Positions 1 through 64,000 of a stretch of 64,000 nt of DNA are shown in pieces. The notes below the pieces were generated by a model. It was not told the origin of the DNA and made no database searches. It saw only the letters and a program-made list of their open reading frames with translations. The position numbers and the translations under genes are program-made. This DNA is from Pseudomonas frederiksbergensis. GTDB taxonomy: Bacteria > Pseudomonadota > Gammaproteobacteria > Pseudomonadales > Pseudomonadaceae. Location: the NCBI RefSeq assembly GCF_900105495.1, contig NZ_FNTF01000002.1:1153501-1217500 (forward strand), given 5' to 3'. The first letter of the stretch is position 1, and each line of letters begins with the position of its first letter.

Positions 1-3000
1 CGCTCAGGACGTTATCCACATCGCGGTCATTAGTCAGTACGTTACCGGTAGCGATCTTGTCCTCGAGGACGGTGTTGATGTCAGTCGTCAGCACACTCGG
101 GTCATCGACCGGGGTGACGCTGATATTCAGGCTCGAGGTGTCGTTGGTGCCCGAACCGTCGGTGACGGTGTAGCTGACCGTCGGGACCGTGCCGTTGTAG
201 TTGGCGACCGGGGTGAAGGTGTAAGCACCGTTCGCCCCGATGACCAGGGTGCCGACGTTGGCGATGGTCGCTGTGCTGCCTGCTGTGTAAGTGGTCGCAC
301 CGACGGTGAAGTTGAGCACGCTGACCGGGCCATCGACGCTGCTGGTATCAGTAAGGACGCTACCGGTAATGGCGGTGTCTTCCGGGGTGGAAACCGATTC
401 GTTGGCGTCGATGAAGCTGTCATCGACCGGAGTGACGCTGATGTTCAGGGTCGAGGTGACGTCAGACCCGGAACCGTCGGTGACGGTATAGCTGACCGCC
501 GGCACCGTGCCGTTGTAGTTGGTTGCCGGGGTGAAGGTGTAGTCGCCATTGGCGGCAAGCACCAAGGTGCCGACATTGGCGAGGGTCGCGGTGCTGCCAG
601 CGGCGTAAGTGGTCGCACCGACGGTGAAGTTGACCACGCTGACGTCGCCGTCAACGCTGCTGGTGCCGGTGAGGACGCTGCCGGTAACGGCGGTGTCTTC
701 CGGGGTGGAGATGGTTTCGCTGATGTCGGTGAAGCTGTCGTCGACCGGGGTGACGCTGATGTTCAAGGTCGAGGTGACATTGCTGCCGGAGCCGTCGGTG
801 ACGGTATAGCTGACGGTCGGCACCGTGCCGTTGTAGTTGGGGGCCGGAGTGAAGGTGTAGGCGCCGTTCGTTCCGATCACCAGGGTGCCGACGTTCGCGA
901 CGGTCGCGGTGCTACCGGCGGCGTACTGGGTACCGCCGACCGTGAAGTTGAGCACACTGACCGGGCCATCAACACTCGACGTCCCATTAAGAACGCTGCC
1001 GCTGACCGGGGCATCTTCGCTGGTGGTCACGGTTTCGCTGATGTCGGTGAAGCTGTCATCGACCGGGGTGACGTTGATGTTCAAGGTCGAGGTGACATTG
1101 CTGCCGGAACCGTCGGTGACGGTATAGCTGACGGTCGGCACCGTGCCGTTGTAGTTGGGGGCCGGAGTGAAGGTGTAGGCGCCGTTCGTTCCGATCACCA
1201 GGGTGCCGACGTTGGCGACGGTCGCGGTGCTGCCAGCGGCGTAGGTGGTTTCGCCGATGGTGAAGTTGAGCACACTGACCGGGCCATCAACACTCGACGT
1301 CCCATTAAGAACGCTGCCGCTGACCGAGGCGTCTTCGCTGGTGGTCACGGTTTCGCTGATGTCGGTGAAGCTGTCATCGACCGGGGTGACGCTGATGTTG
1401 AGGGTCGAGCTGACATTGCTGCCGGAACCGTCGGTGACGGTATAGCTGACCGCCGGCACCGTGCCGTTGTAGTTGGTTGCCGGGGTGAAGGTGTAGTCGC
1501 CATTGGCGGCAAGCACCAAGGTGCCGACATTGGCGAGGGTCGCGGTGCTGCCAGCGGCGTAAGTGGTCGCACCGACGGTGAAGTTGACCACGCTGACGTC
1601 GCCGTCAACGCTGCTGGTGCCGGTGAGGACGCTGCCGGTAACGGCAGTGTCTTCCGGGGTGGAGATGGTTTCGCTGATGTCGGTGAAGCTGTCGTCGACC
1701 GGGGTAATGCTGATGTTGAGGGTCGAGGTGACGTTGCTGCCGGAACCGTCGGTGACGGTATAGCTGACCGCCGGCACCGTGCCGTTGTAGTTGGTTGCCG
1801 GGGTGAAGGTGTAGTCGCCGTTGGCGGCAAGCACCAGGGTACCGACGTTGACGATGGTCGCGGTGCTGCCGGCCGCGTAAGTGGTCGCACCGATGGTGAA
1901 GTTAACCACGCTGACGTCGCCGTCAACGCTGCTGGTGCCGGTAAGCACGCTGCCGGTCACCGGGGCGTCTTCGGAGGTGGTCACGGTTTCGCTGATGTCG
2001 GTGAAGCTGTCATCGACCGGGGTGACGCTGATGTTGAGGGTCGAGCTGACATTGCTGCCGGAACCGTCGGTGACGGTATAGCTGACCGCCGGCACCGTGC
2101 CGTTGTAGTTGGTTGCCGGGGTGAAGGTGTAGTCGCCATTGGCGGCAAGCACCAAGGTGCCGACATTGGCGAGGGTCGCGGTGCTGCCGGCGGCGTAAGT
2201 GGTCGCACCGACGGTGAAGCTGACCACGCTGACGTCGCCGTCAACGCTGCTGGTGCCGGTGAGGACGCTGCCGGTAACGGCGGTGTCTTCCGGGGTGGAG
2301 ATGGTTTCGCTGATGTCGGTGAAGCTGTCGTCGACCGGGGTGACGCTGATGTTCAAGGTCGAGGTGACATTGCTGCCGGAGCCGTCGGTGACGGTGTAGC
2401 TGACGGTCGGCACCGTGCCGTTGTAGTTGGGGGCCGGAGTGAAGGTGTAGGCGCCGTTCGTTCCGATCACCAGGGTGCCGACGTTCGCGACGGTCGCGGT
2501 GCTGCCGGCGGCGTACTGGGTACCGCCGACCGTGAAGTTGAGCACACTGACCGGGCCATCAACACTCGACGTCCCATTAAGAACGCTGCCGCTGACCGAG
2601 GCATCTTCGCTGGTGGTCACGGTTTCGCTGATGTCGGTGAAGCTGTCATCGACCGGGGTGACGCTGATGTTGAGGGTCGAGGTGACGTTGCTGCCGGAAC
2701 CGTCGGTGACGGTGTAGCTGACCGCCGGCACGCTGCCGTTGTAGTCGGTTGCCGGGGTGAAGGTGTAGTCGCCATTGGCGGCAAGCACCAAGGTGCCGAC
2801 GTTGGCGATGGTCGCGGTGCTACCGGCGGCGTACTGGGTACCGCCAACCGTGAAGTTGAGCACACTGACCGGGCCATCAACGCTCGACGTCCCGTTAAGA
2901 ACGCTGCCGCTGACCGGGGCATCTTCGCCCGTGGTCACGGTTTCGCTGATGTCGGTGAAGTTGTCGTTGACCGGCGTGACGCTGATGTTCAGGGTCGAGG

Positions 3001-6000
3001 TAACGTTGTTGCCGGAGCCGTCGGTGACGGTGTAGCTGACGCTCGGCACGCTGCCGTTGTAATTGGCAGTCGGAGTGAAGGTATAAGCTCCGCTCGCCCC
3101 GATCACCAGGGTGCCGACATTGGCGATAGTCGCTGTACTTCCAGCCGTGTAAGTGGTCGCCCCAACGGTGAAGTTGATCACGCTGACCGGGCCGTCGACG
3201 CTCGAAGTGCCCGACAGCACGCTGCCGGTGGCCACGGAGTCTTCGTTGACGGTGACGATTTCACTGACATCGGAGAAGTTGTCATTAACCGGCGTAACGC
3301 TGATGTTCAGGGTACTGCTCGAGCCGGTGCTGGTGGTGTATGTCACCTGTGGAACGTTGCCGTTCCAGTCGGCAGCCGGCTTGAAGGTGTAGTCGCCGTT
3401 GCTGGCGATGATCAGCGTTCCGACACCGTTAATGGTCGCGGTCTGGCCCGCCGTGAAGTTGCCGTTGACCCCGGTCACGTTGAAGCTGGTGACGCTCAGG
3501 ACGTTATCGACATCGCTGTCGTTGCCCAGCACGTTACCGGTCGCGTTGTGGTCTTCGTCGACCGTGATCTTGTCCGCCTGCAGCACGCTTGCGTCATCGA
3601 CGGCACCGACGTGCACCACCAACGGCAGCGACGTGCTGGCGCTTGGGGCATCGCCGTCTTTGGCGGTGGCCGTGACAGTCAGGGGGATGTCGCCATTGAA
3701 GTTCGTCGGCGGTGTCAGCTTGAGCGTGGACAGGTTCCAGCCAGTAATGTCCACCGACGTCGAGCCGTCGGCAGCATTGAAGGTGTGGGTGCCGTCGGTG
3801 AGTCTGGAACCCGCCGGCAAGCCGTTCAGGGTGAGAGTGAGTGTTTCCGAACCATCGACGTCGTTGGTGTGGGCCTGGATGGTCGACAACAGGATCGCTT
3901 GGTCTTCAAGGCCCGAGTTGAGCACCTGGGTGACATCGATGTTATCCAGCACGCCGCCCAGGCTGTTTCTGTCCCCGGCGCGGAACTCGAGTTTCTGGTT
4001 GCCATCGGCAGTGACCGGAATGTCGAAACTGTAGTGCTGCATGCCGGTGGTCGTGGTGTTCAAGGTGCCAATGAGTTGGTCGCCCCAGTACACATTGATG
4101 TGCGAATTCACCACACCTGCACGCGGTGCGTAGTCGAACGACACGTTATAGGTGCTGCCGGCCTTGGCATCGATAGTGGTGTAGAGGTTGCTCGCATCGC
4201 CGGCGTTGCGCTCCAGTTCAATGACCTGGTTATCGCCGCCGGCACCATAGACGCTGGCCTTGCCGATTTCGACCATGCCACCTCTGTTGTCAGTGTGCCA
4301 AACGCCGTTGCCGAGCTGGCTGACATTGACGTCGCCATGGCCGTTGTTCAGCGCGACTTCCTGGAAGTCGGTCGAGACGACCGTACCGCCACCCGTCAGT
4401 GACAGGCTTGGGGTATCGGTTATTGGAGCGACGACAATGGTGCCGGTTGCCGAAGACGCAGAGGGCATGCCCTGGTTATCGGTCGAGGTGTAGGTGAATT
4501 GGGTGGTGCCACTCCAGTCGCCGGTAGGCTTGAAGTAAACCGTTGCGCCGTTGGCGGTTGCGGAGATGACACTGCTGGTGGTCAACGCGATGGTCCCGGC
4601 AGCGTCAGCGTAAAACACACCATTGGCCGGCAGGCTGGTCAGGTTGAAGTGCCCGACAGTGCCGTCGATGTCATTGCCGCCAAGTTGCACGGCGATCAAC
4701 TGATCTTCATTACCAGTGGCCGAGGAGGTGCTGACGGTCGGAGCGTCGTTGACCGGGTTGACCTTGATGTCCAGCGTGCTGATGGAATTGGTGTTGGTGA
4801 TATAGCTGATCTGCGGAGCGGTGCCATTCCAGTTCGCCGTGGGGGTGAAACTGTAATCGCCGTTGGCGGCGATAGTCACAGTGCCGACGCCGGCGATAGT
4901 CGCGACTTGACCCGCGGTAAAGGAACCGGTGACGCCTTGTACGGTGAATGTCGCGACACTCAGTGCATTGTCGACATCGCTGTCATTGCCGAGCACGTTG
5001 CCAGTTGTAACGTGGTCTTCATCGACAGTGTTGGTATCCGCGGTCAGGACGCTTGGGTCATCGACCGGGGTGACGCTGATGTTCAGGGTCGAGGTGACAT
5101 TGCTGCCGGAGCCGTCGGTGACGGTGTAGCTGACCGTTGGCACCGTGCCGTTGTAGTTGGTTGCCGGGGTAAAGGTGTAGGCACCGTTCGTGCCGATCAC
5201 CAGGGTGCCGACGTTGGCGAGGGTCGCGGTGCTGCCGGCCTGGTACTGGGTACCGCCAACCGTGAAGTTGACCACGCTGACGTCGCCGTCAACGCTGCTG
5301 GTGCCGGTGAGGACGCTGCCGTTGACCGGGGCGTCTTCGCTGGTGGTCACGGTTTCGCTGATGTCGGTGAAGCTGTCGTCGACCGGGGTGACGTTGATGT
5401 TCAAGGTCGAGGTGACGTCAGAACCGGAGCCGTCAGTGACGGTGTAGCTGACCGTTGGCACTGTGCCGTTGTAGTTGGCCACCGGGGTGAAGGTGTAGGC
5501 GCCGTTGGCGGCGAGCACCAGGGTGCCGACATTGGCGATGGTCGCGGTGCTGCCGGCCTGGTACTGGGTACCGCCAACCGTGAAGTTGACCACGCTGACG
5601 TCGCCGTCAACGCTGCTGGTGCCGGTGAGGACGCTGCCGGTCACCGGGGCGTCTTCGGAGGTGGTCACGGTTTCGCTGATGTCGGTGAAGCTGTCGTCGA
5701 CCGGGGTGACGTTGATGTTCAAGGTCGAGGTGACGTCAGAACCGGAGCCGTCAGTGACGGTGTAGCTGACCGTTGGCACTGTGCCGTTGTAGTTGGCCAC
5801 CGGGGTGAAGGTGTAGGCACCGTTCGTGCCGAGCACCAGGGTGCCGACGTTGGCGATGGTCGCGGTGTCACCGGCCTGGTACTGGGTGCCGCCAACCGTG
5901 AAGTTGACCACGCTGACGTCGCCGTCAACGCTGCTGGTGCCGGTGAGGACGCTGCCGGTCACCGGGGCGTCTTCGGAGGTGGTCACGGTTTCGCTGATGT

Positions 6001-9000
6001 CGGTGAAGCTGTCGTCGACCGGGGTGACGTTGATGTTGAGGGTCGAGGTGACGTCAGAACCGGAGCCGTCAGTGACGGTGTAGCTGACTGTCGGTACCGT
6101 GCCGTTGTAGTTGGCCGCCGGGGTAAAGGTGTACGCCCCGTTAGCGCCGAGCACCAGGGTGCCGACGTTAGTGATGGTCGCGGTGTCACCGGCCTGGTAC
6201 TGGGTACCGCCGACCGTGAAGTTGACCACACTGACGTCGCCGTCAACGCTGCTGGTGCCGGTGAGGACGCTGCCGGTCACCGGGGCGTCTTCGGAGGTGG
6301 TCACGGTTTCGCTGATGTCGGTGAAGCTGTCGTCGACCGGGGTGACGTTGATGTTGAGGGTCGAGGTGACGTCAGAACCGGAGCCGTCAGTGACGGTGTA
6401 GCTGACTGTCGGTACCGTGCCGTTGTAGTTGGCCGCCGGGGTAAAGGTGTACGCCCCGTTAGCGCCGAGCACCAGGGTGCCGACGTTAGTGATGGTCGCG
6501 GTGTCACCGGCCTGGTACTGGGTACCGCCGACCGTGAAGTTGACCACACTGACGTCGCCGTCAACGCTGCTGGTGCCGGTGAGGACGCTGCCGGTCACCG
6601 GGGCGTCTTCGGAGGTGGTCACGGTTTCGCTGATGTCGGTGAAGCTGTCGTCGACCGGGGTGACGTTGATGTTGAGGGTCGAGGTGACGTCAGAACCGGA
6701 GCCGTCAGTGACGGTGTAGCTCACCGTCGGCACTGTGCCGTTGTAGTTGGCGGCCGGGGTGAAGGTGTACGCCCCGTTGGCGCCGAGCACCAGGGTGCCG
6801 ACATTGGCGATGGTCGCGGTGTCACCGGCCGCGTAAGTGGTCGCACCGATGGTGAAGTTAACCACGCTGACGTCGCCGTCAACGCTGCTGGTGCCGGTGA
6901 GCACGCTGCCGGTCACGGGGGCGTCTTCGCTGGTGGTCACGGTTTCGCTGATGTCGGTGAAGCTGTCATCGACCGGGGTGACGCTGATGTTCAGGGTCGA
7001 GGTGACGTCAGAACCGGAGCCGTCAGTGACGGTGTAGCTCACCGTAGGCACTGTGCCGTTGTAGTTGGCGGCCGGGGTGAAGGTGTAGGCGCCGTTGGCG
7101 GCGAGCACCAGGGTGCCGACATTGGCGATGGTGGCGGTGCTGCCGGCCGCGTAAGTGGTCGCACCGATGGTGAAGTTAACCACGCTGACGTCGCCGTCGA
7201 CGCTGCTGGTGCCGGTGAGGACGCTGCCACTGACTGCAGCGTCTTCGCTGGTGGTCACGGTTTCGCTGATGTCGGTGAAGCTGTCATCGACCGGGGTGAC
7301 GCTGATGTTCAGGGTCGAGGTGACGTCAGAACCGGAGCCGTCGGTGACGGTGTAGCTGACTGTTGGCACCGCACCGTTGTAGTTGGCGGCCGGGGTGAAG
7401 GTGTACGCCCCGTTGGCGCCGAGCACCAGGGTGCCGACGTTAGTGATGGTCGCGGTGTCACCGGCTTGGTACTGGGTACCGCCAACCGTGAAGTTGACCA
7501 CGCTGACGTCGCCATCGACGCTGCTGGTACCGGTGAGCACACTGCCGCTGACCGGGGCGTCTTCGCTGGTGGTCACGGTTTCGCTGATGTCGGTGAAGCT
7601 GTCATCGACCGGGGTGACGCTGATGTTCAGGGTCGAGGTGACGTCAGAACCGGAGCCGTCGGTGACGGTGTAGCTGACTGTTGGCACCGCACCGTTGTAG
7701 TTGGCGGCCGGGGTGAAGGTGTACGCCCCGTTGGCGCCGAGCACCAGGGTGCCGACATTGGCGATGGTCGCGGTGCTGCCGGCTTGGTACTGGGTACCGC
7801 CAACCGTGAAGTTGACCACGCTGACGTCGCCGTCGACGCTGCTGGTGCCGGTGAGGACGCTGCCGGTCACCGGGGCGTCTTCGCTGGTGGTCACGGTTTC
7901 GCTGACGTCGGTGAAGCTGTCATCCACCGGGGTGACGTTGATGTTCAGGGTCGAGGTGACGTCAGAACCAGAGCCGTCGGTGACGGTGTAGCTGACTGTT
8001 GGCACTGTGCCGTTGTAGTTGGCCGCCGGGGTGAAGGTGTACGCCCCGTTGGCGGCAAGCACCAGGGTGCCAACGTTAGCAATAGTGGCGGTGTCACCGG
8101 CCTGGTACTGGGTACCGCCAACCGTGAAGTTGACCACGCTGACGTCGCCATCGACGCTGCTGGTACCGGTGAGCACGCTGCCGGTGACCGGGGCGTCTTC
8201 GGAAGTGGTCACGGTTTCGCTGATGTCGGTGAAGCTGTCGTCGACCGGGGTGACGTTGATGTTCAGGGTCGAGGTGACGTCAGAACCGGAGCCGTCAGTG
8301 ACGGTGTAGCTCACCGTCGGCACTGTGCCGTTGTAGTTGGCGGCCGGGGTGAAGGTGTAGGCGCCGTTGGCGGCGAGCACCAGGGTGCCAACGTTGGCAA
8401 TAGTGGCGGTGTCACCGGCCTGGTACTGGGTACCGCCAACCGTGAAGTTGACCACGCTGACGTCGCCATCGACGCTGCTGGTGCCGGTGAGGACGCTGCC
8501 GGTCACCGGGGCGTCTTCGCTGGTGGTCACGGTTTCGCTGATGTCGGTGAAGCTGTCATCGACCGGGGTGACGCTGATGTTGAGGGTCGACGTGACGTCA
8601 GTACCGGAGCCGTCGGTGACGGTGTAGCTGACCGTCGGCACCGTGCCGTTGTAGTTGGCCGCCGGAGTGAAGGTGTAGGCACCGTTCGTTCCGATCACTA
8701 GGGTGCCGACATTGGCGATGGTCGCGGTGCTGCCGGCTTGGTACTGGGTACCGCCAACCGTGAAGTTGACCACGCTGACGTCGCCGTCGACGCTGCTGGT
8801 GCCGGTGAGGACGCTGCCGGTCACCGGGGCGTCTTCGGAGGTGGTCACGGTTTCGCTGACGTCGGTGAAGCTGTCATCCACCGGGGTGACGTTGATGTTC
8901 AGGGTCGACGTGACGTCAGTACCGGAGCCGTCGGTGACGGTGTAGCTGACCGTCGGCACCGTGCCGTTGTAGTTGGCCGCCGGGGTGAAGGTGTAGGCGC

Positions 9001-11284
9001 CATTGGCGGCAAGCACCAGGGTGCCGACGTTGGCGATAGTCGCCGTGGCGCCTGCCGCGTAAGTGGTCGCACCGATGGTGAAGTTAACCACGCTGACGTC
9101 GCCGTCGACGCTGCTGGTGCCGGTGAGGACGCTGCCACTGACTGCAGCGTCTTCGCTGGTGGTCACGGTTTCGCTGATGTCGGTGAAGCTGTCATCGACC
9201 GGGGTGACGCTGATGTTCAGGGTCGAGGTGACGTCAGAACCGGAGCCGTCAGTGACGGTGTAGCTCACCGTCGGCACTGTGCCGTTGTAGTTGGCGGCCG
9301 GGGTGAAGGTGTACGCCCCGTTGGCGGCGAGCACCAGGGTGCCGACATTGGCGATGGTCGCGGTGCTGCCGGCCGCGTAAGTGGTCGCACCGATGGTGAA
9401 GTTAACCACGCTGACATCGCCGTCGACGCTGCTGGTGCCGGTGAGGACGCTGCCGGTTACCGGGGCGTCTTCGCTGGTGGTCACGGTTTCGCTGACGTCG
9501 GTGAAGCTGTCATCCACCGGGGTGACGTTGATGTTCAGGGTCGACGTGACGTCAGTACCGGAGCCGTCGGTGACGGTGTAGCTGACCGTCGGCACCGTGC
9601 CGTTGTAGTTGGCCGCCGGGGTGAAGGTGTAGGCGCCATTGGCGGCAAGCACCAGGGTGCCGACGTTGGCGATAGTCGCCGTGGCGCCTGCCGCGTAAGT
9701 GGTCGCACCGATGGTGAAGTTAACCACGCTGACGTCGCCGTCGACGCTGCTGGTGCCGGTGAGGACGCTGCCACTGACTGCAGCGTCTTCGCTGGTGGTC
9801 ACGGTTTCGCTGATGTCGGTGAAGCTGTCATCGACCGGGGTGACGCTGATGTTGAGGGTCGAGGTGACATTGCTGCCCGAACCGTCGGTGACGGTGTAGC
9901 TCACCGTCGGCACGCTGCCGTTGTAGTTGGTCGCCGGGGTAAAGGTGTAGGCGCCGTTCGTTCCGATCACCAGGGTGCCAACGTTGGCGAGGGTCGCCGT
10001 GCTGCCGGCGGCGTAGGTGGTTTCGCCGATGGTGAAGTTGAGCACGCTGACCGGGCCATCAACGCTCGACGTCCCGTTAAGCACGCTGCCGGTCACCGGG
10101 GCATCCTCCAGGCCGGAGACCGTTTCGCTGGCATCGATGAAGCTGTCATCAACCGGGGTCACATCAATGTCCAAGGTCGACGAGACCCCAGAACCAGAGC
10201 CGTCAATGACGGTATAGCTGACCGTCGGCACCGTGCCGTTGTAGTTGGCCACCGGGGTAAAGGTGTAGGCGCCATCGGCCGCAATGACCAGGGTGCCAAC
10301 GTTGGCAATGGAGGCGGTCTGGCCAGCTGTGAAAGTGCCATTGACGCCGGCGATGCTGAAGGTGGACACGCTCAGGACGTTGTCGATGTCGCTGTCGTTA
10401 CTCAGCACATTACCGATCGCAGGGGTGTCTTCTGCGATGGTTTGGGTGTCTGCAGTCAAAACGCTCGGATCATCGACCGCTGTCACGGTGAGATCCAGCG
10501 TGCTGGTCAAGCCGGTGTTGGTGGTGTACGTGACTTGCGGCACGGCGCCGTTGTAGTTGGCGTCTGGAGTAAAGGTGTAGTTGCCATTGGTGCCGATGGT
10601 CAATGTGCCGACGCCGACGATGGTCGCCGTCTGGCCTGCGGTGAAACTGCCGGCCATGCCGGCGACGGTGAAGCTGGAGACGCTGAGAGGCGTATCGGCA
10701 TCGCTATCGTTGGTCAGGACATTGCCGGTCGCGACGCTGTCTTCGGCCTGTGTGCCAGTATCAGCGGTCAGTACGCTCGGAACGTTGGTGGCCGTGGTGT
10801 TCTGATTGCCGATATCGAGCGTGGTGGCTGTGGCGGTGGAATCAGGGCCGTCGGTTGGGAAACCAATGGTCGGGTCGACCCGGCCAGCGGTTGCATCCAG
10901 CATCACGAAGCTGTGGCCGCCACCTGCTGCGCCGCCTGTGCCTGCAGCTGTCGGGCCGGCTGCGGTGGCTTCAAGATCGGTGGTCGGGTCGGCGCCGGCA
11001 ACGATGGCTTGCTGCAGCTCTTCAACCGATGGCGCAGCTTGTGCAGTGGCTTGCGCAAGGTCAGCGCTGGAATCCGGCGCGCTGCCGCTCCACTGAGTGT
11101 CGCGGCCCAGGTCCAGGGTCCGGCCGTCAGCCAGCTCAAGCGTAACGGCGCCCGCTGCGCCGGTGTCTACCTGATCGCCGACAAACAACCGATCGCCTTC
11201 AACGAGTAAGCGGCGCACGCCCTCTGGGGACACCGCGAAAACCTGACCGACAATGCTTTTGACGATGGCCACAACACTGCTCAT
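1..11284 (-). CDS. lapA: Giant LapA-type biofilm adhesin, 5' part (3' end beyond the left edge)
   Basis: This is a large type I secreted cell-surface adhesin; family members mediate irreversible attachment and biofilm formation. The start is ATG at 11284-11282, preceded by a GGAGAG ribosome site 7 nt upstream. The frame stays open to base 2, giving at least 3,761 codons. Residues 1-130 form the LapA retention module, beginning MSSVVAIVKSIVGQVF, with TAAG motifs at 107-110 and 112-115 ahead of GGGHSFVMLDATAGRVD. There is no Sec signal, as expected for this family. Two VCBS-like modules (about residues 160-380) precede 16 repeats of 106 residues. A different segment follows (about 2080-2630, bases roughly 3400-5050), then 10 more repeats. 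The C-terminal vWA/RTX/secretion-signal region expected of LapA would lie outside the window. lapE, lapB and lapC are divergent on the other side of the promoter region. The long plus-strand reading frames over this region are codon-bias shadows of the repeats. Confidence 0.95.
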   Translation of the reverse strand, partial: MSSVVAIVKSIVGQVFAVSPEGVRRLLVEGDRLFVGDQVDTGAAGAVTLELADGRTLDLGRDTQWSGSAPDSSADLAQATAQAAPSVEELQQAIVAGADPTTDLEATAAGPTAAGTGGAAGGGHSFVMLDATAGRVDPTIGFPTDGPDSTATATTLDIGNQNTTATNVPSVLTADTGTQAEDSVATGNVLTNDSDADTPLSVSSFTVAGMAGSFTAGQTATIVGVGTLTIGTNGNYTFTPDANYNGAVPQVTYTTNTGLTSTLDLTVTAVDDPSVLTADTQTIAEDTPAIGNVLSNDSDIDNVLSVSTFSIAGVNGTFTAGQTASIANVGTLVIAADGAYTFTPVANYNGTVPTVSYTVIDGSGSGVSSTLDIDVTPVDDSFIDASETVSGLEDAPVTGSVLNGTSSVDGPVSVLNFTIGETTYAAGSTATLANVGTLVIGTNGAYTFTPATNYNGSVPTVSYTVTDGSGSNVTSTLNISVTPVDDSFTDISETVTTSEDAAVSGSVLTGTSSVDGDVSVVNFTIGATTYAAGATATIANVGTLVLAANGAYTFTPAANYNGTVPTVSYTVTDGSGTDVTSTLNINVTPVDDSFTDVSETVTTSEDAPVTGSVLTGTSSVDGDVSVVNFTIGATTYAAGSTATIANVGTLVLAANGAYTFTPAANYNGTVPTVSYTVTDGSGSDVTSTLNISVTPVDDSFTDISETVTTSEDAAVSGSVLTGTSSVDGDVSVVNFTIGATTYAAGATATIANVGTLVLAANGAYTFTPAANYNGTVPTVSYTVTDGSGTDVTSTLNINVTPVDDSFTDVSETVTTSEDAPVTGSVLTGTSSVDGDVSVVNFTVGGTQYQAGSTATIANVGTLVIGTNGAYTFTPAANYNGTVPTVSYTVTDGSGTDVTSTLNISVTPVDDSFTDISETVTTSEDAPVTGSVLTGTSSVDGDVSVVNFTVGGTQYQAGDTATIANVGTLVLAANGAYTFTPAANYNGTVPTVSYTVTDGSGSDVTSTLNINVTPVDDSFTDISETVTTSEDAPVTGSVLTGTSSVDGDVSVVNFTVGGTQYQAGDTATIANVGTLVLAANGAYTFTPAANYNGTVPTVSYTVTDGSGSDVTSTLNINVTPVDDSFTDVSETVTTSEDAPVTGSVLTGTSSVDGDVSVVNFTVGGTQYQAGSTATIANVGTLVLGANGAYTFTPAANYNGAVPTVSYTVTDGSGSDVTSTLNISVTPVDDSFTDISETVTTSEDAPVSGSVLTGTSSVDGDVSVVNFTVGGTQYQAGDTATITNVGTLVLGANGAYTFTPAANYNGAVPTVSYTVTDGSGSDVTSTLNISVTPVDDSFTDISETVTTSEDAAVSGSVLTGTSSVDGDVSVVNFTIGATTYAAGSTATIANVGTLVLAANGAYTFTPAANYNGTVPTVSYTVTDGSGSDVTSTLNISVTPVDDSFTDISETVTTSEDAPVTGSVLTGTSSVDGDVSVVNFTIGATTYAAGDTATIANVGTLVLGANGAYTFTPAANYNGTVPTVSYTVTDGSGSDVTSTLNINVTPVDDSFTDISETVTTSEDAPVTGSVLTGTSSVDGDVSVVNFTVGGTQYQAGDTATITNVGTLVLGANGAYTFTPAANYNGTVPTVSYTVTDGSGSDVTSTLNINVTPVDDSFTDISETVTTSEDAPVTGSVLTGTSSVDGDVSVVNFTVGGTQYQAGDTATITNVGTLVLGANGAYTFTPAANYNGTVPTVSYTVTDGSGSDVTSTLNINVTPVDDSFTDISETVTTSEDAPVTGSVLTGTSSVDGDVSVVNFTVGGTQYQAGDTATIANVGTLVLGTNGAYTFTPVANYNGTVPTVSYTVTDGSGSDVTSTLNINVTPVDDSFTDISETVTTSEDAPVTGSVLTGTSSVDGDVSVVNFTVGGTQYQAGSTATIANVGTLVLAANGAYTFTPVANYNGTVPTVSYTVTDGSGSDVTSTLNINVTPVDDSFTDISETVTTSEDAPVNGSVLTGTSSVDGDVSVVNFTVGGTQYQAGSTATLANVGTLVIGTNGAYTFTPATNYNGTVPTVSYTVTDGSGSNVTSTLNISVTPVDDPSVLTADTNTVDEDHVTTGNVLGNDSDVDNALSVATFTVQGVTGSFTAGQVATIAGVGTVTIAANGDYSFTPTANWNGTAPQISYITNTNSISTLDIKVNPVNDAPTVSTSSATGNEDQLIAVQLGGNDIDGTVGHFNLTSLPANGVFYADAAGTIALTTSSVISATANGATVYFKPTGDWSGTTQFTYTSTDNQGMPSASSATGTIVVAPITDTPSLSLTGGGTVVSTDFQEVALNNGHGDVNVSQLGNGVWHTDNRGGMVEIGKASVYGAGGDNQVIELERNAGDASNLYTTIDAKAGSTYNVSFDYAPRAGVVNSHINVYWGDQLIGTLNTTTTGMQHYSFDIPVTADGNQKLEFRAGDRNSLGGVLDNIDVTQVLNSGLEDQAILLSTIQAHTNDVDGSETLTLTLNGLPAGSRLTDGTHTFNAADGSTSVDITGWNLSTLKLTPPTNFNGDIPLTVTATAKDGDAPSASTSLPLVVHVGAVDDASVLQADKITVDEDHNATGNVLGNDSDVDNVLSVTSFNVTGVNGNFTAGQTATINGVGTLIIASNGDYTFKPAADWNGNVPQVTYTTSTGSSSTLNISVTPVNDNFSDVSEIVTVNEDSVATGSVLSGTSSVDGPVSVINFTVGATTYTAGSTATIANVGTLVIGASGAYTFTPTANYNGSVPSVSYTVTDGSGNNVTSTLNISVTPVNDNFTDISETVTTGEDAPVSGSVLNGTSSVDGPVSVLNFTVGGTQYAAGSTATIANVGTLVLAANGDYTFTPATDYNGSVPAVSYTVTDGSGSNVTSTLNISVTPVDDSFTDISETVTTSEDASVSGSVLNGTSSVDGPVSVLNFTVGGTQYAAGSTATVANVGTLVIGTNGAYTFTPAPNYNGTVPTVSYTVTDGSGSNVTSTLNISVTPVDDSFTDISETISTPEDTAVTGSVLTGTSSVDGDVSVVSFTVGATTYAAGSTATLANVGTLVLAANGDYTFTPATNYNGTVPAVSYTVTDGSGSNVSSTLNISVTPVDDSFTDISETVTTSEDAPVTGSVLTGTSSVDGDVSVVNFTIGATTYAAGSTATIVNVGTLVLAANGDYTFTPATNYNGTVPAVSYTVTDGSGSNVTSTLNISITPVDDSFTDISETISTPEDTAVTGSVLTGTSSVDGDVSVVNFTVGATTYAAGSTATLANVGTLVLAANGDYTFTPATNYNGTVPAVSYTVTDGSGSNVSSTLNISVTPVDDSFTDISETVTTSEDASVSGSVLNGTSSVDGPVSVLNFTIGETTYAAGSTATVANVGTLVIGTNGAYTFTPAPNYNGTVPTVSYTVTDGSGSNVTSTLNINVTPVDDSFTDISETVTTSEDAPVSGSVLNGTSSVDGPVSVLNFTVGGTQYAAGSTATVANVGTLVIGTNGAYTFTPAPNYNGTVPTVSYTVTDGSGSNVTSTLNISVTPVDDSFTDISETISTPEDTAVTGSVLTGTSSVDGDVSVVNFTVGATTYAAGSTATLANVGTLVLAANGDYTFTPATNYNGTVPAVSYTVTDGSGSDVTSTLNISVTPVDDSFIDANESVSTPEDTAITGSVLTDTSSVDGPVSVLNFTVGATTYTAGSTATIANVGTLVIGANGAYTFTPVANYNGTVPTVSYTVTDGSGTNDTSSLNISVTPVDDPSVLTTDINTVLEDKIATGNVLTNDRDVDNVLS
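94..3275 (-). repeat. LapA repeat block 2: 10 tandem 318-bp units
   Basis: The same 318-bp unit as block 1 is repeated at 94, 412, 730, 1048 and so on to 3274. Many units carry a GNNVTSTLNIS-type variant in place of the GSDVTSTLNIS-type of block 1. The unit nearest 3274 is the most diverged and is followed by a VCBS-like module. The array probably ends close to the left edge, where the sequence changes to an N-V-L-T-N-D type module. Confidence 0.92.
3930..4410 (-). other. Non-repeat beta-sandwich domain inside LapA (possible carbohydrate-binding module)
   Basis: About residues 2290-2450 of LapA do not belong to the 106-residue repeat. Reading N to C they contain VWHTDNRGGMVEIGKAS, VYGAGGDNQVIELERNAGD, YTTIDAKAGSTYNVSFDYAP, INVYWGDQLIGTLNT and GGVLDNIDVTQV. 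The pattern (E-hydrophobic-E-R, Y-T, a F-D-Y-A strand and a terminal D-N-I-D-V) resembles galactose-binding-like jelly-roll modules of other large adhesins. Ligand binding is an inference from that resemblance. Confidence 0.55.
5050..10140 (-). repeat. LapA repeat block 1: 16 tandem 318-bp units
   Basis: The unit is 318 bp (106 codons), so copy-number change never shifts the frame. The landmark (gaagctgtc.tc.accggggtga on the plus strand) recurs every 318 bp from about 5050 to 10138. Each encodes a beta-sandwich-like module containing G-T-V-P-T-V-S-Y-T-V-T-D-G-S-G-S. Two flavours occur, with either a YAAG or a QYQAG segment in mid-unit. Neighbouring copies are nearly identical. The units at about 6004-6321 and 6322-6639 look identical base for base. 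Confidence 0.95.
10940..10966 (-). other. Tandem TAAG motifs in LapA: predicted LapG cleavage site(s)
   Basis: Residues 107-115 read T-A-A-G-P-T-A-A-G. In characterised LapA the periplasmic protease LapG cuts between the two alanines of a TAAG motif at essentially this position, after the N-terminal retention plug. Here the motif is present twice, five residues apart. Which of the two is used cannot be told from sequence. Confidence 0.7.
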
Positions 11285-11640
11285 AAGACTCTCCGGGTGT
11301 CGCATTCAGTTGACTTCCATGAATCTGGCGGCGTGTTTGCCAAACAGTCTGGACGTTCATTCAAGATATAAGAGGCACAACTTTGACGCGGGTATTAGTC
11401 AATAAATTGGCTATATTTTTTCGATATAAACTTTATGCCAAACTATTGACCTCTTGCCCGCCATCCTAAACACTCGCTTCCGTAATGTCACATTGATATT
11501 TAAGTGCTGGCACGTGCCAGAGAGTGTGATGCAGTTCCAAAATGCAACTTTCCGACATACGGTCATTCCGGATGTCATCATCCGATGCAGCGGCACGATC
11601 TGCAGTGACTCAAGACAAGTAAATCCTGGAAATTCCAACC
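11285..11640. promoter_or_regulatory. Divergent lapA / lapEBC control region
   Basis: This 356-bp stretch carries no convincing gene and is much more AT-rich than its flanks (about 11360-11450). It must hold the promoters for lapA (leftward) and lapEBC (rightward). The only clear site I see is the FleQ-like box listed separately. The short reading frames here overlap the lapE start and show no RBS. Confidence 0.75.
11398..11411. promoter_or_regulatory. FleQ-like box
   Basis: GTCAATAAATTGGC matches the published Pseudomonas FleQ consensus GTCANTAAATTGAC at every defined position but one. It lies 114-127 bp upstream of the lapA start. FleQ is a c-di-GMP-responsive regulator known to control lapA-type adhesin and exopolysaccharide genes, so the position is biologically sensible. 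Binding is inferred from sequence only. Confidence 0.6.
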
Positions 11641-12993
11641 ATGCGTTTGCACCTGCTCAAGGCTTTACCCTTCGCCCTTGCCGCCAGTTTCGTTCAGGCG
11701 CAGTCCCTACCGGAAGCCATGCAACAGGCATTGGATGTCCATCCGGAGATCCAGGCAGGCGTTAACAGTCGATTGGCCGCGGATTATCAATTAAAGGCAG
11801 CAAAAGGGGGATACCTCCCAAAGGTCGATCTGCTTGGCGGATATGGTCGCGAAGGCACTGACAACGTCACCACCCGTGGCGCCGGCAACAACAATCACTG
11901 GGAAACCCTGACTCGCAGTGAATCGAGCGTGCGGTTGTCGCAAATGGTTTTTGACGGTTTTGCGACGTCGAGTGAAGTGGGGCGTCAACAAGCCACCGTT
12001 AATTCCCGCGCTTACTCCTTGCTGGGCACCTCCGAACGCACCGCGCTCACCGTCGCCCAGGTGTATCTCGACGTGCTGACCCGCCGTGAGTTCGTGCGTC
12101 TGGCGACCGACAACCTGAAGAACCACGAACGGACTTTCGACCAGATCAAGTTGCGCACCCAGCGTGGCGTGGGCAGTGGCGCCGACCTCGATCAAGCCGA
12201 AGCGCGTATGGCCCAGGCTCGCAACAACCTGATCACCGAACAGACCAACCTGGCTGACGCCGAGACCAACTTCCTCAGCGCCGTCGGCCAGATGCCCGAT
12301 CAGCTGGAGCGTCCTTCCGATTTCATGGCGCTGTTGCCGGCCAACCTGAATGAAGCCCGGGCGCAGATGCTGGAAAACAGCCCTATCCTGCGTTCCGCCG
12401 AGTCGGACATCGCCGCTGCCGAGAAGCAGTACGCAGCCGCCAAGTCGACCTTCTACCCGCGTTTCGATGCCGAATTGGGCCGCTCTGCCGACAACGATAT
12501 CGACGGCCAGAACGGTCACAGCAATGAATGGCAGGCCATGTTGCGCATGCGCTTCAACCTGTATTCCGGCGGCAGCAACAAGGCTGATCTGGAAGCCAAG
12601 TCTTACCTGTCCAACCAGGCACTGGACATTCGCAACAACGCCCTGCGTGTGTTGAACGAAGAACTGGGCCTGGCCTGGAATGCCTTGAACAACGCTAACG
12701 CCCAAGTACCGATCGCTCAGCAATATGTCGATCGCAGCACCAGCGTGCGTACTGCCTATCAGAAGCAGTTCAGTCTGGGTGAACGCACCTTGCTCGACCT
12801 GCTCGACAGTGAAAACGAGCTATTCTCGGCTTCTCGCCGTCTGGCGGAGATCAAGAACATTCAGTTATTTACTCAGTACCGAATCAAGGCGACCATGGGC
12901 GAGTTGCTCAAAAGCCAGGGAGTGGTGGCACCGTTGGCATCCGTTGTGCAGAACGACGTGAAGCCCAAGGTTCAACTGCCCGGTATGAACTGA
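11641..12993 (+). CDS. lapE: TolC-family outer membrane channel of the LapA secretion system
   Basis: This 450-residue outer membrane efflux protein should form the trimeric channel through which LapA crosses the outer membrane. A short Sec signal peptide (MRLHLLKALPFALAASFVQA) ends near residue 20 and is followed by S-L-P-E-A-M-Q-Q-A-L, the usual start of TolC helices. The two tandem OEP repeats span most of the protein and include the GVGSGADLDQAEARMAQARN segment and the GERTLLDLLDSENELF segment typical of AggA/LapE proteins. It is the first gene of a rightward operon: lapB begins about 40 bp after its stop. The start ATG has only a weak ribosome site. Confidence 0.93.
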   Translation: MRLHLLKALPFALAASFVQAQSLPEAMQQALDVHPEIQAGVNSRLAADYQLKAAKGGYLPKVDLLGGYGREGTDNVTTRGAGNNNHWETLTRSESSVRLSQMVFDGFATSSEVGRQQATVNSRAYSLLGTSERTALTVAQVYLDVLTRREFVRLATDNLKNHERTFDQIKLRTQRGVGSGADLDQAEARMAQARNNLITEQTNLADAETNFLSAVGQMPDQLERPSDFMALLPANLNEARAQMLENSPILRSAESDIAAAEKQYAAAKSTFYPRFDAELGRSADNDIDGQNGHSNEWQAMLRMRFNLYSGGSNKADLEAKSYLSNQALDIRNNALRVLNEELGLAWNALNNANAQVPIAQQYVDRSTSVRTAYQKQFSLGERTLLDLLDSENELFSASRRLAEIKNIQLFTQYRIKATMGELLKSQGVVAPLASVVQNDVKPKVQLPGMN

Positions 12994-13035
12994 GCAGAAC
13001 CTTCATTGTTCAATTGTTAGCCAAGAGTGCCGAGC

Positions 13036-15192
13036 GTGGAATCAGAAGTCAGTCGAGTTCAACTCATTCATGATCCACGCGCGCTGCACGACGATCCATT
13101 ACTGGACGGCTTGCTGGCTCTTTGCGTCCTGCATCAGAAACCGGCCAGCGCCGCGATGTTGACCACCGGCCTGCCGTTGCCCAAGCAGCGCCTGAGTGTT
13201 GAGCTGCTGCCCCGCGCGGCCGCTCGCGCCGGCCTGCAAGGGCGGGTGCTGGTGCGCAAACTGGAGCAGATCCCGGCGATTGCCATGCCGGCGCTGTTGC
13301 TGCTCAAGGACGGTCGTAGTGCCGTCCTGCTTGGTTGGCACGGTGACGACCAGGCGCGCCTGCTGCTCAGCGAAAGCGATGGCGGCGAAAGTGTCGTCAG
13401 CCGCGAACTGCTGGCCGATGACTACATCGGCAAAGTGTTCTTTGCTCAACCCCAGCACAAATTCGACGTCAATCACGGCACGCTGATCCCGCGCGCGCGC
13501 TCGTGGTTCCGCGACACCCTCAAGCGTTCGCGCTGGCTGTACGCCGACGCCATCGCCGCCAGTTTCCTGATCAACATCATTGCCATGGCCGCGCCGCTGT
13601 TCGTGATGAACGTCTACGACCGCGTCGTGCCGAACCAGGCCGAATCGACCCTATGGGTCCTGGCCATCGGTATCACCGGTGCTTACCTGTTCGACCTGAT
13701 CCTCAAAAGCCTGCGCAGCCTCTGCCTCGACCTGGCCGGGAAGAAAACCGACCTGATCATCTCGGCCACGTTGTTCGAGCGCATCGTCGGCATGGCCATG
13801 AAGTACCGCCCGGCGCGGGTCGGCAGCTTTGCCCAGAACATCCATGAGTTTCAGAGCCTGCGCGACTTCCTCGCCTCGCTGACCCTCACCAGCCTGATCG
13901 ACCTGCCGTTTACATTGCTGATCTTCATGGTCATCGCCATTCTCGGCGGGCATCTGGTGTGGATTCCGGTGCTGGCGTTCCCGATTGCCCTGCTGATCGG
14001 CTATGCCTTGCAGAAGCCGCTGGTGGCGACCATGGAGCGAACCATGGCGCTGGGCGCCGAGCGGCAGTCGAGCCTGATCGAAACCCTCGCCGGCCTGGAC
14101 GCTGTGAAGGTCAACAACGCCGAAAGCGAACGTCAATATCAGTGGGAGCAAACCATCGGCACCCTCAGCCGACTCGAGCTGCGGGTGAAAATGCTTTCCG
14201 GTCTGGCGATGAACATCACCTTGCTGATCCAGCAACTGGCCGGGGTGATCATGATCGTCTTCGGCGTGTACCAGATCATCGACGGTCACCTGAGCATGGG
14301 CGGTTTGATCGCCTGCTACATGCTCAGTGGCCGCGCGCTCAGCCCGCTGGCCTCGTTGTCCGGCCTGTTGACGCGTTACCAGCAAGCGCGGGTGACCATG
14401 GTCTCGGTCGATCAGATGATGGAGCTGCCGCAAGAGCGCAACTTCGATGAACGTCCACTGAGCCGCAATGTGCTGCAAGGCGCCATCGAATGCCGGCAGA
14501 TGAACTTCACCTACCCGAACCAACAGAACGCGGCGCTGAAGAACATCAACCTGACCATCAAGCCTGGCGAGAAAATCGGCATCATCGGGCGCAGCGGCTC
14601 GGGGAAAAGCTCCCTGGCCAAGCTGCTCGTAGGCCTCTACCAGCCGGACGATGGCGCCCTGTTGGTGGATGGCGTCGATATCCGTCAGATCGACGTCAGC
14701 GAATTGCGCCACAACATTGGCTACGTGGCCCAGGACATCCAGCTACTGGCCGGCACCCTGCGCGACAACCTGGTGTCGGGCGCGCGCTATGTCGAAGACG
14801 AAATGGTGCTGCAAGCTGCCGAACTGGCCGGCGTCCACGAATTCGCCCGCCTGCACCCACAGGGTTATGAGCTGCAAGTGGGCGAGCGTGGGCAGAACCT
14901 GTCTGGCGGTCAGCGCCAGAACGTCGCCCTGGCCCGTGCGCTACTGCTCAACCCGCCGATCCTGCTGCTCGACGAGCCGACCAGCGCCATGGACAACACC
15001 GGCGAAGAACGCCTCAAGCAACGCCTCGCGGTGGTGGTTGAAAACAAAACCGTGGTGCTGGTAACGCACCGGGCTTCGCTGTTGTCGCTGGTGGATCGTC
15101 TGATCGTCATCGACCGCGGGCAAATTCTCGCCGACGGCCCGAAAGCCGCGGTGATGGAAGCGTTGAAGAAGGGGCAGATCAGTGTTGCTTAA
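13036..15192 (+). CDS. lapB: Type I secretion ABC transporter (permease/ATPase) for LapA
   Basis: This inner-membrane ABC exporter should energise LapA secretion. Residues about 15-140 form a C39-peptidase-like domain without a catalytic cysteine-histidine pair, as in RTX exporters that bind but do not cut the substrate. Transmembrane helices occupy about residues 160-440. The nucleotide-binding domain has Walker A GRSGSGKS (518-525), signature LSGGQ (622-626) and Walker B ILLLDEP (642-648). I start at GTG 13036 (V/M-E-S-E-V-S-R), giving 718 residues, the usual LapB length; an in-frame GTG at 13027 would add three residues. The last 11 bp overlap lapC, suggesting translational coupling. Confidence 0.94.
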   Translation: MESEVSRVQLIHDPRALHDDPLLDGLLALCVLHQKPASAAMLTTGLPLPKQRLSVELLPRAAARAGLQGRVLVRKLEQIPAIAMPALLLLKDGRSAVLLGWHGDDQARLLLSESDGGESVVSRELLADDYIGKVFFAQPQHKFDVNHGTLIPRARSWFRDTLKRSRWLYADAIAASFLINIIAMAAPLFVMNVYDRVVPNQAESTLWVLAIGITGAYLFDLILKSLRSLCLDLAGKKTDLIISATLFERIVGMAMKYRPARVGSFAQNIHEFQSLRDFLASLTLTSLIDLPFTLLIFMVIAILGGHLVWIPVLAFPIALLIGYALQKPLVATMERTMALGAERQSSLIETLAGLDAVKVNNAESERQYQWEQTIGTLSRLELRVKMLSGLAMNITLLIQQLAGVIMIVFGVYQIIDGHLSMGGLIACYMLSGRALSPLASLSGLLTRYQQARVTMVSVDQMMELPQERNFDERPLSRNVLQGAIECRQMNFTYPNQQNAALKNINLTIKPGEKIGIIGRSGSGKSSLAKLLVGLYQPDDGALLVDGVDIRQIDVSELRHNIGYVAQDIQLLAGTLRDNLVSGARYVEDEMVLQAAELAGVHEFARLHPQGYELQVGERGQNLSGGQRQNVALARALLLNPPILLLDEPTSAMDNTGEERLKQRLAVVVENKTVVLVTHRASLLSLVDRLIVIDRGQILADGPKAAVMEALKKGQISVA

Positions 15193-16549
15193 GTCGGGTT
15201 TAAAGAATTCGATCGGCCGTTATTTCAAAGGCTCCGATTCGCTGCATGGCCAGCCACTTCCCGAGGTCAACAAAGCGCTGATCGAAGACGCACCGCGTGT
15301 AGTGCGGCTGACCATCTGGGCGATCATTGGCTTCTTCGTGTTCCTGTTGCTCTGGGCCAACTTCGCCGTGGTCGACGAAGTCACCAAGGGCGATGGCAAG
15401 GCGATTCCCTCGTCCAAGATCCAGAAAATCCAGAACCTGGAGGGCGGTATCGTCTCCGAGTTGTTCGTGACCGAAGGGCAGATCGTTGAAGCCGGCGCGC
15501 CGCTGATTCGCCTGGACGACACGCGATTCGCCTCCAACGTCGGCGAAACCGAGGCCGATCGATTGTCCATGCTGCTGCGAGTCGAACGCTTGAGCGCGGA
15601 AGTCGATGACCGCCCGCTGAACTTCCCGGCGGATGTGCTCAAGGCCGTCCCCGGTCAGGCAGCCAGCGAGGAGTCGCTGTACATCAGTCGCCGCCAGCAG
15701 TTGCACGATGAAATTGGCGGTTTGGAGGAGCAGTTGATCCAGCGTCAGCAAGAGCTGCGCGAGTTCACTTCCAAGCAGTCGCAGTACCGCAACGGTCTTG
15801 CGCTGCAGCGTCAGGAAATCAACATGTCCGAGCCGTTGGTGGCCCAGGGCGCGGTATCGCCGGTTGAAGTGCTGCGACTCAAGCGCGCCGAGGTTGAAAC
15901 CCGCGGGCAACTGGACGCGACCACCCTGGCCATTCCTCGCGCCCAATCGGCGATCAAGGAAGTGCAGCGCAAAATCGACGAGACTCGTGGCAAATTCCGC
16001 AGCGAAGCACTGACTCAACTCAATGAAGCGCGCACGGATCTGAACAAGGCCCAGGCCACCGGCAAGGCGCTGGAAGACCGGGTCAGCCGGACGCTGGTCA
16101 CCTCGCCGGTGCGCGGCATCGTCAACAAATTGCTGGTCAACACCATCGGCGGCGTGATCCAGCCGGGCAGCGACCTGGTGGAAATCGTGCCGCTGGACGA
16201 CACCTTGCTGGTGGAAGCGAAAGTACGTCCGCAAGACATCGCCTTCCTGCATCCGGGGCAGGAAGCGACGGTGAAGTTCACGGCGTATGACTACACCATT
16301 TACGGTGGGCTGAAGGCTAGGCTTGAGCAGATCGGTGCTGACACCATCACCGACGAAGACAAGAAAAACACCTACTACATCATCAAGCTGCGCACTGACC
16401 GCAGCCATTTGGGCACGGATGAAAAGCCGCTGCTGATCATCCCGGGGATGGTGGCTTCGGTGGACATCATTACTGGCAAGAAGACTGTGCTCAGCTACCT
16501 GCTCAAGCCGATTATTCGTGCGCGAGCCGAGGCGTTGCACGAGCGGTAA
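15182..16549 (+). CDS. lapC: HlyD-family membrane fusion protein for LapA secretion
   Basis: This 455-residue periplasmic adaptor should connect LapB to LapE. One transmembrane helix (about residues 41-61) is followed by a biotinyl/lipoyl-like strand region (GDGKAIPSSKIQKIQNLEGG). A long coiled-coil hairpin (about 110-290) and a beta-barrel ending near the C-terminus come next. The GTG start at 15182 lies inside the end of lapB, an 11-bp overlap typical of coupled T1SS genes. It is the last gene of the lapEBC operon; a weak hairpin with a T run follows its stop. Confidence 0.94.
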   Translation: MLLKSGLKNSIGRYFKGSDSLHGQPLPEVNKALIEDAPRVVRLTIWAIIGFFVFLLLWANFAVVDEVTKGDGKAIPSSKIQKIQNLEGGIVSELFVTEGQIVEAGAPLIRLDDTRFASNVGETEADRLSMLLRVERLSAEVDDRPLNFPADVLKAVPGQAASEESLYISRRQQLHDEIGGLEEQLIQRQQELREFTSKQSQYRNGLALQRQEINMSEPLVAQGAVSPVEVLRLKRAEVETRGQLDATTLAIPRAQSAIKEVQRKIDETRGKFRSEALTQLNEARTDLNKAQATGKALEDRVSRTLVTSPVRGIVNKLLVNTIGGVIQPGSDLVEIVPLDDTLLVEAKVRPQDIAFLHPGQEATVKFTAYDYTIYGGLKARLEQIGADTITDEDKKNTYYIIKLRTDRSHLGTDEKPLLIIPGMVASVDIITGKKTVLSYLLKPIIRARAEALHER

Positions 16550-16559
16550 TTTCTGTCTG

Positions 16560-16577
16560 GGGCTGGCGGCCCTTTTT
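16560..16577 (+). terminator. Weak terminator-like hairpin after lapC
   Basis: GGGC / GCCC form a 4-bp stem with a five-base loop, followed directly by TTTTT, about 10 bp after the lapC stop. The stem is short, so termination may be partial. Confidence 0.35.
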
Positions 16578-16641
16578 CGTGAGCAGGCGGCGTCAAATGA
16601 CGTCGTTTGTCAAAAAGTCATATCCCTTTTCGACTTGCCAA

Positions 16642-16655
16642 TTGATTTGAATCAA
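16642..16655. promoter_or_regulatory. ANR/FNR-type box upstream of the DosP-like gene
   Basis: TTGATTTGAATCAA is a perfect match to the ANR/FNR consensus TTGAT-N4-ATCAA. It lies in the 396-bp gap between lapC and the PAS-GGDEF-EAL gene, about 290 bp before that gene's start. If it acts as a class II site, transcription would start near 16690 and leave a leader of about 250 nt. The rest of the gap (16550-16945) holds no gene I can support. Confidence 0.65.
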
Positions 16656-16945
16656 GCATGCAAGGGTGCAGTAGCGGCATATTGATATCGGCATAAGACC
16701 GATACTTCTACTAATAAAGAGACATGCCGCATGCCGCATGCAGATACTTCAAATGTCTTCGCAAAGTCCTGCTGCACGCTTCAACCTTTTTCGCGTGCCG
16801 TTGCGATTTCATTCAGCCAGTTATTGACCCCTCATTTCGATCAACTCGACCGCATACGGAAATCGGCTGGGTTTGCCTCGCCGAGCGCCTGATATTTGGG
16901 AAGGATCCCAGCCCCTCATCGCTTCCTATTCAGTAGATCACCGCC

Positions 16946-19492
16946 ATGTCGAACCGTAAGGATCTCTCGCAAGTCTTCATCCAGACTCTGGAGCAAAGCG
17001 TTGACAGTGTCGTGGTCATCGACAGTCAAAACAGGATCATTCTGTTTAATGAGGCCTCGGAAAAACTCTGGGGATACGGCCGTGACGAGGTCTTGGGCCG
17101 AAATGTCGAGCAACTGGTCCCGAAACTGATTCGACCCCTGCACGACAGTTATATCGAAGCGAACCGCCGTACCGGCATCAACAAAATCGTCGGCACCAGT
17201 CGCGATGTGCTGATCGAGTGCAAGGACGGCTCCCGGCGATGGGGGTCAATGTCCATTTCCAGGATCGACACTCAGGGGCAGATCCTCTACGCCGCATTTA
17301 TCAAAGACATTACCCGGCAACATGAAGAGCAGCGTCGGTTGTACCTGTTGTCATTGGTGGTCGATACCACCGAGAACGCGATCATCATCACTGACGCGTC
17401 AGGGGCGATCATTTACGTCAATGACGGCTTCACGCAAATGTTCGGTTACATCGCGCAAGACGTTGTCGGCAAGACGCCAATCGAAGTATTGGCGCCCTAC
17501 TTCACGCCTTCGCGCATCGCAGCGATCCGCCATCAGCTCGTCAAGAATGATGCTTATCATGGGCAGGAATTCGGTTATGACCGAGGTGGCCAACGCGTGT
17601 GGTGTAACGTCACCACCTACCCGGTTCACGACCCTCACGGGCACCTGACCAATACCGTGAGTGTGATGATCGATGTGACCCACACACGGATGCATGAAGT
17701 GCTGCGCCATAAAATGTTGGAAGCGATGGTTCGTGAAGAGTCGCTGGTAACGTTGATGAACCTGGCGTGTGTGGAAGTGCAGCGAATTGCACCGGAAGTG
17801 ATTGCGACGGTATTGCGGGTCGATGGGCAGGGGTTGCTGCATACGTTGGCGGCCCCTGGTCTTCCGCCCGCTTACTCCAAGGCGCTGGATGGGACGGCAA
17901 TCGGGCCCGAGTCCGGTTCTTGCGGGGCAGCGGCGTTCAGTGGCGAATCGGTCATGGTCAGCGACATCGCTTCTCACCCGTTCTGGGAGCAATACCGTGA
18001 TCTGGCGCTGCCACTCGGTTTGAAGGCCTGTTGGTCAACGCCGATAAAATCCAGCGACGGACGAGTATTGGGCACGTTCGCGTTCTATTACCGCGACGCG
18101 CGCGAGCCGAGCCCACTTCACTATTTGCTGGTCGATGCGTGCATCCATTTGTGCGCCCTGGCGTTGGAGCGTGAGGAGTCGCGCCTGCACATACGCCAAT
18201 TGGCGTTCTATGACGACCTGACGGGGTTGGCCAATCGCAACTTGTTGCATGCCCGGGCCGAACAGGCCATTGCTCAAGCTTCGCGGCATCAATCGAGCCT
18301 GGCTGTGGTGTTTATCGATCTGGATCGATTCAAGCAGGTCAACGACTCCCTTGGACACCCCGCCGGGGATGAGTTCTTGCGCGTCATTGCTCATCGATTG
18401 TCCGAACGTCGGCGGGAAAGCGATATTGTCAGCCGGCTATCAGGTGATGAGTTCGTTCTGGTCCTGCCGCAGTGCACGTTGGTGCATGCCACCGACTTGA
18501 TAGAACAGATGAGAGGGCAACTGAGCGCTCCGTGCCAGATCTCAGGCGTGACCCTTAAGCCTTCGGTGAGTATCGGCGTCAGTATGTTTCCAGATGACGG
18601 TCGTACGATGGAGGTGTTGCTGCATCGTGCCGATATGGCAATGTATCAAGCCAAGACCAGCGGCCGCGGGCGTGTCTGTTTTTTCAGTGACGGATTGGAT
18701 CAACTGGCCCAAGGACGTTTGCGTCTAGAGGCCGCTTTACGTGAAGCCATTGATGGCGAAGCCCTGCATTTGGTTTATCAGCCGCAGATTGACCTTGGCG
18801 GATCCGAGCTCTATGGCATTGAGGCCCTTGCGCGATGGACTCATCCTCAATTAGGGGAAGTCTCGCCTACGTGTTTTATTCCGCTGGCGGAAGAATGCGG
18901 CTTGATCGGTGAGTTCGGCTTATGGGCATTGCGTGAGGCCTGCCGCCAATTGGCGACTTGGCGGCAGCAAGGGCTGCGGGTTCCGACCGTGTCGGTGAAC
19001 ATGTCGCCGACCAATTTCCATAATCGCAATCTGTCGAACATCATCGCCAGGACACTTGAGCAACATGGTTTGCAGGCAAAGGACCTGACGCTGGAGATTA
19101 CCGAAAGTGTTCTGATGGACACCAACCCCGATACCCTGACCACGATTGAAGAGGTGCATGCGCTGGGCATCAGCCTGGCGATGGATGATTTCGGCACGGG
19201 TTATTCCAGCCTGAGTTACTTGCGGCGTATGCCGATCCAGGAACTTAAGCTTGATCGTAGTTTTGTGCATGATCTGGAAAGCGACGCAACCAGTCAGGCA
19301 CTGAGCGAGGCCGTCATTCGCATCGGCGAAAGTTTGCAATTAAGAGTCGTGGCCGAGGGGATCGAGACATTGGAACAACAGCGCATTCTGCAAAATCAGG
19401 GTTACCGGATCGCGCAAGGATTCCTGATCTCCAGACCCTTGGCGGCGGAGGATTTGGGTTGTTGGCTGGAAAAACGCTATGCATTCGTCTGA
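16946..19492 (+). CDS. DosP-like PAS-PAS-GAF-GGDEF-EAL c-di-GMP phosphodiesterase, probable haem oxygen sensor
   Basis: This 848-residue protein has the domain order and length of E. coli DosP: PAS1 (about 10-125), PAS2 (130-250), a GAF-like region (265-410), GGDEF (420-580) and EAL (600-840). In PAS1 the RPLH segment (H66) aligns with the haem-ligating histidine of DosP, and R86 with its distal arginine. The distal methionine position is threonine (T84), as in other direct oxygen sensors. The cyclase motif is SGDEF (499-503), so cyclase activity is doubtful. The EAL site looks intact: E626-A-L, LEITES, MDDFGTGYSS, KLDRSF and AEGIET. Predicted role: hydrolysis of c-di-GMP under oxygen control, which would favour LapA release. 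There is no signal peptide, so it is cytoplasmic. Confidence 0.85.
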   Translation: MSNRKDLSQVFIQTLEQSVDSVVVIDSQNRIILFNEASEKLWGYGRDEVLGRNVEQLVPKLIRPLHDSYIEANRRTGINKIVGTSRDVLIECKDGSRRWGSMSISRIDTQGQILYAAFIKDITRQHEEQRRLYLLSLVVDTTENAIIITDASGAIIYVNDGFTQMFGYIAQDVVGKTPIEVLAPYFTPSRIAAIRHQLVKNDAYHGQEFGYDRGGQRVWCNVTTYPVHDPHGHLTNTVSVMIDVTHTRMHEVLRHKMLEAMVREESLVTLMNLACVEVQRIAPEVIATVLRVDGQGLLHTLAAPGLPPAYSKALDGTAIGPESGSCGAAAFSGESVMVSDIASHPFWEQYRDLALPLGLKACWSTPIKSSDGRVLGTFAFYYRDAREPSPLHYLLVDACIHLCALALEREESRLHIRQLAFYDDLTGLANRNLLHARAEQAIAQASRHQSSLAVVFIDLDRFKQVNDSLGHPAGDEFLRVIAHRLSERRRESDIVSRLSGDEFVLVLPQCTLVHATDLIEQMRGQLSAPCQISGVTLKPSVSIGVSMFPDDGRTMEVLLHRADMAMYQAKTSGRGRVCFFSDGLDQLAQGRLRLEAALREAIDGEALHLVYQPQIDLGGSELYGIEALARWTHPQLGEVSPTCFIPLAEECGLIGEFGLWALREACRQLATWRQQGLRVPTVSVNMSPTNFHNRNLSNIIARTLEQHGLQAKDLTLEITESVLMDTNPDTLTTIEEVHALGISLAMDDFGTGYSSLSYLRRMPIQELKLDRSFVHDLESDATSQALSEAVIRIGESLQLRVVAEGIETLEQQRILQNQGYRIAQGFLISRPLAAEDLGCWLEKRYAFV

Positions 19493-19678
19493 GTGCGCCA
19501 AAAGCCATATCGTTATTCGCTAACGGTATTTAAATTTCAGTTCTTATATCTATAAAGTCATTCTCCTGCGTACCTGCCGACCAATCGGCGCGCCGCACGA
19601 CACGAACCAACACGGGCCCTCCGTGAGTTTCTTGATCGACGCGCGCGCCCTTGAGCGTGCCGTGCGTGGGAGTGATTT
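19493..19678. promoter_or_regulatory. Promoter region of the sulfonate-type operon
   Basis: This 186-bp gap contains an AT-rich stretch (about 19526-19562) and a small inverted repeat CGTTA-TTCGC-TAACG at 19511-19525. Both would suit a LysR-type regulator such as CysB or the local LysR protein, but I see no diagnostic consensus. Confidence 0.35.
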
Positions 19679-20575
19679 ATGTCTGCAGCAACGGCTTTCC
19701 CAAGCGCCGCGAACATCGCGCCGCAAACCTTCGACATCCGCCCGTTCAGTGGCGCCGTCGGTGCCGAAATCATCGGCCTCGACCTGTCCCGCCCGATCAA
19801 TGATCAGGACTTCGCCCGCATCCACCGCGCGCACCTGGATCATCACGTCGTGGTGTTCCGCGACCAGCGCATTACCCCCGAGCAACACATTGCCTTTAGC
19901 CGCCGTTTCGGTGTGTTGCAGATCCACGTGCTCAAGCAATTCCTGCTGGCCGGGCACCCGGAAATCCTCATCGTTTCCAACATCATCGAGAACGGCCAAT
20001 CCATCGGCCTCGGTGACGCCGGCAAGTTCTGGCATTCCGACCTGTCCTATAAAGAACTGCCAAGCCTGGGTTCGATGCTGCACGCCCAGGAGCTGCCGTC
20101 CGAGGGCGGCGACACGCTGTTCGCCGACATGCACAAAGCCTGGGACAACCTGCCCGAAGCGTTGCGCAAAGCTGTCGAAGGTCGCTCGGCCGCGCACTCC
20201 TACACGGCGCGTTACAGCGAGACCAAATTCGAAGGCAACTGGCGCCCGACGCTGACGCCCGAGCAACTGGCTCAGGTGGCTGAAGTGGTCCACCCGATTG
20301 TTCGCACTCACCCGGAAAACGGTCGCAAGGCGTTGTTCGTCAGCGAGGGTTTCACCACGCGCATCGTTGGTTTGCCGGAAGACGAGAGCAAGCAATTGCT
20401 TGATGAGCTCTACGCCCACAGCGTGCTGCCGCAAAACATCTACCGCCATCAATGGCAGGCCCACGACCTGGTGTTCTGGGACAACCGTTCGCTGATTCAT
20501 CTCGCCGCCGGATGCCCAAGCTACCTGCGCCGCAAGTTGTATCGCACCACCATCCAGGGCGACGCGCCTTTCTGA
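19679..20575 (+). CDS. TauD/TfdA-family 2-oxoglutarate-dependent dioxygenase
   Basis: This 298-residue non-haem Fe(II)/2-oxoglutarate dioxygenase is similar to taurine dioxygenase. The iron-binding facial triad is visible: H119-S-D121 (in FWHSDLSYKE) and H274 (in NRSLIHLAAG). The downstream R-R-K-L-Y-R-T-T segment supplies the 2-oxoglutarate-binding arginine. The ATG has a GGGAG ribosome site 8 nt upstream. Three ABC-importer genes follow within 21 bp of one another, the layout of tau/ssu-like sulfur-scavenging operons, so it probably oxidises an imported sulfonate or sulfate ester and releases sulfite or sulfate. The exact substrate is unknown, so no gene symbol is given. Confidence 0.88.
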   Translation: MSAATAFPSAANIAPQTFDIRPFSGAVGAEIIGLDLSRPINDQDFARIHRAHLDHHVVVFRDQRITPEQHIAFSRRFGVLQIHVLKQFLLAGHPEILIVSNIIENGQSIGLGDAGKFWHSDLSYKELPSLGSMLHAQELPSEGGDTLFADMHKAWDNLPEALRKAVEGRSAAHSYTARYSETKFEGNWRPTLTPEQLAQVAEVVHPIVRTHPENGRKALFVSEGFTTRIVGLPEDESKQLLDELYAHSVLPQNIYRHQWQAHDLVFWDNRSLIHLAAGCPSYLRRKLYRTTIQGDAPF

Positions 20576-20593
20576 TTTGTCGGAGAAACTCTC

Positions 20594-21619
20594 ATGTCCA
20601 AACGTCTTCCATTTGCACCATTGGCTGCGGCCATCGGCCTGGGTTTCAGCCTGATCACCGGCAGCCTGGTGGCGCCGACCGTGGCCCATGCTGAAGGTGA
20701 AATCCGCATCGCCGAGCAGTTCGGCATTGTTTATCTGTTGCTCAATGTGGTGCGCGACCAGAACCTGATCGAGAAGTACGGCAAGCAGGAAGGCATCGAC
20801 ATCAAGGTCGACTGGACCCAACTCTCCGGCGGTGCGGCGGTCAACGATGCGTTGCTCTCCGGTTCCATTGATATTGCCGGTGCGGGCGTCGGTCCGCTGC
20901 TGACCATCTGGGACCGCACCCACGGCAAGCAAAACGTCAAAGCCGTCGCCTCCCTCGGCAACTTCCCGTACTACCTGGTGAGCAACAACCCCAAGGTCAA
21001 AACCATCGCCGACTTCACCGAGAAGGACCGCATCGCGGTGCCGGCGGTCGGCGTGTCGGTGCAGTCGCGCATCCTGCAATACGCGGCTGCCAAACAGTGG
21101 GGCGACAAGGAATTCAACCGCCTCGACAAGTACACCATCGCCGTTCCGCACCCCGACGCCACGGCGGCGCTGATTGCCGGCGGCACCGAGTTGACCGGGC
21201 ACTTTTCCAACCCGCCGTTCCAGGATCAGGAACTGGCCAACCCTAACGTCCACGTTGTGCTCAATTCCAATGACGTGCTCGGTCCGAACTCGCCGACGGT
21301 GTTGTTCGCTACCGAGAAATTCCGCGACGAGAACCCGAAAACCTATAAGGCGTTCGTCCAGGCACTGACCGAGGCGGCCGAGTTCGCCCAGAACGATAAA
21401 GGCGCGGCGGCGGACACGTACATCCGCGTCACCAAGGCGAAAATCGACCGCGCTGCGCTGCTGAAAATCATCGATAACCCGCAGTTCGAATTCAGCGTCA
21501 CGCCGAAAAATACTTACCCGCTGGCCGAATTCCTTTATCGCGTTGGCGCGATCAAAAACAAACCGGATTCGTGGAAGGACTACTTCTTCCAGGACGCCAA
21601 ACCGCTGCAAGGGAGCTGA
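20594..21619 (+). CDS. ABC transporter substrate-binding protein (SsuA/NMT1-like)
   Basis: This 341-residue periplasmic binding protein has a clear signal peptide ending near residue 33 (...GSLVAPTVAHA|EGE). The mature part follows the NMT1/SsuA pattern: EIRIAEQFGIVYLLLNVVRD, then GGAAVNDALLSGSIDIAGAG and an FPYYLVSNN segment at the lobe hinge. It begins 18 bp after the dioxygenase stop and is followed 5 bp later by the ATPase gene. The substrate is probably an alkyl or aryl sulfonate, by family and by the dioxygenase neighbour; nitrate or pyrimidine-precursor binding proteins share the fold. Confidence 0.88.
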   Translation: MSKRLPFAPLAAAIGLGFSLITGSLVAPTVAHAEGEIRIAEQFGIVYLLLNVVRDQNLIEKYGKQEGIDIKVDWTQLSGGAAVNDALLSGSIDIAGAGVGPLLTIWDRTHGKQNVKAVASLGNFPYYLVSNNPKVKTIADFTEKDRIAVPAVGVSVQSRILQYAAAKQWGDKEFNRLDKYTIAVPHPDATAALIAGGTELTGHFSNPPFQDQELANPNVHVVLNSNDVLGPNSPTVLFATEKFRDENPKTYKAFVQALTEAAEFAQNDKGAAADTYIRVTKAKIDRAALLKIIDNPQFEFSVTPKNTYPLAEFLYRVGAIKNKPDSWKDYFFQDAKPLQGS

Positions 21620-21624
21620 CCGAG

Positions 21625-22485
21625 ATGAACGCCCCTTTGCAAGGCCACACGGTCAGCAAACCGATCGCGCCAGCCCAAGCGCTGCTGTCGGTCGACAACG
21701 TCAGCCTCGAATACCGCACGCCTCAGCGGGTGGTTCGAGCGACCCATCAGGTCAGTTTTGAAATCGATCCGGCAGACCGCTTTGTACTGCTCGGGCCGTC
21801 CGGTTGCGGCAAATCAACGTTGCTCAAGGCGGTCGCCGGGTTCATCCAGCCCTGTGAAGGGGAAATACGTCTTCAGGGGCAAACCGTTCATGCCCCGGGG
21901 CCGGACCGGATCGTGGTGTTCCAGGAGTTCGATCAACTGCCGCCGTGGAAAACCGTCAAACAGAACGTGATGTTTCCGCTGCTTGCCTCGAAAACCCTCA
22001 AGCGCAAAGAGGCCGAGGAGCGGGCGCTGCACTATCTGGACAAGGTCGGTCTGGCGGCGTTTGCCGATGCCTATCCGCATACGTTGTCCGGCGGCATGAA
22101 AGCGCGGGTGGCGATTGCTCGTGCACTGGCCATGCAGCCGAAAATCCTCTTGATGGACGAACCCTTTGCCGCCCTCGATGCACTGACCCGCCGCAAGATG
22201 CAGGAAGAATTGCTGCTGCTCTGGGAAGAAGTGCGCTTCACGCTGCTGTTCGTCACGCACTCCATCGAAGAAGCGTTGGTGGTGGGCAATCGAATCCTGC
22301 TGCTATCGCCGCATCCGGGACGGGTGCGGGCGGAAGTCCACAGCCATCAATACGACTTGCACAGCCTTGGCGGCGTGGCCTTTCAGGAGTCGGCGCGACG
22401 TATTCATCGGTTGTTGTTCGATGAAGGTCAGTCCCCGCAAACCGTGCGTGAGCTGGATTTCTCCGACATCCGCATCGCTTATTGA
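21625..22485 (+). CDS. ABC transporter ATP-binding protein (SsuB/TauB-like)
   Basis: This is a cytoplasmic ATPase of 286 residues with Walker A GPSGCGKST (from residue 57), signature LSGGMKARVAIARAL, Walker B ILLMDEP and the switch histidine in FVTHSIEEAL. The D-loop region FAALDALTRRKMQ is typical of nitrate/sulfonate importers. I start at ATG 21625, just 5 bp after the binding-protein stop and downstream of GGGAG. An earlier in-frame ATG at 21571 lies inside the previous gene. It should pair with the permease that follows. Confidence 0.9.
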   Translation: MNAPLQGHTVSKPIAPAQALLSVDNVSLEYRTPQRVVRATHQVSFEIDPADRFVLLGPSGCGKSTLLKAVAGFIQPCEGEIRLQGQTVHAPGPDRIVVFQEFDQLPPWKTVKQNVMFPLLASKTLKRKEAEERALHYLDKVGLAAFADAYPHTLSGGMKARVAIARALAMQPKILLMDEPFAALDALTRRKMQEELLLLWEEVRFTLLFVTHSIEEALVVGNRILLLSPHPGRVRAEVHSHQYDLHSLGGVAFQESARRIHRLLFDEGQSPQTVRELDFSDIRIAY

Positions 22486-22505
22486 GCCATTGAGAGGAGT
22501 GCCCG

Positions 22506-23372
22506 ATGAGCCTTTTATCATCCCCGCGTGAAGAATTTGAAACGGTGTTGCAGCCGCTGACGAGCGTGCCGCTGGAGCGTGAATTGCCGCTCGCTCAGCG
22601 TCTGTGGCAACAATGCTGGTTACGCAAAAGCCTGATCCTGATTTTGCTCGCGGTCCTGTGGGAGGTGGTTGCCCGCGTTCAGGACAACGACCTGCTGCTG
22701 CCAAGTTTTCTGCAAACCGCGAGCGCGCTGTACGACGGTTTGCTCAGCGGCGAGTTGCTGGGCAAGGTGTGGATTTCGCTGGTGGTGTTGCTCAAGGGTT
22801 ACCTGATCGGCATTGTCCTGGCATTTGCCCTGACTACCCTGGCGGTGTCGACGCAGTTCGGCCGCGACCTGTTGAGTACGTTGACCTCGATGTTCAACCC
22901 GCTGCCGGCGATTGCTCTGTTGCCGCTGGCGTTGCTGTGGTTCGGCCTGGGGCAGAACAGTCTGATTTTCGTGTTGGTGCATTCGGTGCTCTGGGCGCTG
23001 GCGTTGAACACTTATGCCGGGTTCCTCGGTGTCTCGGAAACCCTGCGCATGGCCGGACGCAATTATGGCCTCAAAGGCATGCGTTTCGTGCTGTTCATCC
23101 TGATCCCGGCAGCATTACCGTCGATTCTTGCTGGGCTGAAAATCGGTTGGGCGTTCGCCTGGCGCACGTTGATCGCGGCTGAGTTGGTGTTTGGTGCAAC
23201 CAGTGGCAAGGGTGGTTTGGGCTGGTACATCTTCCAGAACCGTAATGAGCTGTACACCGACAAGGTGTTTGCCGGGTTGGCGGTGGTGATCCTGATCGGC
23301 TTGTTGGTGGAAAATCTGGTGTTCAGCACTCTGGAACGGGTGACGGTGAAGCGGTGGGGGATGCAGCGGTAA
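22506..23372 (+). CDS. ABC transporter permease (SsuC/TauC-like)
   Basis: This 288-residue inner-membrane permease has about six hydrophobic helices. The first follows WLRKSLILILLAVLWEVVARV-like sequence near residue 40. The EAA-type cytoplasmic loop is visible near residues 180-200 (ETLRMAGRNYGLKGMRFVLFILIPAALP). A strong GAGGAG ribosome site sits 8 nt before the ATG. It closes the four-gene dioxygenase-importer operon; a REP pair follows. Confidence 0.9.
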   Translation: MSLLSSPREEFETVLQPLTSVPLERELPLAQRLWQQCWLRKSLILILLAVLWEVVARVQDNDLLLPSFLQTASALYDGLLSGELLGKVWISLVVLLKGYLIGIVLAFALTTLAVSTQFGRDLLSTLTSMFNPLPAIALLPLALLWFGLGQNSLIFVLVHSVLWALALNTYAGFLGVSETLRMAGRNYGLKGMRFVLFILIPAALPSILAGLKIGWAFAWRTLIAAELVFGATSGKGGLGWYIFQNRNELYTDKVFAGLAVVILIGLLVENLVFSTLERVTVKRWGMQR

Positions 23373-23395
23373 GATTTGTGGTGACAGGTCTGACG

Positions 23396-23490
23396 CCATC
23401 GCGAGCAGGCTCACTCCCACAGTGATCTTCAGTGGATGCAGACCCTGTATTCGACACATAACCCTGTGGGAGTGAGCCTGCTCGCGATGG
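23396..23490. repeat. REP pair (inverted)
   Basis: Two 27-bp arms in inverted orientation (23396-23422 and 23464-23490), of the GCGAGCAGGCTCACTCCCAC type, lie between the permease and LysR genes. They can fold into a long stem. This is a common Pseudomonas extragenic palindrome. Confidence 0.9.
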
Positions 23491-23573
23491 GGCCAAGCCA
23501 GCTAACACATCAGCCAGGGGATGTTTGCTAGCATTGCGTCTGGATCAATCCAGATCAGCCATGAGTGCTCAGC

Positions 23574-24494
23574 ATGCAACTCCCGGACATGAATTTGTTG
23601 GTCGCCCTCGACGCCTTGCTCGACGAGGGCAGTGTGGTAGGCGCCGCGCGGCGGATGAACCTCAGCCCGGCGGCGATGAGCCGGACGCTGACGCGGATTC
23701 GCGAGGCCATCGGCGATCCGATCCTGGTGCGCGCCGGGCGTGGCCTGGTGCCAACGCCCAAGGCGCTGGCGTTGCGCGAGCAGGTGCGTGACGTGGTGGA
23801 GCAGGCCGCGCTGTTGTTTCGCTCGGCCGATGCGGTGGAGCTGGGCACGCTGCGCCGTCGTTTCAGTATTCGCGCCAACGACTTTTTCGTCGGCGTTTAC
23901 GGTGGAAAACTCTTCGACACCCTGGATCGTCAGGCGCCGCACTGCGAGCTGCGTTTTGTGCCGGAAGGCGACGGCGATGACGAAGCGTTGCGCGAAGGGC
24001 GGATCGACCTGAGCATCAGCAATACCCGACCGCTGACTCCGGAAGTGAAGATTCAGAACCTGTTCTCTACTCATTTCGTCGGCCTGGTTCGCGAAGACCA
24101 CCCGCTGTTCGATGAGGAGATCACAGCCGAGCGTTACGCCGGGTTTTCCCATATCAGCATGTCCCGTCGCGGCATCGCCCGAGGCCCGATCGATACCGCG
24201 CTCAATGCCTTAGGGCTGGAACGGCGGGTGGCGGTGATTGCGCCGAGTTTCCATGCGGCGATGTTTGCCTTGCCTGATTCCGATTTGATTCTGCCGGTGC
24301 CCAAGGAAGCCTTGCTGAGCGTCCAGCGCCTGGGCCTGAAGCTGCGCTCGTTTACCCTGCCGATTCCCTTGCCCACCCTAATGCTGACCCAAGCCTGGCA
24401 CCCGCGTTTCGACAAGGATCCGGCCCATCGCTGGCTGCGCGAAACCCTGAAAGCCTGTTGCGACGAAACGTGGCTGGCGGCACAACCCATTTGA
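23574..24494 (+). CDS. LysR-family transcriptional regulator
   Basis: This 306-residue regulator has an N-terminal winged helix-turn-helix at about residues 5-62 (MNLLVALDALLDEGSVVGAA, then MSRTLTRIREAIGDPILVR). A periplasmic-binding-protein-like effector domain occupies about 90-300. It is transcribed in the same direction as the importer operon and separated from it by a REP pair, so it may regulate that operon or be independent. I prefer ATG 23574 over the in-frame GTG 23565 because homologous LysR proteins begin M-Q-L-P-D-M-N-L-L; neither has a strong ribosome site. Confidence 0.88.
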   Translation: MQLPDMNLLVALDALLDEGSVVGAARRMNLSPAAMSRTLTRIREAIGDPILVRAGRGLVPTPKALALREQVRDVVEQAALLFRSADAVELGTLRRRFSIRANDFFVGVYGGKLFDTLDRQAPHCELRFVPEGDGDDEALREGRIDLSISNTRPLTPEVKIQNLFSTHFVGLVREDHPLFDEEITAERYAGFSHISMSRRGIARGPIDTALNALGLERRVAVIAPSFHAAMFALPDSDLILPVPKEALLSVQRLGLKLRSFTLPIPLPTLMLTQAWHPRFDKDPAHRWLRETLKACCDETWLAAQPI

Positions 24495-24510
24495 AATTGA
24501 ACGCTGTCCC

Positions 24511-24606
24511 CCTGTGGGAGTGAGCCTGCTCGCGATAGCGTTGGATCAGTCAGCATAAATGTTGAATGTTATGGCCCTGTCGCGAGCAGGCTCGCTCCCA
24601 CAGGGG
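24511..24606. repeat. REP pair (inverted)
   Basis: Arms at about 24511-24539 and 24576-24605 are of the same GTGGGAGTGAGCCTGCTCGCGA family as the pair at 23396-23490, so the LysR gene is bracketed by REP pairs. Confidence 0.88.
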
Positions 24607-24714
24607 ATTTGTATTGCTGCATGGGGCGCACTTATAAACTGCCAATAAGTCAATTTTCGTAAGGTCTCGCGCTTCTTAAAATGCTTCGGTATTCAAACCC
24701 CGGAGCTTGCAGTC

Positions 24715-26250
24715 ATGACTTCCCTCACGGTCACGGCACCTCTCGCCGCGGCCAGCCCGGCTGCCGTCACGCCACCGGTTTTTGGTCCGCGGATCATCAT
24801 CGGCCTGGTGGGCGTGTTGTTGGCGGTGCTGGTGTCGGGCCTGAACGAGATGGTGACCAAGGTTGCCCTCGCCGACATCCGCGGCGCATTGGCCATCGGC
24901 TACGACGAAGGCACCTGGCTGGTCGCCAGTTACACCGCGACCTCGGTGGCCGCCATGGCCTTCGCACCTTGGTGCTCGGTGACGTTTTCGCTGCGGCGGT
25001 TCACCCTCTGCGCCATCAGCGCATTCACCCTGTTGGGCGTGTTGTGCCCGTTCGCTCCGAACTATGAAAGCCTGCTGGTCATGCGCACTGTGCAAGGCCT
25101 GGCAGGCGGTGCATTGCCGCCGATGCTGATGACCGTCGCGCTGCGCTTTTTGCCGGCCAACGTGAAGCTTTATGGTTTGGCCGGTTACGCCCTGACCGCG
25201 ACGTTCGGCCCGGGGCTTGGCACTCCGCTGGCCGGGTTGTGGACCGAACACGTCGGATGGCAATGGACCTTCTGGCAAATCATCGCACCGTGTCTGATCG
25301 CCATGGTCGCGGTGGCGTATGGCTTGCCCCAGGACCCGTTGCGCCTGGAGCGCTTCAAACAATTCAACTGGCGCGGCGTGCTGCTGGGTTTTCCGGCGAT
25401 CTGCATGCTGGTGATCGGTATTTTGCAAGGCAATCGGCTGGACTGGTTCGAGTCGAGCCTGATCTGCGGATTGCTCGGCGGTGGGTTGCTGCTGTTAGTA
25501 CTGTTCCTGATCAACGAATGGTCGCAACCAATGCCGTTTTTCAAGCTGCAGATGCTCGGCATCCGCAACCTGTCGTTCGCCTTGCTGACCTTGGCCGGGG
25601 TGTTGGTGGTGCTGCTGGCGGTGATCATCATTCCGTCCAGTTACCTGGCGCAAGTACAGGGTTATCGCCCGGTTCAGACCGCACCCATCATGTTGCTGGC
25701 AGCGCTGCCGCAGTTGATTGCGCTGCCGTTGGTGGCGGCGTTATGCAACCTGCGCTGGGTCGATTGCCGCTGGGTGCTGGGGATCGGCCTGAGCATGCTG
25801 ATGCTGTCCTGCATCGGTGGGTCGCAGCTGACGTCGGTGTGGATACGCGACGACTTCTACGTGCTGCAACTGCTGCAAATCTTCGGTCAGCCGATGGCGG
25901 TGCTGCCGCTGTTGATGCTCTCCACCGGCAGCATCAGCCCGATGGAAGGGCCCTTCGCTTCAGCCTGGTTCAACACCGTAAAAGGCCTGGCGGCGGTGAT
26001 CGCCACCGGTGTGCTGGAGGCGTTGACCACCTCAAGGCTGCATTTCCACTCGGTGATGCTGGTGGACAACCTCGGCAACTCACCCCTGGTCGACACCGAC
26101 AGCGCGGGCCTTGCCCATCGGCTGCATGAGCAGGCCGTGGTGCTGACGGCCTCGGATCTTTATCTGTGCATGGCCGGCGTCGCACTGGCGCTGATCCTGC
26201 TGATTTTCTGGCTGCCGACGCGGATCTATCCGCCGCGCGCGCCGACTTGA
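24715..26250 (+). CDS. DHA2-family MFS multidrug efflux transporter (EmrB-like)
   Basis: This 511-residue inner-membrane protein has about 14 hydrophobic helices, the size and topology of the DHA2 (EmrB/QacA) proton-driven drug pumps. The segment MVTKVALADIRGALAIGYDEGTW resembles the periplasmic loop after helix 1 of EmrB proteins. FGPGLGTPLAGLWTEHVGWQWTFWQ in the helix 5 region is the antiporter-type motif C area of DHA2 pumps. The ATG is preceded by GGAG. An EmrA-type adaptor and an outer-membrane factor follow directly, so the three should form a tripartite pump; the drug substrate is not known. Confidence 0.9.
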   Translation: MTSLTVTAPLAAASPAAVTPPVFGPRIIIGLVGVLLAVLVSGLNEMVTKVALADIRGALAIGYDEGTWLVASYTATSVAAMAFAPWCSVTFSLRRFTLCAISAFTLLGVLCPFAPNYESLLVMRTVQGLAGGALPPMLMTVALRFLPANVKLYGLAGYALTATFGPGLGTPLAGLWTEHVGWQWTFWQIIAPCLIAMVAVAYGLPQDPLRLERFKQFNWRGVLLGFPAICMLVIGILQGNRLDWFESSLICGLLGGGLLLLVLFLINEWSQPMPFFKLQMLGIRNLSFALLTLAGVLVVLLAVIIIPSSYLAQVQGYRPVQTAPIMLLAALPQLIALPLVAALCNLRWVDCRWVLGIGLSMLMLSCIGGSQLTSVWIRDDFYVLQLLQIFGQPMAVLPLLMLSTGSISPMEGPFASAWFNTVKGLAAVIATGVLEALTTSRLHFHSVMLVDNLGNSPLVDTDSAGLAHRLHEQAVVLTASDLYLCMAGVALALILLIFWLPTRIYPPRAPT

Positions 26251-26276
26251 ATGCTTCACTGAAACAGAAGGTTTTC

Positions 26277-27341
26277 ATGACGACTCAATCAAAGCAAAAA
26301 GTGGCCGTTGGCATCGCCGCGGTGGTGGCGCTCGGTGTGCTGGTGTATTGGCTGGCGCCCGGCCTGTTCGGCAAGCGCACGCAACAGAACACCAATGACG
26401 CCTTTGTCTCGGCGGACTTCACGCTGGTGGTGCCGCGCGTGGCCGGGTTCATCAAGGAAGTGCTGGTGGAGGACAACCAGCAGGTCAAGGCCGGGCAGCT
26501 GCTGGCGTTGATTGATGACCGGGATTTGCGTGCCGCCGCCCAAGCGGCAGACGCTGAAACCCTGGTGGCCAGGGCGCAACTGCAAAATGCCCGTGCGACC
26601 CTTGAACGTCAGGCTTCGGTGATCGCTCAAGCCCAGGCCACGGTCGTGTCGGCCAAGGCTGAAATGGCCTTCGCCGAGCATGAATTGAACCGCTACAACC
26701 ATCTCGCCGGAGTGGGCGCCGGCACGGTGCAGAACGCCCAACAAGCGCGTACTCGCATCGATCAGGCCACCGCGCGGCTGGCTAACGTGACGGCGGTGCT
26801 GGCGGCGGAACGCAAACAGGTGGAGATCCTCACCGCCCAGCGTGACGCGGCGGAAGGCGGGCTGAAACGGGCGCAAGCGGCGCTGGAAATGGCCAGCTAC
26901 GAGCTGTCCTACACACGCATCGTTGCACCTCAGGACGGTATGGTCGGCGAGCGCGCCGTTCGGGTCGGCGCCTATGTCACGCCGGGGAGCAAAATCCTCG
27001 CGGTGGTGCCGCTTGCGCAGGCCTATGTGGTCGCCAATTTTCAGGAGACTCAACTGACCGACGTGCAGCCGGGGCAGGACGTGCAAGTGCGTGTCGACAG
27101 CCTCGGCGGCCAGGCCCTGAGCGGTCGCGTCGAGAGCATCGCACCGGCCACGGGTGTGACGTTCGCCTCGGTCAAGCCGGACAACGCCACCGGCAATTTC
27201 ACCAAGGTGGTGCAGCGGATTCCGGTGAAAATCGTCCTTGATCCGGGTCAGCCATTGGCGGAGCGGTTGCGGGTCGGGATGTCGGTGGAGGCGAGGATTG
27301 ATACTGCCAGTGCCGATAAGCGTGAGGTTGTTCAACGGTGA
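26277..27341 (+). CDS. EmrA/HlyD-family periplasmic adaptor of the MFS pump
   Basis: This 354-residue membrane fusion protein has one N-terminal transmembrane helix (about 10-30). Next comes the lipoyl-like half (N-T-N-D-A-F-V-S-A-D-F, the EmrA hallmark, near 40-50), a coiled-coil hairpin (about 90-190) and a beta-barrel. I start at ATG 26277, 27 bp after the MFS stop; upstream in-frame ATGs lie inside the MFS gene. Its TGA stop overlaps the GTG of the next gene (GTGA), suggesting coupled translation. Confidence 0.9.
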   Translation: MTTQSKQKVAVGIAAVVALGVLVYWLAPGLFGKRTQQNTNDAFVSADFTLVVPRVAGFIKEVLVEDNQQVKAGQLLALIDDRDLRAAAQAADAETLVARAQLQNARATLERQASVIAQAQATVVSAKAEMAFAEHELNRYNHLAGVGAGTVQNAQQARTRIDQATARLANVTAVLAAERKQVEILTAQRDAAEGGLKRAQAALEMASYELSYTRIVAPQDGMVGERAVRVGAYVTPGSKILAVVPLAQAYVVANFQETQLTDVQPGQDVQVRVDSLGGQALSGRVESIAPATGVTFASVKPDNATGNFTKVVQRIPVKIVLDPGQPLAERLRVGMSVEARIDTASADKREVVQR

Positions 27342-28918
27342 TTATTTTCGGTAGACATCCATCCCTGTGGCGAGGGGGCTTGCCCCCGTTGGGCCGCGAA
27401 GCGGCCCCAAAAGCTGCGAGCGCTTCGCACTCGAACGGGGGCAAGCCCCCTCGCCACAAGAGCCGCTTTCCTTCAGTAGCTATTGTGTTGAGTCTGTTTT
27501 CACTGAACGCCTGCACCGTCGGCCCGGACTTTCAAAAGCCTCAACCCCAGCAAATCACCGAGTGGTCGAAACCGTCAAAGTCCGCCCCCAGCCAAGCCAT
27601 CGCCGACACCATGGACGAACGCTGGTGGGACGTCTTCCACGATCCAAAACTCTCGGCCCTGACCCAACGCGCCCTGACCGACAACCTCGACCTGAAACTC
27701 GCCAGCAGCCGCTTGCAGCAAAGCCGCGCTGTGCGTCAGGTGATCACCGCCAACCGTTACCCGAACACCGCCGCCACTGGCAGCTACGGGCGTAAACGCA
27801 ACAGCGGCGAAGGCTTGAACGATCCGTCGGGACACAACGGCGACTCGGCGTATAACTTGTGGGATGGAGGTTTCTCCGCGTCCTGGGAACTGGATTTCTG
27901 GGGTCGTGTGCGCCGCGAAACCGAAGCGGCTGACGCGACCCTGGAAGTCGCGGAAAACGACCGGCGCGGCGTGCTGTTGTCGGTGCTCGCAGAAACCGTC
28001 CAGGACTACATTCAGCTGCGCGGTGTGCAAAGTACCCGCGCCGTCACTGAGGAGAACCTCGACGTCGCCCGCCACAGCCTGAAACTCTCGCAACTGCGCC
28101 TGGCCGACGGTGTCGCCACCGACCTGGATGTCGCCGAGGCCGCCGCCCAGGTAGCGGCCATCGAATCGCGCCTGCCCGCGCTGGAGCAGCGCCAGTCGCA
28201 ACTGATCAACGCCTTGAGCCTGTTGATGGGCGAGCCGCCGCAAGCGCTGTCTGCCGAGTTATCCACAGACGCCCCGGTGCCGCAAACCCCGCGTCAGGTC
28301 GCTATCGGTCTGCCGTCGCAACTGGCCGAACGCCGCCCGGACATCCGCCAGGCCGAAGCCCGCCTGCATGCCGCGACCGCGAACATCGGTGTGGCCAAGG
28401 GTGATTTCTATCCGCGAATCACCCTGTCGGGCAACATCGGTTCGCAAGCCATGCAACTCAGCGATTTCGGCTCCTGGGGCTCGCGCTCTTTCGGTATCGG
28501 CCCGCAATTCAGCTTGCCGTTGTTTGACGGCGGTCGTCTGCGCGGCGTGCTGCACTTGCGCGAAGCCCAACAACAGGAAGCCGCCATCGCCTACCAGCAA
28601 ACCGTGCTGCGCGCCTGGCATGAAATCGACGATCAACTGACCGCCTACAACGCCAGCCAACTGCGCCGCGACAGCCTTGCCGAAGCCGTGCGCCAGAACC
28701 AGATCGCCCTGCGCACCGCGCAGCAGCAATATGTGGAAGGGGTGGTGGATTTCGTTAACGTACTGACGGTGCAAGGCGCGCTGTTGGCGACTCAGGAGCA
28801 GTTTGTGGAGAGTTCGACCGGGGTGTCGCTGGCGATGGTCGGGTTGTACAAGGCGTTGGGTGGGGGATGGGAGTCGGTGTATCCGTTGGCGGATATTGTT
28901 ACCAATAATCCGGTTTGA
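27338..28918 (+). CDS. NodT/OprM-type outer membrane efflux lipoprotein with a REP element in its 5' coding region
   Basis: This is the outer-membrane channel of the MFS pump. A lipobox L-N-A-C lies at residues 55-58 of the 526-residue frame, followed by TVGPDFQKP and two OEP repeats; GAEQYVEGVVDFVNVLTV-like sequence near the end is typical of NodT proteins. The GTG at 27338 overlaps the emrA stop. However, residues about 9-42 are encoded by an inverted REP pair (27363-27460) and are unlike any signal peptide. The only downstream starts (GTG 27485, TTG 27488) would leave almost no n-region before the lipobox. So the REP either extended the signal peptide or displaced the original start. The 3' end overlaps the convergent NYN gene by 20 bp. 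Confidence 0.82.
   Translation: MIIFGRHPSLWRGGLPPLGREAAPKAASASHSNGGKPPRHKSRFPSVAIVLSLFSLNACTVGPDFQKPQPQQITEWSKPSKSAPSQAIADTMDERWWDVFHDPKLSALTQRALTDNLDLKLASSRLQQSRAVRQVITANRYPNTAATGSYGRKRNSGEGLNDPSGHNGDSAYNLWDGGFSASWELDFWGRVRRETEAADATLEVAENDRRGVLLSVLAETVQDYIQLRGVQSTRAVTEENLDVARHSLKLSQLRLADGVATDLDVAEAAAQVAAIESRLPALEQRQSQLINALSLLMGEPPQALSAELSTDAPVPQTPRQVAIGLPSQLAERRPDIRQAEARLHAATANIGVAKGDFYPRITLSGNIGSQAMQLSDFGSWGSRSFGIGPQFSLPLFDGGRLRGVLHLREAQQQEAAIAYQQTVLRAWHEIDDQLTAYNASQLRRDSLAEAVRQNQIALRTAQQQYVEGVVDFVNVLTVQGALLATQEQFVESSTGVSLAMVGLYKALGGGWESVYPLADIVTNNPV
27363..27460. repeat. REP pair (inverted) inside the nodT-like 5' coding region
   Basis: Arms CTGTGGCGAGGGGGCTTGCC (from 27365) and its complement (to about 27459) flank an inner hairpin GGGCCGC-GAAG-CGGCCCC at 27391-27408. 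This family differs in sequence from the REPs at 23396 and 24511. Confidence 0.88.
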
Positions 28919-29588
28919 TCGCCGGAGTCTTACGGGTAGGTACCTTGTCTGGAAACTGGTGTGACCGCAGCTCTTCTGCAGAGATGACTCTGCGCATCCA
29001 ATGGGAATGTTCCTTCAGCGAGCCTGGTGGGGTTCGTTTGAACCCTGTTCTGTACGGAAGAACGACACCCACTGTCATTTGGGGAAAGTCTTCTCGGATA
29101 GCTCTCAGCGCGGGGGCCATGTCTGTATCCCCGGAAACTAAAACCAGTTGTTGGATGCCTTCAGCACCATTGACCTTGGCTTGTCTGGCTGCTGCGCGAT
29201 ACATGCTTATTGCAATATGGACGTCGGTTTCCTTTTCCTCGAGCTTCCATATGGCAGTTGTATCTTGGCGTGAGGCGCCGATCTTCTTGTTGATAAATCG
29301 GGGTGCGCGCGCAGGTTCAAGTTGGTGGCGACCATAATGAACGGCAACATTGTGAGCCCTCAGGGCACGGACGTAAGTGTCTTGAGCCTCTTTGGAAACG
29401 ATGCCGCGAGTAGCCAGCTCTGGTTTAACCGAGGATGTGAAGTAGTCAATTGAGGCTAGCGAGCTCTGAGGATTTTCAATATGGGCGATATGCGCCAGTA
29501 ACTGCGGCAGATTTAGCCATTTGTAAGGTGTGTCTGCCAGCAACCCGTAGAACACGTTGTAGCCATCAACAAAGAATGCAGTGCGCAC
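28899..29588 (-). CDS. NYN-domain (PIN-like) putative RNase
   Basis: This 229-residue protein belongs to the NYN/LabA (DUF88-like) family of PIN-fold metal-dependent nucleases. The acidic positions expected of the fold are present: FFVDGYN (D8), EEKETDVHIAISM in the middle, and LVSGDTDMAPAL near residue 150. The GTG start has GAGG 9 nt upstream. The sequence is visibly more AT-rich than its neighbours and the gene runs against the flanking operons, which may indicate transfer. A palindromic terminator lies only about 20 bp upstream of its start. RNA cleavage is known for relatives; the target here is unknown. Confidence 0.85.
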   Translation of the reverse strand: MRTAFFVDGYNVFYGLLADTPYKWLNLPQLLAHIAHIENPQSSLASIDYFTSSVKPELATRGIVSKEAQDTYVRALRAHNVAVHYGRHQLEPARAPRFINKKIGASRQDTTAIWKLEEKETDVHIAISMYRAAARQAKVNGAEGIQQLVLVSGDTDMAPALRAIREDFPQMTVGVVLPYRTGFKRTPPGSLKEHSHWMRRVISAEELRSHQFPDKVPTRKTPAIKPDYW

Positions 29589-29608
29589 AAATCCAATCCT
29601 CAGAAACG

Positions 29609-29634
29609 AAAAAACCGGCCGAAGCCGGTTTTTT
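29609..29634. terminator. Bidirectional intrinsic terminator
   Basis: AAAAAACCGGC-CGAA-GCCGGTTTTTT-type perfect hairpin with A and T runs on both sides. It sits just upstream of the NYN gene start on the minus strand, so it would end a transcript arriving from 29640-30020 rather than the NYN transcript. Confidence 0.8.
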
Positions 29635-30089
29635 CACCCCAACTGCCAGAGAACTGAATCTCTGCGTACGGGGTTGAGTAGTGCGCTGATCCTAAATTGA
29701 GTGCGTTACGCACGTCAACCATCGAGTCATCAAGGCTCCGCTCAACTGGATCTTTTCCAGCTCCGGCGAGCCAGTTTTGTGCAGTTGCCGGGGCGAGGGT
29801 CAAGGCGTGAATTGCCTCATCTGTTAATGATTGTTACGACAGAAGGTAAGACGTGATGCAGGGCTAGCAACAGCGCAAAACGTCTATCACTCTCTTCAAT
29901 TTTGACTGAGCGATGGTTCCCAATTTCGTGTGGGATTTGGTACCCAGCCCTCATGGCGGAAAGATTAATTTCAGCACTCTGAAAATTTTGTCCTTTTTGA
30001 AACATTACATTTCTATCCAATAACGCCCATCCGCTTGACGCCCACCCACGCTGTCATAGACTCCGCTCATCCGTCAGGGAGTTACGGTT
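29635..30089. other. AT-richer stretch with two doubtful small reading frames
   Basis: About 455 bp lie between the terminator and the HlyD gene. On the minus strand two 67-residue frames occur, at 29817-30020 (begins MDRNVMFQKGQNFQ) and 29600-29803 (begins MTLAPATAQNWLAGAG). I recognise neither. The second runs through the terminator hairpin, so its last residues are hairpin-encoded. They could be remnants of a gene that once lay upstream of the NYN gene. The promoter for the operon starting at 30090 should also be here. Confidence 0.4.
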
Positions 30090-30863
30090 ATGCGGCGTGT
30101 TCGTGTGTGGGTTATTGGATTGACCTTGGTAACGTGCGCAGTCCAGGCGCAAACGCCTGCGCCCGACGATCCGCTGCTGGACAGCAGCGCCAGTGCAAAC
30201 GTCAGCAGTGAGGCCCGTGGCGTGCTGCGTGCCCGGGATCAGGCGGTGCTCGCCAGTGAGTTGTCCGGACGTATTGTCGAGTTGCCGTTCAGTGAGGGCG
30301 AGTCGTTCAAGAAGGGCGACACCCTGGCGCGTTTCGATTGTTCGGCTTATCAAGCCCAACTCAATGCGGCCCAGGCTGCCAGCCGTGGCGCCGGTGAAGA
30401 GCTGTCCCACAACAAGCAGTTGGCGGCGTTGAATTCGGTCGGGCGTTTTGAAGTGGCGCGGGCCGCGGCCAAGGTCAGTGAGACTCAGGCGCAATCCCAG
30501 GTTTATCAGGTTCAGGTCAAACGCTGCAGCGTGCTGGCGCCGTTCGATGGCCAGGTTGTCGAGCGCAAGGTCAAGCGTTATGAAAGCGTCGCTGCCGGCA
30601 CGCCGTTACTGGACGTGGTCGACAACCGTACCCTGGAAATTCATCTGCTGGTGCCGTCGCGCTGGATGTCCCGGCTCAAGCCTGGCCAGACCTTCAGCTT
30701 TGTTCCCGATGAAACCGGTCAGCCACTGAATGCCACGGTTAAACGCCTCGGCGCGCGGATTGACGAAGGCAGTCAGACCTTGCTGTTGGTGGCGACGCTT
30801 CCCAGCGCCAACGGTTTGCTGGCCGGCATGAGTGGCACTGCACGTTTCGCGGAGCTTAAATGA
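30090..30863 (+). CDS. Periplasmic HlyD/RND-type adaptor (short)
   Basis: This 257-residue secreted adaptor has a signal peptide ending near residue 20 (TLVTCAVQA|QTP). The lipoyl-like strand LASELSGRIVELPFSEGESFKKGDTLARFD is followed by a short helical hairpin and a beta-barrel (APFDGQVVERKVKRYESVAAGTPLL). It has no transmembrane anchor besides the signal and is shorter than usual adaptors. It is the first of three tightly packed genes: its stop overlaps the next ATG (ATGA at 30860). A GGGAG ribosome site precedes it. Predicted role: part of a periplasmic conduit with the next two products. Confidence 0.85.
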   Translation: MRRVRVWVIGLTLVTCAVQAQTPAPDDPLLDSSASANVSSEARGVLRARDQAVLASELSGRIVELPFSEGESFKKGDTLARFDCSAYQAQLNAAQAASRGAGEELSHNKQLAALNSVGRFEVARAAAKVSETQAQSQVYQVQVKRCSVLAPFDGQVVERKVKRYESVAAGTPLLDVVDNRTLEIHLLVPSRWMSRLKPGQTFSFVPDETGQPLNATVKRLGARIDEGSQTLLLVATLPSANGLLAGMSGTARFAELK

Positions 30864-32179
30864 ACGCGCCCGTCGCGGGCGGCGCAGAGCAAGTATTCGC
30901 AAGGTTTCTGGATCTCGAACGCCTGACTCGCGCCGCTCGTACGCCTGTGCAATTGGCCTATAGCCTGGTCAATGACGGTCAGGCGCTGTTCGGCTTTCGC
31001 CACGCGGCGCTGGTGATTGCCGGTAAGGTGCAGGCCGTGACGGGCGTCAGTGCGGTGGAGCCGAATGCGCCATTCGTGGCGTTTGTCGAGCAGGCCGTGG
31101 CGCAGTTGTTCAAGCGCGAGATGCTGAAACAGGCGCGGGTGATTCCGCCGAATGTTCTTGGCGAATCGATTCGGGCGGACTGGCAAAGTCTTTGCGCCGC
31201 TCAGGTGTTCTGGCTGCCACTGATCGATCACCAGGGCGAGGTATTTGGCGGTTTGTGGTTGGCGCGGGATCTGCCGTGGAATCCTTCCGAGCAAGTGTTG
31301 CTGTCGCAATTGGGTGACACCTACAGCCATGCCTGGCTGGCATTGCAACCGCGCAAACCGTGGCGACTGCGCTGGACGCGAAAACGTCAGGTAGCGCTGG
31401 TCGCGGTGGTGTTGCTCGGGCTGCTGATTCCGGTGCGGCAATCGGTGCTGGCGCCGGCCGAGGTTGTTCCGCTGGGTGGCCGAGTCGTTGCGGCGCCGCT
31501 GGACGGGGTGATCGCCGAATTCCTGGTCAAACCCAATCAGACGGTGAAAGCCGGCGACCTGTTGTTGCGCTTTGAAAGCACCACGCTCAGGGCCCAGGCC
31601 GATGTGGCCGCGCGCGCCTTGGGCGTTGCTGAAGCTGAGTTGAAGGCCAATTCCCAACGCTCGTTCGCCGATGCTGAATCGAGCTCGAAAATCGATCTGC
31701 TGGCCGCACGCGTCGAGCAAAAACGTGCTGAACGGGATTACGCCCGTGAACTGCTCAAACGCAGCGAAGTGCGCGCCGAACGGGCCGGTATTGCGGTGTT
31801 CGCCGACGCGGAACGCTGGACCGGTAAACCGGTGCAGACCGGCGAGCGGCTGATGGAAATCGCCGACCCGACCCAGGCTGAGTTGCGCATCGAACTGGCG
31901 GTGGGCGATGCGATTTCGCTGGAGCCAGGCGCGCAAGTTGCGCTGTTTCTCGACAGTGACCCATTGCAACGGCATTTGGCCCGACTTGAACGCGCAGCTT
32001 ACGAAGCACAACCCACGGCCGGCGGGCAGCTGGCTTATCGTCTCGACGCCAGTTTCCAGCAGACGCCACCGCGCATCGGGCTGCGAGGCACGGCGAAAGT
32101 CTTCGGTGACCGTGCGCCGCTGGCGCTGTACCTGTTACGTAAACCTTTGGCCGGTTTGCGCCAGAGCGTAGGGCTTTAG
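30860..32179 (+). CDS. Inner-membrane HlyD-like protein with an N-terminal GAF-like domain
   Basis: This 439-residue protein has an unusual two-part layout. Residues about 10-165 look like a cytoplasmic GAF-type sensory domain (LTRAARTPVQLAYSLVNDGQ, then VFWLPLIDHQGEVFGGLWLAR). A basic stretch and one transmembrane helix follow (about 175-200, QVALVAVVLLGLLIPV). The periplasmic part is HlyD-like: lipoyl strand GGRVVAAPLDGVIAEFLVKP, a coiled coil, and FADAERWTGKPVQTGERLMEIADP. It overlaps the preceding gene by 4 bp and abuts the M50 gene with no gap. GAF domains usually bind small molecules or mediate dimerisation, so export might be gated by a signal; that is inference. Confidence 0.78.
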   Translation: MNAPVAGGAEQVFARFLDLERLTRAARTPVQLAYSLVNDGQALFGFRHAALVIAGKVQAVTGVSAVEPNAPFVAFVEQAVAQLFKREMLKQARVIPPNVLGESIRADWQSLCAAQVFWLPLIDHQGEVFGGLWLARDLPWNPSEQVLLSQLGDTYSHAWLALQPRKPWRLRWTRKRQVALVAVVLLGLLIPVRQSVLAPAEVVPLGGRVVAAPLDGVIAEFLVKPNQTVKAGDLLLRFESTTLRAQADVAARALGVAEAELKANSQRSFADAESSSKIDLLAARVEQKRAERDYARELLKRSEVRAERAGIAVFADAERWTGKPVQTGERLMEIADPTQAELRIELAVGDAISLEPGAQVALFLDSDPLQRHLARLERAAYEAQPTAGGQLAYRLDASFQQTPPRIGLRGTAKVFGDRAPLALYLLRKPLAGLRQSVGL

Positions 32180-34276
32180 ATGAGCCTGCCGAACCTGCGC
32201 GCAGATTTGCAGCTGACGCCTGCATCACCAGCGCTCGATGGCTCGCCACGCTGGACCCTGGCCGATCCGGTGCGCGGTCGCTATTTCAAACTCGGCGTGG
32301 CGGCGATGCGCCTGCTGCGCCATTGGTCCTTGGGTGATCCCGAGCAAGTACTGCGTGCCGCCAACCGTGAGCCAGGCTTGCCGCTGGATAGCGCGGAGCT
32401 AGAGCAATTGCTGGCCTTTTTGCGCAGCCACGACCTGATCACCGCCCTGGATCCGCAACAGCGCGCCAGTTACAGCCTCAAAGCGGCCGCTCAACGCCAG
32501 TCGCTGTGGCAGATCTTGCTGCACCAATACCTGTTTTTCCGTATTCCGCTGTGGCGCCCGGACGCTTTTCTCAATCGCGCCTGGCCATGGCTGCAGCGCT
32601 TCGGTCCGCGCGCGTTGCGCTACGGCTTGCCAGTGACGCTGGGGCTCGGCGTGTTTCTGGTGTCCCGGGACTGGCAGCGCTTTATCGCGACCTTCCCGCA
32701 TCTATTCAGCCTCGGCGGCGCGCTGGCATTCGGCGTGGCGTTGTTCTTTGCCAAGCTCTGCCACGAGTTCGGTCACGCCTTCATGGCCAAGCGCGCCGGT
32801 TGTCGGGTGCAGAGCATGGGCGTGGCGTTCATGGTGTTGTTGCCGATGTTTTACACCGATGTCAGCGATGCCTGGCGGGTCAATGATCGTCGTGCGCGGC
32901 TGCTGATTGGCGCCGGTGGCGTGCTGGCGGAATTGCTGTTGGCGAGCCTTGCGCTGCTCGCCTGGTCGCTGCTGCCAGACGGTCCCGGACGCACGGCGGC
33001 GTTCATGCTCGCCAGCGCTACCTGGATGACCACGCTGGTGATCAACCTCAACCCGTTCATGCGCTTTGATGGCTATTTTTTGCTCAGTGACTATTGGCAA
33101 GTCGACAACCTTCAAGCGCGAGCCTTTGCCCTTTGTCGTTGGCGCTTGCGCGAGTTTTTATTCGGTTACGGCGCGCCGGCACCAGAGCCTTGGTCGCCGA
33201 AGATGCAACGGCGTTTGCTGATCTGGGGTTACGGCGCGTGGCTGTGGCGTGCGGCGTTGTTTTTCGGGATTGCGCTGGCGGTCTACCACTTGTTCTTCAA
33301 GGTATTGGGGATTTTCCTGATGCTGGTGGAACTGGTGTGGTTCATCTTCCTGCCGATCATGAGTGAGTGGCGGCAATGGTGGGCTCGTCGCGAACAGGCG
33401 TATGCGCCTCGGGTGCTGCTCACTGGCCTGGCCCTGTTTGGGCTGTTGCTGATGCTGGTCGTGCCGTGGCGCAGCGCCGTGGAGTTGCCGACGATGCTGG
33501 AGGCTGGCCGCGCCAGTGCCTTGCACGCGCCCGTCGCGGCGCGGGTCAAAACGGTAAATGTTCACGATGGTGAAGCGGTTGTCCAAGGCCAGGTGTTGAT
33601 TGAGCTGGAATCCCCGGATCTGGATTCGCGCCAGGCCATCGTCCGTCGTGAAATCCAGATCCAGCAGTTGCAGATGCGCCGTCAGGCCAGCCGCAGTGAA
33701 ACCGCCGCCGACGCCGGAATCGTCGAACAGCGCCTGGCCGAAGCGGTCGCCGAATACCGAGGCCTGGCCGCCCAGCGTGAGCGCCTGCTGCTGCGGGCGC
33801 CCCATGCCGGCAAGGTGCGTGATCTGTTGCCGCAGTTGGCGGTCGGTCGCTGGTTGTCGAGCAAAGATCCGCTGGCGCGGGTGGTCGAAGACGGCGCGCG
33901 GTTACGCGGGTATCTGGCCGAAGTCGAGCTCTGGCGTGTCGCCACGGGCGCCAGCGGGCGCTTCATCGCCGACGATCCGATGCACCCGGCGATTGCCGTG
34001 CAATTGAGTGAAATCGACACCAACGGCGCGGAATTTGTCGATCAGGAAGCGTTGACCTCTGATCACCATGGACCGATTGCCGTGCGCCGGGATCAGCATC
34101 AAAGAGCGGAGCCGGTACAGGCGCAATATGGGGCGCGGTTGAGCGTCCTCGAGAACGTACCGACCCCGATGCAACCCTTGCGCGGCATTGTGGTGTTGCA
34201 GGGGCGCGGCGAGTCGTTGCTGGGTGTCGCCTGGCGGCGGTTGGCGGCGCTGGGCGTAAGGGAAAGCGGTTTTTAG
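32180..34276 (+). CDS. M50-family membrane metallopeptidase fused to a HlyD-like domain
   Basis: This 698-residue polytopic membrane protein has the zinc motif H195-E-F-G-H199 within a hydrophobic helix. The second M50 motif N-P-F-M-R-F-D297-G follows about 100 residues later, so the site-2-protease-type active site looks complete. An N-terminal region (1-110) has a PqqD-like winged-helix flavour (GRYFKLGVAAMRLLRHW). About six further hydrophobic helices span 130-430. The C-terminal 250 residues are HlyD-like (ALHAPVAARVKTVNVHDGEAV, then a coiled coil and LLRAPHAGKVRDLLP). It starts immediately after the previous stop. Such fusions accompany export of large repeat proteins or peptides; here it takes the place of the missing ABC exporter. 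Confidence 0.88.
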   Translation: MSLPNLRADLQLTPASPALDGSPRWTLADPVRGRYFKLGVAAMRLLRHWSLGDPEQVLRAANREPGLPLDSAELEQLLAFLRSHDLITALDPQQRASYSLKAAAQRQSLWQILLHQYLFFRIPLWRPDAFLNRAWPWLQRFGPRALRYGLPVTLGLGVFLVSRDWQRFIATFPHLFSLGGALAFGVALFFAKLCHEFGHAFMAKRAGCRVQSMGVAFMVLLPMFYTDVSDAWRVNDRRARLLIGAGGVLAELLLASLALLAWSLLPDGPGRTAAFMLASATWMTTLVINLNPFMRFDGYFLLSDYWQVDNLQARAFALCRWRLREFLFGYGAPAPEPWSPKMQRRLLIWGYGAWLWRAALFFGIALAVYHLFFKVLGIFLMLVELVWFIFLPIMSEWRQWWARREQAYAPRVLLTGLALFGLLLMLVVPWRSAVELPTMLEAGRASALHAPVAARVKTVNVHDGEAVVQGQVLIELESPDLDSRQAIVRREIQIQQLQMRRQASRSETAADAGIVEQRLAEAVAEYRGLAAQRERLLLRAPHAGKVRDLLPQLAVGRWLSSKDPLARVVEDGARLRGYLAEVELWRVATGASGRFIADDPMHPAIAVQLSEIDTNGAEFVDQEALTSDHHGPIAVRRDQHQRAEPVQAQYGARLSVLENVPTPMQPLRGIVVLQGRGESLLGVAWRRLAALGVRESGF

Positions 34277-34366
34277 GGAGCGCAACGAAACCGTGTTACC
34301 CGCAGGCTGGCAGTGTTGCATTGAACCTGTAACCAAAATCGCGTTTTTCAGACGATTTAGCTTCGA

Positions 34367-34378
34367 TTTGATATCAAA
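34367..34378. promoter_or_regulatory. Perfect 12-bp palindrome upstream of the sulfotransferase
   Basis: TTTGATATCAAA is a perfect palindrome in the AT-rich 164-bp gap between the M50 gene and the sulfotransferase. It could be an operator or part of a promoter for the second half of the cluster. I cannot assign a regulator. Confidence 0.35.
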
Positions 34379-34440
34379 ACACCATTACCCGTAAGGCTGT
34401 TCATGGTCTACGCTCCCTCATACATAAAGGACTGACCAGG

Positions 34441-35286
34441 GTGAAGGGATTGCCACAGTTCCATTTTATTTCCGGCTTGCCGCGCTCAGGCTCGACCCTG
34501 CTTTCTGCGATCCTTTTGCAGAACCCGCGTTTTCATGCCGGCATGACCAGCCCCGTTGGCGCCCTGTTTTCCGGGGTTCTGGAACAGTGCAGCGCCGGCA
34601 GCGAGTTCGGTGCGGTGATCGATACCGATCTGCGCCGTCGTTTGCTTCGCGGTCTGTTCGATTCCTTCTACGCCGACAAGGCCGACAAACCGGTGGTGTT
34701 CGACACCAATCGGTTATGGAGCTCGCGCCTGCCGGCCATCCGCGATCTGTTCCCGCAAGCCAAGGTCATTGCCTGCGTGCGCAATGTCGCCTGGGTCATG
34801 GACAGCATCGAGCGTTTGTATCGCGCCAACCCCTATGAAAACACCAAGCTGTTCGGCGATGCGGTCGAGCGCAACACGGTCTACAGCCGTTGCGAAACCC
34901 TGGCCCAGCGCAATCGCCTGGTGGGGTTTGCCTGGGCAGCGCTCAAGGAAGCCTATTACGGCGAACAGGCCGACTCATTGCTGATTGTCGATTACGACCT
35001 GTTGAGCCAGGCACCGGAACGGGTGATGCGGCTGGTCTACGACTTTATCGGCGAGCCCTGGTTCGAACATGATTTCGACCATTTGGCCTACGACGCACCG
35101 GAGTTCGACCAGGCCCTCGGCCTCTCAGGGCTGCATAAGGTGAAGGCCAAGGTCCAATTGCAATCCAGGCGAACGATCCTGCCGCCGGATTTGTTCAAGC
35201 AGTACGCCGAGTTGTCTTTTTGGCTCGATGGCTCAGCCAGCGCCGCCAATGTCATTCGTATGAAGGCCGACGCCGCGATCAGTTGA
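34441..35286 (+). CDS. PAPS-dependent sulfotransferase
   Basis: This 281-residue cytoplasmic sulfotransferase has the 5'-phosphosulfate loop at residues 10-21 (ISGLPRSGSTLL). The 3'-phosphate-binding arginine and serine are R114 and S122 in CVRNVAWVMDS. The overall pattern (F-I-S-G-x-P-R-S-G-S-T-L-L) is closest to the protein-tyrosine sulfotransferase-like branch, though short bacterial members may act on other acceptors. GTG start with AAGGA 10 nt upstream. It lies between the M50-HlyD gene and the giant LEPR-XLL gene, and an APS kinase closes the cluster, so donor supply and transfer are encoded together. The acceptor is unknown; the giant protein itself is a candidate by position only. Confidence 0.82.
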   Translation: MKGLPQFHFISGLPRSGSTLLSAILLQNPRFHAGMTSPVGALFSGVLEQCSAGSEFGAVIDTDLRRRLLRGLFDSFYADKADKPVVFDTNRLWSSRLPAIRDLFPQAKVIACVRNVAWVMDSIERLYRANPYENTKLFGDAVERNTVYSRCETLAQRNRLVGFAWAALKEAYYGEQADSLLIVDYDLLSQAPERVMRLVYDFIGEPWFEHDFDHLAYDAPEFDQALGLSGLHKVKAKVQLQSRRTILPPDLFKQYAELSFWLDGSASAANVIRMKADAAIS

Positions 35287-35298
35287 TCGCGGCGTTTT
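35271..35298 (+). terminator. Strong hairpin with T run at the sulfotransferase stop
   Basis: CGCCGCGATC (35271-35280) pairs perfectly with GATCGCGGCG (35285-35294) across a four-base loop, followed by TTTT. The stem includes the last codons and stop of the sulfotransferase. It looks like an intrinsic terminator or attenuator ahead of the giant gene. It also argues against ATG 35304 as that gene's start, since its ribosome site would be in the stem. Confidence 0.7.
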
Positions 35299-35336
35299 CA
35301 TTGATGCCTCAGAAAGTTCGAGTCCGGGTGAGCAGC

Positions 35337-38300
35337 ATGTGGTGGAGCAACGGCAAGTCGCGAGTTACCGAAGGCGCACGGGCGCTGGCCTCACCCATGA
35401 TCATGTCCCTGGAGCCGCGCATGCTGTTCGACGGCGCGGTGGCGGCCACGGTGGCCGATACCGCTCAGGCAGACAGCCAAAGCACGGCTGATGCCGCCAA
35501 GGCACCAACGACCGATCAACCGGCTGCCAGCCAGGACACCCACGACCAGACCGATGCCACACCTGCACCCGTGGCCGTTGCCGTGCCGGGCCAGACCGTG
35601 GTGTTCGTCGATTCGCGGGTCAAGGACGCTGGCAGTCTTCTTCAGGGTATCGCTCCCGGTACCCAGGTGGTTCAGCTGGATGCCAGCCAGGATGGCCTGC
35701 AGCAAATCGCCGATTATCTGGACGGCCATCAGGGCATCAGTTCGGTACAGATCATTGCCCATGGCAACGCGGGCGATCTGTGGCTGGGCAATAGCTACTT
35801 GTCTGCCGACAACGTCGCGGCCCGCAGCGCGGTACTGACGGAAATCGGCAAGGACATGAACGTTGGCGGCGACATCCTGATCTACGGCTGCTACACCGCC
35901 GAAGGTGAGCGCGGCTTGAGTTTTGTCGACTCGCTGGCGCAACTGACCGGCCGTGATGTGGCCGCCTCCAGCGATCGCACCGGGCTCGCTGGCGACTGGG
36001 ATCTGGAAATTGCCACGGGCACCATCGAAAGCGCCAACGTCCTCTCGGCCACGGCCATGAGCGACTATCAATGGGGCCTGGCGACCTGGACGGCCACCAA
36101 CAATGCCAACACCGGTGTCGGTTCGTTGCGTGCGGCGATCGCCTCGGCGCAGAACGGCGATATCGTTACCTTCAACGGCAACATGACGGTACAGCTGACG
36201 TCCGAGCTGCTGATCAACAAGAACATCACCGTTGATGGCGACTTGAACAACGACGGTGCGGCTGACGTGATTCTCGATGGTCAGTACCGGACCCGAGTGA
36301 TTGAAGTGTCGTCTGGCAGCATCGTGACGCTCGATGGCCTGGTGATCACCCGCGGCCTGGTGTCGGGCACGGGCGGCAACGGTGGCTACGGTGCCGCGGG
36401 CGCGATGGCCGGGGGTGTTTTCAACGCAGGGATTCTGACCCTGAATAACGTCAGCGTAACCTCCAACGGCGCTTCCGGTGGCGGTGGCGGCGGCGGTGTG
36501 ACGGGCGCTTTTTACGGCGGCGGCGGTGGCGGTGGCGGCGGTTTGGGCGGCCAGGGCGGCGGGCATGGCGGTTCGGCAGGGCCGGGCACCGGCACATTGG
36601 GCGGCCAGGCGGGCGGCGGTGGTGTCGGTGGTTACGGCGGCGGTTATGACGCCACCCACATGGGCGGTCGCGGTGGTACCACCACTGGCGGGGCTGGCGG
36701 CGTAGGCGTTTCCTATTACAGCAACGGCGGTAACGGTGCGACGGCCACCAATGGCACGATTTCCATTGGCGGCGGTGGTGGCGGGGCCGGTTGGGACAAG
36801 GTCGGTGGCGCTGGCGGCAACGCGGTGGGCGGGATCTACAACGCCAGCAGCGGCACCCTCACCATCGTCGGCACCTCGACCATCAGCAACAACATCGGTG
36901 CTGGTGGCGGTGGCGGCGGTGGTGGTGGCCAAGGCAGTAATGCCAGCAATGGCGGCATTGGTGGCCGGGGCGTCGGTGCGATCTGGAACAAAGGCACACT
37001 GCTGATGACGGCCGCCAACTTCGCCGCCCTGGCCGGTAATGCCGCGGCCAGTGGCGCAGGCGGTACCGCGCAGGGCGGTGGCAGCACCGGCACCTCACCA
37101 ACCGCCGTCGCGACAATCTATAACGACGGCGGCCTACTCAACACCGCGTATTCGCCGCCACCGACCGCGACCATTGTGGTTGCTGACACCACGCTGAGCA
37201 TCGGCGAAACGTCCCTGGTGACCATTACCTTCTCCGAGGTGGTGCTCGGTTTCACCAATGCGGACCTGACCATCGCCAACGGCACGTTGACAGCGGTAAG
37301 CAGCGGCGATGGAGGCCTTACGTGGACCGCAACGTTCACGCCGTCCGCCAGCATTTCCGATACGAGCAATGTCATCACTCTGGACAATACCGGTGTGATC
37401 AACATCCTGGGCACCGCTGGCGTCGGCACCACCAATTCCAATAACTACACGGTCGACACCGTACGCCCGACCGCCCTCATCGCGTTTACCGACACGGCCC
37501 TCAAGGTCGGCGAAACCTCCTTGGTGACTATCACCTTCAACGAAGCGGTCACCGGTCTCACCAATGCTGACCTGACGATTGCCAACGGCACCCTGACCGC
37601 GGTGAGCAGCGGCGATGGCGGGCTCACCTGGACGGGGACCTTCACGCCGAGCGCGAGCATCACCGACACAAGCAACCTGATCACCCTGGACAACACCGGC
37701 GTCAGCGACCTGGCGGGCAACGCCGGCAGCGGCACCACCGATTCCAACAACTACGCCATCGACACCGTGCGGCCAACAGCGACCATCGTGGTGACGGACA
37801 CCGCGCTGAGAATCGGTGAAACCTCACTGGTGACGATCACCTTCAGCGAAGCCGTCAGCGGTTTCAGCAACGCCGACCTCACCATCGCCAACGGCGTGTT
37901 GACGGCGGTGAGCAGCAGCGACGGCGGCATCACCTGGACCGCCACGTTCACCCCGAACACGAGCGTCAACGACACGACCAACCTGATCACCCTGAACAAC
38001 ACCGGCATCGCGGATCTGGCGGGCAACACCGGCAGCGGCACCACTGATTCGAACAACTATGCGATCGATACGCTTCGTCCAACCGCAACCATTGTGGTGG
38101 CGGACAATGCGCTGAGAATCGGCGAAACCTCGCTGGTGACCATCACCTTCAATGAAGCCGTCAGCGGTTTCACCAACGCCGACCTGACCATCGCCAACGG
38201 CACGTTGACTGCGGTGAGCAGCAGCGATGGCGGTATCACCTGGACGGCGACGTTTACCCCGACCGCCAGCATCACCGACACGACCAACCTGATCACCCTG

Positions 38301-41300
38301 GACAACACCGGCGTGGCGGATCTGGAGGGCAACGCCGGCAGCGGCACTACCGATTCCAACAACTTTGCGGTCGATACGGTGCGCCCGACGGCCACCATCG
38401 TGGTGACGGACACGGCGCTGAGAATCGGCGAAACCTCACTGGTGACCATCACCTTCAGTGAGGCGGTCAGCGGTTTCACCAACGCCGACCTGACCATTAC
38501 CAACGGCACGTTGACCGCGGTGAGCAGCAGCGATGGCGGTATCACCTGGACCGCGACCTTCACGCCGAGCGCGAGCATCAACGACAGCACCAACCTGATC
38601 ACCTTGAACAACACCGGCATCGCGGATCTGTCGGGCAACACCGGCAGCGGCACTACCGATTCCAACAACTACGCCATCGACACCGTGCGTCCGACCGCCA
38701 CGATTGTGCTGGCCGATCCCACACTGATCGCGGGCGAAACCTCGCTGGTGACCATCACCTTCAGCGAAGCGGTCAGTGGTTTCACCAACGCCGACCTGAC
38801 CATCGCCAACGGCACCCTGACCGCCGTGAGCAGCAGCGACGGCGGCATTACCTGGACCGCGACCTTCACACCAACCGTCGGCATAAGTGACCCGAGCAAC
38901 GTCATCACCCTGAACAATACCGGTGTGGCCGACATTTCCGGCAACACCGGCAGCGGCACCACCAACTCCGGCAACTACACCATCGATACGGTGCTGCCGA
39001 CCGCCACTATCGTTGTTGCCGACAACGCGCTGAGAATCGGCGAAACCTCACTGGTGACCATCACCTTCAACCAGGCCGTGACCGGTTTCACCAACGCCGA
39101 TTTGACCCTCGCCAACGGCACGTTGACCGCGGTGAGCAGCAGCGACGGCGGCATCACCTGGACCGCGACTCTCACGCCGAGCGCGAGCATCACCGACACG
39201 ACCAACCTGATCACCCTCGACAACACCGGCGTGCAGGCTGTCGGCACCGGTAATGTGGGCAGCGGCACCACCGACTCCAACAACTACGCCATCGATACCG
39301 TGCGGCCAACGGCAACCATCGGGGTGACGGACACGGCGCTGAGAATCGGCGAAACCTCACTGGTGACGATCACCTTCAGTGAGGCGGTCAGCGGTTTCAC
39401 CAACGCGGACCTGACCATTACCAACGGCACCTTGAGCGCGGTGAGCAGCAGCGACGGCGGTATCACCTGGACCGCGACCTTCACGCCGAGCGCGAGCATC
39501 AACGACACCACCAACCTGATCACCTTGAACAACACCGGCATCGCGGATCTGGCGGGCAACACTGGCAGCGGCACCACCGATTCCAATAACTATGCGATCG
39601 ACACGGTTCGCCCTACGGCGACCATCGTTCTGGCTGACCCGACCCTGAGTGCCGGGGAAACCTCCCTGGTGACCATCACCTTCAGCGAATCGGTCAGCGG
39701 GTTCACCAACGCTGACCTGTCCATCGCCAACGGTACATTGACGGCGGTGAGCAGCAGCGACGGCGGCATCACCTGGACCGCGACCTTCACACCAACCGTC
39801 GGCATAAGTGACCCGAGCAACGTCATCACCCTGAACAATACCGGTGTGGCCGACATTTCCGGCAACACCGGCAGCGGCACCACCAACTCCGGCAACTACA
39901 CCATCGACACGGTGCTGCCGACCGCCACCATCGTCGTGGCCGACAATGCGCTGAGCGTCGGTGAAACGTCGCTGGTCACCATCACGTTCAGCGAAGCCGT
40001 CAGCGGTTTCAGCAACGCCGACCTGACCATCGCCAATGGCACGTTGACCGCGGTGAGCAGCAGCGATGGCGGCATCACCTGGACCGCGACGTTCACGCCG
40101 ACGGCCAGCATTACCGACGCGACCAACCTGATCAGCCTGAACAACAGCGGTGTACAAAATGCCTCGGGCAACGCAGGCAGCGGCACCACCGATTCCAACA
40201 ACTACGCCATCGACACCGTGCGGCCAACCGCGACCATCGTCGTGGCGGATACCGCATTGGCGCTGGGTCAAACCACGGTGGTCACCATCACCTTCTCCGA
40301 GGCGGTGACCGGTTTCACCACCGCCGACCTCACGGCCGCCAACGGCACCCTGAGCGGCCTGAGCACCAGCGATAACATCACCTACACCGCGACCTTCACC
40401 CCGACGGCGAGCATCAACGATGCAACCAATATCATCACGCTGAACAACACCGGCATTGTGGACGGAGCCGGCAACACTGGCGCGGGCACCACCGATTCCA
40501 ACAACTACGCGATCGACAGTCTGCGTCCGACCGCCACGATTGTGTTGGCCGATACGACACTGGCAGCGGGCGAAACCTCGCTGGTGACCATCACCTTCAG
40601 CGAAGCGGTCAGCGGTTTCGCCAACGCCGACCTGACCATCGCCAACGGCACCCTGACGGCGGTGAGCAGCAGCGACGGCGGCATCACCTGGACTGCGACC
40701 TTCACGCCAACCGTCGGCGTGAGTGACCCGAGCAACGTCATCACCCTGAACAATACCGGTGTGACCGACATCGCCGGCAACACCGGCAGCGGCACCACCA
40801 GTTCCGGCAACTACACCATCGATACGGTCCTGCCGACCGCCACTATCGTGCTCGCCGATAACGCGCTGAAAATCGGCGAAACATCGCTGGTGACCATTAC
40901 GTTCTCGGAAGCGGTGAGCGGTTTCAGCAATGCCGACCTGACGATTGCCAACGGCACGTTGACGGCGGTGAGTAGCAGCGATGGCGGCGTCACCTGGACG
41001 GCAACATTCACCCCGACCGGCGCGATCACCGACACCAGCAATCTGATCACCCTGGACAACACGGGCGTGCAAAACGTCTCGGGCAACACCGGCAGCGGCA
41101 CGACCGACTCCAACAATTACGCCATCGACACCCTGCGCCCGACGGCCACTATCGTGGTCGCAGATGCAGCGCTGGCGGTGGGGCAAACCTCGGTGGTGAC
41201 CATCACCTTCTCCGAGGCGGTAACCGGTTTTACTACAGCCGACCTGACGGTGAGCAACGGTACCCTGAGCAATCTGAGCACCAGCGATAACATCACCTGG

Positions 41301-43226
41301 ACCGCCACCCTGACGCCGACCGCGAGCGTCACCGATTCGACCAACCTGATTACCCTGGACAACACCGGAGTGATCGATGGGGCGGGTAACACCGGCAGCG
41401 GCACAACGGACTCCAACAATTACGCCATCGACAGCCAGCGCCCGACCGCGGCCATTGTGTTGAGCGATACAACCCTGAAACCGGGAGAAACTGCGCTGGT
41501 GACCATCACCTTCAGCGAAGCGGTGAGCGGTTTCGACAACAGCGATTTGAGCGTCGCCAACGGCACGTTGAGCAATGTCAGCAGCAGCGACGGCGGCATC
41601 ACCTGGACCGCAACGTTCACGCCTGCCATCGGCGTGACCGACACCAGCAACCTCATCACCCTGAACAATACCGGCGTCACGGACCAGGCCGGCAACGCGG
41701 GCTCGGGCACGACCAACTCCGCCAACTATGTGGTGGAAACCCAGGTGCCGACCGCCACCATCGTGGTGGCCGACAACGCCCTCAAGGCGGGTGAAACCTC
41801 GGGGGTGACCATCACCTTCAGCGAAGCGGTCAGCGGTTTCACCAACGCGGACCTGAGCATTGCCAACGGCACGCTGAGCAACGTGTCGTCCAGCGATGGC
41901 GGTGTTACCTGGACCGCGACGTTCACGCCGACCGTCGATGTGACGGACACCACCAACCTGATCAGCCTCGACAACAGCGGTGTAATCAACGCGTCGGGCA
42001 ACAGTGGCGTGGGCGTGCCCGATTCCAACAACTACGCCATCGACACGGCGCGGCCGACGGCGACCATCGTGGTGGCGGATAACCGCTTGGGCATCGGCGA
42101 GACGACCACGGTCACCATCACCTTCACCGAGACTGTTTCAGGTTTCGACCTGTCGGACCTCAGCGTCGCCAATGGCACCTTGTCCAACCTGCTCAGCAGC
42201 GATGGCGGCAAGACCTGGACCGCCACCCTGACCCCGACCGCCAGCATCAGCGACACCACCAACCTGATCCTGCTCGACAGCAGCCTTGTGGCAGACGCCG
42301 CGGGCAACGCCGGTGCCGGGATCGCGATCTCCAACAACTACGCGCTCGATGCCACCCGGCCGACGGCAACCATCGTGGTCGCCAACCCGAACCTGGGCGT
42401 CGGTCAAACCACGCTGGTGACCATCACCTTCAGCGAAGTGGTGAGCGATTTCGACCTGTCGGACCTCAGCGTCACCAACGGCGAGCTCACCAACCTGGCC
42501 AGCAGCGACGGCGGCAAGACCTGGACCGCGACCTTCACGCCGACGGCGAGCATCACTGACCCGAGCAACTTCATTGCGCTGGACAGCAGCAACGTCAGCG
42601 ACGGTTCGGGCAATACCGGCACGGGTGTGGCGGTGTCCAACAACTACACCATCGACACCGTGCCGGTGCAGACGCCTGCCGTGGTCGTGACGCCTGACCC
42701 GCTGGCCCGGATCCCACCGCCGGTCACCGTTGCCGATCAGCCCAACGTGCCACTGCAACCGATCATTTTCACGCCCCCGACCGGCGATCTCGGCTCACCG
42801 CTGACCTTTACCCCGTTGTTCGAAAGCCGCGTGATCGGCAATGGCATCCGGCCGCTGGGCGACATCTTCATGAACCACGGTGCGCTGGCCCCCAGCTTCA
42901 TCGCCCAGGTGTTCAGCAGCAGTGACAGCGGTGGCGATGGCTCGGGCAACGGCTTCCTCGGCTTCGGCGGTGGCGATGGCGGGGTGTTCGGCACCAGCAC
43001 GCTGTCGAGCCTGTTCAATCAGGACGCCGGCAGCGAACGAGACTCGCTGAACTCATTCGGCAGCCAGTCGATCAAGGCCGGGGATGTTTCACAGGGGCTG
43101 CGCGGCGTGTTTGGTGCGCCGAGTCTCGTCCAGCAATTGCAACAGCTCAAAGACACCGAGCAACGGCAGGTCGACAGCCTGGCCGCGGCTTTGCGACAGG
43201 TCGGCGTCAGCGAAATGCAGGCCTGA
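35337..43226 (+). CDS. Giant LEPR-XLL / DUF4347 / Ig-like-repeat surface protein
   Basis: This 2,629-residue predicted exported protein starts at ATG 35337 (GGTGAG 5 nt upstream); in-frame starts at 35304 and 35328 are alternatives. It has no Sec signal. Residues 21-34 carry the LEPR-XLL motif (S-L-E-P-R-M-L-F-D-G-A), known at the N-terminus of very large repetitive proteins. Residues about 86-245 form a DUF4347 domain with H142 (IIAHGNAG) and C185 (IYGCYTA). About 250-590 is a Gly-rich, beta-helix-like region (GSLRAAIASAQNGD, poly-Gly stretches). Eighteen Ig-like repeats of about 102 residues span about 604-2441. A 190-residue tail rich in Pro, Ser and Gly ends in a probable coiled coil (QQLQQLKDTEQRQVDSLAAALRQ region). 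There are no RTX nonapeptides. A dedicated TolC-type gene follows 42 bp later. Adhesion or aggregation is inferred from architecture. Confidence 0.88.
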   Translation: MWWSNGKSRVTEGARALASPMIMSLEPRMLFDGAVAATVADTAQADSQSTADAAKAPTTDQPAASQDTHDQTDATPAPVAVAVPGQTVVFVDSRVKDAGSLLQGIAPGTQVVQLDASQDGLQQIADYLDGHQGISSVQIIAHGNAGDLWLGNSYLSADNVAARSAVLTEIGKDMNVGGDILIYGCYTAEGERGLSFVDSLAQLTGRDVAASSDRTGLAGDWDLEIATGTIESANVLSATAMSDYQWGLATWTATNNANTGVGSLRAAIASAQNGDIVTFNGNMTVQLTSELLINKNITVDGDLNNDGAADVILDGQYRTRVIEVSSGSIVTLDGLVITRGLVSGTGGNGGYGAAGAMAGGVFNAGILTLNNVSVTSNGASGGGGGGGVTGAFYGGGGGGGGGLGGQGGGHGGSAGPGTGTLGGQAGGGGVGGYGGGYDATHMGGRGGTTTGGAGGVGVSYYSNGGNGATATNGTISIGGGGGGAGWDKVGGAGGNAVGGIYNASSGTLTIVGTSTISNNIGAGGGGGGGGGQGSNASNGGIGGRGVGAIWNKGTLLMTAANFAALAGNAAASGAGGTAQGGGSTGTSPTAVATIYNDGGLLNTAYSPPPTATIVVADTTLSIGETSLVTITFSEVVLGFTNADLTIANGTLTAVSSGDGGLTWTATFTPSASISDTSNVITLDNTGVINILGTAGVGTTNSNNYTVDTVRPTALIAFTDTALKVGETSLVTITFNEAVTGLTNADLTIANGTLTAVSSGDGGLTWTGTFTPSASITDTSNLITLDNTGVSDLAGNAGSGTTDSNNYAIDTVRPTATIVVTDTALRIGETSLVTITFSEAVSGFSNADLTIANGVLTAVSSSDGGITWTATFTPNTSVNDTTNLITLNNTGIADLAGNTGSGTTDSNNYAIDTLRPTATIVVADNALRIGETSLVTITFNEAVSGFTNADLTIANGTLTAVSSSDGGITWTATFTPTASITDTTNLITLDNTGVADLEGNAGSGTTDSNNFAVDTVRPTATIVVTDTALRIGETSLVTITFSEAVSGFTNADLTITNGTLTAVSSSDGGITWTATFTPSASINDSTNLITLNNTGIADLSGNTGSGTTDSNNYAIDTVRPTATIVLADPTLIAGETSLVTITFSEAVSGFTNADLTIANGTLTAVSSSDGGITWTATFTPTVGISDPSNVITLNNTGVADISGNTGSGTTNSGNYTIDTVLPTATIVVADNALRIGETSLVTITFNQAVTGFTNADLTLANGTLTAVSSSDGGITWTATLTPSASITDTTNLITLDNTGVQAVGTGNVGSGTTDSNNYAIDTVRPTATIGVTDTALRIGETSLVTITFSEAVSGFTNADLTITNGTLSAVSSSDGGITWTATFTPSASINDTTNLITLNNTGIADLAGNTGSGTTDSNNYAIDTVRPTATIVLADPTLSAGETSLVTITFSESVSGFTNADLSIANGTLTAVSSSDGGITWTATFTPTVGISDPSNVITLNNTGVADISGNTGSGTTNSGNYTIDTVLPTATIVVADNALSVGETSLVTITFSEAVSGFSNADLTIANGTLTAVSSSDGGITWTATFTPTASITDATNLISLNNSGVQNASGNAGSGTTDSNNYAIDTVRPTATIVVADTALALGQTTVVTITFSEAVTGFTTADLTAANGTLSGLSTSDNITYTATFTPTASINDATNIITLNNTGIVDGAGNTGAGTTDSNNYAIDSLRPTATIVLADTTLAAGETSLVTITFSEAVSGFANADLTIANGTLTAVSSSDGGITWTATFTPTVGVSDPSNVITLNNTGVTDIAGNTGSGTTSSGNYTIDTVLPTATIVLADNALKIGETSLVTITFSEAVSGFSNADLTIANGTLTAVSSSDGGVTWTATFTPTGAITDTSNLITLDNTGVQNVSGNTGSGTTDSNNYAIDTLRPTATIVVADAALAVGQTSVVTITFSEAVTGFTTADLTVSNGTLSNLSTSDNITWTATLTPTASVTDSTNLITLDNTGVIDGAGNTGSGTTDSNNYAIDSQRPTAAIVLSDTTLKPGETALVTITFSEAVSGFDNSDLSVANGTLSNVSSSDGGITWTATFTPAIGVTDTSNLITLNNTGVTDQAGNAGSGTTNSANYVVETQVPTATIVVADNALKAGETSGVTITFSEAVSGFTNADLSIANGTLSNVSSSDGGVTWTATFTPTVDVTDTTNLISLDNSGVINASGNSGVGVPDSNNYAIDTARPTATIVVADNRLGIGETTTVTITFTETVSGFDLSDLSVANGTLSNLLSSDGGKTWTATLTPTASISDTTNLILLDSSLVADAAGNAGAGIAISNNYALDATRPTATIVVANPNLGVGQTTLVTITFSEVVSDFDLSDLSVTNGELTNLASSDGGKTWTATFTPTASITDPSNFIALDSSNVSDGSGNTGTGVAVSNNYTIDTVPVQTPAVVVTPDPLARIPPPVTVADQPNVPLQPIIFTPPTGDLGSPLTFTPLFESRVIGNGIRPLGDIFMNHGALAPSFIAQVFSSSDSGGDGSGNGFLGFGGGDGGVFGTSTLSSLFNQDAGSERDSLNSFGSQSIKAGDVSQGLRGVFGAPSLVQQLQQLKDTEQRQVDSLAAALRQVGVSEMQA
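37150..42645 (+). repeat. 18 tandem Ig-like units of about 306 bp
   Basis: Units begin P-T-A-T-I-V and recur every 303-309 bp (for example 37445, 37751, 38057, 38363, 38669, 38975, 39284). Each contains G-E-T-S-L-V-T-I-T-F, S-S-D-G-G-I-T-W-T-A-T-F-T-P and D-S-N-N-Y-A-I-D-T. The first and last three units are the most diverged and the middle ones the most alike. Units 11 and 14 carry an N-I-T variant in place of G-G-I-T and are one residue shorter. Confidence 0.95.
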
Positions 43227-43268
43227 AAAAACACCTAAAAACAATGCTGTGTCCAGGGGCAGTCAAGG

Positions 43269-44783
43269 ATGAATAGAAGTTCTAAGTTGTTTGGTGCCAG
43301 CCTGCTGGCGCTTGCAGTCAGCGGATGTGCAGTCACCAGTGAACCGATCGAACGCAGCGTCAGCCAACAGCGCGCCAGGAGCGACCTGCAAAACATGTAC
43401 AAGGATCAGGAGCCCCTCAGCGGTCCGCTGACCCTGCATCAAGCCATGGCCCGCGCAGTGAAGTACAACCTCGAAGGCCGGCTCAAAATCATGGAAGAGG
43501 CCCTGGCCAAGCGCCAACTCGACCTCGCCAGTTTCGACATGCTGCCGCGCATGGCGCTGGACGCCGGGTACGTCGGCCGCAACAACGTCAACGCCTCCAG
43601 CAGCCAGAGCGTACGGACCGGCACCCAGTCTCTGGAGCCATCGACCTCGCAAGACCGCGACCGTGAAGTCGCCGACCTGACCATGGTCTGGAACGTGCTC
43701 GATTTTGGCGTCAGCTACATCAGCGCCAAGCAACAGGGCGACCAGCGACTGATCGTTCAGGAGCGCCGGCGCAAGGTGATCAACACCATCGTTCAGGACG
43801 TGCGTTCGGCCTACTGGCGAGCCATGGCCGCCGAGCGCTTGCTCAAGCAGATCGACAGCCTCATGGCCCGGGTCGACACCGCGCGCGGCAACAGCCAAAG
43901 CATGAGCCAGCAGCGAATCGGCGATCCGATTCAGGCGCTGGGGTATCAACGCTCGCTGATCGAAGCCACCCGCCAACTGGAAGAACAGCGGCGTGCGCTG
44001 TCGCTGGCGAAAACCGAACTGGCGACCCTGATCAATCTGCCGCTGGGCACCGACCTGACCCTGGCGACCCAGGACGACTATGTCATTCCGGAGTTGAAAG
44101 TCGACCTCGCCAGCCTGGAACAGGAAGCCCTGACCAGTCGTCCCGAGCTGCGTGAGCAGGATTACCAAAGCCGCATCAGCGCGGCGGAAACCCGCAAAGC
44201 CATGTTGCGGCTGCTGCCGGGGCTGGAGTTCTCGGCGGGCGGGCATTACGACAGCAACTCGTTCCTGGTGGAGCAGGGCTGGGCCGACTACGGCGTGAAA
44301 GTGACGTGGAACCTGTTCAACGTGATCTCCGCTCCGGCGGCGATCAACGTCGCCAAGGCCGGCGAAGAAGTCGCTGCGGCGCGCCGCCAGGCCATGTCGA
44401 TTGCGGTGCTGGCGCAGCTTTATGTGGCCAACGCCAACTACCGCGAGGCGTTGCGGCAGTTCAAGACCAATCAGCAACTGTCGGACATCGACGGGCAGAT
44501 CGTTGGCCAGCTGCGCAACCGTTATCAGGCGGCCGGGCTGGGTGAACTGGACTTGATCCAGGGCGAATTGAACACTTTGCAGGCCGATTTGCGTCGCGAC
44601 CTGTCGTACGCCGATCTGCGTAACGCTTACGGCCAGATCTTTGCCAGTGCGGGGCTCGATCCGCTGCCGGATCAGGTGCAATCCACCCAAGTGCAATCCA
44701 TTGCCACCGCGCTGGCCAACCGCGAAGCGGCGTGGGCGGACGGGAACATCACGACACCGGTGGCCCATGCCCCGGTCCAATAA
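43269..44783 (+). CDS. TolC-family outer membrane lipoprotein of the LEPR-XLL cluster
   Basis: This 504-residue outer-membrane efflux protein is lipidated: the signal ends in LLALAVSGC with the lipid cysteine at residue 20. The OEP repeats run from about 55 to 470. VADLTMVWNVLDFGVSYISAKQQGDQ and DYGVKVTWNLFNVISAPAAI are the paired membrane-strand/helix transitions of this fold. It begins 42 bp after the giant gene and overlaps the APS kinase by 17 bp. Predicted role: outer-membrane exit for the giant protein, working with the three HlyD-type proteins upstream. It is distinct from LapE (11641). Confidence 0.88.
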   Translation: MNRSSKLFGASLLALAVSGCAVTSEPIERSVSQQRARSDLQNMYKDQEPLSGPLTLHQAMARAVKYNLEGRLKIMEEALAKRQLDLASFDMLPRMALDAGYVGRNNVNASSSQSVRTGTQSLEPSTSQDRDREVADLTMVWNVLDFGVSYISAKQQGDQRLIVQERRRKVINTIVQDVRSAYWRAMAAERLLKQIDSLMARVDTARGNSQSMSQQRIGDPIQALGYQRSLIEATRQLEEQRRALSLAKTELATLINLPLGTDLTLATQDDYVIPELKVDLASLEQEALTSRPELREQDYQSRISAAETRKAMLRLLPGLEFSAGGHYDSNSFLVEQGWADYGVKVTWNLFNVISAPAAINVAKAGEEVAAARRQAMSIAVLAQLYVANANYREALRQFKTNQQLSDIDGQIVGQLRNRYQAAGLGELDLIQGELNTLQADLRRDLSYADLRNAYGQIFASAGLDPLPDQVQSTQVQSIATALANREAAWADGNITTPVAHAPVQ

Positions 44784-45363
44784 TCTGCTGGCGCCGACGG
44801 CGAGCATCAGCCGCGCACAACGGGAGGCGCGCAACGGCCATCGCGGCACGGCGATTTTACTCACCGGTTTGCCAGCGGCAGGTAAATCGACCTTGGCCCA
44901 GGCGCTGCACGCCGAGCTGTTCGGGCGCGGCGTGCAGAGCATCGTGCTCGATGGCGACGGGCTGCGGGTCGGGCTCAATCGGGATCTGGGTTTTACCGAC
45001 AGTGACCGTCTGCAGAACATCCGCCGCGCCAGCGAAGTCGCGGCGCTGCTGGTGGAGAACGGGCAAATCGTCATCCTGGCGATGATCGCGCCGCTGATGG
45101 AGTTACGTGAGGTGTTTGCCCGGCGACTGGGCGAGGATTACCGCGAAGTCTGGTGCAGCGCTTCCCTCACCGTGTGCGAGCAGCGCGACCCGAAAGGGCA
45201 TTACGCCCGTGCACGACGGGGGGATTTGCCAGGGTTTACCGGCGTGTCTGCGCCGTATGAACCGCCGTTGTCCGCTTCCTTGGTGCTTGATACGGGCGTG
45301 CAATCGGTTGAGGCCTGTCTCGATCACTTGCTGACCTGGCTTGGCGGTGAGGTGTTGGGCTAG
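44767..45363 (+). CDS. cysC: Adenylylsulfate (APS) kinase
   Basis: This 198-residue kinase makes PAPS from APS and ATP. Walker A is GLPAAGKST (34-42). DGDGLRVGLNRDLGF (62-76) replaces the more usual DGDNVRHGLNxDLGF. CEQRDPKGHYARARRGDLPG and GVSAPYEPP are characteristic of CysC. The serine that is phosphorylated in E. coli CysC (I-S-P) is alanine here (A108), which is tolerated in some homologues. I start at ATG 44767, overlapping the TolC-type gene by 17 bp. This is a stand-alone kinase not linked to cysDN, and its position suggests it feeds PAPS to the sulfotransferase at 34441. Confidence 0.87.
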   Translation: MPRSNNLLAPTASISRAQREARNGHRGTAILLTGLPAAGKSTLAQALHAELFGRGVQSIVLDGDGLRVGLNRDLGFTDSDRLQNIRRASEVAALLVENGQIVILAMIAPLMELREVFARRLGEDYREVWCSASLTVCEQRDPKGHYARARRGDLPGFTGVSAPYEPPLSASLVLDTGVQSVEACLDHLLTWLGGEVLG

Positions 45364-45393
45364 GTGCCGAGTCATGTATTGACGGCACTGAAG

Positions 45394-45486
45394 CAATCGC
45401 GAGCAGGCTCACTTCCACAGTGGATCTTCGGTGAACACAAGATATGTGTACGACTGAGATTCAATGTAGGAGTGAGCCGGCTCCGG
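45394..45486. repeat. REP pair, second arm degenerate
   Basis: An intact arm (45394-45420, GCGAGCAGGCTCACTTCCAC type) and an imperfect inverted arm at about 45465-45486 follow the APS kinase gene. Confidence 0.75.
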
Positions 45487-45533
45487 GCGGCGTTCCGACG
45501 AAAGCGGTGGTCAATTCACCATAAATCTACCGG

Positions 45534-45917
45534 CTAAACCTTGACCCGAGCCTGCATGACCTCCGACTCATCCCAATGATCCTGCACTCGCTCTACGAGC
45601 AACTGCACGCCATCGGCCATGCGGCTGAGCGCCAGGGCTACGGAGCGCCGTGTCCCGTCCACTTCGTCTGCCAGATTGGCCGCGATGGCGCTGATGGACA
45701 GCAGGTCTTCAGCGGCGTTGGCCAGCAGGGTTTCGGTGTTGACCTCGGGGGCGACGGTGAAGAGGTGGCCTTTGCGGTGCCTGGGCGGCTTTTCGGTGGT
45801 CGGGGGGAAGTAATGGGCGAAGGCGCGGTCGGCGGCTTCTTTGATTTTTTCGGCTTCGAGTGGATCTTCGGAGGGGGTGCCAGAGTTGTCTGGCGGATTT
45901 GGCGATACCTTGAACAT
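45534..45917 (-). CDS. DUF6124-family protein
   Basis: This 127-residue soluble protein of the Pseudomonas-restricted DUF6124 family is recognisable from its opening MFKVSPNPPD and the central LFTVAPEVNTETLLANAAEDLLS. I start at ATG 45917, preceded by GGGAG 8 nt upstream; a longer frame with a start at 45965 lacks a ribosome site. The function of the family is not known. It is transcribed alone. Confidence 0.85.
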   Translation of the reverse strand: MFKVSPNPPDNSGTPSEDPLEAEKIKEAADRAFAHYFPPTTEKPPRHRKGHLFTVAPEVNTETLLANAAEDLLSISAIAANLADEVDGTRRSVALALSRMADGVQLLVERVQDHWDESEVMQARVKV

Positions 45918-46263
45918 ATAAAACTCCCTAAACAGTAAGTTGGAACCGCCACCGTTCGTTTGCACGCGAATGGGGTGGCGGCTGAGCGCAGGTGTGCAAG
46001 ACCGGGACTGTTTAGGACACCCAGCAGATCCGAGGATCTCCTGCGCGCAGCCGCCATAAAACAGCGAGCCTATAAAGGCTCATTGAGATATATGGCAATT
46101 GCGACCTAAACAGTTTCGTCGGACTTGCACGTCCGTGTCACCGTTTATTCAGTGACAAAGCCAGACTAGACCCGGCTTCGGACCGGAACAAGTTCACCAA
46201 CGCCGCTACAACTTGAAGGAAATCTCCGACGCGGTTACCGGACGTTGGCGCCTGTAGGAAAGG
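45918..46263. other. Intergenic region upstream of the DUF6124 gene
   Basis: 346 bp with no convincing gene. It contains the upstream region of the DUF6124 gene, a short inverted repeat AGATCC-GA-GGATCT near 46017-46032, and an ACTGTTTAGG/CCTAAACAGT pair (about 45926-45935 and 46004-46013), which may be regulatory. The slipin gene ends at its right boundary. Confidence 0.45.
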
Positions 46264-47022
46264 TCAGGATTTGGACGACAAATCCGCCATGCCCTTGAGC
46301 AACTCGATCGGCAGCGGAAAGACAATCGTCGAACTCTTGTCCCCGGCAATCGAACTCAACGTCTGCATGTACCGCAGCTGCATGGCCCCCGGCTGGCGCC
46401 CGAGCATTTCGGCGGCCTGCATGAGTTTTTCCGAGGCCTGCAATTCGCCTTCGGCGTGGATCACCTTGGCCCGGCGTTCCCGTTCGGCTTCGGCCTGTTT
46501 GGCGATGGCGCGGATCATCGATTCGTTGAGGTCCACGTGCTTGATCTCGACGTTGGCGACCTTGATGCCCCACGCATCGGTCTGGGCGTCGAGCACTTGC
46601 TGGATGTCGATGTTCAACCGCTCACGCTCGGCCAGCAGCTCATCGAGTTCATGTTTACCGAGCACTGCCCGCAACGTGGTCTGGGCCAATTGGCTGGTGG
46701 CCATGAGAAAGTCTTCGACCTGAATAATCGCCTTCTGCGGATCGAGGACGCGGAAATACAACACTGCGTTGACCTTGACCGAGACGTTGTCGCGGGTGAT
46801 CACGTCTTGTGGCGGCACGTCGAGGACCACCGTGCGCAAGTCGACGCGAACCATTTGCTGCACCACCGGAATCAGCAGGATCAAGCCAGGGCCTTTGACC
46901 TGCCAGAAGCGCCCGAGCTGGAAGACCACCCCGCGTTCGTATTCGCGCAGGATGCGGAAGGTCGACCCCGCCAATGCAATCAGCAGTAACAGCAGCGCGA
47001 CAAAACCCAGTTGCAAACCCAT
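46264..47022 (-). CDS. SPFH/stomatin-family protein (slipin)
   Basis: This 252-residue protein has a single N-terminal transmembrane helix (about 4-25) followed by the SPFH/band 7 domain ([21 protein letters not shown]... to about 190). A charged helical stretch ([25 protein letters not shown]) drives oligomerisation. It lies 2 bp downstream of an NfeD-type gene, the conserved slipin-NfeD pair. Such pairs are thought to organise membrane microdomains and regulate membrane proteolysis. Confidence 0.92.
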
Positions 47023-47024
47023 GG

Positions 47025-47555
47025 TTATTCTCCAGCCGGCGCCGCGTCAGCCGCGGCCACTTCCAGCAGTAATCCCTTGCGTGCCACCACCCGGACTTTC
47101 TGCCCCGGTTGCAGCGGCGTGGCGCTGAGCACTTGCCACTTTTCTCCTTGCAGGTGCACCCAGCCGTTATAGGCATTGCCGGCCAGCGACATCACTTGTG
47201 TCACGCTGCCCACCAGCCCTGCATCGCCACTGACGTTTTCCCGCGGTCGTGTCTTGAGGGCGCGGATCAGCAGGAAAATCAACAGCAGGGCGCTGATCAG
47301 TCCCAGGCCGATCATCAACGGAACCGGCACCTCGGTGTTGGTCAGAATCACCGCCCCGATCACGAACATCACAATGCCGCCCAGACCGATCACGCCGTAA
47401 TTGGGCAGGGCCGCCTCGGCGATCAGAAACGCGATGCCGAACGTGATCAGCCAGATCCCGATGGGATTGGGTACCAGCACGACGACGGTGTCCGCTGCGA
47501 AAGCCGATCCGCATAGAGCCCACAGCAGCGCAACCGTAAAACAACGAGTGTTCAC
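47025..47555 (-). CDS. NfeD-family membrane protein without the ClpP-like protease domain
   Basis: This 176-residue protein has a signal-like N-terminus ([20 protein letters not shown]), three hydrophobic helices (about 35-110) and a C-terminal OB-fold-like NfeD domain (about 120-168, [31 protein letters not shown]). I choose GTG 47555, since GGAGG lies 6 nt upstream; the longer frame from 47576 would put that ribosome site inside the gene. Many slipin-linked NfeD proteins are about 450 residues with an N-terminal ClpP-like protease; here that domain is absent. Confidence 0.88.
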
Positions 47556-47752
47556 GTGACCCTCCGGGAGAGTCATTGATGGTTCTTTATACAGTCTAGC
47601 TGAGCGCTCAATTGTACGAATTTTGATCAGTTGTTGACCGTGTTCCGGCGGGCAGATTTCCCGCGCGATGGCGTCAGCGGGCCTAGACTTTTAGTGGTGA
47701 GAAAGGTTTAACCATCGTCCGCGAAACGTTGTTGCGGACACCGAGGTGCATC

Positions 47753-48214
47753 ATGCGTATGGCAAGAACAGTGCAGGACAGCCTGGACAAGGCTCAATGC
47801 GAATTTGACGTCGTCACCCATCCGCACTCGGCCAGCAGCCTTGAAACGGCGCGGGTCGCAGGCATTCCTGCCGAGCGGGTGGCCAAATCGGTGATCCTTG
47901 ACGACCACCACGGCCATTACCTGATGGCTGTGCTGCCAGCGAGCCGTCACCTGGACCTGAGCAAAGTACGCGGCAGTGGCGAATGGCAGATCACCCGGGA
48001 AAGCACCCTGGCGCATCTGTTCCAGGATTGCGAACGCGGCGCCGTGCCGGCGTTGGGCGAATCCTATGGCCTGGACATGGTCATCGACCCACTGCTGACC
48101 CGGCAAAAAGACATCTACCTGGAGGCGGGTAACCACAACAACCTGGTGCACATGAGCGTGCCGGAATTCCTGAAAATGGTGCCGCATGCTGAAGTGTGTG
48201 AGTTGAGTCAGTAG
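47753..48214 (+). CDS. YbaK/ProX-type aminoacyl-tRNA deacylase
   Basis: This 153-residue trans-editing domain protein belongs to the YbaK/EbsC superfamily, whose members hydrolyse mischarged aminoacyl-tRNAs. The fold is visible in VVTHPHSASSLETARVAGIPAERVAKSVIL, with the conserved lysine in A-K-S-V. E-A-G-N-H-N-N-L-V-H follows near the end. I start at ATG 47753, with GAGGTG 4-9 nt upstream. The tRNA specificity (Cys, Pro, Ala or other) is not resolved by sequence alone. Confidence 0.85.
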   Translation: MRMARTVQDSLDKAQCEFDVVTHPHSASSLETARVAGIPAERVAKSVILDDHHGHYLMAVLPASRHLDLSKVRGSGEWQITRESTLAHLFQDCERGAVPALGESYGLDMVIDPLLTRQKDIYLEAGNHNNLVHMSVPEFLKMVPHAEVCELSQ

Positions 48215-48240
48215 TTTTTGCGGCGTCAGTGATGACGCCT

Positions 48241-48304
48241 TCGCGGGCAAGCCACGCTCCCACAGGGTTCTCGCCGTTCCTGTGGGAGCGTGGCTTGCCC
48301 GCGA
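48241..48304. repeat. REP pair (inverted)
   Basis: 26-bp arms (48241-48266 and 48279-48304) of the CGGGCAAGCCACGCTCCCAC family form a near-perfect hairpin between the ybaK-like and DUF2789 genes. Confidence 0.9.
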
Positions 48305-48354
48305 TTGACTGCGCAGCAGTCACCCAATCATTTGCCATGAAAAAGGAGCCCACC

Positions 48355-48600
48355 ATGGAATCCCCAATCCACAGCCTTCCCAACCTGTTCAAACAACTCG
48401 GCCTGCCCGACGACGCCGAAAGCATCGACAAATTCATCGCCACCCATTCCCCGCTCAAACCCGAATTGCACCTGGCGGATGCGTTTTTCTGGACTCAGAG
48501 CCAGGCGGAATTCCTGCGCGACGACATTCTGGATGACGCCGATTGGGCGGAGGTGGTGGATCAATTGGATGTGCTGCTGAGGAAGGGGCGGGGGGTGTAA
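48355..48600 (+). CDS. DUF2789-family protein
   Basis: This 81-residue small acidic protein matches DUF2789 (IHSLPNLFKQLGLPDDAESI, then ADAFFWTQSQAEFLRDDILDDADWAEVVDQLD). AAGGAG lies 6 nt before the ATG at 48355, which decides the start over the longer upstream frame that runs through the REP. The function is unknown. Confidence 0.87.
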   Translation: MESPIHSLPNLFKQLGLPDDAESIDKFIATHSPLKPELHLADAFFWTQSQAEFLRDDILDDADWAEVVDQLDVLLRKGRGV

Positions 48601-48711
48601 AAACGGGTGAGCGGTAAATAATTCGAATGCAAATACAGTTTTAGAGTTTCTTCCAGGTTGCTCATAAAGCATGAATGGACCAGAATCGTGACCTGAATTG
48701 AGGTCTTAATT

Positions 48712-48957
48712 ATGCAATATGTTCTGGCCGACCTGGCTGTCAGTGTGTCTGAGTTGAAGAAAAACCCATCTGCGGTTTTCAGCGGCGCCCATGGTGGGCC
48801 CGTTGCAGTGCTGAATCACAATCGAGTAATGGGCTACATGGTCCCGGCCGATGTTTTCGAGGCCATGATGGAACGCCTCGATGACCTTGAATTGGCAGAA
48901 ATCGTTCGCTCGCGCAGGCATGAAACGCCGATCCCGGTAAATCTGGATGACCTATAA
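48712..48957 (+). CDS. Phd/YefM-family antitoxin
   Basis: This 81-residue DNA-binding antitoxin of the Phd/YefM (StbD-like) type has ADLAVSVSELKKNPSAVFSGAHGGPVAVLNHNRVMGYMV as the N-terminal dimerisation/DNA-binding part and an acidic C-terminus (PVNLDDL) that would wrap the toxin. Its last 11 bp overlap the toxin gene, the usual antitoxin-first order. The toxin reading frame is interrupted. Confidence 0.88.
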   Translation: MQYVLADLAVSVSELKKNPSAVFSGAHGGPVAVLNHNRVMGYMVPADVFEAMMERLDDLELAEIVRSRRHETPIPVNLDDL

Positions 48958-49276
48958 GCTCGAATTCCTGCCGTCTGCACGCAAGGAGTGGGACAAACTG
49001 GGTCATACATTGCGCGAGCAATTCAAAAAGAAACTGGCAGAGTGACTTGAACTCCCGCGAGTGCCCTCAGATTCACTCCATGGAATGCCTGACTGCTACA
49101 AAATCAAGCTGCGGTCATCGGGGTACAGGTTGGTGTATGAGGTTATTGATGAGCGTGTAGTCGTTTCCGTGGTGGCGGTAGGTAAGCGTGAGCGCAGCGC
49201 TGTTTATGATCGAGCCAAGAAACGTGGCAGCTGGGAAAGCGGACGAACGCAAGGCCCGAACGAGGGCAAACCCTGA
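48947..49276 (+). pseudogene. RelE-family toxin interrupted by an in-frame stop
   Basis: The frame opens at ATG 48947 (MTYKLEFLPSARKEWDKLG) and meets TGA at 49043-49045 (codon 33). It then continues in the same frame with LELPRVPSDSLHGMPDCYKI and RSSGYRLVYEVIDERVVVSVVAVGKRERSAVY, the second half of a RelE/ParE toxin. Homologues carry arginine at the stop position, so a single C-to-T change of CGA to TGA explains it. The catalytic-surface residues downstream (R-S-S-G-Y-R-L-V-Y) are intact. A downstream GTG (49061) might give a fragment, but it would lack the N-terminal helices. Confidence 0.88.
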
Positions 49277-49358
49277 GGCCGTTGCTATGCTTTGACTTGA
49301 TGAGGTTGCGCGTTGACCTCATCAATCAAGGCTCGTGTTGGTCATGGGGATTCCAATA

Positions 49359-49997
49359 ATGAAAAACCCTTATGCTCCCGGCTTCTGGTGCGCTATAGCG
49401 GCATTGGTGTTGCTGTCGGCCACCTATTTCTACGGCATCATGCTGGCTCACCAGATCGACACGGCGCTGGTGTTCCTCGACAGCGCCGCGGCATTGATTG
49501 CCGTGATGGCAATCGTGGTGGTGGCCTGGGCGTCGGTCCAGGGTCAGCGCATCAAGAAAAGACAGCTCGAACAAGGCAAGACCCTGGTGCTGATCTGGGA
49601 CACCAAGGTTGCGCTGCGCCGTGTTGAAACGGTGTTCGATCGGTATTTCTGGGGCAGTTACTGGCAACCGGGCCGTACGTTCCAGGAAGTCATGGGCGAA
49701 CTGACCGGCACACCGCTGGAAAAAAGCCTCGAAAACCTGAAAAAACAATGCCAGGCGCTGGACAAGCAAGTGGCCGAGGAGGGCTGGCACTGGCTCAATA
49801 ACGCCCGTGAACTCTCCGATGTCGCCACCGCCATGGCCCGCGAACGCTATCAACTGGACTTCTGCGACCCGCGCTCGGAATCCCCCAGCGGCACGGCGGT
49901 GATCAATCGCGACTTCGAAGTGCTGGTCTATACATGGACCGCACGGCTCAAGAGTTTTGATCATCAGCTTGATGAGATTGAAACGCAGTATTCCTGA
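49359..49997 (+). CDS. Hypothetical membrane protein with two N-terminal helices
   Basis: I do not recognise this 212-residue protein. Two hydrophobic helices (about 8-30 and 38-60) are followed by a basic segment (QRIKKRQLEQGK) and a cytoplasmic, mainly helical domain with conserved-looking W and Y residues (VFDRYFWGSYWQPG). I choose ATG 49359, with GGGGA about 8 nt upstream; in-frame GTG 49335 and ATG 49344 are alternatives. It is transcribed alone, between the TA remnant and a REP pair. Confidence 0.7.
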   Translation: MKNPYAPGFWCAIAALVLLSATYFYGIMLAHQIDTALVFLDSAAALIAVMAIVVVAWASVQGQRIKKRQLEQGKTLVLIWDTKVALRRVETVFDRYFWGSYWQPGRTFQEVMGELTGTPLEKSLENLKKQCQALDKQVAEEGWHWLNNARELSDVATAMARERYQLDFCDPRSESPSGTAVINRDFEVLVYTWTARLKSFDHQLDEIETQYS

Positions 49998-50017
49998 TCG
50001 GTGTTGGCAGGACTGGC

Positions 50018-50097
50018 GCCATCGCGAGCAGGCTCGCTCCCACATGGGTTATGTGTCGATCACGACACCCTGTAGGCGCGAGCCTGCTCGCGATGGC
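50018..50097. repeat. REP pair (inverted)
   Basis: Arms at 50018-50046 and 50070-50097 are of the GCGAGCAGGCTCGCTCCCAC family, with a 23-bp spacer. Confidence 0.9.
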
Positions 50098-50287
50098 GAT
50101 TTCATATCCGCCGAAACTCTCAACCCCTGTGTACGGTCCATAGACACTCTTTCACCTTTAATCATTGGGTCGCCCGGTGCGCCTGATGCTAATCTGCACC
50201 GCACTTTTACGCAGTCGTGACCGTAACCCGTCAGGGTTCAGGGAAGACGACCACACCTCCAAACAACGGACATTGATCGGGTCATTC

Positions 50288-51793
50288 ATGAATAAATCAG
50301 CAGGCGTGCTTCTTGGAATCGTCGTTGCCATCGGCGCAATCAGCGCCGGCGGTGCCTGGTACACCGGCACCAAACTCGAAGGTGTGCTGAACACCTCCAT
50401 CGCCGACGCCAACAAAGAGCTGCAAGCTGCGCTGGTCGGTTCCAACGGCACGGCGTCGCTGGAGCTGGTGTCGCTGGAGCGCCATGTGTTCAGCAGCACC
50501 GCGCATTACCGCCTCAAGGGCGAAGGCGAGATGTTCGGTGAAGCACCGGTGGAGTTGCTGTTCGTCGATCGCATCGAACACGGCCCGCTGCCGTTTTCGC
50601 GCCTGGTGTCGCTGAAGTGGCTGCCGGTCCTGGCCACCAGTCACTACGAACTGGAAAGAACTCCGACCACCGAGAAGTGGTTCGTCGCCGCCAAGGACAA
50701 ATCGCCACTCACGGGCGTGGTCAACATCGGTTACGACAATGCCACCAACGGCACCCTGCAATTGCTGCCGCTGGACGTGGCGCTTGACGACAAGTCCAAC
50801 CTGAAGTTCTCCGGGCTGAACCTCGATGTCGCCGCCAGCGCTCAAGCGCAGAAGGTCAAGGCCAACGGTTACATGGACAGCCTGACACTGAGCACGGTGG
50901 CTGAAGATCAGACGCCGGTGAAGGTCGAACTGCATGGTCTGACCGTGGCCAGCAACCTGACAAAAAGCACCTACGGCTACTACACCGGCGAAAACACCGT
51001 CGAGCTGACCGACAGCAAGACCACCTTCGGCGCCAAGCAGTCGGTCTTGGGCTTCAAGAAATTTGAAATGAAAAACCAGACCGAGGAATCCGGCACCAGC
51101 GCTTCGGGCCGTGCCGATTACAAGGTCGGTGAGGTGTCCCTGAACGGCAAGGTTGTCGGGTCTGCGCAGATGGCCATGAGCCTGAAGAACCTCGACATCC
51201 CGGCAACCATGTCGCTGATGCAGATTTACCAGACCAAACTGCAACCGTACGAGAGGGCCGCCGCCGAGGCCGTGGCTGCGGGTGAACCGGCGCCAGAGCT
51301 GGTCCTGACCCCGGCCGAAGAGGCGCAGGTCAAAACCGACCTGGAGAAACTGCTGGCTGCCGGTCCGCAGGTTGCCCTGGAGAACCTGTCGTTCAACACT
51401 GCCAATGGCGAAAGCCGCGCCAATCTGGTGCTCAACCTGACCAAGCCACAATCCATGGACCTGCCGCCGGACCAGTTGGCCCAACAACTGATCGCGCTGC
51501 TGGACGTCAACGTGAAAGTGTCCAAGCCAATGCTCGTTGACCTGCTGAGCGTGCAGTCGCAAATCGACGGTCAGACCGACGCCAAGCTTATCGCCGACCA
51601 GGCCACCGCCACCGCCGACATGTTTGGCAGCATGGCCGTCGGTACGCAGTTGGCAAAACTGGAAGACAACAACATCGTCGCCAAACTGCACTACGCCAAT
51701 AATCAGGTGGAATTCAACGGCCAGAAGATGACCGTCGAAGAGTTTGTCGGGTTTGTCATGAGCAAATTCGGCGGGAATGTCGCCGTCGAGTAA
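50288..51793 (+). CDS. DUF945/YdgA-family protein
   Basis: This 501-residue envelope protein has an N-terminal hydrophobic segment (MNKSAGVLLGIVVAIGAISA) that acts as signal anchor. The extended mostly-beta periplasmic region follows the YdgA (DUF945) pattern: GAWYTGTKLEGVLNTSIADANKEL, later LEDNNIVAKLHYANNQVEFNGQKM at the C-terminus. I start at ATG 50288; the longer frame from 50165 has no ribosome site. YdgA homologues are inner-membrane-anchored proteins of unclear function, reported to affect motility or adhesion in some species. Confidence 0.88.
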   Translation: MNKSAGVLLGIVVAIGAISAGGAWYTGTKLEGVLNTSIADANKELQAALVGSNGTASLELVSLERHVFSSTAHYRLKGEGEMFGEAPVELLFVDRIEHGPLPFSRLVSLKWLPVLATSHYELERTPTTEKWFVAAKDKSPLTGVVNIGYDNATNGTLQLLPLDVALDDKSNLKFSGLNLDVAASAQAQKVKANGYMDSLTLSTVAEDQTPVKVELHGLTVASNLTKSTYGYYTGENTVELTDSKTTFGAKQSVLGFKKFEMKNQTEESGTSASGRADYKVGEVSLNGKVVGSAQMAMSLKNLDIPATMSLMQIYQTKLQPYERAAAEAVAAGEPAPELVLTPAEEAQVKTDLEKLLAAGPQVALENLSFNTANGESRANLVLNLTKPQSMDLPPDQLAQQLIALLDVNVKVSKPMLVDLLSVQSQIDGQTDAKLIADQATATADMFGSMAVGTQLAKLEDNNIVAKLHYANNQVEFNGQKMTVEEFVGFVMSKFGGNVAVE

Positions 51794-51860
51794 AACCAGG
51801 GCTTACACACCAACGCCCAGCCTCTGCGCAACGCAGACGCCGGGCGTTTTGCTGTCTGGC

Positions 51861-51887
51861 TTGTGGCGAGGGAGCTTGCTCCGCTGG
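51861..51887. repeat. Single REP arm
   Basis: TTGTGGCGAGGGAGCTTGCT-type sequence with no clear inverted partner, in the short gap between the DUF945 gene and the convergent reductase gene. Confidence 0.65.
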
Positions 51888-51911
51888 AGGCCGAAGGACT
51901 CCCACATCCCG

Positions 51912-53441
51912 TTAATTCAAGTCCCGAACCAACCGCCACGCCTCATCCACCGACAACGGCTGTTTCATCCGTTCGGCGAGCAGCGCTATTGCGCGTTCTT
52001 CATCGCATGCCACTGCGGCGACCACCAATCCGTCCTTGCCGAACAGGCCGATAAAAGGGGGATGGTCAGGGTCGCCTTTGAACTCGACCTCGTCCCAGGT
52101 CGCGGCGTGCCCAAGGTAGTCGTAGTTTTTACCGAAGTGCCAGGTCCAGAAATAGGGCACGTCGAGGTAATGCTCGTCGCCGCCGAGCATGTTCATCGCC
52201 GCGATCCGTGCCTGTTGCTGTGCCAGGCGCCAATGTTCGATCCGTTGGGGCTGGCCGTTGAGCGGGAAGGTGGCGATATCGCCGGCGGCCCAAAGCCCAT
52301 CGGTCACGCGCATCCCGCCGTCGACCTTCAGCGACTGGTCTTTTTCCAGAGGAAGGCCGGTAAATGCAGCGGTTGCCGGGCTGACGCCAATGCCGACCAA
52401 CACCAGATCCGCCGGTAAACGTTGACCGTTGTCCAGGCGCACCGCTTCGACCCTGGCGGTGCCTTCGATGTGCGTTGCATTGCCATCCGTATGAAACACC
52501 ACGCCATTGGCTTCGTGCAGGGCACGAATCGCCTTGCCGACGGCCTCGCCAAACTGTTTGGCAAAAGGCACGGCGTGGCGGGCCAGAACGGTGACGTCCA
52601 GGCCGAGTTGACGCAAGGAGGACGCGGATTCCATGGCGATGAAACTGTCGCCGATGATCACCGCTCGTTGGCCTGGTTTTGCCGAACCCAGAATCCGCTG
52701 CGCCTGATCCTTCGAACGCAGCACGAACACCTGCGGCAGCTCGGCGCCAGGCAGCGTAAGCGGGTTGGGTGTGCCACCGGTGGCGAGCAGGGCCGCGTCG
52801 TAGCTCAGGGATTGACCATCAGCCAGGCGCAACGTTTTGTTCGCCGCGTCCAGGCTCGCCACTTCGGCGTTTATTCGTTCAATACGCTGTTCGCGGTAAA
52901 AGTCTTCATCACGCAACGGCGGGACTTCTTCTGGCGGCATCTGCCCGGCAATCACGAATTTGCTCAAGACCGTGCGGTCGTAACCGGCGCCGGTTTCACG
53001 GTCGATCAACAGCACCCGGCCACCGAAGCCCTTTTCGCGCAACGCCGCCGCGCACGCCGTGCCTGCGGCGCCGGCACCGATGATCACAAACGTTCGCTCG
53101 TCGTCCGCCGGAGGGGTATGAGCGTCGGACATGGGTTGATCGTCGACCCAGACCTCGTCATCGAGTATTTCCAGCCGATAGCGCTTGAGGCTGTCCAGAG
53201 ACGGCGGTTCGCACAGCGCACCGTCCTCGATCCGATACGCAGCCTTGTGCCACGGGCAGATCAACCGTCCGTGGCACAGAGCGCCTTCGGCCAGCGGTGC
53301 CCCGGCATGGGGGCATTCGCCCTGAAAGGCGCGCAGATGATCGCCCACCCGCAGCAGGACAATTTTCGTGTCCGCGCTCTGGACTTCAAGGCCCCGGTTT
53401 TCGGGCACATCGGCGAAACGGGCGACGCGGTGCAGTGCCAT
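51912..53441 (-). CDS. Rieske-type [2Fe-2S] / FAD-dependent NAD(P)H oxidoreductase
   Basis: This 509-residue two-domain reductase carries an N-terminal Rieske ferredoxin (residues 1-103) with cluster ligands C43-P-H45 and C62-P-W-H65. A pyridine-nucleotide-disulfide-type flavoprotein follows: FAD Rossmann motif VIIGAGAAGTACAAAL (about 118-133), an NAD(P) motif around AVIIGDSFIAMESASSL, and the second FAD motif LWAAGDIATFP. A reductase C-terminal domain follows (YFWTWHFGKNYDYLG). The architecture matches AIFM3/Nfr-like proteins and self-sufficient ferredoxin reductases. It is cytoplasmic; its electron acceptor is unknown. It is transcribed alone. Confidence 0.9.
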   Translation of the reverse strand: MALHRVARFADVPENRGLEVQSADTKIVLLRVGDHLRAFQGECPHAGAPLAEGALCHGRLICPWHKAAYRIEDGALCEPPSLDSLKRYRLEILDDEVWVDDQPMSDAHTPPADDERTFVIIGAGAAGTACAAALREKGFGGRVLLIDRETGAGYDRTVLSKFVIAGQMPPEEVPPLRDEDFYREQRIERINAEVASLDAANKTLRLADGQSLSYDAALLATGGTPNPLTLPGAELPQVFVLRSKDQAQRILGSAKPGQRAVIIGDSFIAMESASSLRQLGLDVTVLARHAVPFAKQFGEAVGKAIRALHEANGVVFHTDGNATHIEGTARVEAVRLDNGQRLPADLVLVGIGVSPATAAFTGLPLEKDQSLKVDGGMRVTDGLWAAGDIATFPLNGQPQRIEHWRLAQQQARIAAMNMLGGDEHYLDVPYFWTWHFGKNYDYLGHAATWDEVEFKGDPDHPPFIGLFGKDGLVVAAVACDEERAIALLAERMKQPLSVDEAWRLVRDLN

Positions 53442-53580
53442 GATCGCTCTCCAGGCAAGCGTTTCACTTAAGAGTTTGGCGCTTATCTTGAGGTTCAGCC
53501 AATTGCCGCTGCCACCGAATGAACGGTCCGGCTATAGTTTGCCCGCCGACGACGGCCCCACCCGCACAAGGTGCTCCGGT

Positions 53581-54141
53581 ATGACCCGTTTGACCTCTCT
53601 GAACCCTTGGCTGGCGGCCATTGCAGTCGCCCTTTGCGTGCAGTTTCCGGCGCAGGCCCAGGAACGTTTTACCCTGAACATCCCAGGTGTTTCCGATGAC
53701 CGACTGTTCACGGTCGCCGCCGCCAGCGATGCCCCGGGTTGTGGCGGGCACAACGCGTCACCGGCACTGAATTGGAACGCCGGGCCGGCGGGCACGTTGA
53801 GTTATGCCATCGTCATGCACGATCCTGACGGCCAAAAAGGCCAAGGCGTCGATCACTGGGTGCATTACGGTATCAAAGCCACGACTCATCAGATTGCCGC
53901 TGGTGTTGGCGCAAAATCCGCCCTTGAAGGCGTCGGTGGCACCAACAGCAAAGGCACCACCGGTTATGTCGGCCCTTGCCCGCCGGTCGGCGACAGCGCG
54001 CACCACTACATCATCCAGCTCTATGCACTGGACCTGGCGCCGCAAGCCCTGCCCGCCGGCCTGACGCGCGCGCAGCTACTGGAAAAAATCAAAGGCCATG
54101 TGCTGAAAAACAGCAGTGTGGTGCGGCGTTATCACCGCTGA
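53581..54141 (+). CDS. PEBP/YbhB-family protein, periplasmic
   Basis: This 186-residue protein has a signal peptide (about 1-26, ...VQFPAQAQ) followed by the phosphatidylethanolamine-binding-protein fold. D-P-D-G near residue 80, GVDHWVHYGI and GPCPPVGDSAHHYIIQLYALD are the conserved PEBP ligand-site segments. The ATG at 53581 follows a promoter-like gap from the divergent reductase gene. The YbhB/YbcL family is widely conserved with no settled bacterial function. Confidence 0.88.
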   Translation: MTRLTSLNPWLAAIAVALCVQFPAQAQERFTLNIPGVSDDRLFTVAAASDAPGCGGHNASPALNWNAGPAGTLSYAIVMHDPDGQKGQGVDHWVHYGIKATTHQIAAGVGAKSALEGVGGTNSKGTTGYVGPCPPVGDSAHHYIIQLYALDLAPQALPAGLTRAQLLEKIKGHVLKNSSVVRRYHR

Positions 54142-54229
54142 AATTAATTTTCGGCCGGTTTAACCCGAACCTGAAGAGGGGCTCGTCTCAGAGGATGAAT
54201 GGATCAATTTCCACCTGAGGTCAGCCCCC

Positions 54230-55932
54230 ATGTCCCTCCCTCTGCATTTCCTCCGACCCGCCGCCCAGGGTTTCGCCGCCGGGTTGCTGCTGGCCATCGC
54301 CGGTTGCGGCGTTTCATCCAAGCCTGATTCCGCCTCGGCTGCGCCGCCGGCTAAGGGCGCGCTATCGGCTGAAACACTGGTGCGCAGCGAGGCTGTCATG
54401 GCCGACACCTCGATGGCCAAACGCAGCGTTCGCCCGGCACCAAGCTATGCGCCGCTGCCCGCGAGCGAGGCGTATCCGCAGGGCTATCAGGATGAGCAGC
54501 GGGAGCAGTATCGAGCGCTGGCGGATAACCCGATTCACAGCGTGGCCGAAGCGCCCGTCTCGACCTTCAGCGCCGACGTCGACACCGGTGCTTACGCCAA
54601 CGTCCGCCGCTTGCTCAATCAAGGGCGCCTGCCACCGGAGGGTGCGGTGCGACTGGAGGAGATGGTCAATTACTTTCCCTACGATTACGCATTGCCCACC
54701 GATGGCTCGCCCTTCGGCGTGACCACAGAGCTGGCGCCGTCACCGTGGAACCCGCATACCCGATTGCTGCGCATCGGCATCAAGGCCTCGGACCGTGCAG
54801 TTGCGCAACTGGCCCCGGCGAACCTGGTGTTTCTGGTGGACGTGTCCGGCTCGATGGACCGACGCGAGGGTTTACCGCTGGTCAAAAGCACCCTGAAATT
54901 GCTGGTCGATCAATTGCGCGAGCAGGACCGGGTTTCATTGGTCGTCTATGCCGGCGATTCGCGTGTAGTGCTGGAGCCAACGTCTGGACGCGAAAAAGCG
55001 AAAATTCGTACAGCCATCGAGCAATTAACCGCGGGTGGATCAACTGCCGGGGCGTCAGGCATCGAACTGGCCTATCAGATGGCGCAGCAGGCGTTTATTC
55101 CCAAGGGCATCAACCGCATCCTGCTGGCCACTGACGGTGACTTTAACGTCGGCATCAGCGACTTCGACAGCCTCAAGCAAATGGCTGTGGATAAACGCAA
55201 GACCGGCGTTTCCCTGACCACATTGGGTTTTGGTGTGGATAACTACAATGAACACCTGATGGAGCAGTTGGCCGATGCCGGCGACGGTAACTATGCCTAC
55301 ATCGACAACCTGCGCGAGGCACGCAAGGTGCTGGTGGATCAACTCGGCTCGACCCTCGCGGTCGTGGCGAAAAACGTGAAGCTGCAGTGGAGTTCAACCC
55401 GGCGCAGGTCAGTGAATATCGGCTGTTGGGGTATGAGAATCGCGCATTGAAGCGTGAGGATTTCAGCAACGACAAGGTCGATGCCGGTGAAATCGGCGCA
55501 GGACATACGGTGACCGCGTTGTATGAAATTGTGCCCAAGGGCGAGAAGGGCTGGCTGGAGCCGCTACGGTATGGCAATCCTGGGGCCGCTGTTTCCGAAA
55601 AGACTGGGGAATTGGCGATGTTGCGCGTGCGATATCAGTTGCCCGAAGGTGGGAACAGTCGCTTGATCGAGCGGCCGATCACTGACAGTACTGCGCCAGC
55701 CAGTGAAGACCTGCGATTTGCCGCGGCCGTGGCGGCGTTTTCCCAGCAGCTCAAGGACGGGCGTTATACCGGTGATTTCAGCCTGAAGGACACCGAGGCT
55801 TTGGCGCGTGGTGCGCGGGGCGAGGATCGATTCGGTCTGCGCGCTGAGTTCGTGCAATTGGTGGAGTTGGCGCAAAGTCTGCGAACCACGAGCGCATCGA
55901 ACAGTGAGCCGCTTAAAGGAGGCTACAACTGA
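54230..55932 (+). pseudogene. YfbK-like VWA lipoprotein gene split by a one-base deletion
   Basis: The first frame (54230-55450) encodes a lipoprotein (LLLAIAGC), a YfbK-type linker and a von Willebrand A domain with intact MIDAS (D-V-S-G-S) and TDGDFN. After VVAKNVKLQ at about 55385 it goes out of frame and ends in an unrelated tail (WSSTRRRSVNIGCWG). From 55387 the +1 frame continues exactly where the protein should go on (VEFNPAQVSEYRLLGYENRALKRED), the DUF3520 C-terminal domain, to 55932. Restoring one G (CTGCAG-GTGGAG) joins them into about 568 residues. It may be a true frameshift or a sequencing error. A sigma factor follows directly. Confidence 0.85.
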
Positions 55933-55933
55933 A

Positions 55934-56500
55934 ATGTCAGCGCCTGAATCGAGCGACGAATCGCTGCTGGCCCGCTATCGCGCAGGCGACGGGCCGGCGT
56001 TCGAGATTTTGTACGCCCGCCACCGCCAAGGACTCTACCGATTCCTGCTCGGCCTGAGCGGCAAGTCCGAACTGGCGGAAGAGGTTTACCAGGACACCTG
56101 GCTTAGCCTGATCCGCAGCACCAGTCAGCCACAAGGCCGGGCGAATTTTCGTACCTGGCTTTACCAGATTGCCCGCAATCGACTGATCGATCACTGGCGC
56201 AAACACGGAATCCACAACCCCTTGCACGACAGCTATGACGAACAGATCCACGCCCTGAGCGATGACGCTGCCGATCCCGAACAACTGCTGAGCCTGAGCC
56301 GCGACAGCCAGCGCCTCGAAGCGGCCCTGCAAAACCTGCCCGCTGACCAGCGCGAAGTGTTCCTGCTGCGCGCCCACGGCGATCTCGACCTGCCGCAGAT
56401 CGCCACCCTCACCGAAACACCGCTGGAAACCGTCAAAAGCCGCTTGCGCTACGCCCAGCAAAAACTGCGTCGGCTGCTGGCCGAGGAGGTACTGACATGA
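55934..56500 (+). CDS. ECF-type RNA polymerase sigma factor
   Basis: This 188-residue sigma-70-family ECF protein has region 2 (about 10-85: FEILYARHRQGLYRFLLGLSG, EEVYQDTWLSLIRS, FRTWLYQIARNRLIDHWRK) and region 4 (about 125-180: LPADQREVFLLRAHGDLDLPQIA, ETVKSRLRYAQQKLRRLL). I start at ATG 55934; AAAGGAGG lies 10-17 nt upstream. It begins 1 bp after the VWA gene stop and overlaps the following gene as ATGA, so the three are co-transcribed. The membrane-anchored next product is its probable regulator. Confidence 0.9.
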   Translation: MSAPESSDESLLARYRAGDGPAFEILYARHRQGLYRFLLGLSGKSELAEEVYQDTWLSLIRSTSQPQGRANFRTWLYQIARNRLIDHWRKHGIHNPLHDSYDEQIHALSDDAADPEQLLSLSRDSQRLEAALQNLPADQREVFLLRAHGDLDLPQIATLTETPLETVKSRLRYAQQKLRRLLAEEVLT

Positions 56501-57120
56501 CTGACGCCCGTCCTACGCCAGAAGACCAAGTGTTGAAGCACTATCGTGAACACACGACCGGCGAACCGCCGGCCCATCTCGACGCGTTCCTCCTGGCTAC
56601 CGCACAGCGCGAAGTCCCGGTGCAGAAACCAGGCCTGTGGAAACGCTGGGTCCAGGCCTGCCAGAAACCCCGTTGGCAAGTTGCATTTGCCAGCCTTGTC
56701 GGTGTGGCCCTGATGCTTGCACTGGTGCAACGCACGGAGGAGCAACTGCCGAGTTACGACTTCGCGCCTGCACCTAAGGCGCCTGCACCGGCCGCCAAAA
56801 AAGAAGCATCGTCATCGGTTGCGCGTTCCATGGCTGCCCCGACCGGCGCCTTGTCCGCCCCCGCGCCTGCGGCGCCAATGGCCGATCTTGCCGCCCCAGC
56901 GCAGAGCGAATCGATCAACGCTGAAATGGCCGATGAAGCGAAGGTCAGCAAACGCTCGGCGATAGCTCCGGCCACGTTTGTCGACGATCAATTAAGGGAA
57001 GTGATCCGCCTGCAAAAGGCTGGTCAGGCTCAAGCGGCCGCTGACCTGATGGCGACCTTGCACAAACGCTTTCCCAAGGAAAATCTCACCGCCAGACTCA
57101 AGGAATTGCAGAAGGAATGA
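56497..57120 (+). CDS. Membrane-anchored probable anti-sigma factor
   Basis: This 207-residue protein starts at ATG 56497, overlapping the sigma gene stop. A soluble N-terminus (about 1-60) precedes one transmembrane helix (about 66-85, WQVAFASLVGVALMLALV). A long Ala/Pro-rich periplasmic linker and a C-terminal helical region follow. No ZAS motif (HxxxCxxC) is visible. Gene order and topology suggest an anti-sigma partner; direct evidence is lacking. Confidence 0.68.
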   Translation: MTDARPTPEDQVLKHYREHTTGEPPAHLDAFLLATAQREVPVQKPGLWKRWVQACQKPRWQVAFASLVGVALMLALVQRTEEQLPSYDFAPAPKAPAPAAKKEASSSVARSMAAPTGALSAPAPAAPMADLAAPAQSESINAEMADEAKVSKRSAIAPATFVDDQLREVIRLQKAGQAQAAADLMATLHKRFPKENLTARLKELQKE

Positions 57121-57201
57121 GGGGAACAGCGGTCGGCAAATTTGGCATCGACACCCGAAAGCGCGCACTATCGGCCCATAGCCGATGCGTTGGAGGAAGC
57201 C

Positions 57202-57411
57202 ATGGCAAAAAAAATCGACCGCATCGCCCAAATGCTCAACTGCCCGGAGAAGGGTGAGGAATTACGGCGCGCGGTGACTGAGAGTCGTAAGGAGTTTCTG
57301 CTGGCGAAGCAGGCAGAAGAAGCGTTTGAGGAAGACGTTCTTGATGATGAAGTGGTCGAGGATGAAGAAGACGATGATGAGTACGACGAGTTCGACTGGA
57401 CGACTGAATGA
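57202..57411 (+). CDS. Small acidic hypothetical protein
   Basis: 69 residues: a helical N-terminal half ([20 protein letters not shown]...RKEFLLAKQ) and a strongly acidic tail of D and E residues. GGAGG 5-6 nt upstream makes ATG 57202 the start rather than 57142. The terminator hairpin begins at its stop codon. Not recognised beyond Pseudomonas-type hypothetical proteins. Confidence 0.75.
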
Positions 57412-57435
57412 AAAAACCGCTTCGGCGGTTTTTTT
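57411..57435 (+). terminator. Intrinsic terminator
   Basis: AAAAAACCGC-TTCG-GCGGTTTTTTT hairpin directly after the small acidic gene. The UUCG tetraloop and T run make it convincing. Confidence 0.9.
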
Positions 57436-57440
57436 CAGAC

Positions 57441-57469
57441 GCAGTTGTTCGGTTAAACCGAACAACTGC
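57441..57469. repeat. Perfect 14-bp inverted repeat with a one-base centre
   Basis: GCAGTTGTTCGGTT (57441-57454) and its exact complement (57456-57469) lie between two terminators. It has no T run and is not a REP. It could be a protein-binding palindrome or a further mRNA end structure. Confidence 0.55.
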
Positions 57470-57505
57470 ATCCAGCGCCCGTCCAGAGGCTTTAACGACG
57501 CCCAC

Positions 57506-57538
57506 AAAAAAGCCCCAGACCCTGCGGTCTGAGGCTTT
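57506..57538 (-). terminator. Intrinsic terminator of the tRNA-Arg gene
   Basis: On the minus strand AAGCCTCAGACC-GCAG-GGTCTGGGGCTTTTTT is a GC-rich stem followed by a T run, 15 bp downstream of the tRNA 3' end. Confidence 0.85.
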
Positions 57539-57552
57539 CTCGTTTCTACGTA

Positions 57553-57629
57553 TGGTGCACCAGGCGGGATTCGAACCCACGACCACTGCCTTCGGAGGGC
57601 AGTACTCTATCCAGCTGAGCTACTGGTGC
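57553..57629 (-). tRNA. tRNA-Arg (anticodon CCG)
   Basis: 77-nt tRNA including an encoded CCA tail. The acceptor stem is GCACCAG/CTGGTGC. The D-arm AGCTCAGCTGGATAGAG, the anticodon stem-loop CTGCC-CTCCGAA-GGCAG (anticodon CCG) and the TTCGAAT T-loop are all standard. It decodes CGG. Confidence 0.96.
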
Positions 57630-57979
57630 AATGCGGGCGCCATGATACTCATATGCACTGCGGGCGTCCATGCTGCTGAATCGCCTGCGGTTTTCCAAAG
57701 CGTAACCTGTGTTTGCTACGTTGATCAGAAAAATTAGGCAAATGCGGCGTTTTCGTTCTTTTTTTCGAACGCCCTATTGTCCTTTCCCAGCATTGATCCT
57801 AGGATTCGTTCGAGATATCAAACGCTCTTGTCTGGGTGCTGAACCGCACGAGTTTCAATCAGTGCGCTATTTATGTGCTTCAGCCCGGTGAATGATTTCC
57901 CTGACGGCAGCCTTTAAGGCGCCTTTCTACAATCATAATTCGCTCCGCGCTTGCCGCGGTGCTGTTAAGGAAAGCCGAC
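57630..57979. other. Intergenic region between tRNA-Arg and gabD
   Basis: 350 bp with no convincing gene. It contains promoter sequence for the tRNA (leftward) and for gabD (rightward). A short AT-rich block lies at 57725-57775. I see no clear sigma-54 or ANR motif. Confidence 0.5.
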
Positions 57980-59422
57980 ATGCAGCTTAAAGACACCCAG
58001 TTGTTCCGCCAGCAAGCCTTTATCGATGGCGCTTGGGTTGATGCGGACAATGGTCAGACGATCAAGGTCAACAACCCGGCAACGGGCGAAATTCTGGGCA
58101 CCGTGCCGAAAATGGGCGCTGCCGAAACCCGCCGTGCAATCGAAGCCGCTGACAAAGCGCTGCCGGCCTGGCGTGCACTGACCGCCAAGGACCGCGCCAA
58201 CAAGCTGCGTCGCTGGTTCGAACTGATCATCGAGAACCAGGACGACCTGGCTCGCCTGATGACCCTCGAACAAGGCAAGCCATTGGCCGAAGCCAAGGGC
58301 GAAATCGTTTACGCCGCTTCCTTTATCGAGTGGTTCGCCGAAGAAGCCAAGCGCATCTACGGGGATGTGATTCCGGGTCACCAGCCAGACAAGCGCCTGA
58401 TCGTGATCAAGCAGCCAATCGGCGTGACCGCTGCAATCACCCCGTGGAACTTCCCCGCCGCGATGATCACCCGTAAAGCCGGCCCGGCCCTGGCCGCCGG
58501 TTGCACCATGGTGCTCAAACCTGCTTCGCAAACCCCGTTTTCCGCATTCGCCCTGGCCGAACTGGCCCAGCGTGCCGGCATTCCTGCCGGTGTGTTCAGC
58601 GTGGTGACTGGCAGTGCCGGCGACATCGGCAGCGAGCTGACCAGCAACCCGATCGTGCGCAAACTGTCCTTCACCGGCTCGACCGAAATCGGTCGTCAGC
58701 TGATGGCTGAATGCGCCAAGGACATCAAGAAAGTGTCCCTGGAACTGGGCGGCAATGCGCCGTTCATCGTGTTCGACGACGCAGACCTGGATAAGGCCGT
58801 CGAAGGCGCGATCATTTCCAAGTACCGCAACAACGGCCAGACCTGCGTCTGCGCCAACCGTCTGTACATTCAGGATTCGGTCTACGACGCGTTCGCCGAA
58901 AAACTGAAAGTGGCCGTGGCCAAACTCAAGATCGGTAACGGTCTGGATGACGGCACCACCACTGGCCCGCTGATCGACGGAAAAGCCGTGGCCAAGGTTC
59001 AAGAGCACATTGCTGACGCGATCAGCAAAGGCGCAACCGTTCTGGCCGGTGGCAAGGTCATGGAAGGCAACTTCTTCGAGCCGACCATCCTGACCAACGT
59101 GCCGAACAACGCTGCCGTGGCCAAGGAAGAAACCTTCGGTCCATTGGCGCCGCTGTTCCGCTTCAAAGACGAAGCCGACGTGATCGCGATGTCCAACGAC
59201 ACCGAGTTCGGTCTGGCCTCGTACTTCTATGCTCGCGACCTGGGTCGTGTGTTCCGCGTGGCTGAAGCTTTGGAATACGGCATGGTCGGCGTCAACACCG
59301 GGTTGATCTCCAACGAAGTCGCGCCGTTCGGCGGCATCAAGGCGTCGGGCCTGGGCCGTGAAGGCTCCAAGTACGGCATCGAGGATTACCTGGAAATCAA
59401 ATACCTCTGCCTGGGCATCTAA
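57980..59422 (+). CDS. gabD: Succinate-semialdehyde dehydrogenase (NADP+)
   Basis: This 480-residue aldehyde dehydrogenase oxidises succinate semialdehyde to succinate, the second step of GABA catabolism. The catalytic pair E255 (LELGGNAP) and C289 (NNGQTCVCANR) is present, as are TPWNFPAAMITRK and FTGSTEIGRQL of the cofactor fold. The length and the C-V-C pattern fit GabD. I start at ATG 57980; AAGGA lies about 9 nt upstream. gabT follows 185 bp later, so both GABA-degradation steps are encoded side by side. Confidence 0.95.
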   Translation: MQLKDTQLFRQQAFIDGAWVDADNGQTIKVNNPATGEILGTVPKMGAAETRRAIEAADKALPAWRALTAKDRANKLRRWFELIIENQDDLARLMTLEQGKPLAEAKGEIVYAASFIEWFAEEAKRIYGDVIPGHQPDKRLIVIKQPIGVTAAITPWNFPAAMITRKAGPALAAGCTMVLKPASQTPFSAFALAELAQRAGIPAGVFSVVTGSAGDIGSELTSNPIVRKLSFTGSTEIGRQLMAECAKDIKKVSLELGGNAPFIVFDDADLDKAVEGAIISKYRNNGQTCVCANRLYIQDSVYDAFAEKLKVAVAKLKIGNGLDDGTTTGPLIDGKAVAKVQEHIADAISKGATVLAGGKVMEGNFFEPTILTNVPNNAAVAKEETFGPLAPLFRFKDEADVIAMSNDTEFGLASYFYARDLGRVFRVAEALEYGMVGVNTGLISNEVAPFGGIKASGLGREGSKYGIEDYLEIKYLCLGI

Positions 59423-59446
59423 GGCAAGGCAAGGCAATGCTTCAAG

Positions 59447-59478
59447 CGCAAAGGGCACGAGAGCGCTGTCCCTTTGCG
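59447..59478. other. Inverted repeat between gabD and gabT
   Basis: CGCAAAGGG (59447-59455) and CCCTTTGCG (59470-59478) form a 9-bp stem with a 14-nt loop. There is no T run, so it may modulate mRNA stability or partial read-through rather than terminate. Confidence 0.45.
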
Positions 59479-59607
59479 ATGCTTCAAACGGAATTTTCTC
59501 TGTGGCCGGGAAAGCTGTGGCAGTCGATCATCGCATGCTGCCGTAGTTGCCTCCCCGCCGCATTTTCCTTGAACCACGCCGCCCGATGAGCGGTGAATGA
59601 GGACTTT

Positions 59608-60885
59608 ATGAGCAAGACTAACGCATCCCTGATGAAACGCCGCGAAGCCGCTGTACCACGCGGTGTTGGCCAGATTCACCCGATCTTCGCCGACCATGCG
59701 AAGAACGCCACCGTGACCGACGTTGAAGGTCGCGAGTTCATCGACTTCGCCGGCGGTATCGCCGTGCTGAACACCGGTCACGTGCACCCGAAAATCATCG
59801 CCGCCGTGACCGAACAGCTGAACAAGCTGACCCACACCTGCTTCCAGGTACTGGCCTACGAGCCGTACGTGGAAGTGTGCGAAAAGATCAACGCCAAGGT
59901 GCCGGGTGATTTCGCCAAGAAAACCCTGCTGGTGACCACCGGCTCCGAAGCCGTGGAAAACTCCATCAAGATCGCCCGCGCCGCCACTGGCCGTGCCGGT
60001 GTGATCGCGTTCACTGGCGCTTACCACGGTCGCACCATGATGACCTTGGGCCTGACCGGTAAAGTCGTGCCTTACTCGGCCGGCATGGGCCTGATGCCAG
60101 GCGGCATCTTCCGCGCGCTGTACCCGAACGAACTGCACGGTGTGAGCATCGACGATTCGATCGCCAGCATCGAACGGATCTTCAAGAACGACGCCGAACC
60201 GCGTGACATCGCTGCAATCATCATCGAGCCGGTTCAGGGCGAAGGCGGTTTCTACGTCGCGCCTAAAGAGTTCATGAAGCGTCTGCGCGCGCTGTGCGAC
60301 CAGCACGGCATCCTGCTGATCGCTGATGAAGTACAAACCGGCGCTGGTCGTACCGGCACGTTCTTCGCCATGGAGCAGATGGGCGTTGCTGCCGACCTGA
60401 CCACCTTCGCCAAATCCATCGCTGGCGGCTTCCCGTTGGCCGGTGTTTGCGGCAAGGCCGAATACATGGACGCCATTGCTCCAGGCGGCCTGGGCGGCAC
60501 TTACGCCGGTAGCCCGATCGCTTGCGCCGCGGCCCTGGCCGTGATGGAAGTGTTCGAAGAAGAGCACCTGCTGGATCGCTGCAAAGCTGTCGGCGAGCGT
60601 CTGGTGACTGGCCTGAAAGCCATTCAGGCCAAGTACCCGGTGATCGGCGAAGTCCGTGCCCTGGGCGCGATGATCGCGGTCGAGCTGTTCGTTGATGGCG
60701 ACAGCCACAAGCCGAACGCTGCTGCTGTGGCATCGGTTGTGGCCAAGGCGCGTGACAAGGGTCTGATCCTGCTGTCCTGCGGCACTTACGGCAACGTTCT
60801 GCGCGTGCTGGTACCACTGACTTCGCCGGACGAGCAACTGGACAAAGGTCTGGCAATCATCGAAGAGTGCTTCTCTGAGCTTTGA
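59608..60885 (+). CDS. gabT: 4-aminobutyrate aminotransferase
   Basis: This 425-residue PLP-dependent class III transaminase converts GABA and 2-oxoglutarate to succinate semialdehyde and glutamate. The PLP lysine is K269 in TFAKSIAGGFPLAGV, and the cofactor aspartate is in LLIADEVQTGAGRTG. GSEAVENSIKIARAATGR is the phosphate-binding turn. I start at ATG 59608 (MSKTNASLMKRREAAVPRGV); GAGGA lies about 6 nt upstream. It works with gabD just upstream. A strong terminator follows. Confidence 0.95.
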   Translation: MSKTNASLMKRREAAVPRGVGQIHPIFADHAKNATVTDVEGREFIDFAGGIAVLNTGHVHPKIIAAVTEQLNKLTHTCFQVLAYEPYVEVCEKINAKVPGDFAKKTLLVTTGSEAVENSIKIARAATGRAGVIAFTGAYHGRTMMTLGLTGKVVPYSAGMGLMPGGIFRALYPNELHGVSIDDSIASIERIFKNDAEPRDIAAIIIEPVQGEGGFYVAPKEFMKRLRALCDQHGILLIADEVQTGAGRTGTFFAMEQMGVAADLTTFAKSIAGGFPLAGVCGKAEYMDAIAPGGLGGTYAGSPIACAAALAVMEVFEEEHLLDRCKAVGERLVTGLKAIQAKYPVIGEVRALGAMIAVELFVDGDSHKPNAAAVASVVAKARDKGLILLSCGTYGNVLRVLVPLTSPDEQLDKGLAIIEECFSEL

Positions 60886-60921
60886 TTTAAAGTGCTCCGA
60901 TGAATGTGTGAACTGATCGAC

Positions 60922-60949
60922 AAAAAAACCCGCTTCGGCGGGTTTTTTT
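60922..60949 (+). terminator. Intrinsic terminator after gabT
   Basis: AAAAAAACCCGC-TTCG-GCGGGTTTTTTT, a perfect stem with a UUCG loop and T run, about 37 bp after the gabT stop. Confidence 0.92.
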
Positions 60950-61035
60950 GTGTCCATGGAGCCCATTGATGGCAAATGCGCTGTATCGAATGGCCATCAT
61001 TGACTAAGGTGCAAGCACGACTTTGGAGTGTGTAA

Positions 61036-62250
61036 ATGACTGCTGTGGTGTTACCCGCTGCGCCGCGTGTGCTGATTGCCGAGGCCGATCCCTGGTCCCG
61101 CGATCTGCTCAAGCAGGTTTTGTTGAATGTGCGCTGTGACGCGCGGCTGGATCTGTGTGCCGATGGTCAGGAAGCGCTGCACCTGTTGGCGGAAAATCCT
61201 TACGACCTGGTGATCGTCGATTGGGAGCTGCCCGGCGTCGATGGTTTGAATATCTTGCGCAATGTCCGTCAGCGCAAACGCAACCCGCCGCTGCCGTTCA
61301 TTCTAATGAGCAACCGTAACGACAGCGCCAGCGTTCGCGAAGCTCTGCCGCTGGCGCCTGCGGCGTACCTGACCAAACCCCTGAACATGGAAAGCCTGAC
61401 CCAGCGCCTGCAGGATTTGCTGTTGAATGCCGGTGAAGAGGTGTCTTGCGAAACGCCTTCGCTGTCGCCAGGCATGACGTTGGCGGTTTACCTGGAGCGT
61501 CGTCGTGAGCTGGCCGACGGTGCGCCGCTGATGACTGACGTGCAGTTGGCGGTCAAGCGCAGCCTCAATCCCAATGGTCTCGACCTGACACTGCTGCATG
61601 ACGAGATTCGTACCGATCCGCAAGTGACCGCTGTGCTGATCGCCGCTGCCAACAGCGCGGCCCAGCACCATGGCGCCGCCGTACAAACCCTGTCCCAGGC
61701 GCTGCACCGCCTCGGCACCGGGCAAAGCATGAACCTGATTCTGGGGCTGGCCCTCAAGCGCAGTGCCCGACTCAGCGATCCGTTTCTGGCCGATTATGCC
61801 GAGCGCTATTGGGAGCTGTCGCTGCGCACTGCCGAGTATGGCCGGACCCTGGCGCGCTTGTTGGATCTGGATCAGGAGCGCTGCTATTGCGCCGGCATGC
61901 TGCATCGCCTCGGCGACCTTGCGCTGTTGCGGTGTTTGCAGGAGTGGAAGCAGGCCGGGGGCGAGCTGGATGAATGGGAGGAGGTTGGCGAGGCGCTGGC
62001 CGAGTTCGGCGCGGCTTATGGTTCGGCGCTTCGCACTCGCTGGCGTCTGCCGCTGGAGCTGCGAGAGCTGATTGCGGCGGTCTACCAGTTCGGTGGCGGG
62101 GTTTACTCCCGCGAAGCGCTGGTGATGAACATGGCTGCGCAACTGGCGCGCCTGACCGAGCATGAGGGCATTGAAGACCTGGCGAAGAGCCGGACGGCGC
62201 GGTTGCTCAAGATCGGATTGCCGGAGCTGATGCGCTTACGCAAGAAATAA
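61036..62250 (+). CDS. Receiver-HDOD signalling protein
   Basis: This 404-residue protein has an N-terminal CheY-like receiver (about 10-125) with phospho-acceptor D62 (LVIVDWELPG), the acidic pocket E16/D18 and the conserved K in L-T-K-P. An HDOD domain follows (about 150-400: LNPNGLDLTLLHDEIRTDPQVTAVLI, GMLHRLGDLALL). HDOD is a catalytically inactive HD-fold signalling module. Start ATG has GGAG 8 nt upstream. No histidine kinase is adjacent, and the target is unknown. Confidence 0.88.
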   Translation: MTAVVLPAAPRVLIAEADPWSRDLLKQVLLNVRCDARLDLCADGQEALHLLAENPYDLVIVDWELPGVDGLNILRNVRQRKRNPPLPFILMSNRNDSASVREALPLAPAAYLTKPLNMESLTQRLQDLLLNAGEEVSCETPSLSPGMTLAVYLERRRELADGAPLMTDVQLAVKRSLNPNGLDLTLLHDEIRTDPQVTAVLIAAANSAAQHHGAAVQTLSQALHRLGTGQSMNLILGLALKRSARLSDPFLADYAERYWELSLRTAEYGRTLARLLDLDQERCYCAGMLHRLGDLALLRCLQEWKQAGGELDEWEEVGEALAEFGAAYGSALRTRWRLPLELRELIAAVYQFGGGVYSREALVMNMAAQLARLTEHEGIEDLAKSRTARLLKIGLPELMRLRKK

Positions 62251-62258
62251 CGCAGGGA

Positions 62259-62370
62259 GATCGTTCCCACGCTCTGCGTGGGAATGCCGCCCCGGACGCT
62301 CCGCGTCCCTTCGCAAGTCGCGACGCAGAGCGTCACAGGATGCATTCCCACGCAGAGCGTGGGAACGATC
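62259..62370. repeat. Large inverted repeat of a second REP-like family
   Basis: Arms at 62259-62287 and 62342-62370 are each built around CCCACGCTCTGCGTGGG and are also complementary to each other. The spacer contains a further GGACGCTCCGCGTCC palindrome. A different family from the GCGAGCAGGCTC REPs. Confidence 0.85.
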
Positions 62371-62376
62371 ATGGGC

Positions 62377-63366
62377 TCAGGATGAGACGATGCGGTTCTT
62401 GCCCTGGTGTTTGGCCTGGTACATTGCCGCATCTGCGCGGGCAAACAGGTTGTCCACGCTTTCGTCCTCGGCGGTGAGGCTGGTCAGGCCCTGGCTGACG
62501 GTGATGCCGAACGTCTGGTCGCCATGGCTGAAACGCAATCGCTGAATCTCCCGTTGCAGGCGCTCGGCCACTTGCATGGCCATGTCTGGCGCACAGCCGG
62601 GAAACACCGCAGCGAATTCCTCGCCACCAATTCGCCCGAACACATCACCTCGCCGCAACGTCGCGCGACCGCACTCGGCGATTCGTTGCAGCACGTTGTC
62701 ACCTTCCTGGTGGCCGTAGGTATCGTTGATCACTTTGAAGTCATCGATGTCCAGCAGCAGGAAGGCCAGCGGCGTGCGTTGGTGCAGTGCCTGTTCGAAT
62801 TCACGGTGGGCGCAGTCGAAGAAGTGTCGGCGGTTGCTGCTCTGGGTCAGCACGTCGGTGGTGGCCAGGCGTTGCAGCTCGGTTTCCATCTGCTTCTTGT
62901 CAGTAATGTCTTCGGCAATGCCGACAATGATCACCGGTTGCCCTGGTTCGGCCTGGCGGTTGATGAAGCACTTGTCACTGAGCCAGCGGACCTGGCCGTC
63001 GGCGGTAATGATTCGGTACTCACGGTCTTCAACGGCGCCTTTGACCAATACTTCGGCCAGGCTGCGTTCGGCATAGTCCAGATCGTCGGGGTAAATGCTG
63101 TCGCGCCATTGGTTGTAGTCGGACAGTAACAAGCCTGCGGAGCGGCCGAAAATCCGTTCATACGCCGGGCTGACATAGAGCACGCGACGAGATTCCCAGT
63201 CGAAAGCCCAAAGCACCGCGTTGACGCTCACCAGCAGAGTGCTGAACAGTTGTTCTCGTTCACTCAGGCGTGCCACTTCGCCTTGCGCGTGCATTAGCGC
63301 CAGCAGGGTTTGCGCAGCCTCGGGCCACTGCGGGAGGGATGAGTCTTGTAGGCTTTTATTGACCAT
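62377..63366 (-). CDS. PAS-GGDEF diguanylate cyclase
   Basis: This 329-residue cytoplasmic protein has a PAS domain (about 40-160, VLWAFDWESRRVLYVSPAYERIFGRSAG) followed by GGDEF (about 165-328). The active-site motif GGEEF is intact. An R-x-x-D inhibitory I-site (RRGD) lies five residues upstream, so it should make c-di-GMP with product inhibition. PAS plus PAC residues end in IVGIAEDITDKKQMETELQ. Start ATG 63366; GTG 63372 is an alternative with a slightly better ribosome site. It could act oppositely to the EAL protein at 16946, although the two genes are far apart. Confidence 0.9.
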   Translation of the reverse strand: MVNKSLQDSSLPQWPEAAQTLLALMHAQGEVARLSEREQLFSTLLVSVNAVLWAFDWESRRVLYVSPAYERIFGRSAGLLLSDYNQWRDSIYPDDLDYAERSLAEVLVKGAVEDREYRIITADGQVRWLSDKCFINRQAEPGQPVIIVGIAEDITDKKQMETELQRLATTDVLTQSSNRRHFFDCAHREFEQALHQRTPLAFLLLDIDDFKVINDTYGHQEGDNVLQRIAECGRATLRRGDVFGRIGGEEFAAVFPGCAPDMAMQVAERLQREIQRLRFSHGDQTFGITVSQGLTSLTAEDESVDNLFARADAAMYQAKHQGKNRIVSS

Positions 63367-63485
63367 AGACACAAAATCTCAAAGGGCGTGTGCCGCTCGA
63401 GGGTCGAAAGCGGCCAATACCAGAGCCCGCCTGAATGGCGAAGTGTCTTTGAGATAGGGGATTTTGAGCGAAGTTCCCGCCTTAT

Positions 63486-63604
63486 GTGGTGAGGGAGCTT
63501 GCTCCCGCCGGGCGGTACTGGCGACGCGTTTTTCAATGAAAGAACGCCTCGCCAGGTTTTGCGACTGCTGCGCAGTCACGCGGGAGCAAGCTCCCTCGCC
63601 ACAG
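63486..63604. repeat. REP pair (inverted)
   Basis: Arms at about 63486-63511 and 63580-63604 (GAGGGAGCTTGCTCCCG type) lie between the cyclase gene and the end of desA. The second arm reaches the desA stop codon. Confidence 0.85.
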
Positions 63605-64000
63605 TCAGACTGCAGCGGCAGGGCGCAGGGAGTAGGTTTTCAACTGATCGGCGAAGTCGCGCAGGGATTGAATCCCGCTGGCTTCGGCTTCGTGTACCCA
63701 GTCCTTGATGGCGGCCAGCATGTCGTGACCATTTGAGCTGGTCTTGACCCAGATCTGCTGCAAGGCCAGGCGTTTCTCGTAAATTACCTTCAGCGCCTGA
63801 CTGTGCTCGAGCATGGTCTGGATGCGAACGTGGTGTTTGTCATCCAGCAGGCTGGTTTCCCGCGAGAGCAGGCGCTTGGCGCGGTGGAACTGGTGGCGGA
63901 CCGAGTGATCGACTTTTTCCAGCTCTTGCTTGACCAGCGGTGCGATTACCAATTTGCGGTACTGGGCCATGATCTGGAAGCGGTTGTTGAGGATCGCCAT
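63605..64000 (-). CDS. desA: DesA-family fatty acid desaturase, C-terminal part (5' end beyond the right edge)
   Basis: Only the last 131 residues or so are in the window; the frame is open at the right edge. The sequence (AILNNRFQIMAQYRKLVIAP, HRAKRLLSRET, SGIQSLRDFADQLKTYSLRP at the end) matches the long C-terminal extension of the Pseudomonas DesA-type delta-9 acyl desaturase. The membrane helices and histidine boxes would lie to the right. The methionine at the edge is internal in homologues, so it should not be taken as the start. Confidence 0.8.
   Translation of the reverse strand: MAILNNRFQIMAQYRKLVIAPLVKQELEKVDHSVRHQFHRAKRLLSRETSLLDDKHHVRIQTMLEHSQALKVIYEKRLALQQIWVKTSSNGHDMLAAIKDWVHEAEASGIQSLRDFADQLKTYSLRPAAAV

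Follow-up and report, generated by a model that had tools for sequence, protein, structure and literature searches.

A run of genes on one strand, at positions 30090 to 45363 of the 64,000 nucleotides of Pseudomonas frederiksbergensis DNA analysed here (the window), probably encodes a dedicated system that exports giant proteins with the N-terminal tag LEPRxxFD[GA]A across two membranes. The linkage of LEPR-tagged giants to this gene set is real, and three counts, of the motif pattern, of the DUF4347 domain and of the neighbourhood, tie the tag to a specific machine. An ABC-less set with SecA was already published in 2015 (PMC4452313); what is new is a branch with no SecA in its loci, tied to a likely cargo, so that the machine splits into SecA-linked and SecA-free branches. 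The question of what moves 2,629 residues across two membranes without an ABC pump can now be tested in a soil Pseudomonas.

The first gene of the run, all of which is read from the plus strand, encodes a HlyD-type periplasmic adaptor (30090..30863; HlyD_3, 6.8e-20; TIGR01730, 135 bits against a cut-off of 94.9) with a signal-like hydrophobic stretch at its N-terminus, as judged from hydropathy. It is followed by GAF-HlyD (30860..32179; HlyD_3, 7.6e-16), in which a GAF-like N-terminal region, judged from homologues, precedes the HlyD domain, and by M50-HlyD (32180..34276; PF02163, 30.6 bits, and HlyD_3). According to Pfam, all three adaptors contain a HlyD domain and only the third contains Peptidase_M50. 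A sulfotransferase gene (34441..35286; PF13469, 1.1e-16) is placed between M50-HlyD and the gene of the giant (35337..43226). Downstream are the gene of a TolC-type outer membrane factor (43269..44783; OEP, 1.8e-37), the N-terminus of which is lipobox-like by eye (LLALAVSGC), and, as the last gene, that of an APS kinase (44641..45363; PF01583, 1.1e-49; TIGR00455, 198 bits). The real start of the latter is probably downstream of the listed TTG, because the ORF as listed begins within the last part of the TolC gene.

An earlier note had described a LEPR-tagged giant, three adaptors and a TolC protein encoded in one direction and without an ABC gene. Open reading frames and Pfam domains bear out this arrangement, and a Pfam scan of the ORFs of the window revealed no ABC gene within the cluster, while a complete canonical type I system (OEP, ABC and HlyD) is present elsewhere in the window, at 11641-16549. 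The gene list was correct as far as it went and lacked the sulfotransferase and the APS kinase, the genes of which are members of the same one-strand run. The label GAF-HlyD holds for the family, with GAF (PF01590) matched in 7 of 46 members scanned (best value, 2e-6), but Pfam gave no GAF match in the protein of the window itself.

The putative cargo was recognized as a reading frame with a DUF4347 domain and 18 Big_12 stretches (Pfam). It comprises 2,629 amino acids when its start is put at 35337, and earlier in-frame starts are available, for example at 35220 and 35304. LEPR-XLL proteins, among the largest bacterial repetitive proteins, are defined by an N-terminal motif LEPR-x-[LM]-[LF] on a very large protein; we know of no purpose assigned to this motif. 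The sequence LEPRMLFDGA (35409..35437), identified by eye and with a pattern, fits the motif, and the DNA pattern was matched in none of 100 shuffles of the window. Among NCBIfam models, none named for LEPR-XLL was matched at E<=0.01; short motifs score low. An RTX tail is absent by eye. The hydropathy peak of the LEPR segment had a mean of 1.41 (range 0.88-2.12) in 44 proteins, the starts of which were guessed by rule and which include one (L113) from the sister clade B described below, versus 1.6-2.2 in five Sec-like signals. On average the segment falls below Sec signals in hydrophobicity, but the overlap of the ranges means that hydropathy is not decisive as proof against a Sec signal.

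The DUF4347 domain (35598..36074; 178 bits) is predicted, on the basis of a structural model and its fold matches, to adopt a caspase/CHAT-like cysteine peptidase fold. Together with the His/Cys dyad seen in the alignment, this prediction places it in clan CD of the cysteine peptidases. The cysteine (residue 185) is present in 22/22 and the histidine (residue 142) in 19/22 aligned sequences, numbered from the start at 35337. The giant ends in an element beginning with GAPSLVQQL (43113..43223), which resembles a GKxxFxxQL-like C-terminal motif common to many giants. The corresponding pattern was found in 31 of 65 giants, some of which are wrong-frame ORFs, versus 5 of 183 ORFs that are not giants (mean in shuffles, 0.34), the pattern having been derived from the same proteins that were later counted.

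M50-HlyD was modelled (pLDDT 88.3) as an N-terminal domain, a membrane M50 peptidase domain and a C-terminal HlyD domain. Both the HExxH and the NPxxRxDG metal-binding residues are present, which places it among the site-2 proteases (M50). The M50 residues H195, E196, H199 and D297 had been read correctly from the sequence beforehand; with N289, R295 and G298, they are invariant in all 61 aligned homologues. The HlyD part of the model matches MacA, MexA, EmrA and HlyD. No fold could be assigned to the N-terminal or M50 parts because all structure matches listed for the 698-residue model are in the HlyD part or to adaptor proteins. The modelled N-terminal domain has the order strand-strand-strand-helix-helix-helix, an order that is also that of the leader-binding domains of RiPP systems. 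A sequence kinship with PqqD/RRE was nevertheless not detected: consensus, profile and hhalign comparisons gave nothing, PqqD was matched at E<=1 in 2 of 61 members (best 0.13, the place of the match not being shown), which is far too weak, and a homologue search with PqqD, in which the 120 listed of 1108 homologues were only copies of at least 90 % identity, was not used. Among named families, the peptide-maturation proteases NF041824 and NF058609 come closest to the M50 part. The profile of NF041824, a daptide protease, matches residues 32-391 at 154.7 bits, below its cut-off of 300, and matches all 61 members scanned. These relatives mature peptides and do not export proteins, which counts against the export reading.

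The DNA pattern LE[PQH]RxxFD[GA]A was found in 35 of 398 genomes. As had been proposed from the single locus, co-occurrence with the machinery proved strongly positive: M50-HlyD of the type found in the window (clade A) is present in 33 of the 35 pattern genomes versus 44 of the 363 others (p 1.6e-24). The two exceptions are G389 and G189, the latter a draft that is 57 % complete. Half of the 50 motif matches (25) are within 25 kb of an M50 gene, 23 of them on the same strand. The reversed pattern, used as a control, occurred in two genomes (G321 and G376), both M50-negative. Conversely, the pattern, which is strict and is not followed by some of the cargo, was found in only 33 of the 77 genomes with clade A. 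Tagged cargo is also present on contigs where the export module was not seen.

The clade-A genomes are the 77 in which the best M50 match exceeds about 250 bits; 16 of the 93 M50-positive genomes were set aside, among them G177 and G291, in which short fragments of 41-45 % identity may belong to clade A and which have no DUF4347. DUF4347 is present in 71 of the 77 clade-A genomes (it was not found in the other six) versus 24 of 321 others (p 5e-50), and in 75 of all 93 M50-positive genomes versus 20 of 305. A natural control is provided by eight DUF4347 loci from seven genomes without clade-A M50, in which neither a LEPR motif nor any of the four core genes was found in the stretches examined. 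These are 8 of 13 stretches; the five excluded are three flanks, L233, a clade-B locus with LEER as its motif, and L235, which contains the remainder of a clade-A giant. Contig ends cut short the DNA from G152 and one stretch from G181, and L234 has an ABC match of 118 bits in a 238-residue frame. The tag tracks the machine more faithfully than does the passenger domain.

Among 121 clade-A loci, GAF-HlyD was found in 116, HlyD in 102 and TolC in 84, and all four components, M50-HlyD included, were present together in 81, as counted with profiles built from loci that were subsequently counted with them. One set of 80 loci consists of the best 80 of 586 relatives. A LEPR-type N-terminus was not seen in the examined stretch of 74 of the 121 loci. 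Consistent linkage of these families to an ABC exporter, which had been set beforehand as evidence against an ABC-free route, was not observed: an ABC exporter-like gene occurs in six loci. These are the window's own, where the gene counted is of the LapB type and about 17 kb from M50-HlyD, L068 and L146 (opposite strand), L177 and L187 (frames of about 240 residues) and L209. SecA was found in none of the 121.

The machinery of the window is a separate branch (clade A) from a SecA-linked sister (clade B), in which SecA is present in the examined stretch of 15 of 20 loci, one of them weak (L121, 39 bits). On the tree, the 53 rows of clade A fall into a single supported group and so do 18 rows of clade B, but L122 and L123 stand apart. 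The distribution of SecA on this tree requires several changes when 14 loci are labelled SecA-bearing and the weak L121 is omitted. Classical LEPR motifs were found in L113, L243, L247, L249 and L233 of clade B. The search of the remaining clade-B stretches yielded none, partly because the giants extend beyond the stretches examined.

The sulfotransferase is TPST-like in sequence: its closest PDB sequences are tyrosylprotein sulfotransferases, which make up seven of the eight matched at E<=1. The TPST1 chains 9wp1 and 5wrj were matched with E-values of 3.5e-4 (the best, over residues 7-211) and 4.9e-4. As a core part of the machine it was rejected, a close relative being present in 4 of 121 clade-A loci as counted by blastp with the protein of the window, which misses distant ones. 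In this group of Pseudomonas, the TPST-like enzyme and the APS kinase may sulfate the cargo.

We propose that the tagged end of the giant would be delivered in the cytoplasm to M50-HlyD, the intramembrane protease of which would trim or release the leader. The three different HlyD-type adaptors could assemble into a mixed ring in the periplasm, and this ring would dock on the TolC protein of the cluster as the exit. The GKxxFxxQL-like element might act as a second signal or as a retention element, and the caspase-like DUF4347 domain beside the leader may process the giant once it is outside. Neither an ABC protein nor a secondary SecA of the locus itself would be the motor. That no motor was identified there counts against export as the explanation. 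Because a relative of SecA belongs to the corresponding gene run of the sister branch, housekeeping SecA is the motor that we favour, with clearly less than even confidence. A secondary SecA hidden in the genome of the window was rejected: SecA_DEAD has one match above the cut-off, and the additional match, of 21 bits, is below it. Of the 77 clade-A genomes, 32 have one SecA_DEAD match, one has none and 44 have at least two, strong or weak, and some of these 44 may have a secondary SecA elsewhere in the genome.

That the M50-HlyD protein is itself the conduit, powered without an ATPase by the proton gradient or by a ratchet in which the Ig-like repeats fold on the outside, would agree with the lack of an ATPase consistently linked to clade A, with the many long helices of the model, readable as membrane spans, and with the M50 pore already proposed by Kamneva et al. 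(2015; PMC4452313). The presence of SecA in the sister clade speaks against such a conduit. To our knowledge there is also no precedent for an intramembrane protease acting as a protein-conducting channel, and we regard the idea as unlikely. Use by the adaptors and TolC of an ABC exporter encoded elsewhere is a rather poor prospect. A source would be at hand in the type I system at 11641-16549, the ABC gene of which (13027-15192) is of the LapB type and the system as a whole a canonical example of the LapEBC/LapA type, and ABC_membrane is matched 17 times in the genome, 14 times above the cut-off. However, the nearby system adjoins a giant adhesin-like gene of its own (2-11305, minus strand, running off the window), for which reason it was rejected as the pump for the LEPR giant, and ABC exporters are not consistently linked to clade A. 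Genome-wide co-occurrence cannot test the borrowing of an ABC motor, since ABC_membrane is matched in 13 of 14 control genomes. An MFS-HlyD-OEP set upstream (24715-28918) was also discarded as the pump, a similar run, judged by ORF lengths, being present only in L041 of 40 neighbourhoods.

The module could also act after export by another route, processing or releasing the giant like a surface-release protease system. Both M50 and DUF4347 are protease-like, and tagged cargo on contigs lacking a visible module would fit, but release would require neither a TolC-type gene, found in most clade-A loci, nor conserved adaptors. The missing RTX tail and the on average lower hydrophobicity of the LEPR segment, with its range overlapping that of Sec signals, also speak against this reading, which we consider improbable. 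Very improbable is the maturation and export of a small peptide by M50-HlyD with the giant as a passenger. The nearest named families of the M50 part point in this direction, but the recurrent partner is the giant and no widely recurrent small gene family was found among ORFs of at least 80 residues in the first 40 neighbourhoods. These were hand-picked from more than 100 clade-A places for high score and long contig, some repeat the 80 loci (the M50 proteins of L051 and L143 are identical; L073 and L198 are apparently the same locus), and ORF picking in them can hide genes behind antisense ORFs. The largest unlabelled family, sensor-like by eye, was rejected as a recurrent addition to clade A, with 5 of 40 loci, and a tail-collar-type family was present in four.

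Returning to export by the dedicated system, there is a chance, a little short of even, that it represents an undescribed Gram-negative secretion pathway. Giants with LEPRxxFDGA and a C-terminal GKxxFxxQL would cross both membranes via an M50-protease/HlyD/TolC machine without a dedicated ATPase, one machine would serve several LEPR cargos per cell, and the SecA-equipped sister would serve the classical LEPR-XLL giants. If this were true, LEPR-XLL would become an export signal.

The literature search yielded neither a published experiment on this system nor an export route for LEPR-XLL proteins, and two articles that looked relevant (PMC6027264 and PMC9430717) have, in the parts consulted, no bearing on this gene set. 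Kamneva, Poudel and Ward described neighbourhoods of a secondary SecA ATPase in which genes for GAF-HlyD, M50-HlyD and HlyD, and sometimes an OEP, occur without an ABC gene, and gave the role of the set as unknown; the secondary SecA_DEAD protein was proposed as the ATPase and M50 as the pore (Kamneva et al. 2015; PMC4452313). The window shares the togetherness of the three adaptor genes. The distinct secretion route claimed in the earlier note is supported as an ABC-less set tied to LEPR giants and was in part anticipated by this similar set. Their loci were located through the secondary SecA, which no clade-A locus and, above the cut-off, not the genome of the window contains. No cargo is given in the part of the article consulted, whereas clade A is tied to LEPR-tagged giants, and the words LEPR and sulfotransfer are not in its main text. 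DUF4347 occurs in PA0256, a putative type VI effector according to the part consulted of PMC8262886, whereas here it adjoins the leader in a protein of 2,629 residues.

With type I secretion the cluster has in common a HlyD-type adaptor, a TolC-type channel and a giant repetitive cargo, but type I secretion needs an ABC exporter encoded with the adaptor, which this cluster lacks. Unlike the LapEBC/LapA type, it has three adaptor types, an intramembrane protease and an N-terminal tag. The daptide/YydH M50 proteases (NF041824 and NF058609) resemble M50-HlyD by profile match, whereas here the protease is fused to HlyD and its partner is a giant protein. The RaxX/RaxST-RaxA-RaxB system of Xanthomonas secretes a sulfated peptide. 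It likewise brings together a sulfotransferase, a sulfate-activation enzyme, HlyD and TolC, but it relies on an ABC protein and has a small peptide as its cargo, whereas the cluster in the window is without an ABC gene and close sulfotransferases are confined to the four clade-A loci mentioned above.

The gene run seen by the earlier note was confirmed: all its genes lie on the plus strand between 30090 and 45363, starting with those for HlyD (30090-30863), GAF-HlyD (30860-32179) and M50-HlyD (32180-34276) and continuing, past the gene of a giant protein that ends at 43226, to a TolC-type gene (43269-44783). Two members of the run were absent from that note, namely a TPST-like sulfotransferase gene before the giant gene (34441-35286) and an APS kinase gene after the TolC gene (44641-45363). 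The giant protein combines the N-terminal LEPR motif LEPRMLFDGA, called the tag here, with a DUF4347 domain and 18 Big_12 stretches.

Other systems are encoded nearby. A minus-strand LapA-like giant gene (2-11305) encodes at least 3,768 aa and continues past the window edge; a complete type I set of OEP, ABC and HlyD genes (11641-16549) is divergently oriented to it, and the long plus-strand ORFs at 4499-11209 are the antisense shadow of the giant gene. The type I set is followed immediately downstream by the gene of an 848-aa PAS-GAF-GGDEF-EAL protein (16946-19492), which may regulate the neighbouring adhesin through cyclic di-GMP. Just upstream of the export cluster, consecutive MFS transporter, HlyD adaptor and OEP genes (24715-28918) form an EmrAB-TolC-like set, separated from the cluster by a minus-strand NYN-domain gene (28899-29588).

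Relatives of M50-HlyD were found in 93 of 398 sampled Pseudomonadota genomes. In a tree of 73 proteins, 53 rows form one supported group with the window's protein (clade A) and 18 another (clade B), with those of loci L122 and L123 outside both. Full-length clade-A proteins are at least 33 % identical to that of the window, and clade-B proteins about 23-31 %. The window's own protein, from a Pseudomonas, shares 98 % identity with proteins assigned to P. mandelii and P. fluorescens. Among the best 80 of 586 relatives, clade A includes Pectobacterium, Serratia, Azospirillum, Nitrospira, Methylomonas, Marinomonas and others. These 80 named loci, 40 chosen by the authors and the window make up 121 clade-A loci, in which GAF-HlyD (116), HlyD (102) and TolC (84) genes recur; 81 loci have all four core genes. 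TolC-type proteins with an extra C-terminal domain occur at L059:4269-6650 and L073:13231-15807 (minus strand), the domain being AMIN in one and NTF2-like Cds6_C in the other.

By blastp, the sulfotransferase, whose nearest solved structures by sequence are tyrosylprotein sulfotransferases, is present in only 4 of the 121 loci (window, L041, L044 and L220). In L041, which is the closest relative, the sulfotransferase gene has a PMT_2 glycosyltransferase-type gene as its neighbour (3511-6091, minus strand), lying between M50-HlyD and the giant; genes for cargo modification look exchangeable. In L048, a tail-collar-type protein (Pfam Collar, 9580-10572) occupies that interval, and similar ORFs lie beside the giant in L043, L046 and L047.

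The co-occurrence check proposed by the earlier note revealed a stronger linkage than could be seen from the window. A strict DNA pattern for LE[PQH]RxxFD[GA]A matched 35 of the 398 genomes, 33 of them clade-A genomes; the others are G389 and G189, a 57 % complete draft. Half of the 50 matches lie within 25 kb of M50-HlyD, 23 of these on the same strand. Of the other 25, 21 fall on a different contig of a genome with M50, 2 share the contig of M50-HlyD but are far from it, and 2 belong to genomes that lack it. Because G041, G101 and G117 each have three or four matches, a single exporter for several cargos is suggested. DUF4347 was found in 95 of the 398 genomes (71 of 77 clade-A genomes versus 24 of 321 others), and in the genus sample it occurred together with M50 in 5 of 11 genomes, the other 6 having neither. 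In the stretches examined, eight DUF4347 loci from seven genomes without clade-A M50 lacked the LEPR tag and all four core genes; by eye, the N-termini in L225, L227 and L234 look Sec-like and the tail in L229 RTX-like. Tag and exporter without a DUF4347 match occur in G082 and G298. Because of these two genomes and the tagless control loci, it is the tag, more than the passenger domain, that follows the machine. Classical LEPR-XLL giants lie in the neighbourhood of five clade-B loci, and G143, with both branches, has an FDGA-type tag beside clade A (L079) and an LLNS-type tag beside clade B (L247). The DUF4347 domains of L173, L179 and L191 (Nitrospirota) have glutamate in place of the conserved histidine but keep the cysteine, a substitution that suggests inactive or altered paralogues.

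M50-HlyD gave a good model (pLDDT 88.3, 61 sequences) with a HlyD part matching MexA, EmrA, MacA and HlyD, and none of the M50 metal-site residues varies among the 61 sequences. The first 85 residues show three strands followed by three helices, the same order as in the leader-binding domains of enzymes that modify peptides. Since no sequence test supported kinship with those domains, leader binding is offered as a hypothesis. A GAF domain was detected in 7 of 46 scanned members of the GAF-HlyD family, which supports its presence in the GAF-HlyD protein.

The most likely export route leads from the tag via M50-HlyD and the adaptors to TolC. Inner-membrane M50-HlyD would receive the tagged giants and its protease site would act on the leader; three adaptor kinds would build the passage through the periplasm, with the co-encoded TolC as the exit. 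Rival readings give the M50-HlyD module a role in release or in peptide maturation. The least certain step of the export route is the motor, which would be housekeeping SecA, as suggested by the sister branch, where 15 of 20 stretches contain a SecA relative, one of them weak. In the 121 clade-A loci no SecA was found, and an ABC exporter-like gene is present in 6. Of the 77 clade-A genomes, 32 have a single SecA_DEAD match, 1 has none and 44 have two or more, counted whatever their strength; the window's genome has one over the cut-off and another, of 21 bits, under it. The motor could alternatively be a borrowed ABC protein, or export could run as an ATPase-free ratchet.

A type-I-like set that lacks an ABC gene and has M50 where the exporter would be is already in print: a comparative study describes loci with a secondary SecA_DEAD protein and GAF-HlyD, M50-HlyD and HlyD genes, some with OEP, in which an ABC gene was not found (Kamneva, Poudel and Ward 2015; PMC4452313). 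In a search that left most subscription papers and bioRxiv preprints outside, neither a paper tying this set to LEPR proteins nor a published experiment on it was found. In conclusion, the type of machinery is known from one comparative paper, and new, as far as the literature was searched, are the SecA-free branch, the tagged cargo of that branch, the C-terminal motif and the caspase-like domain.
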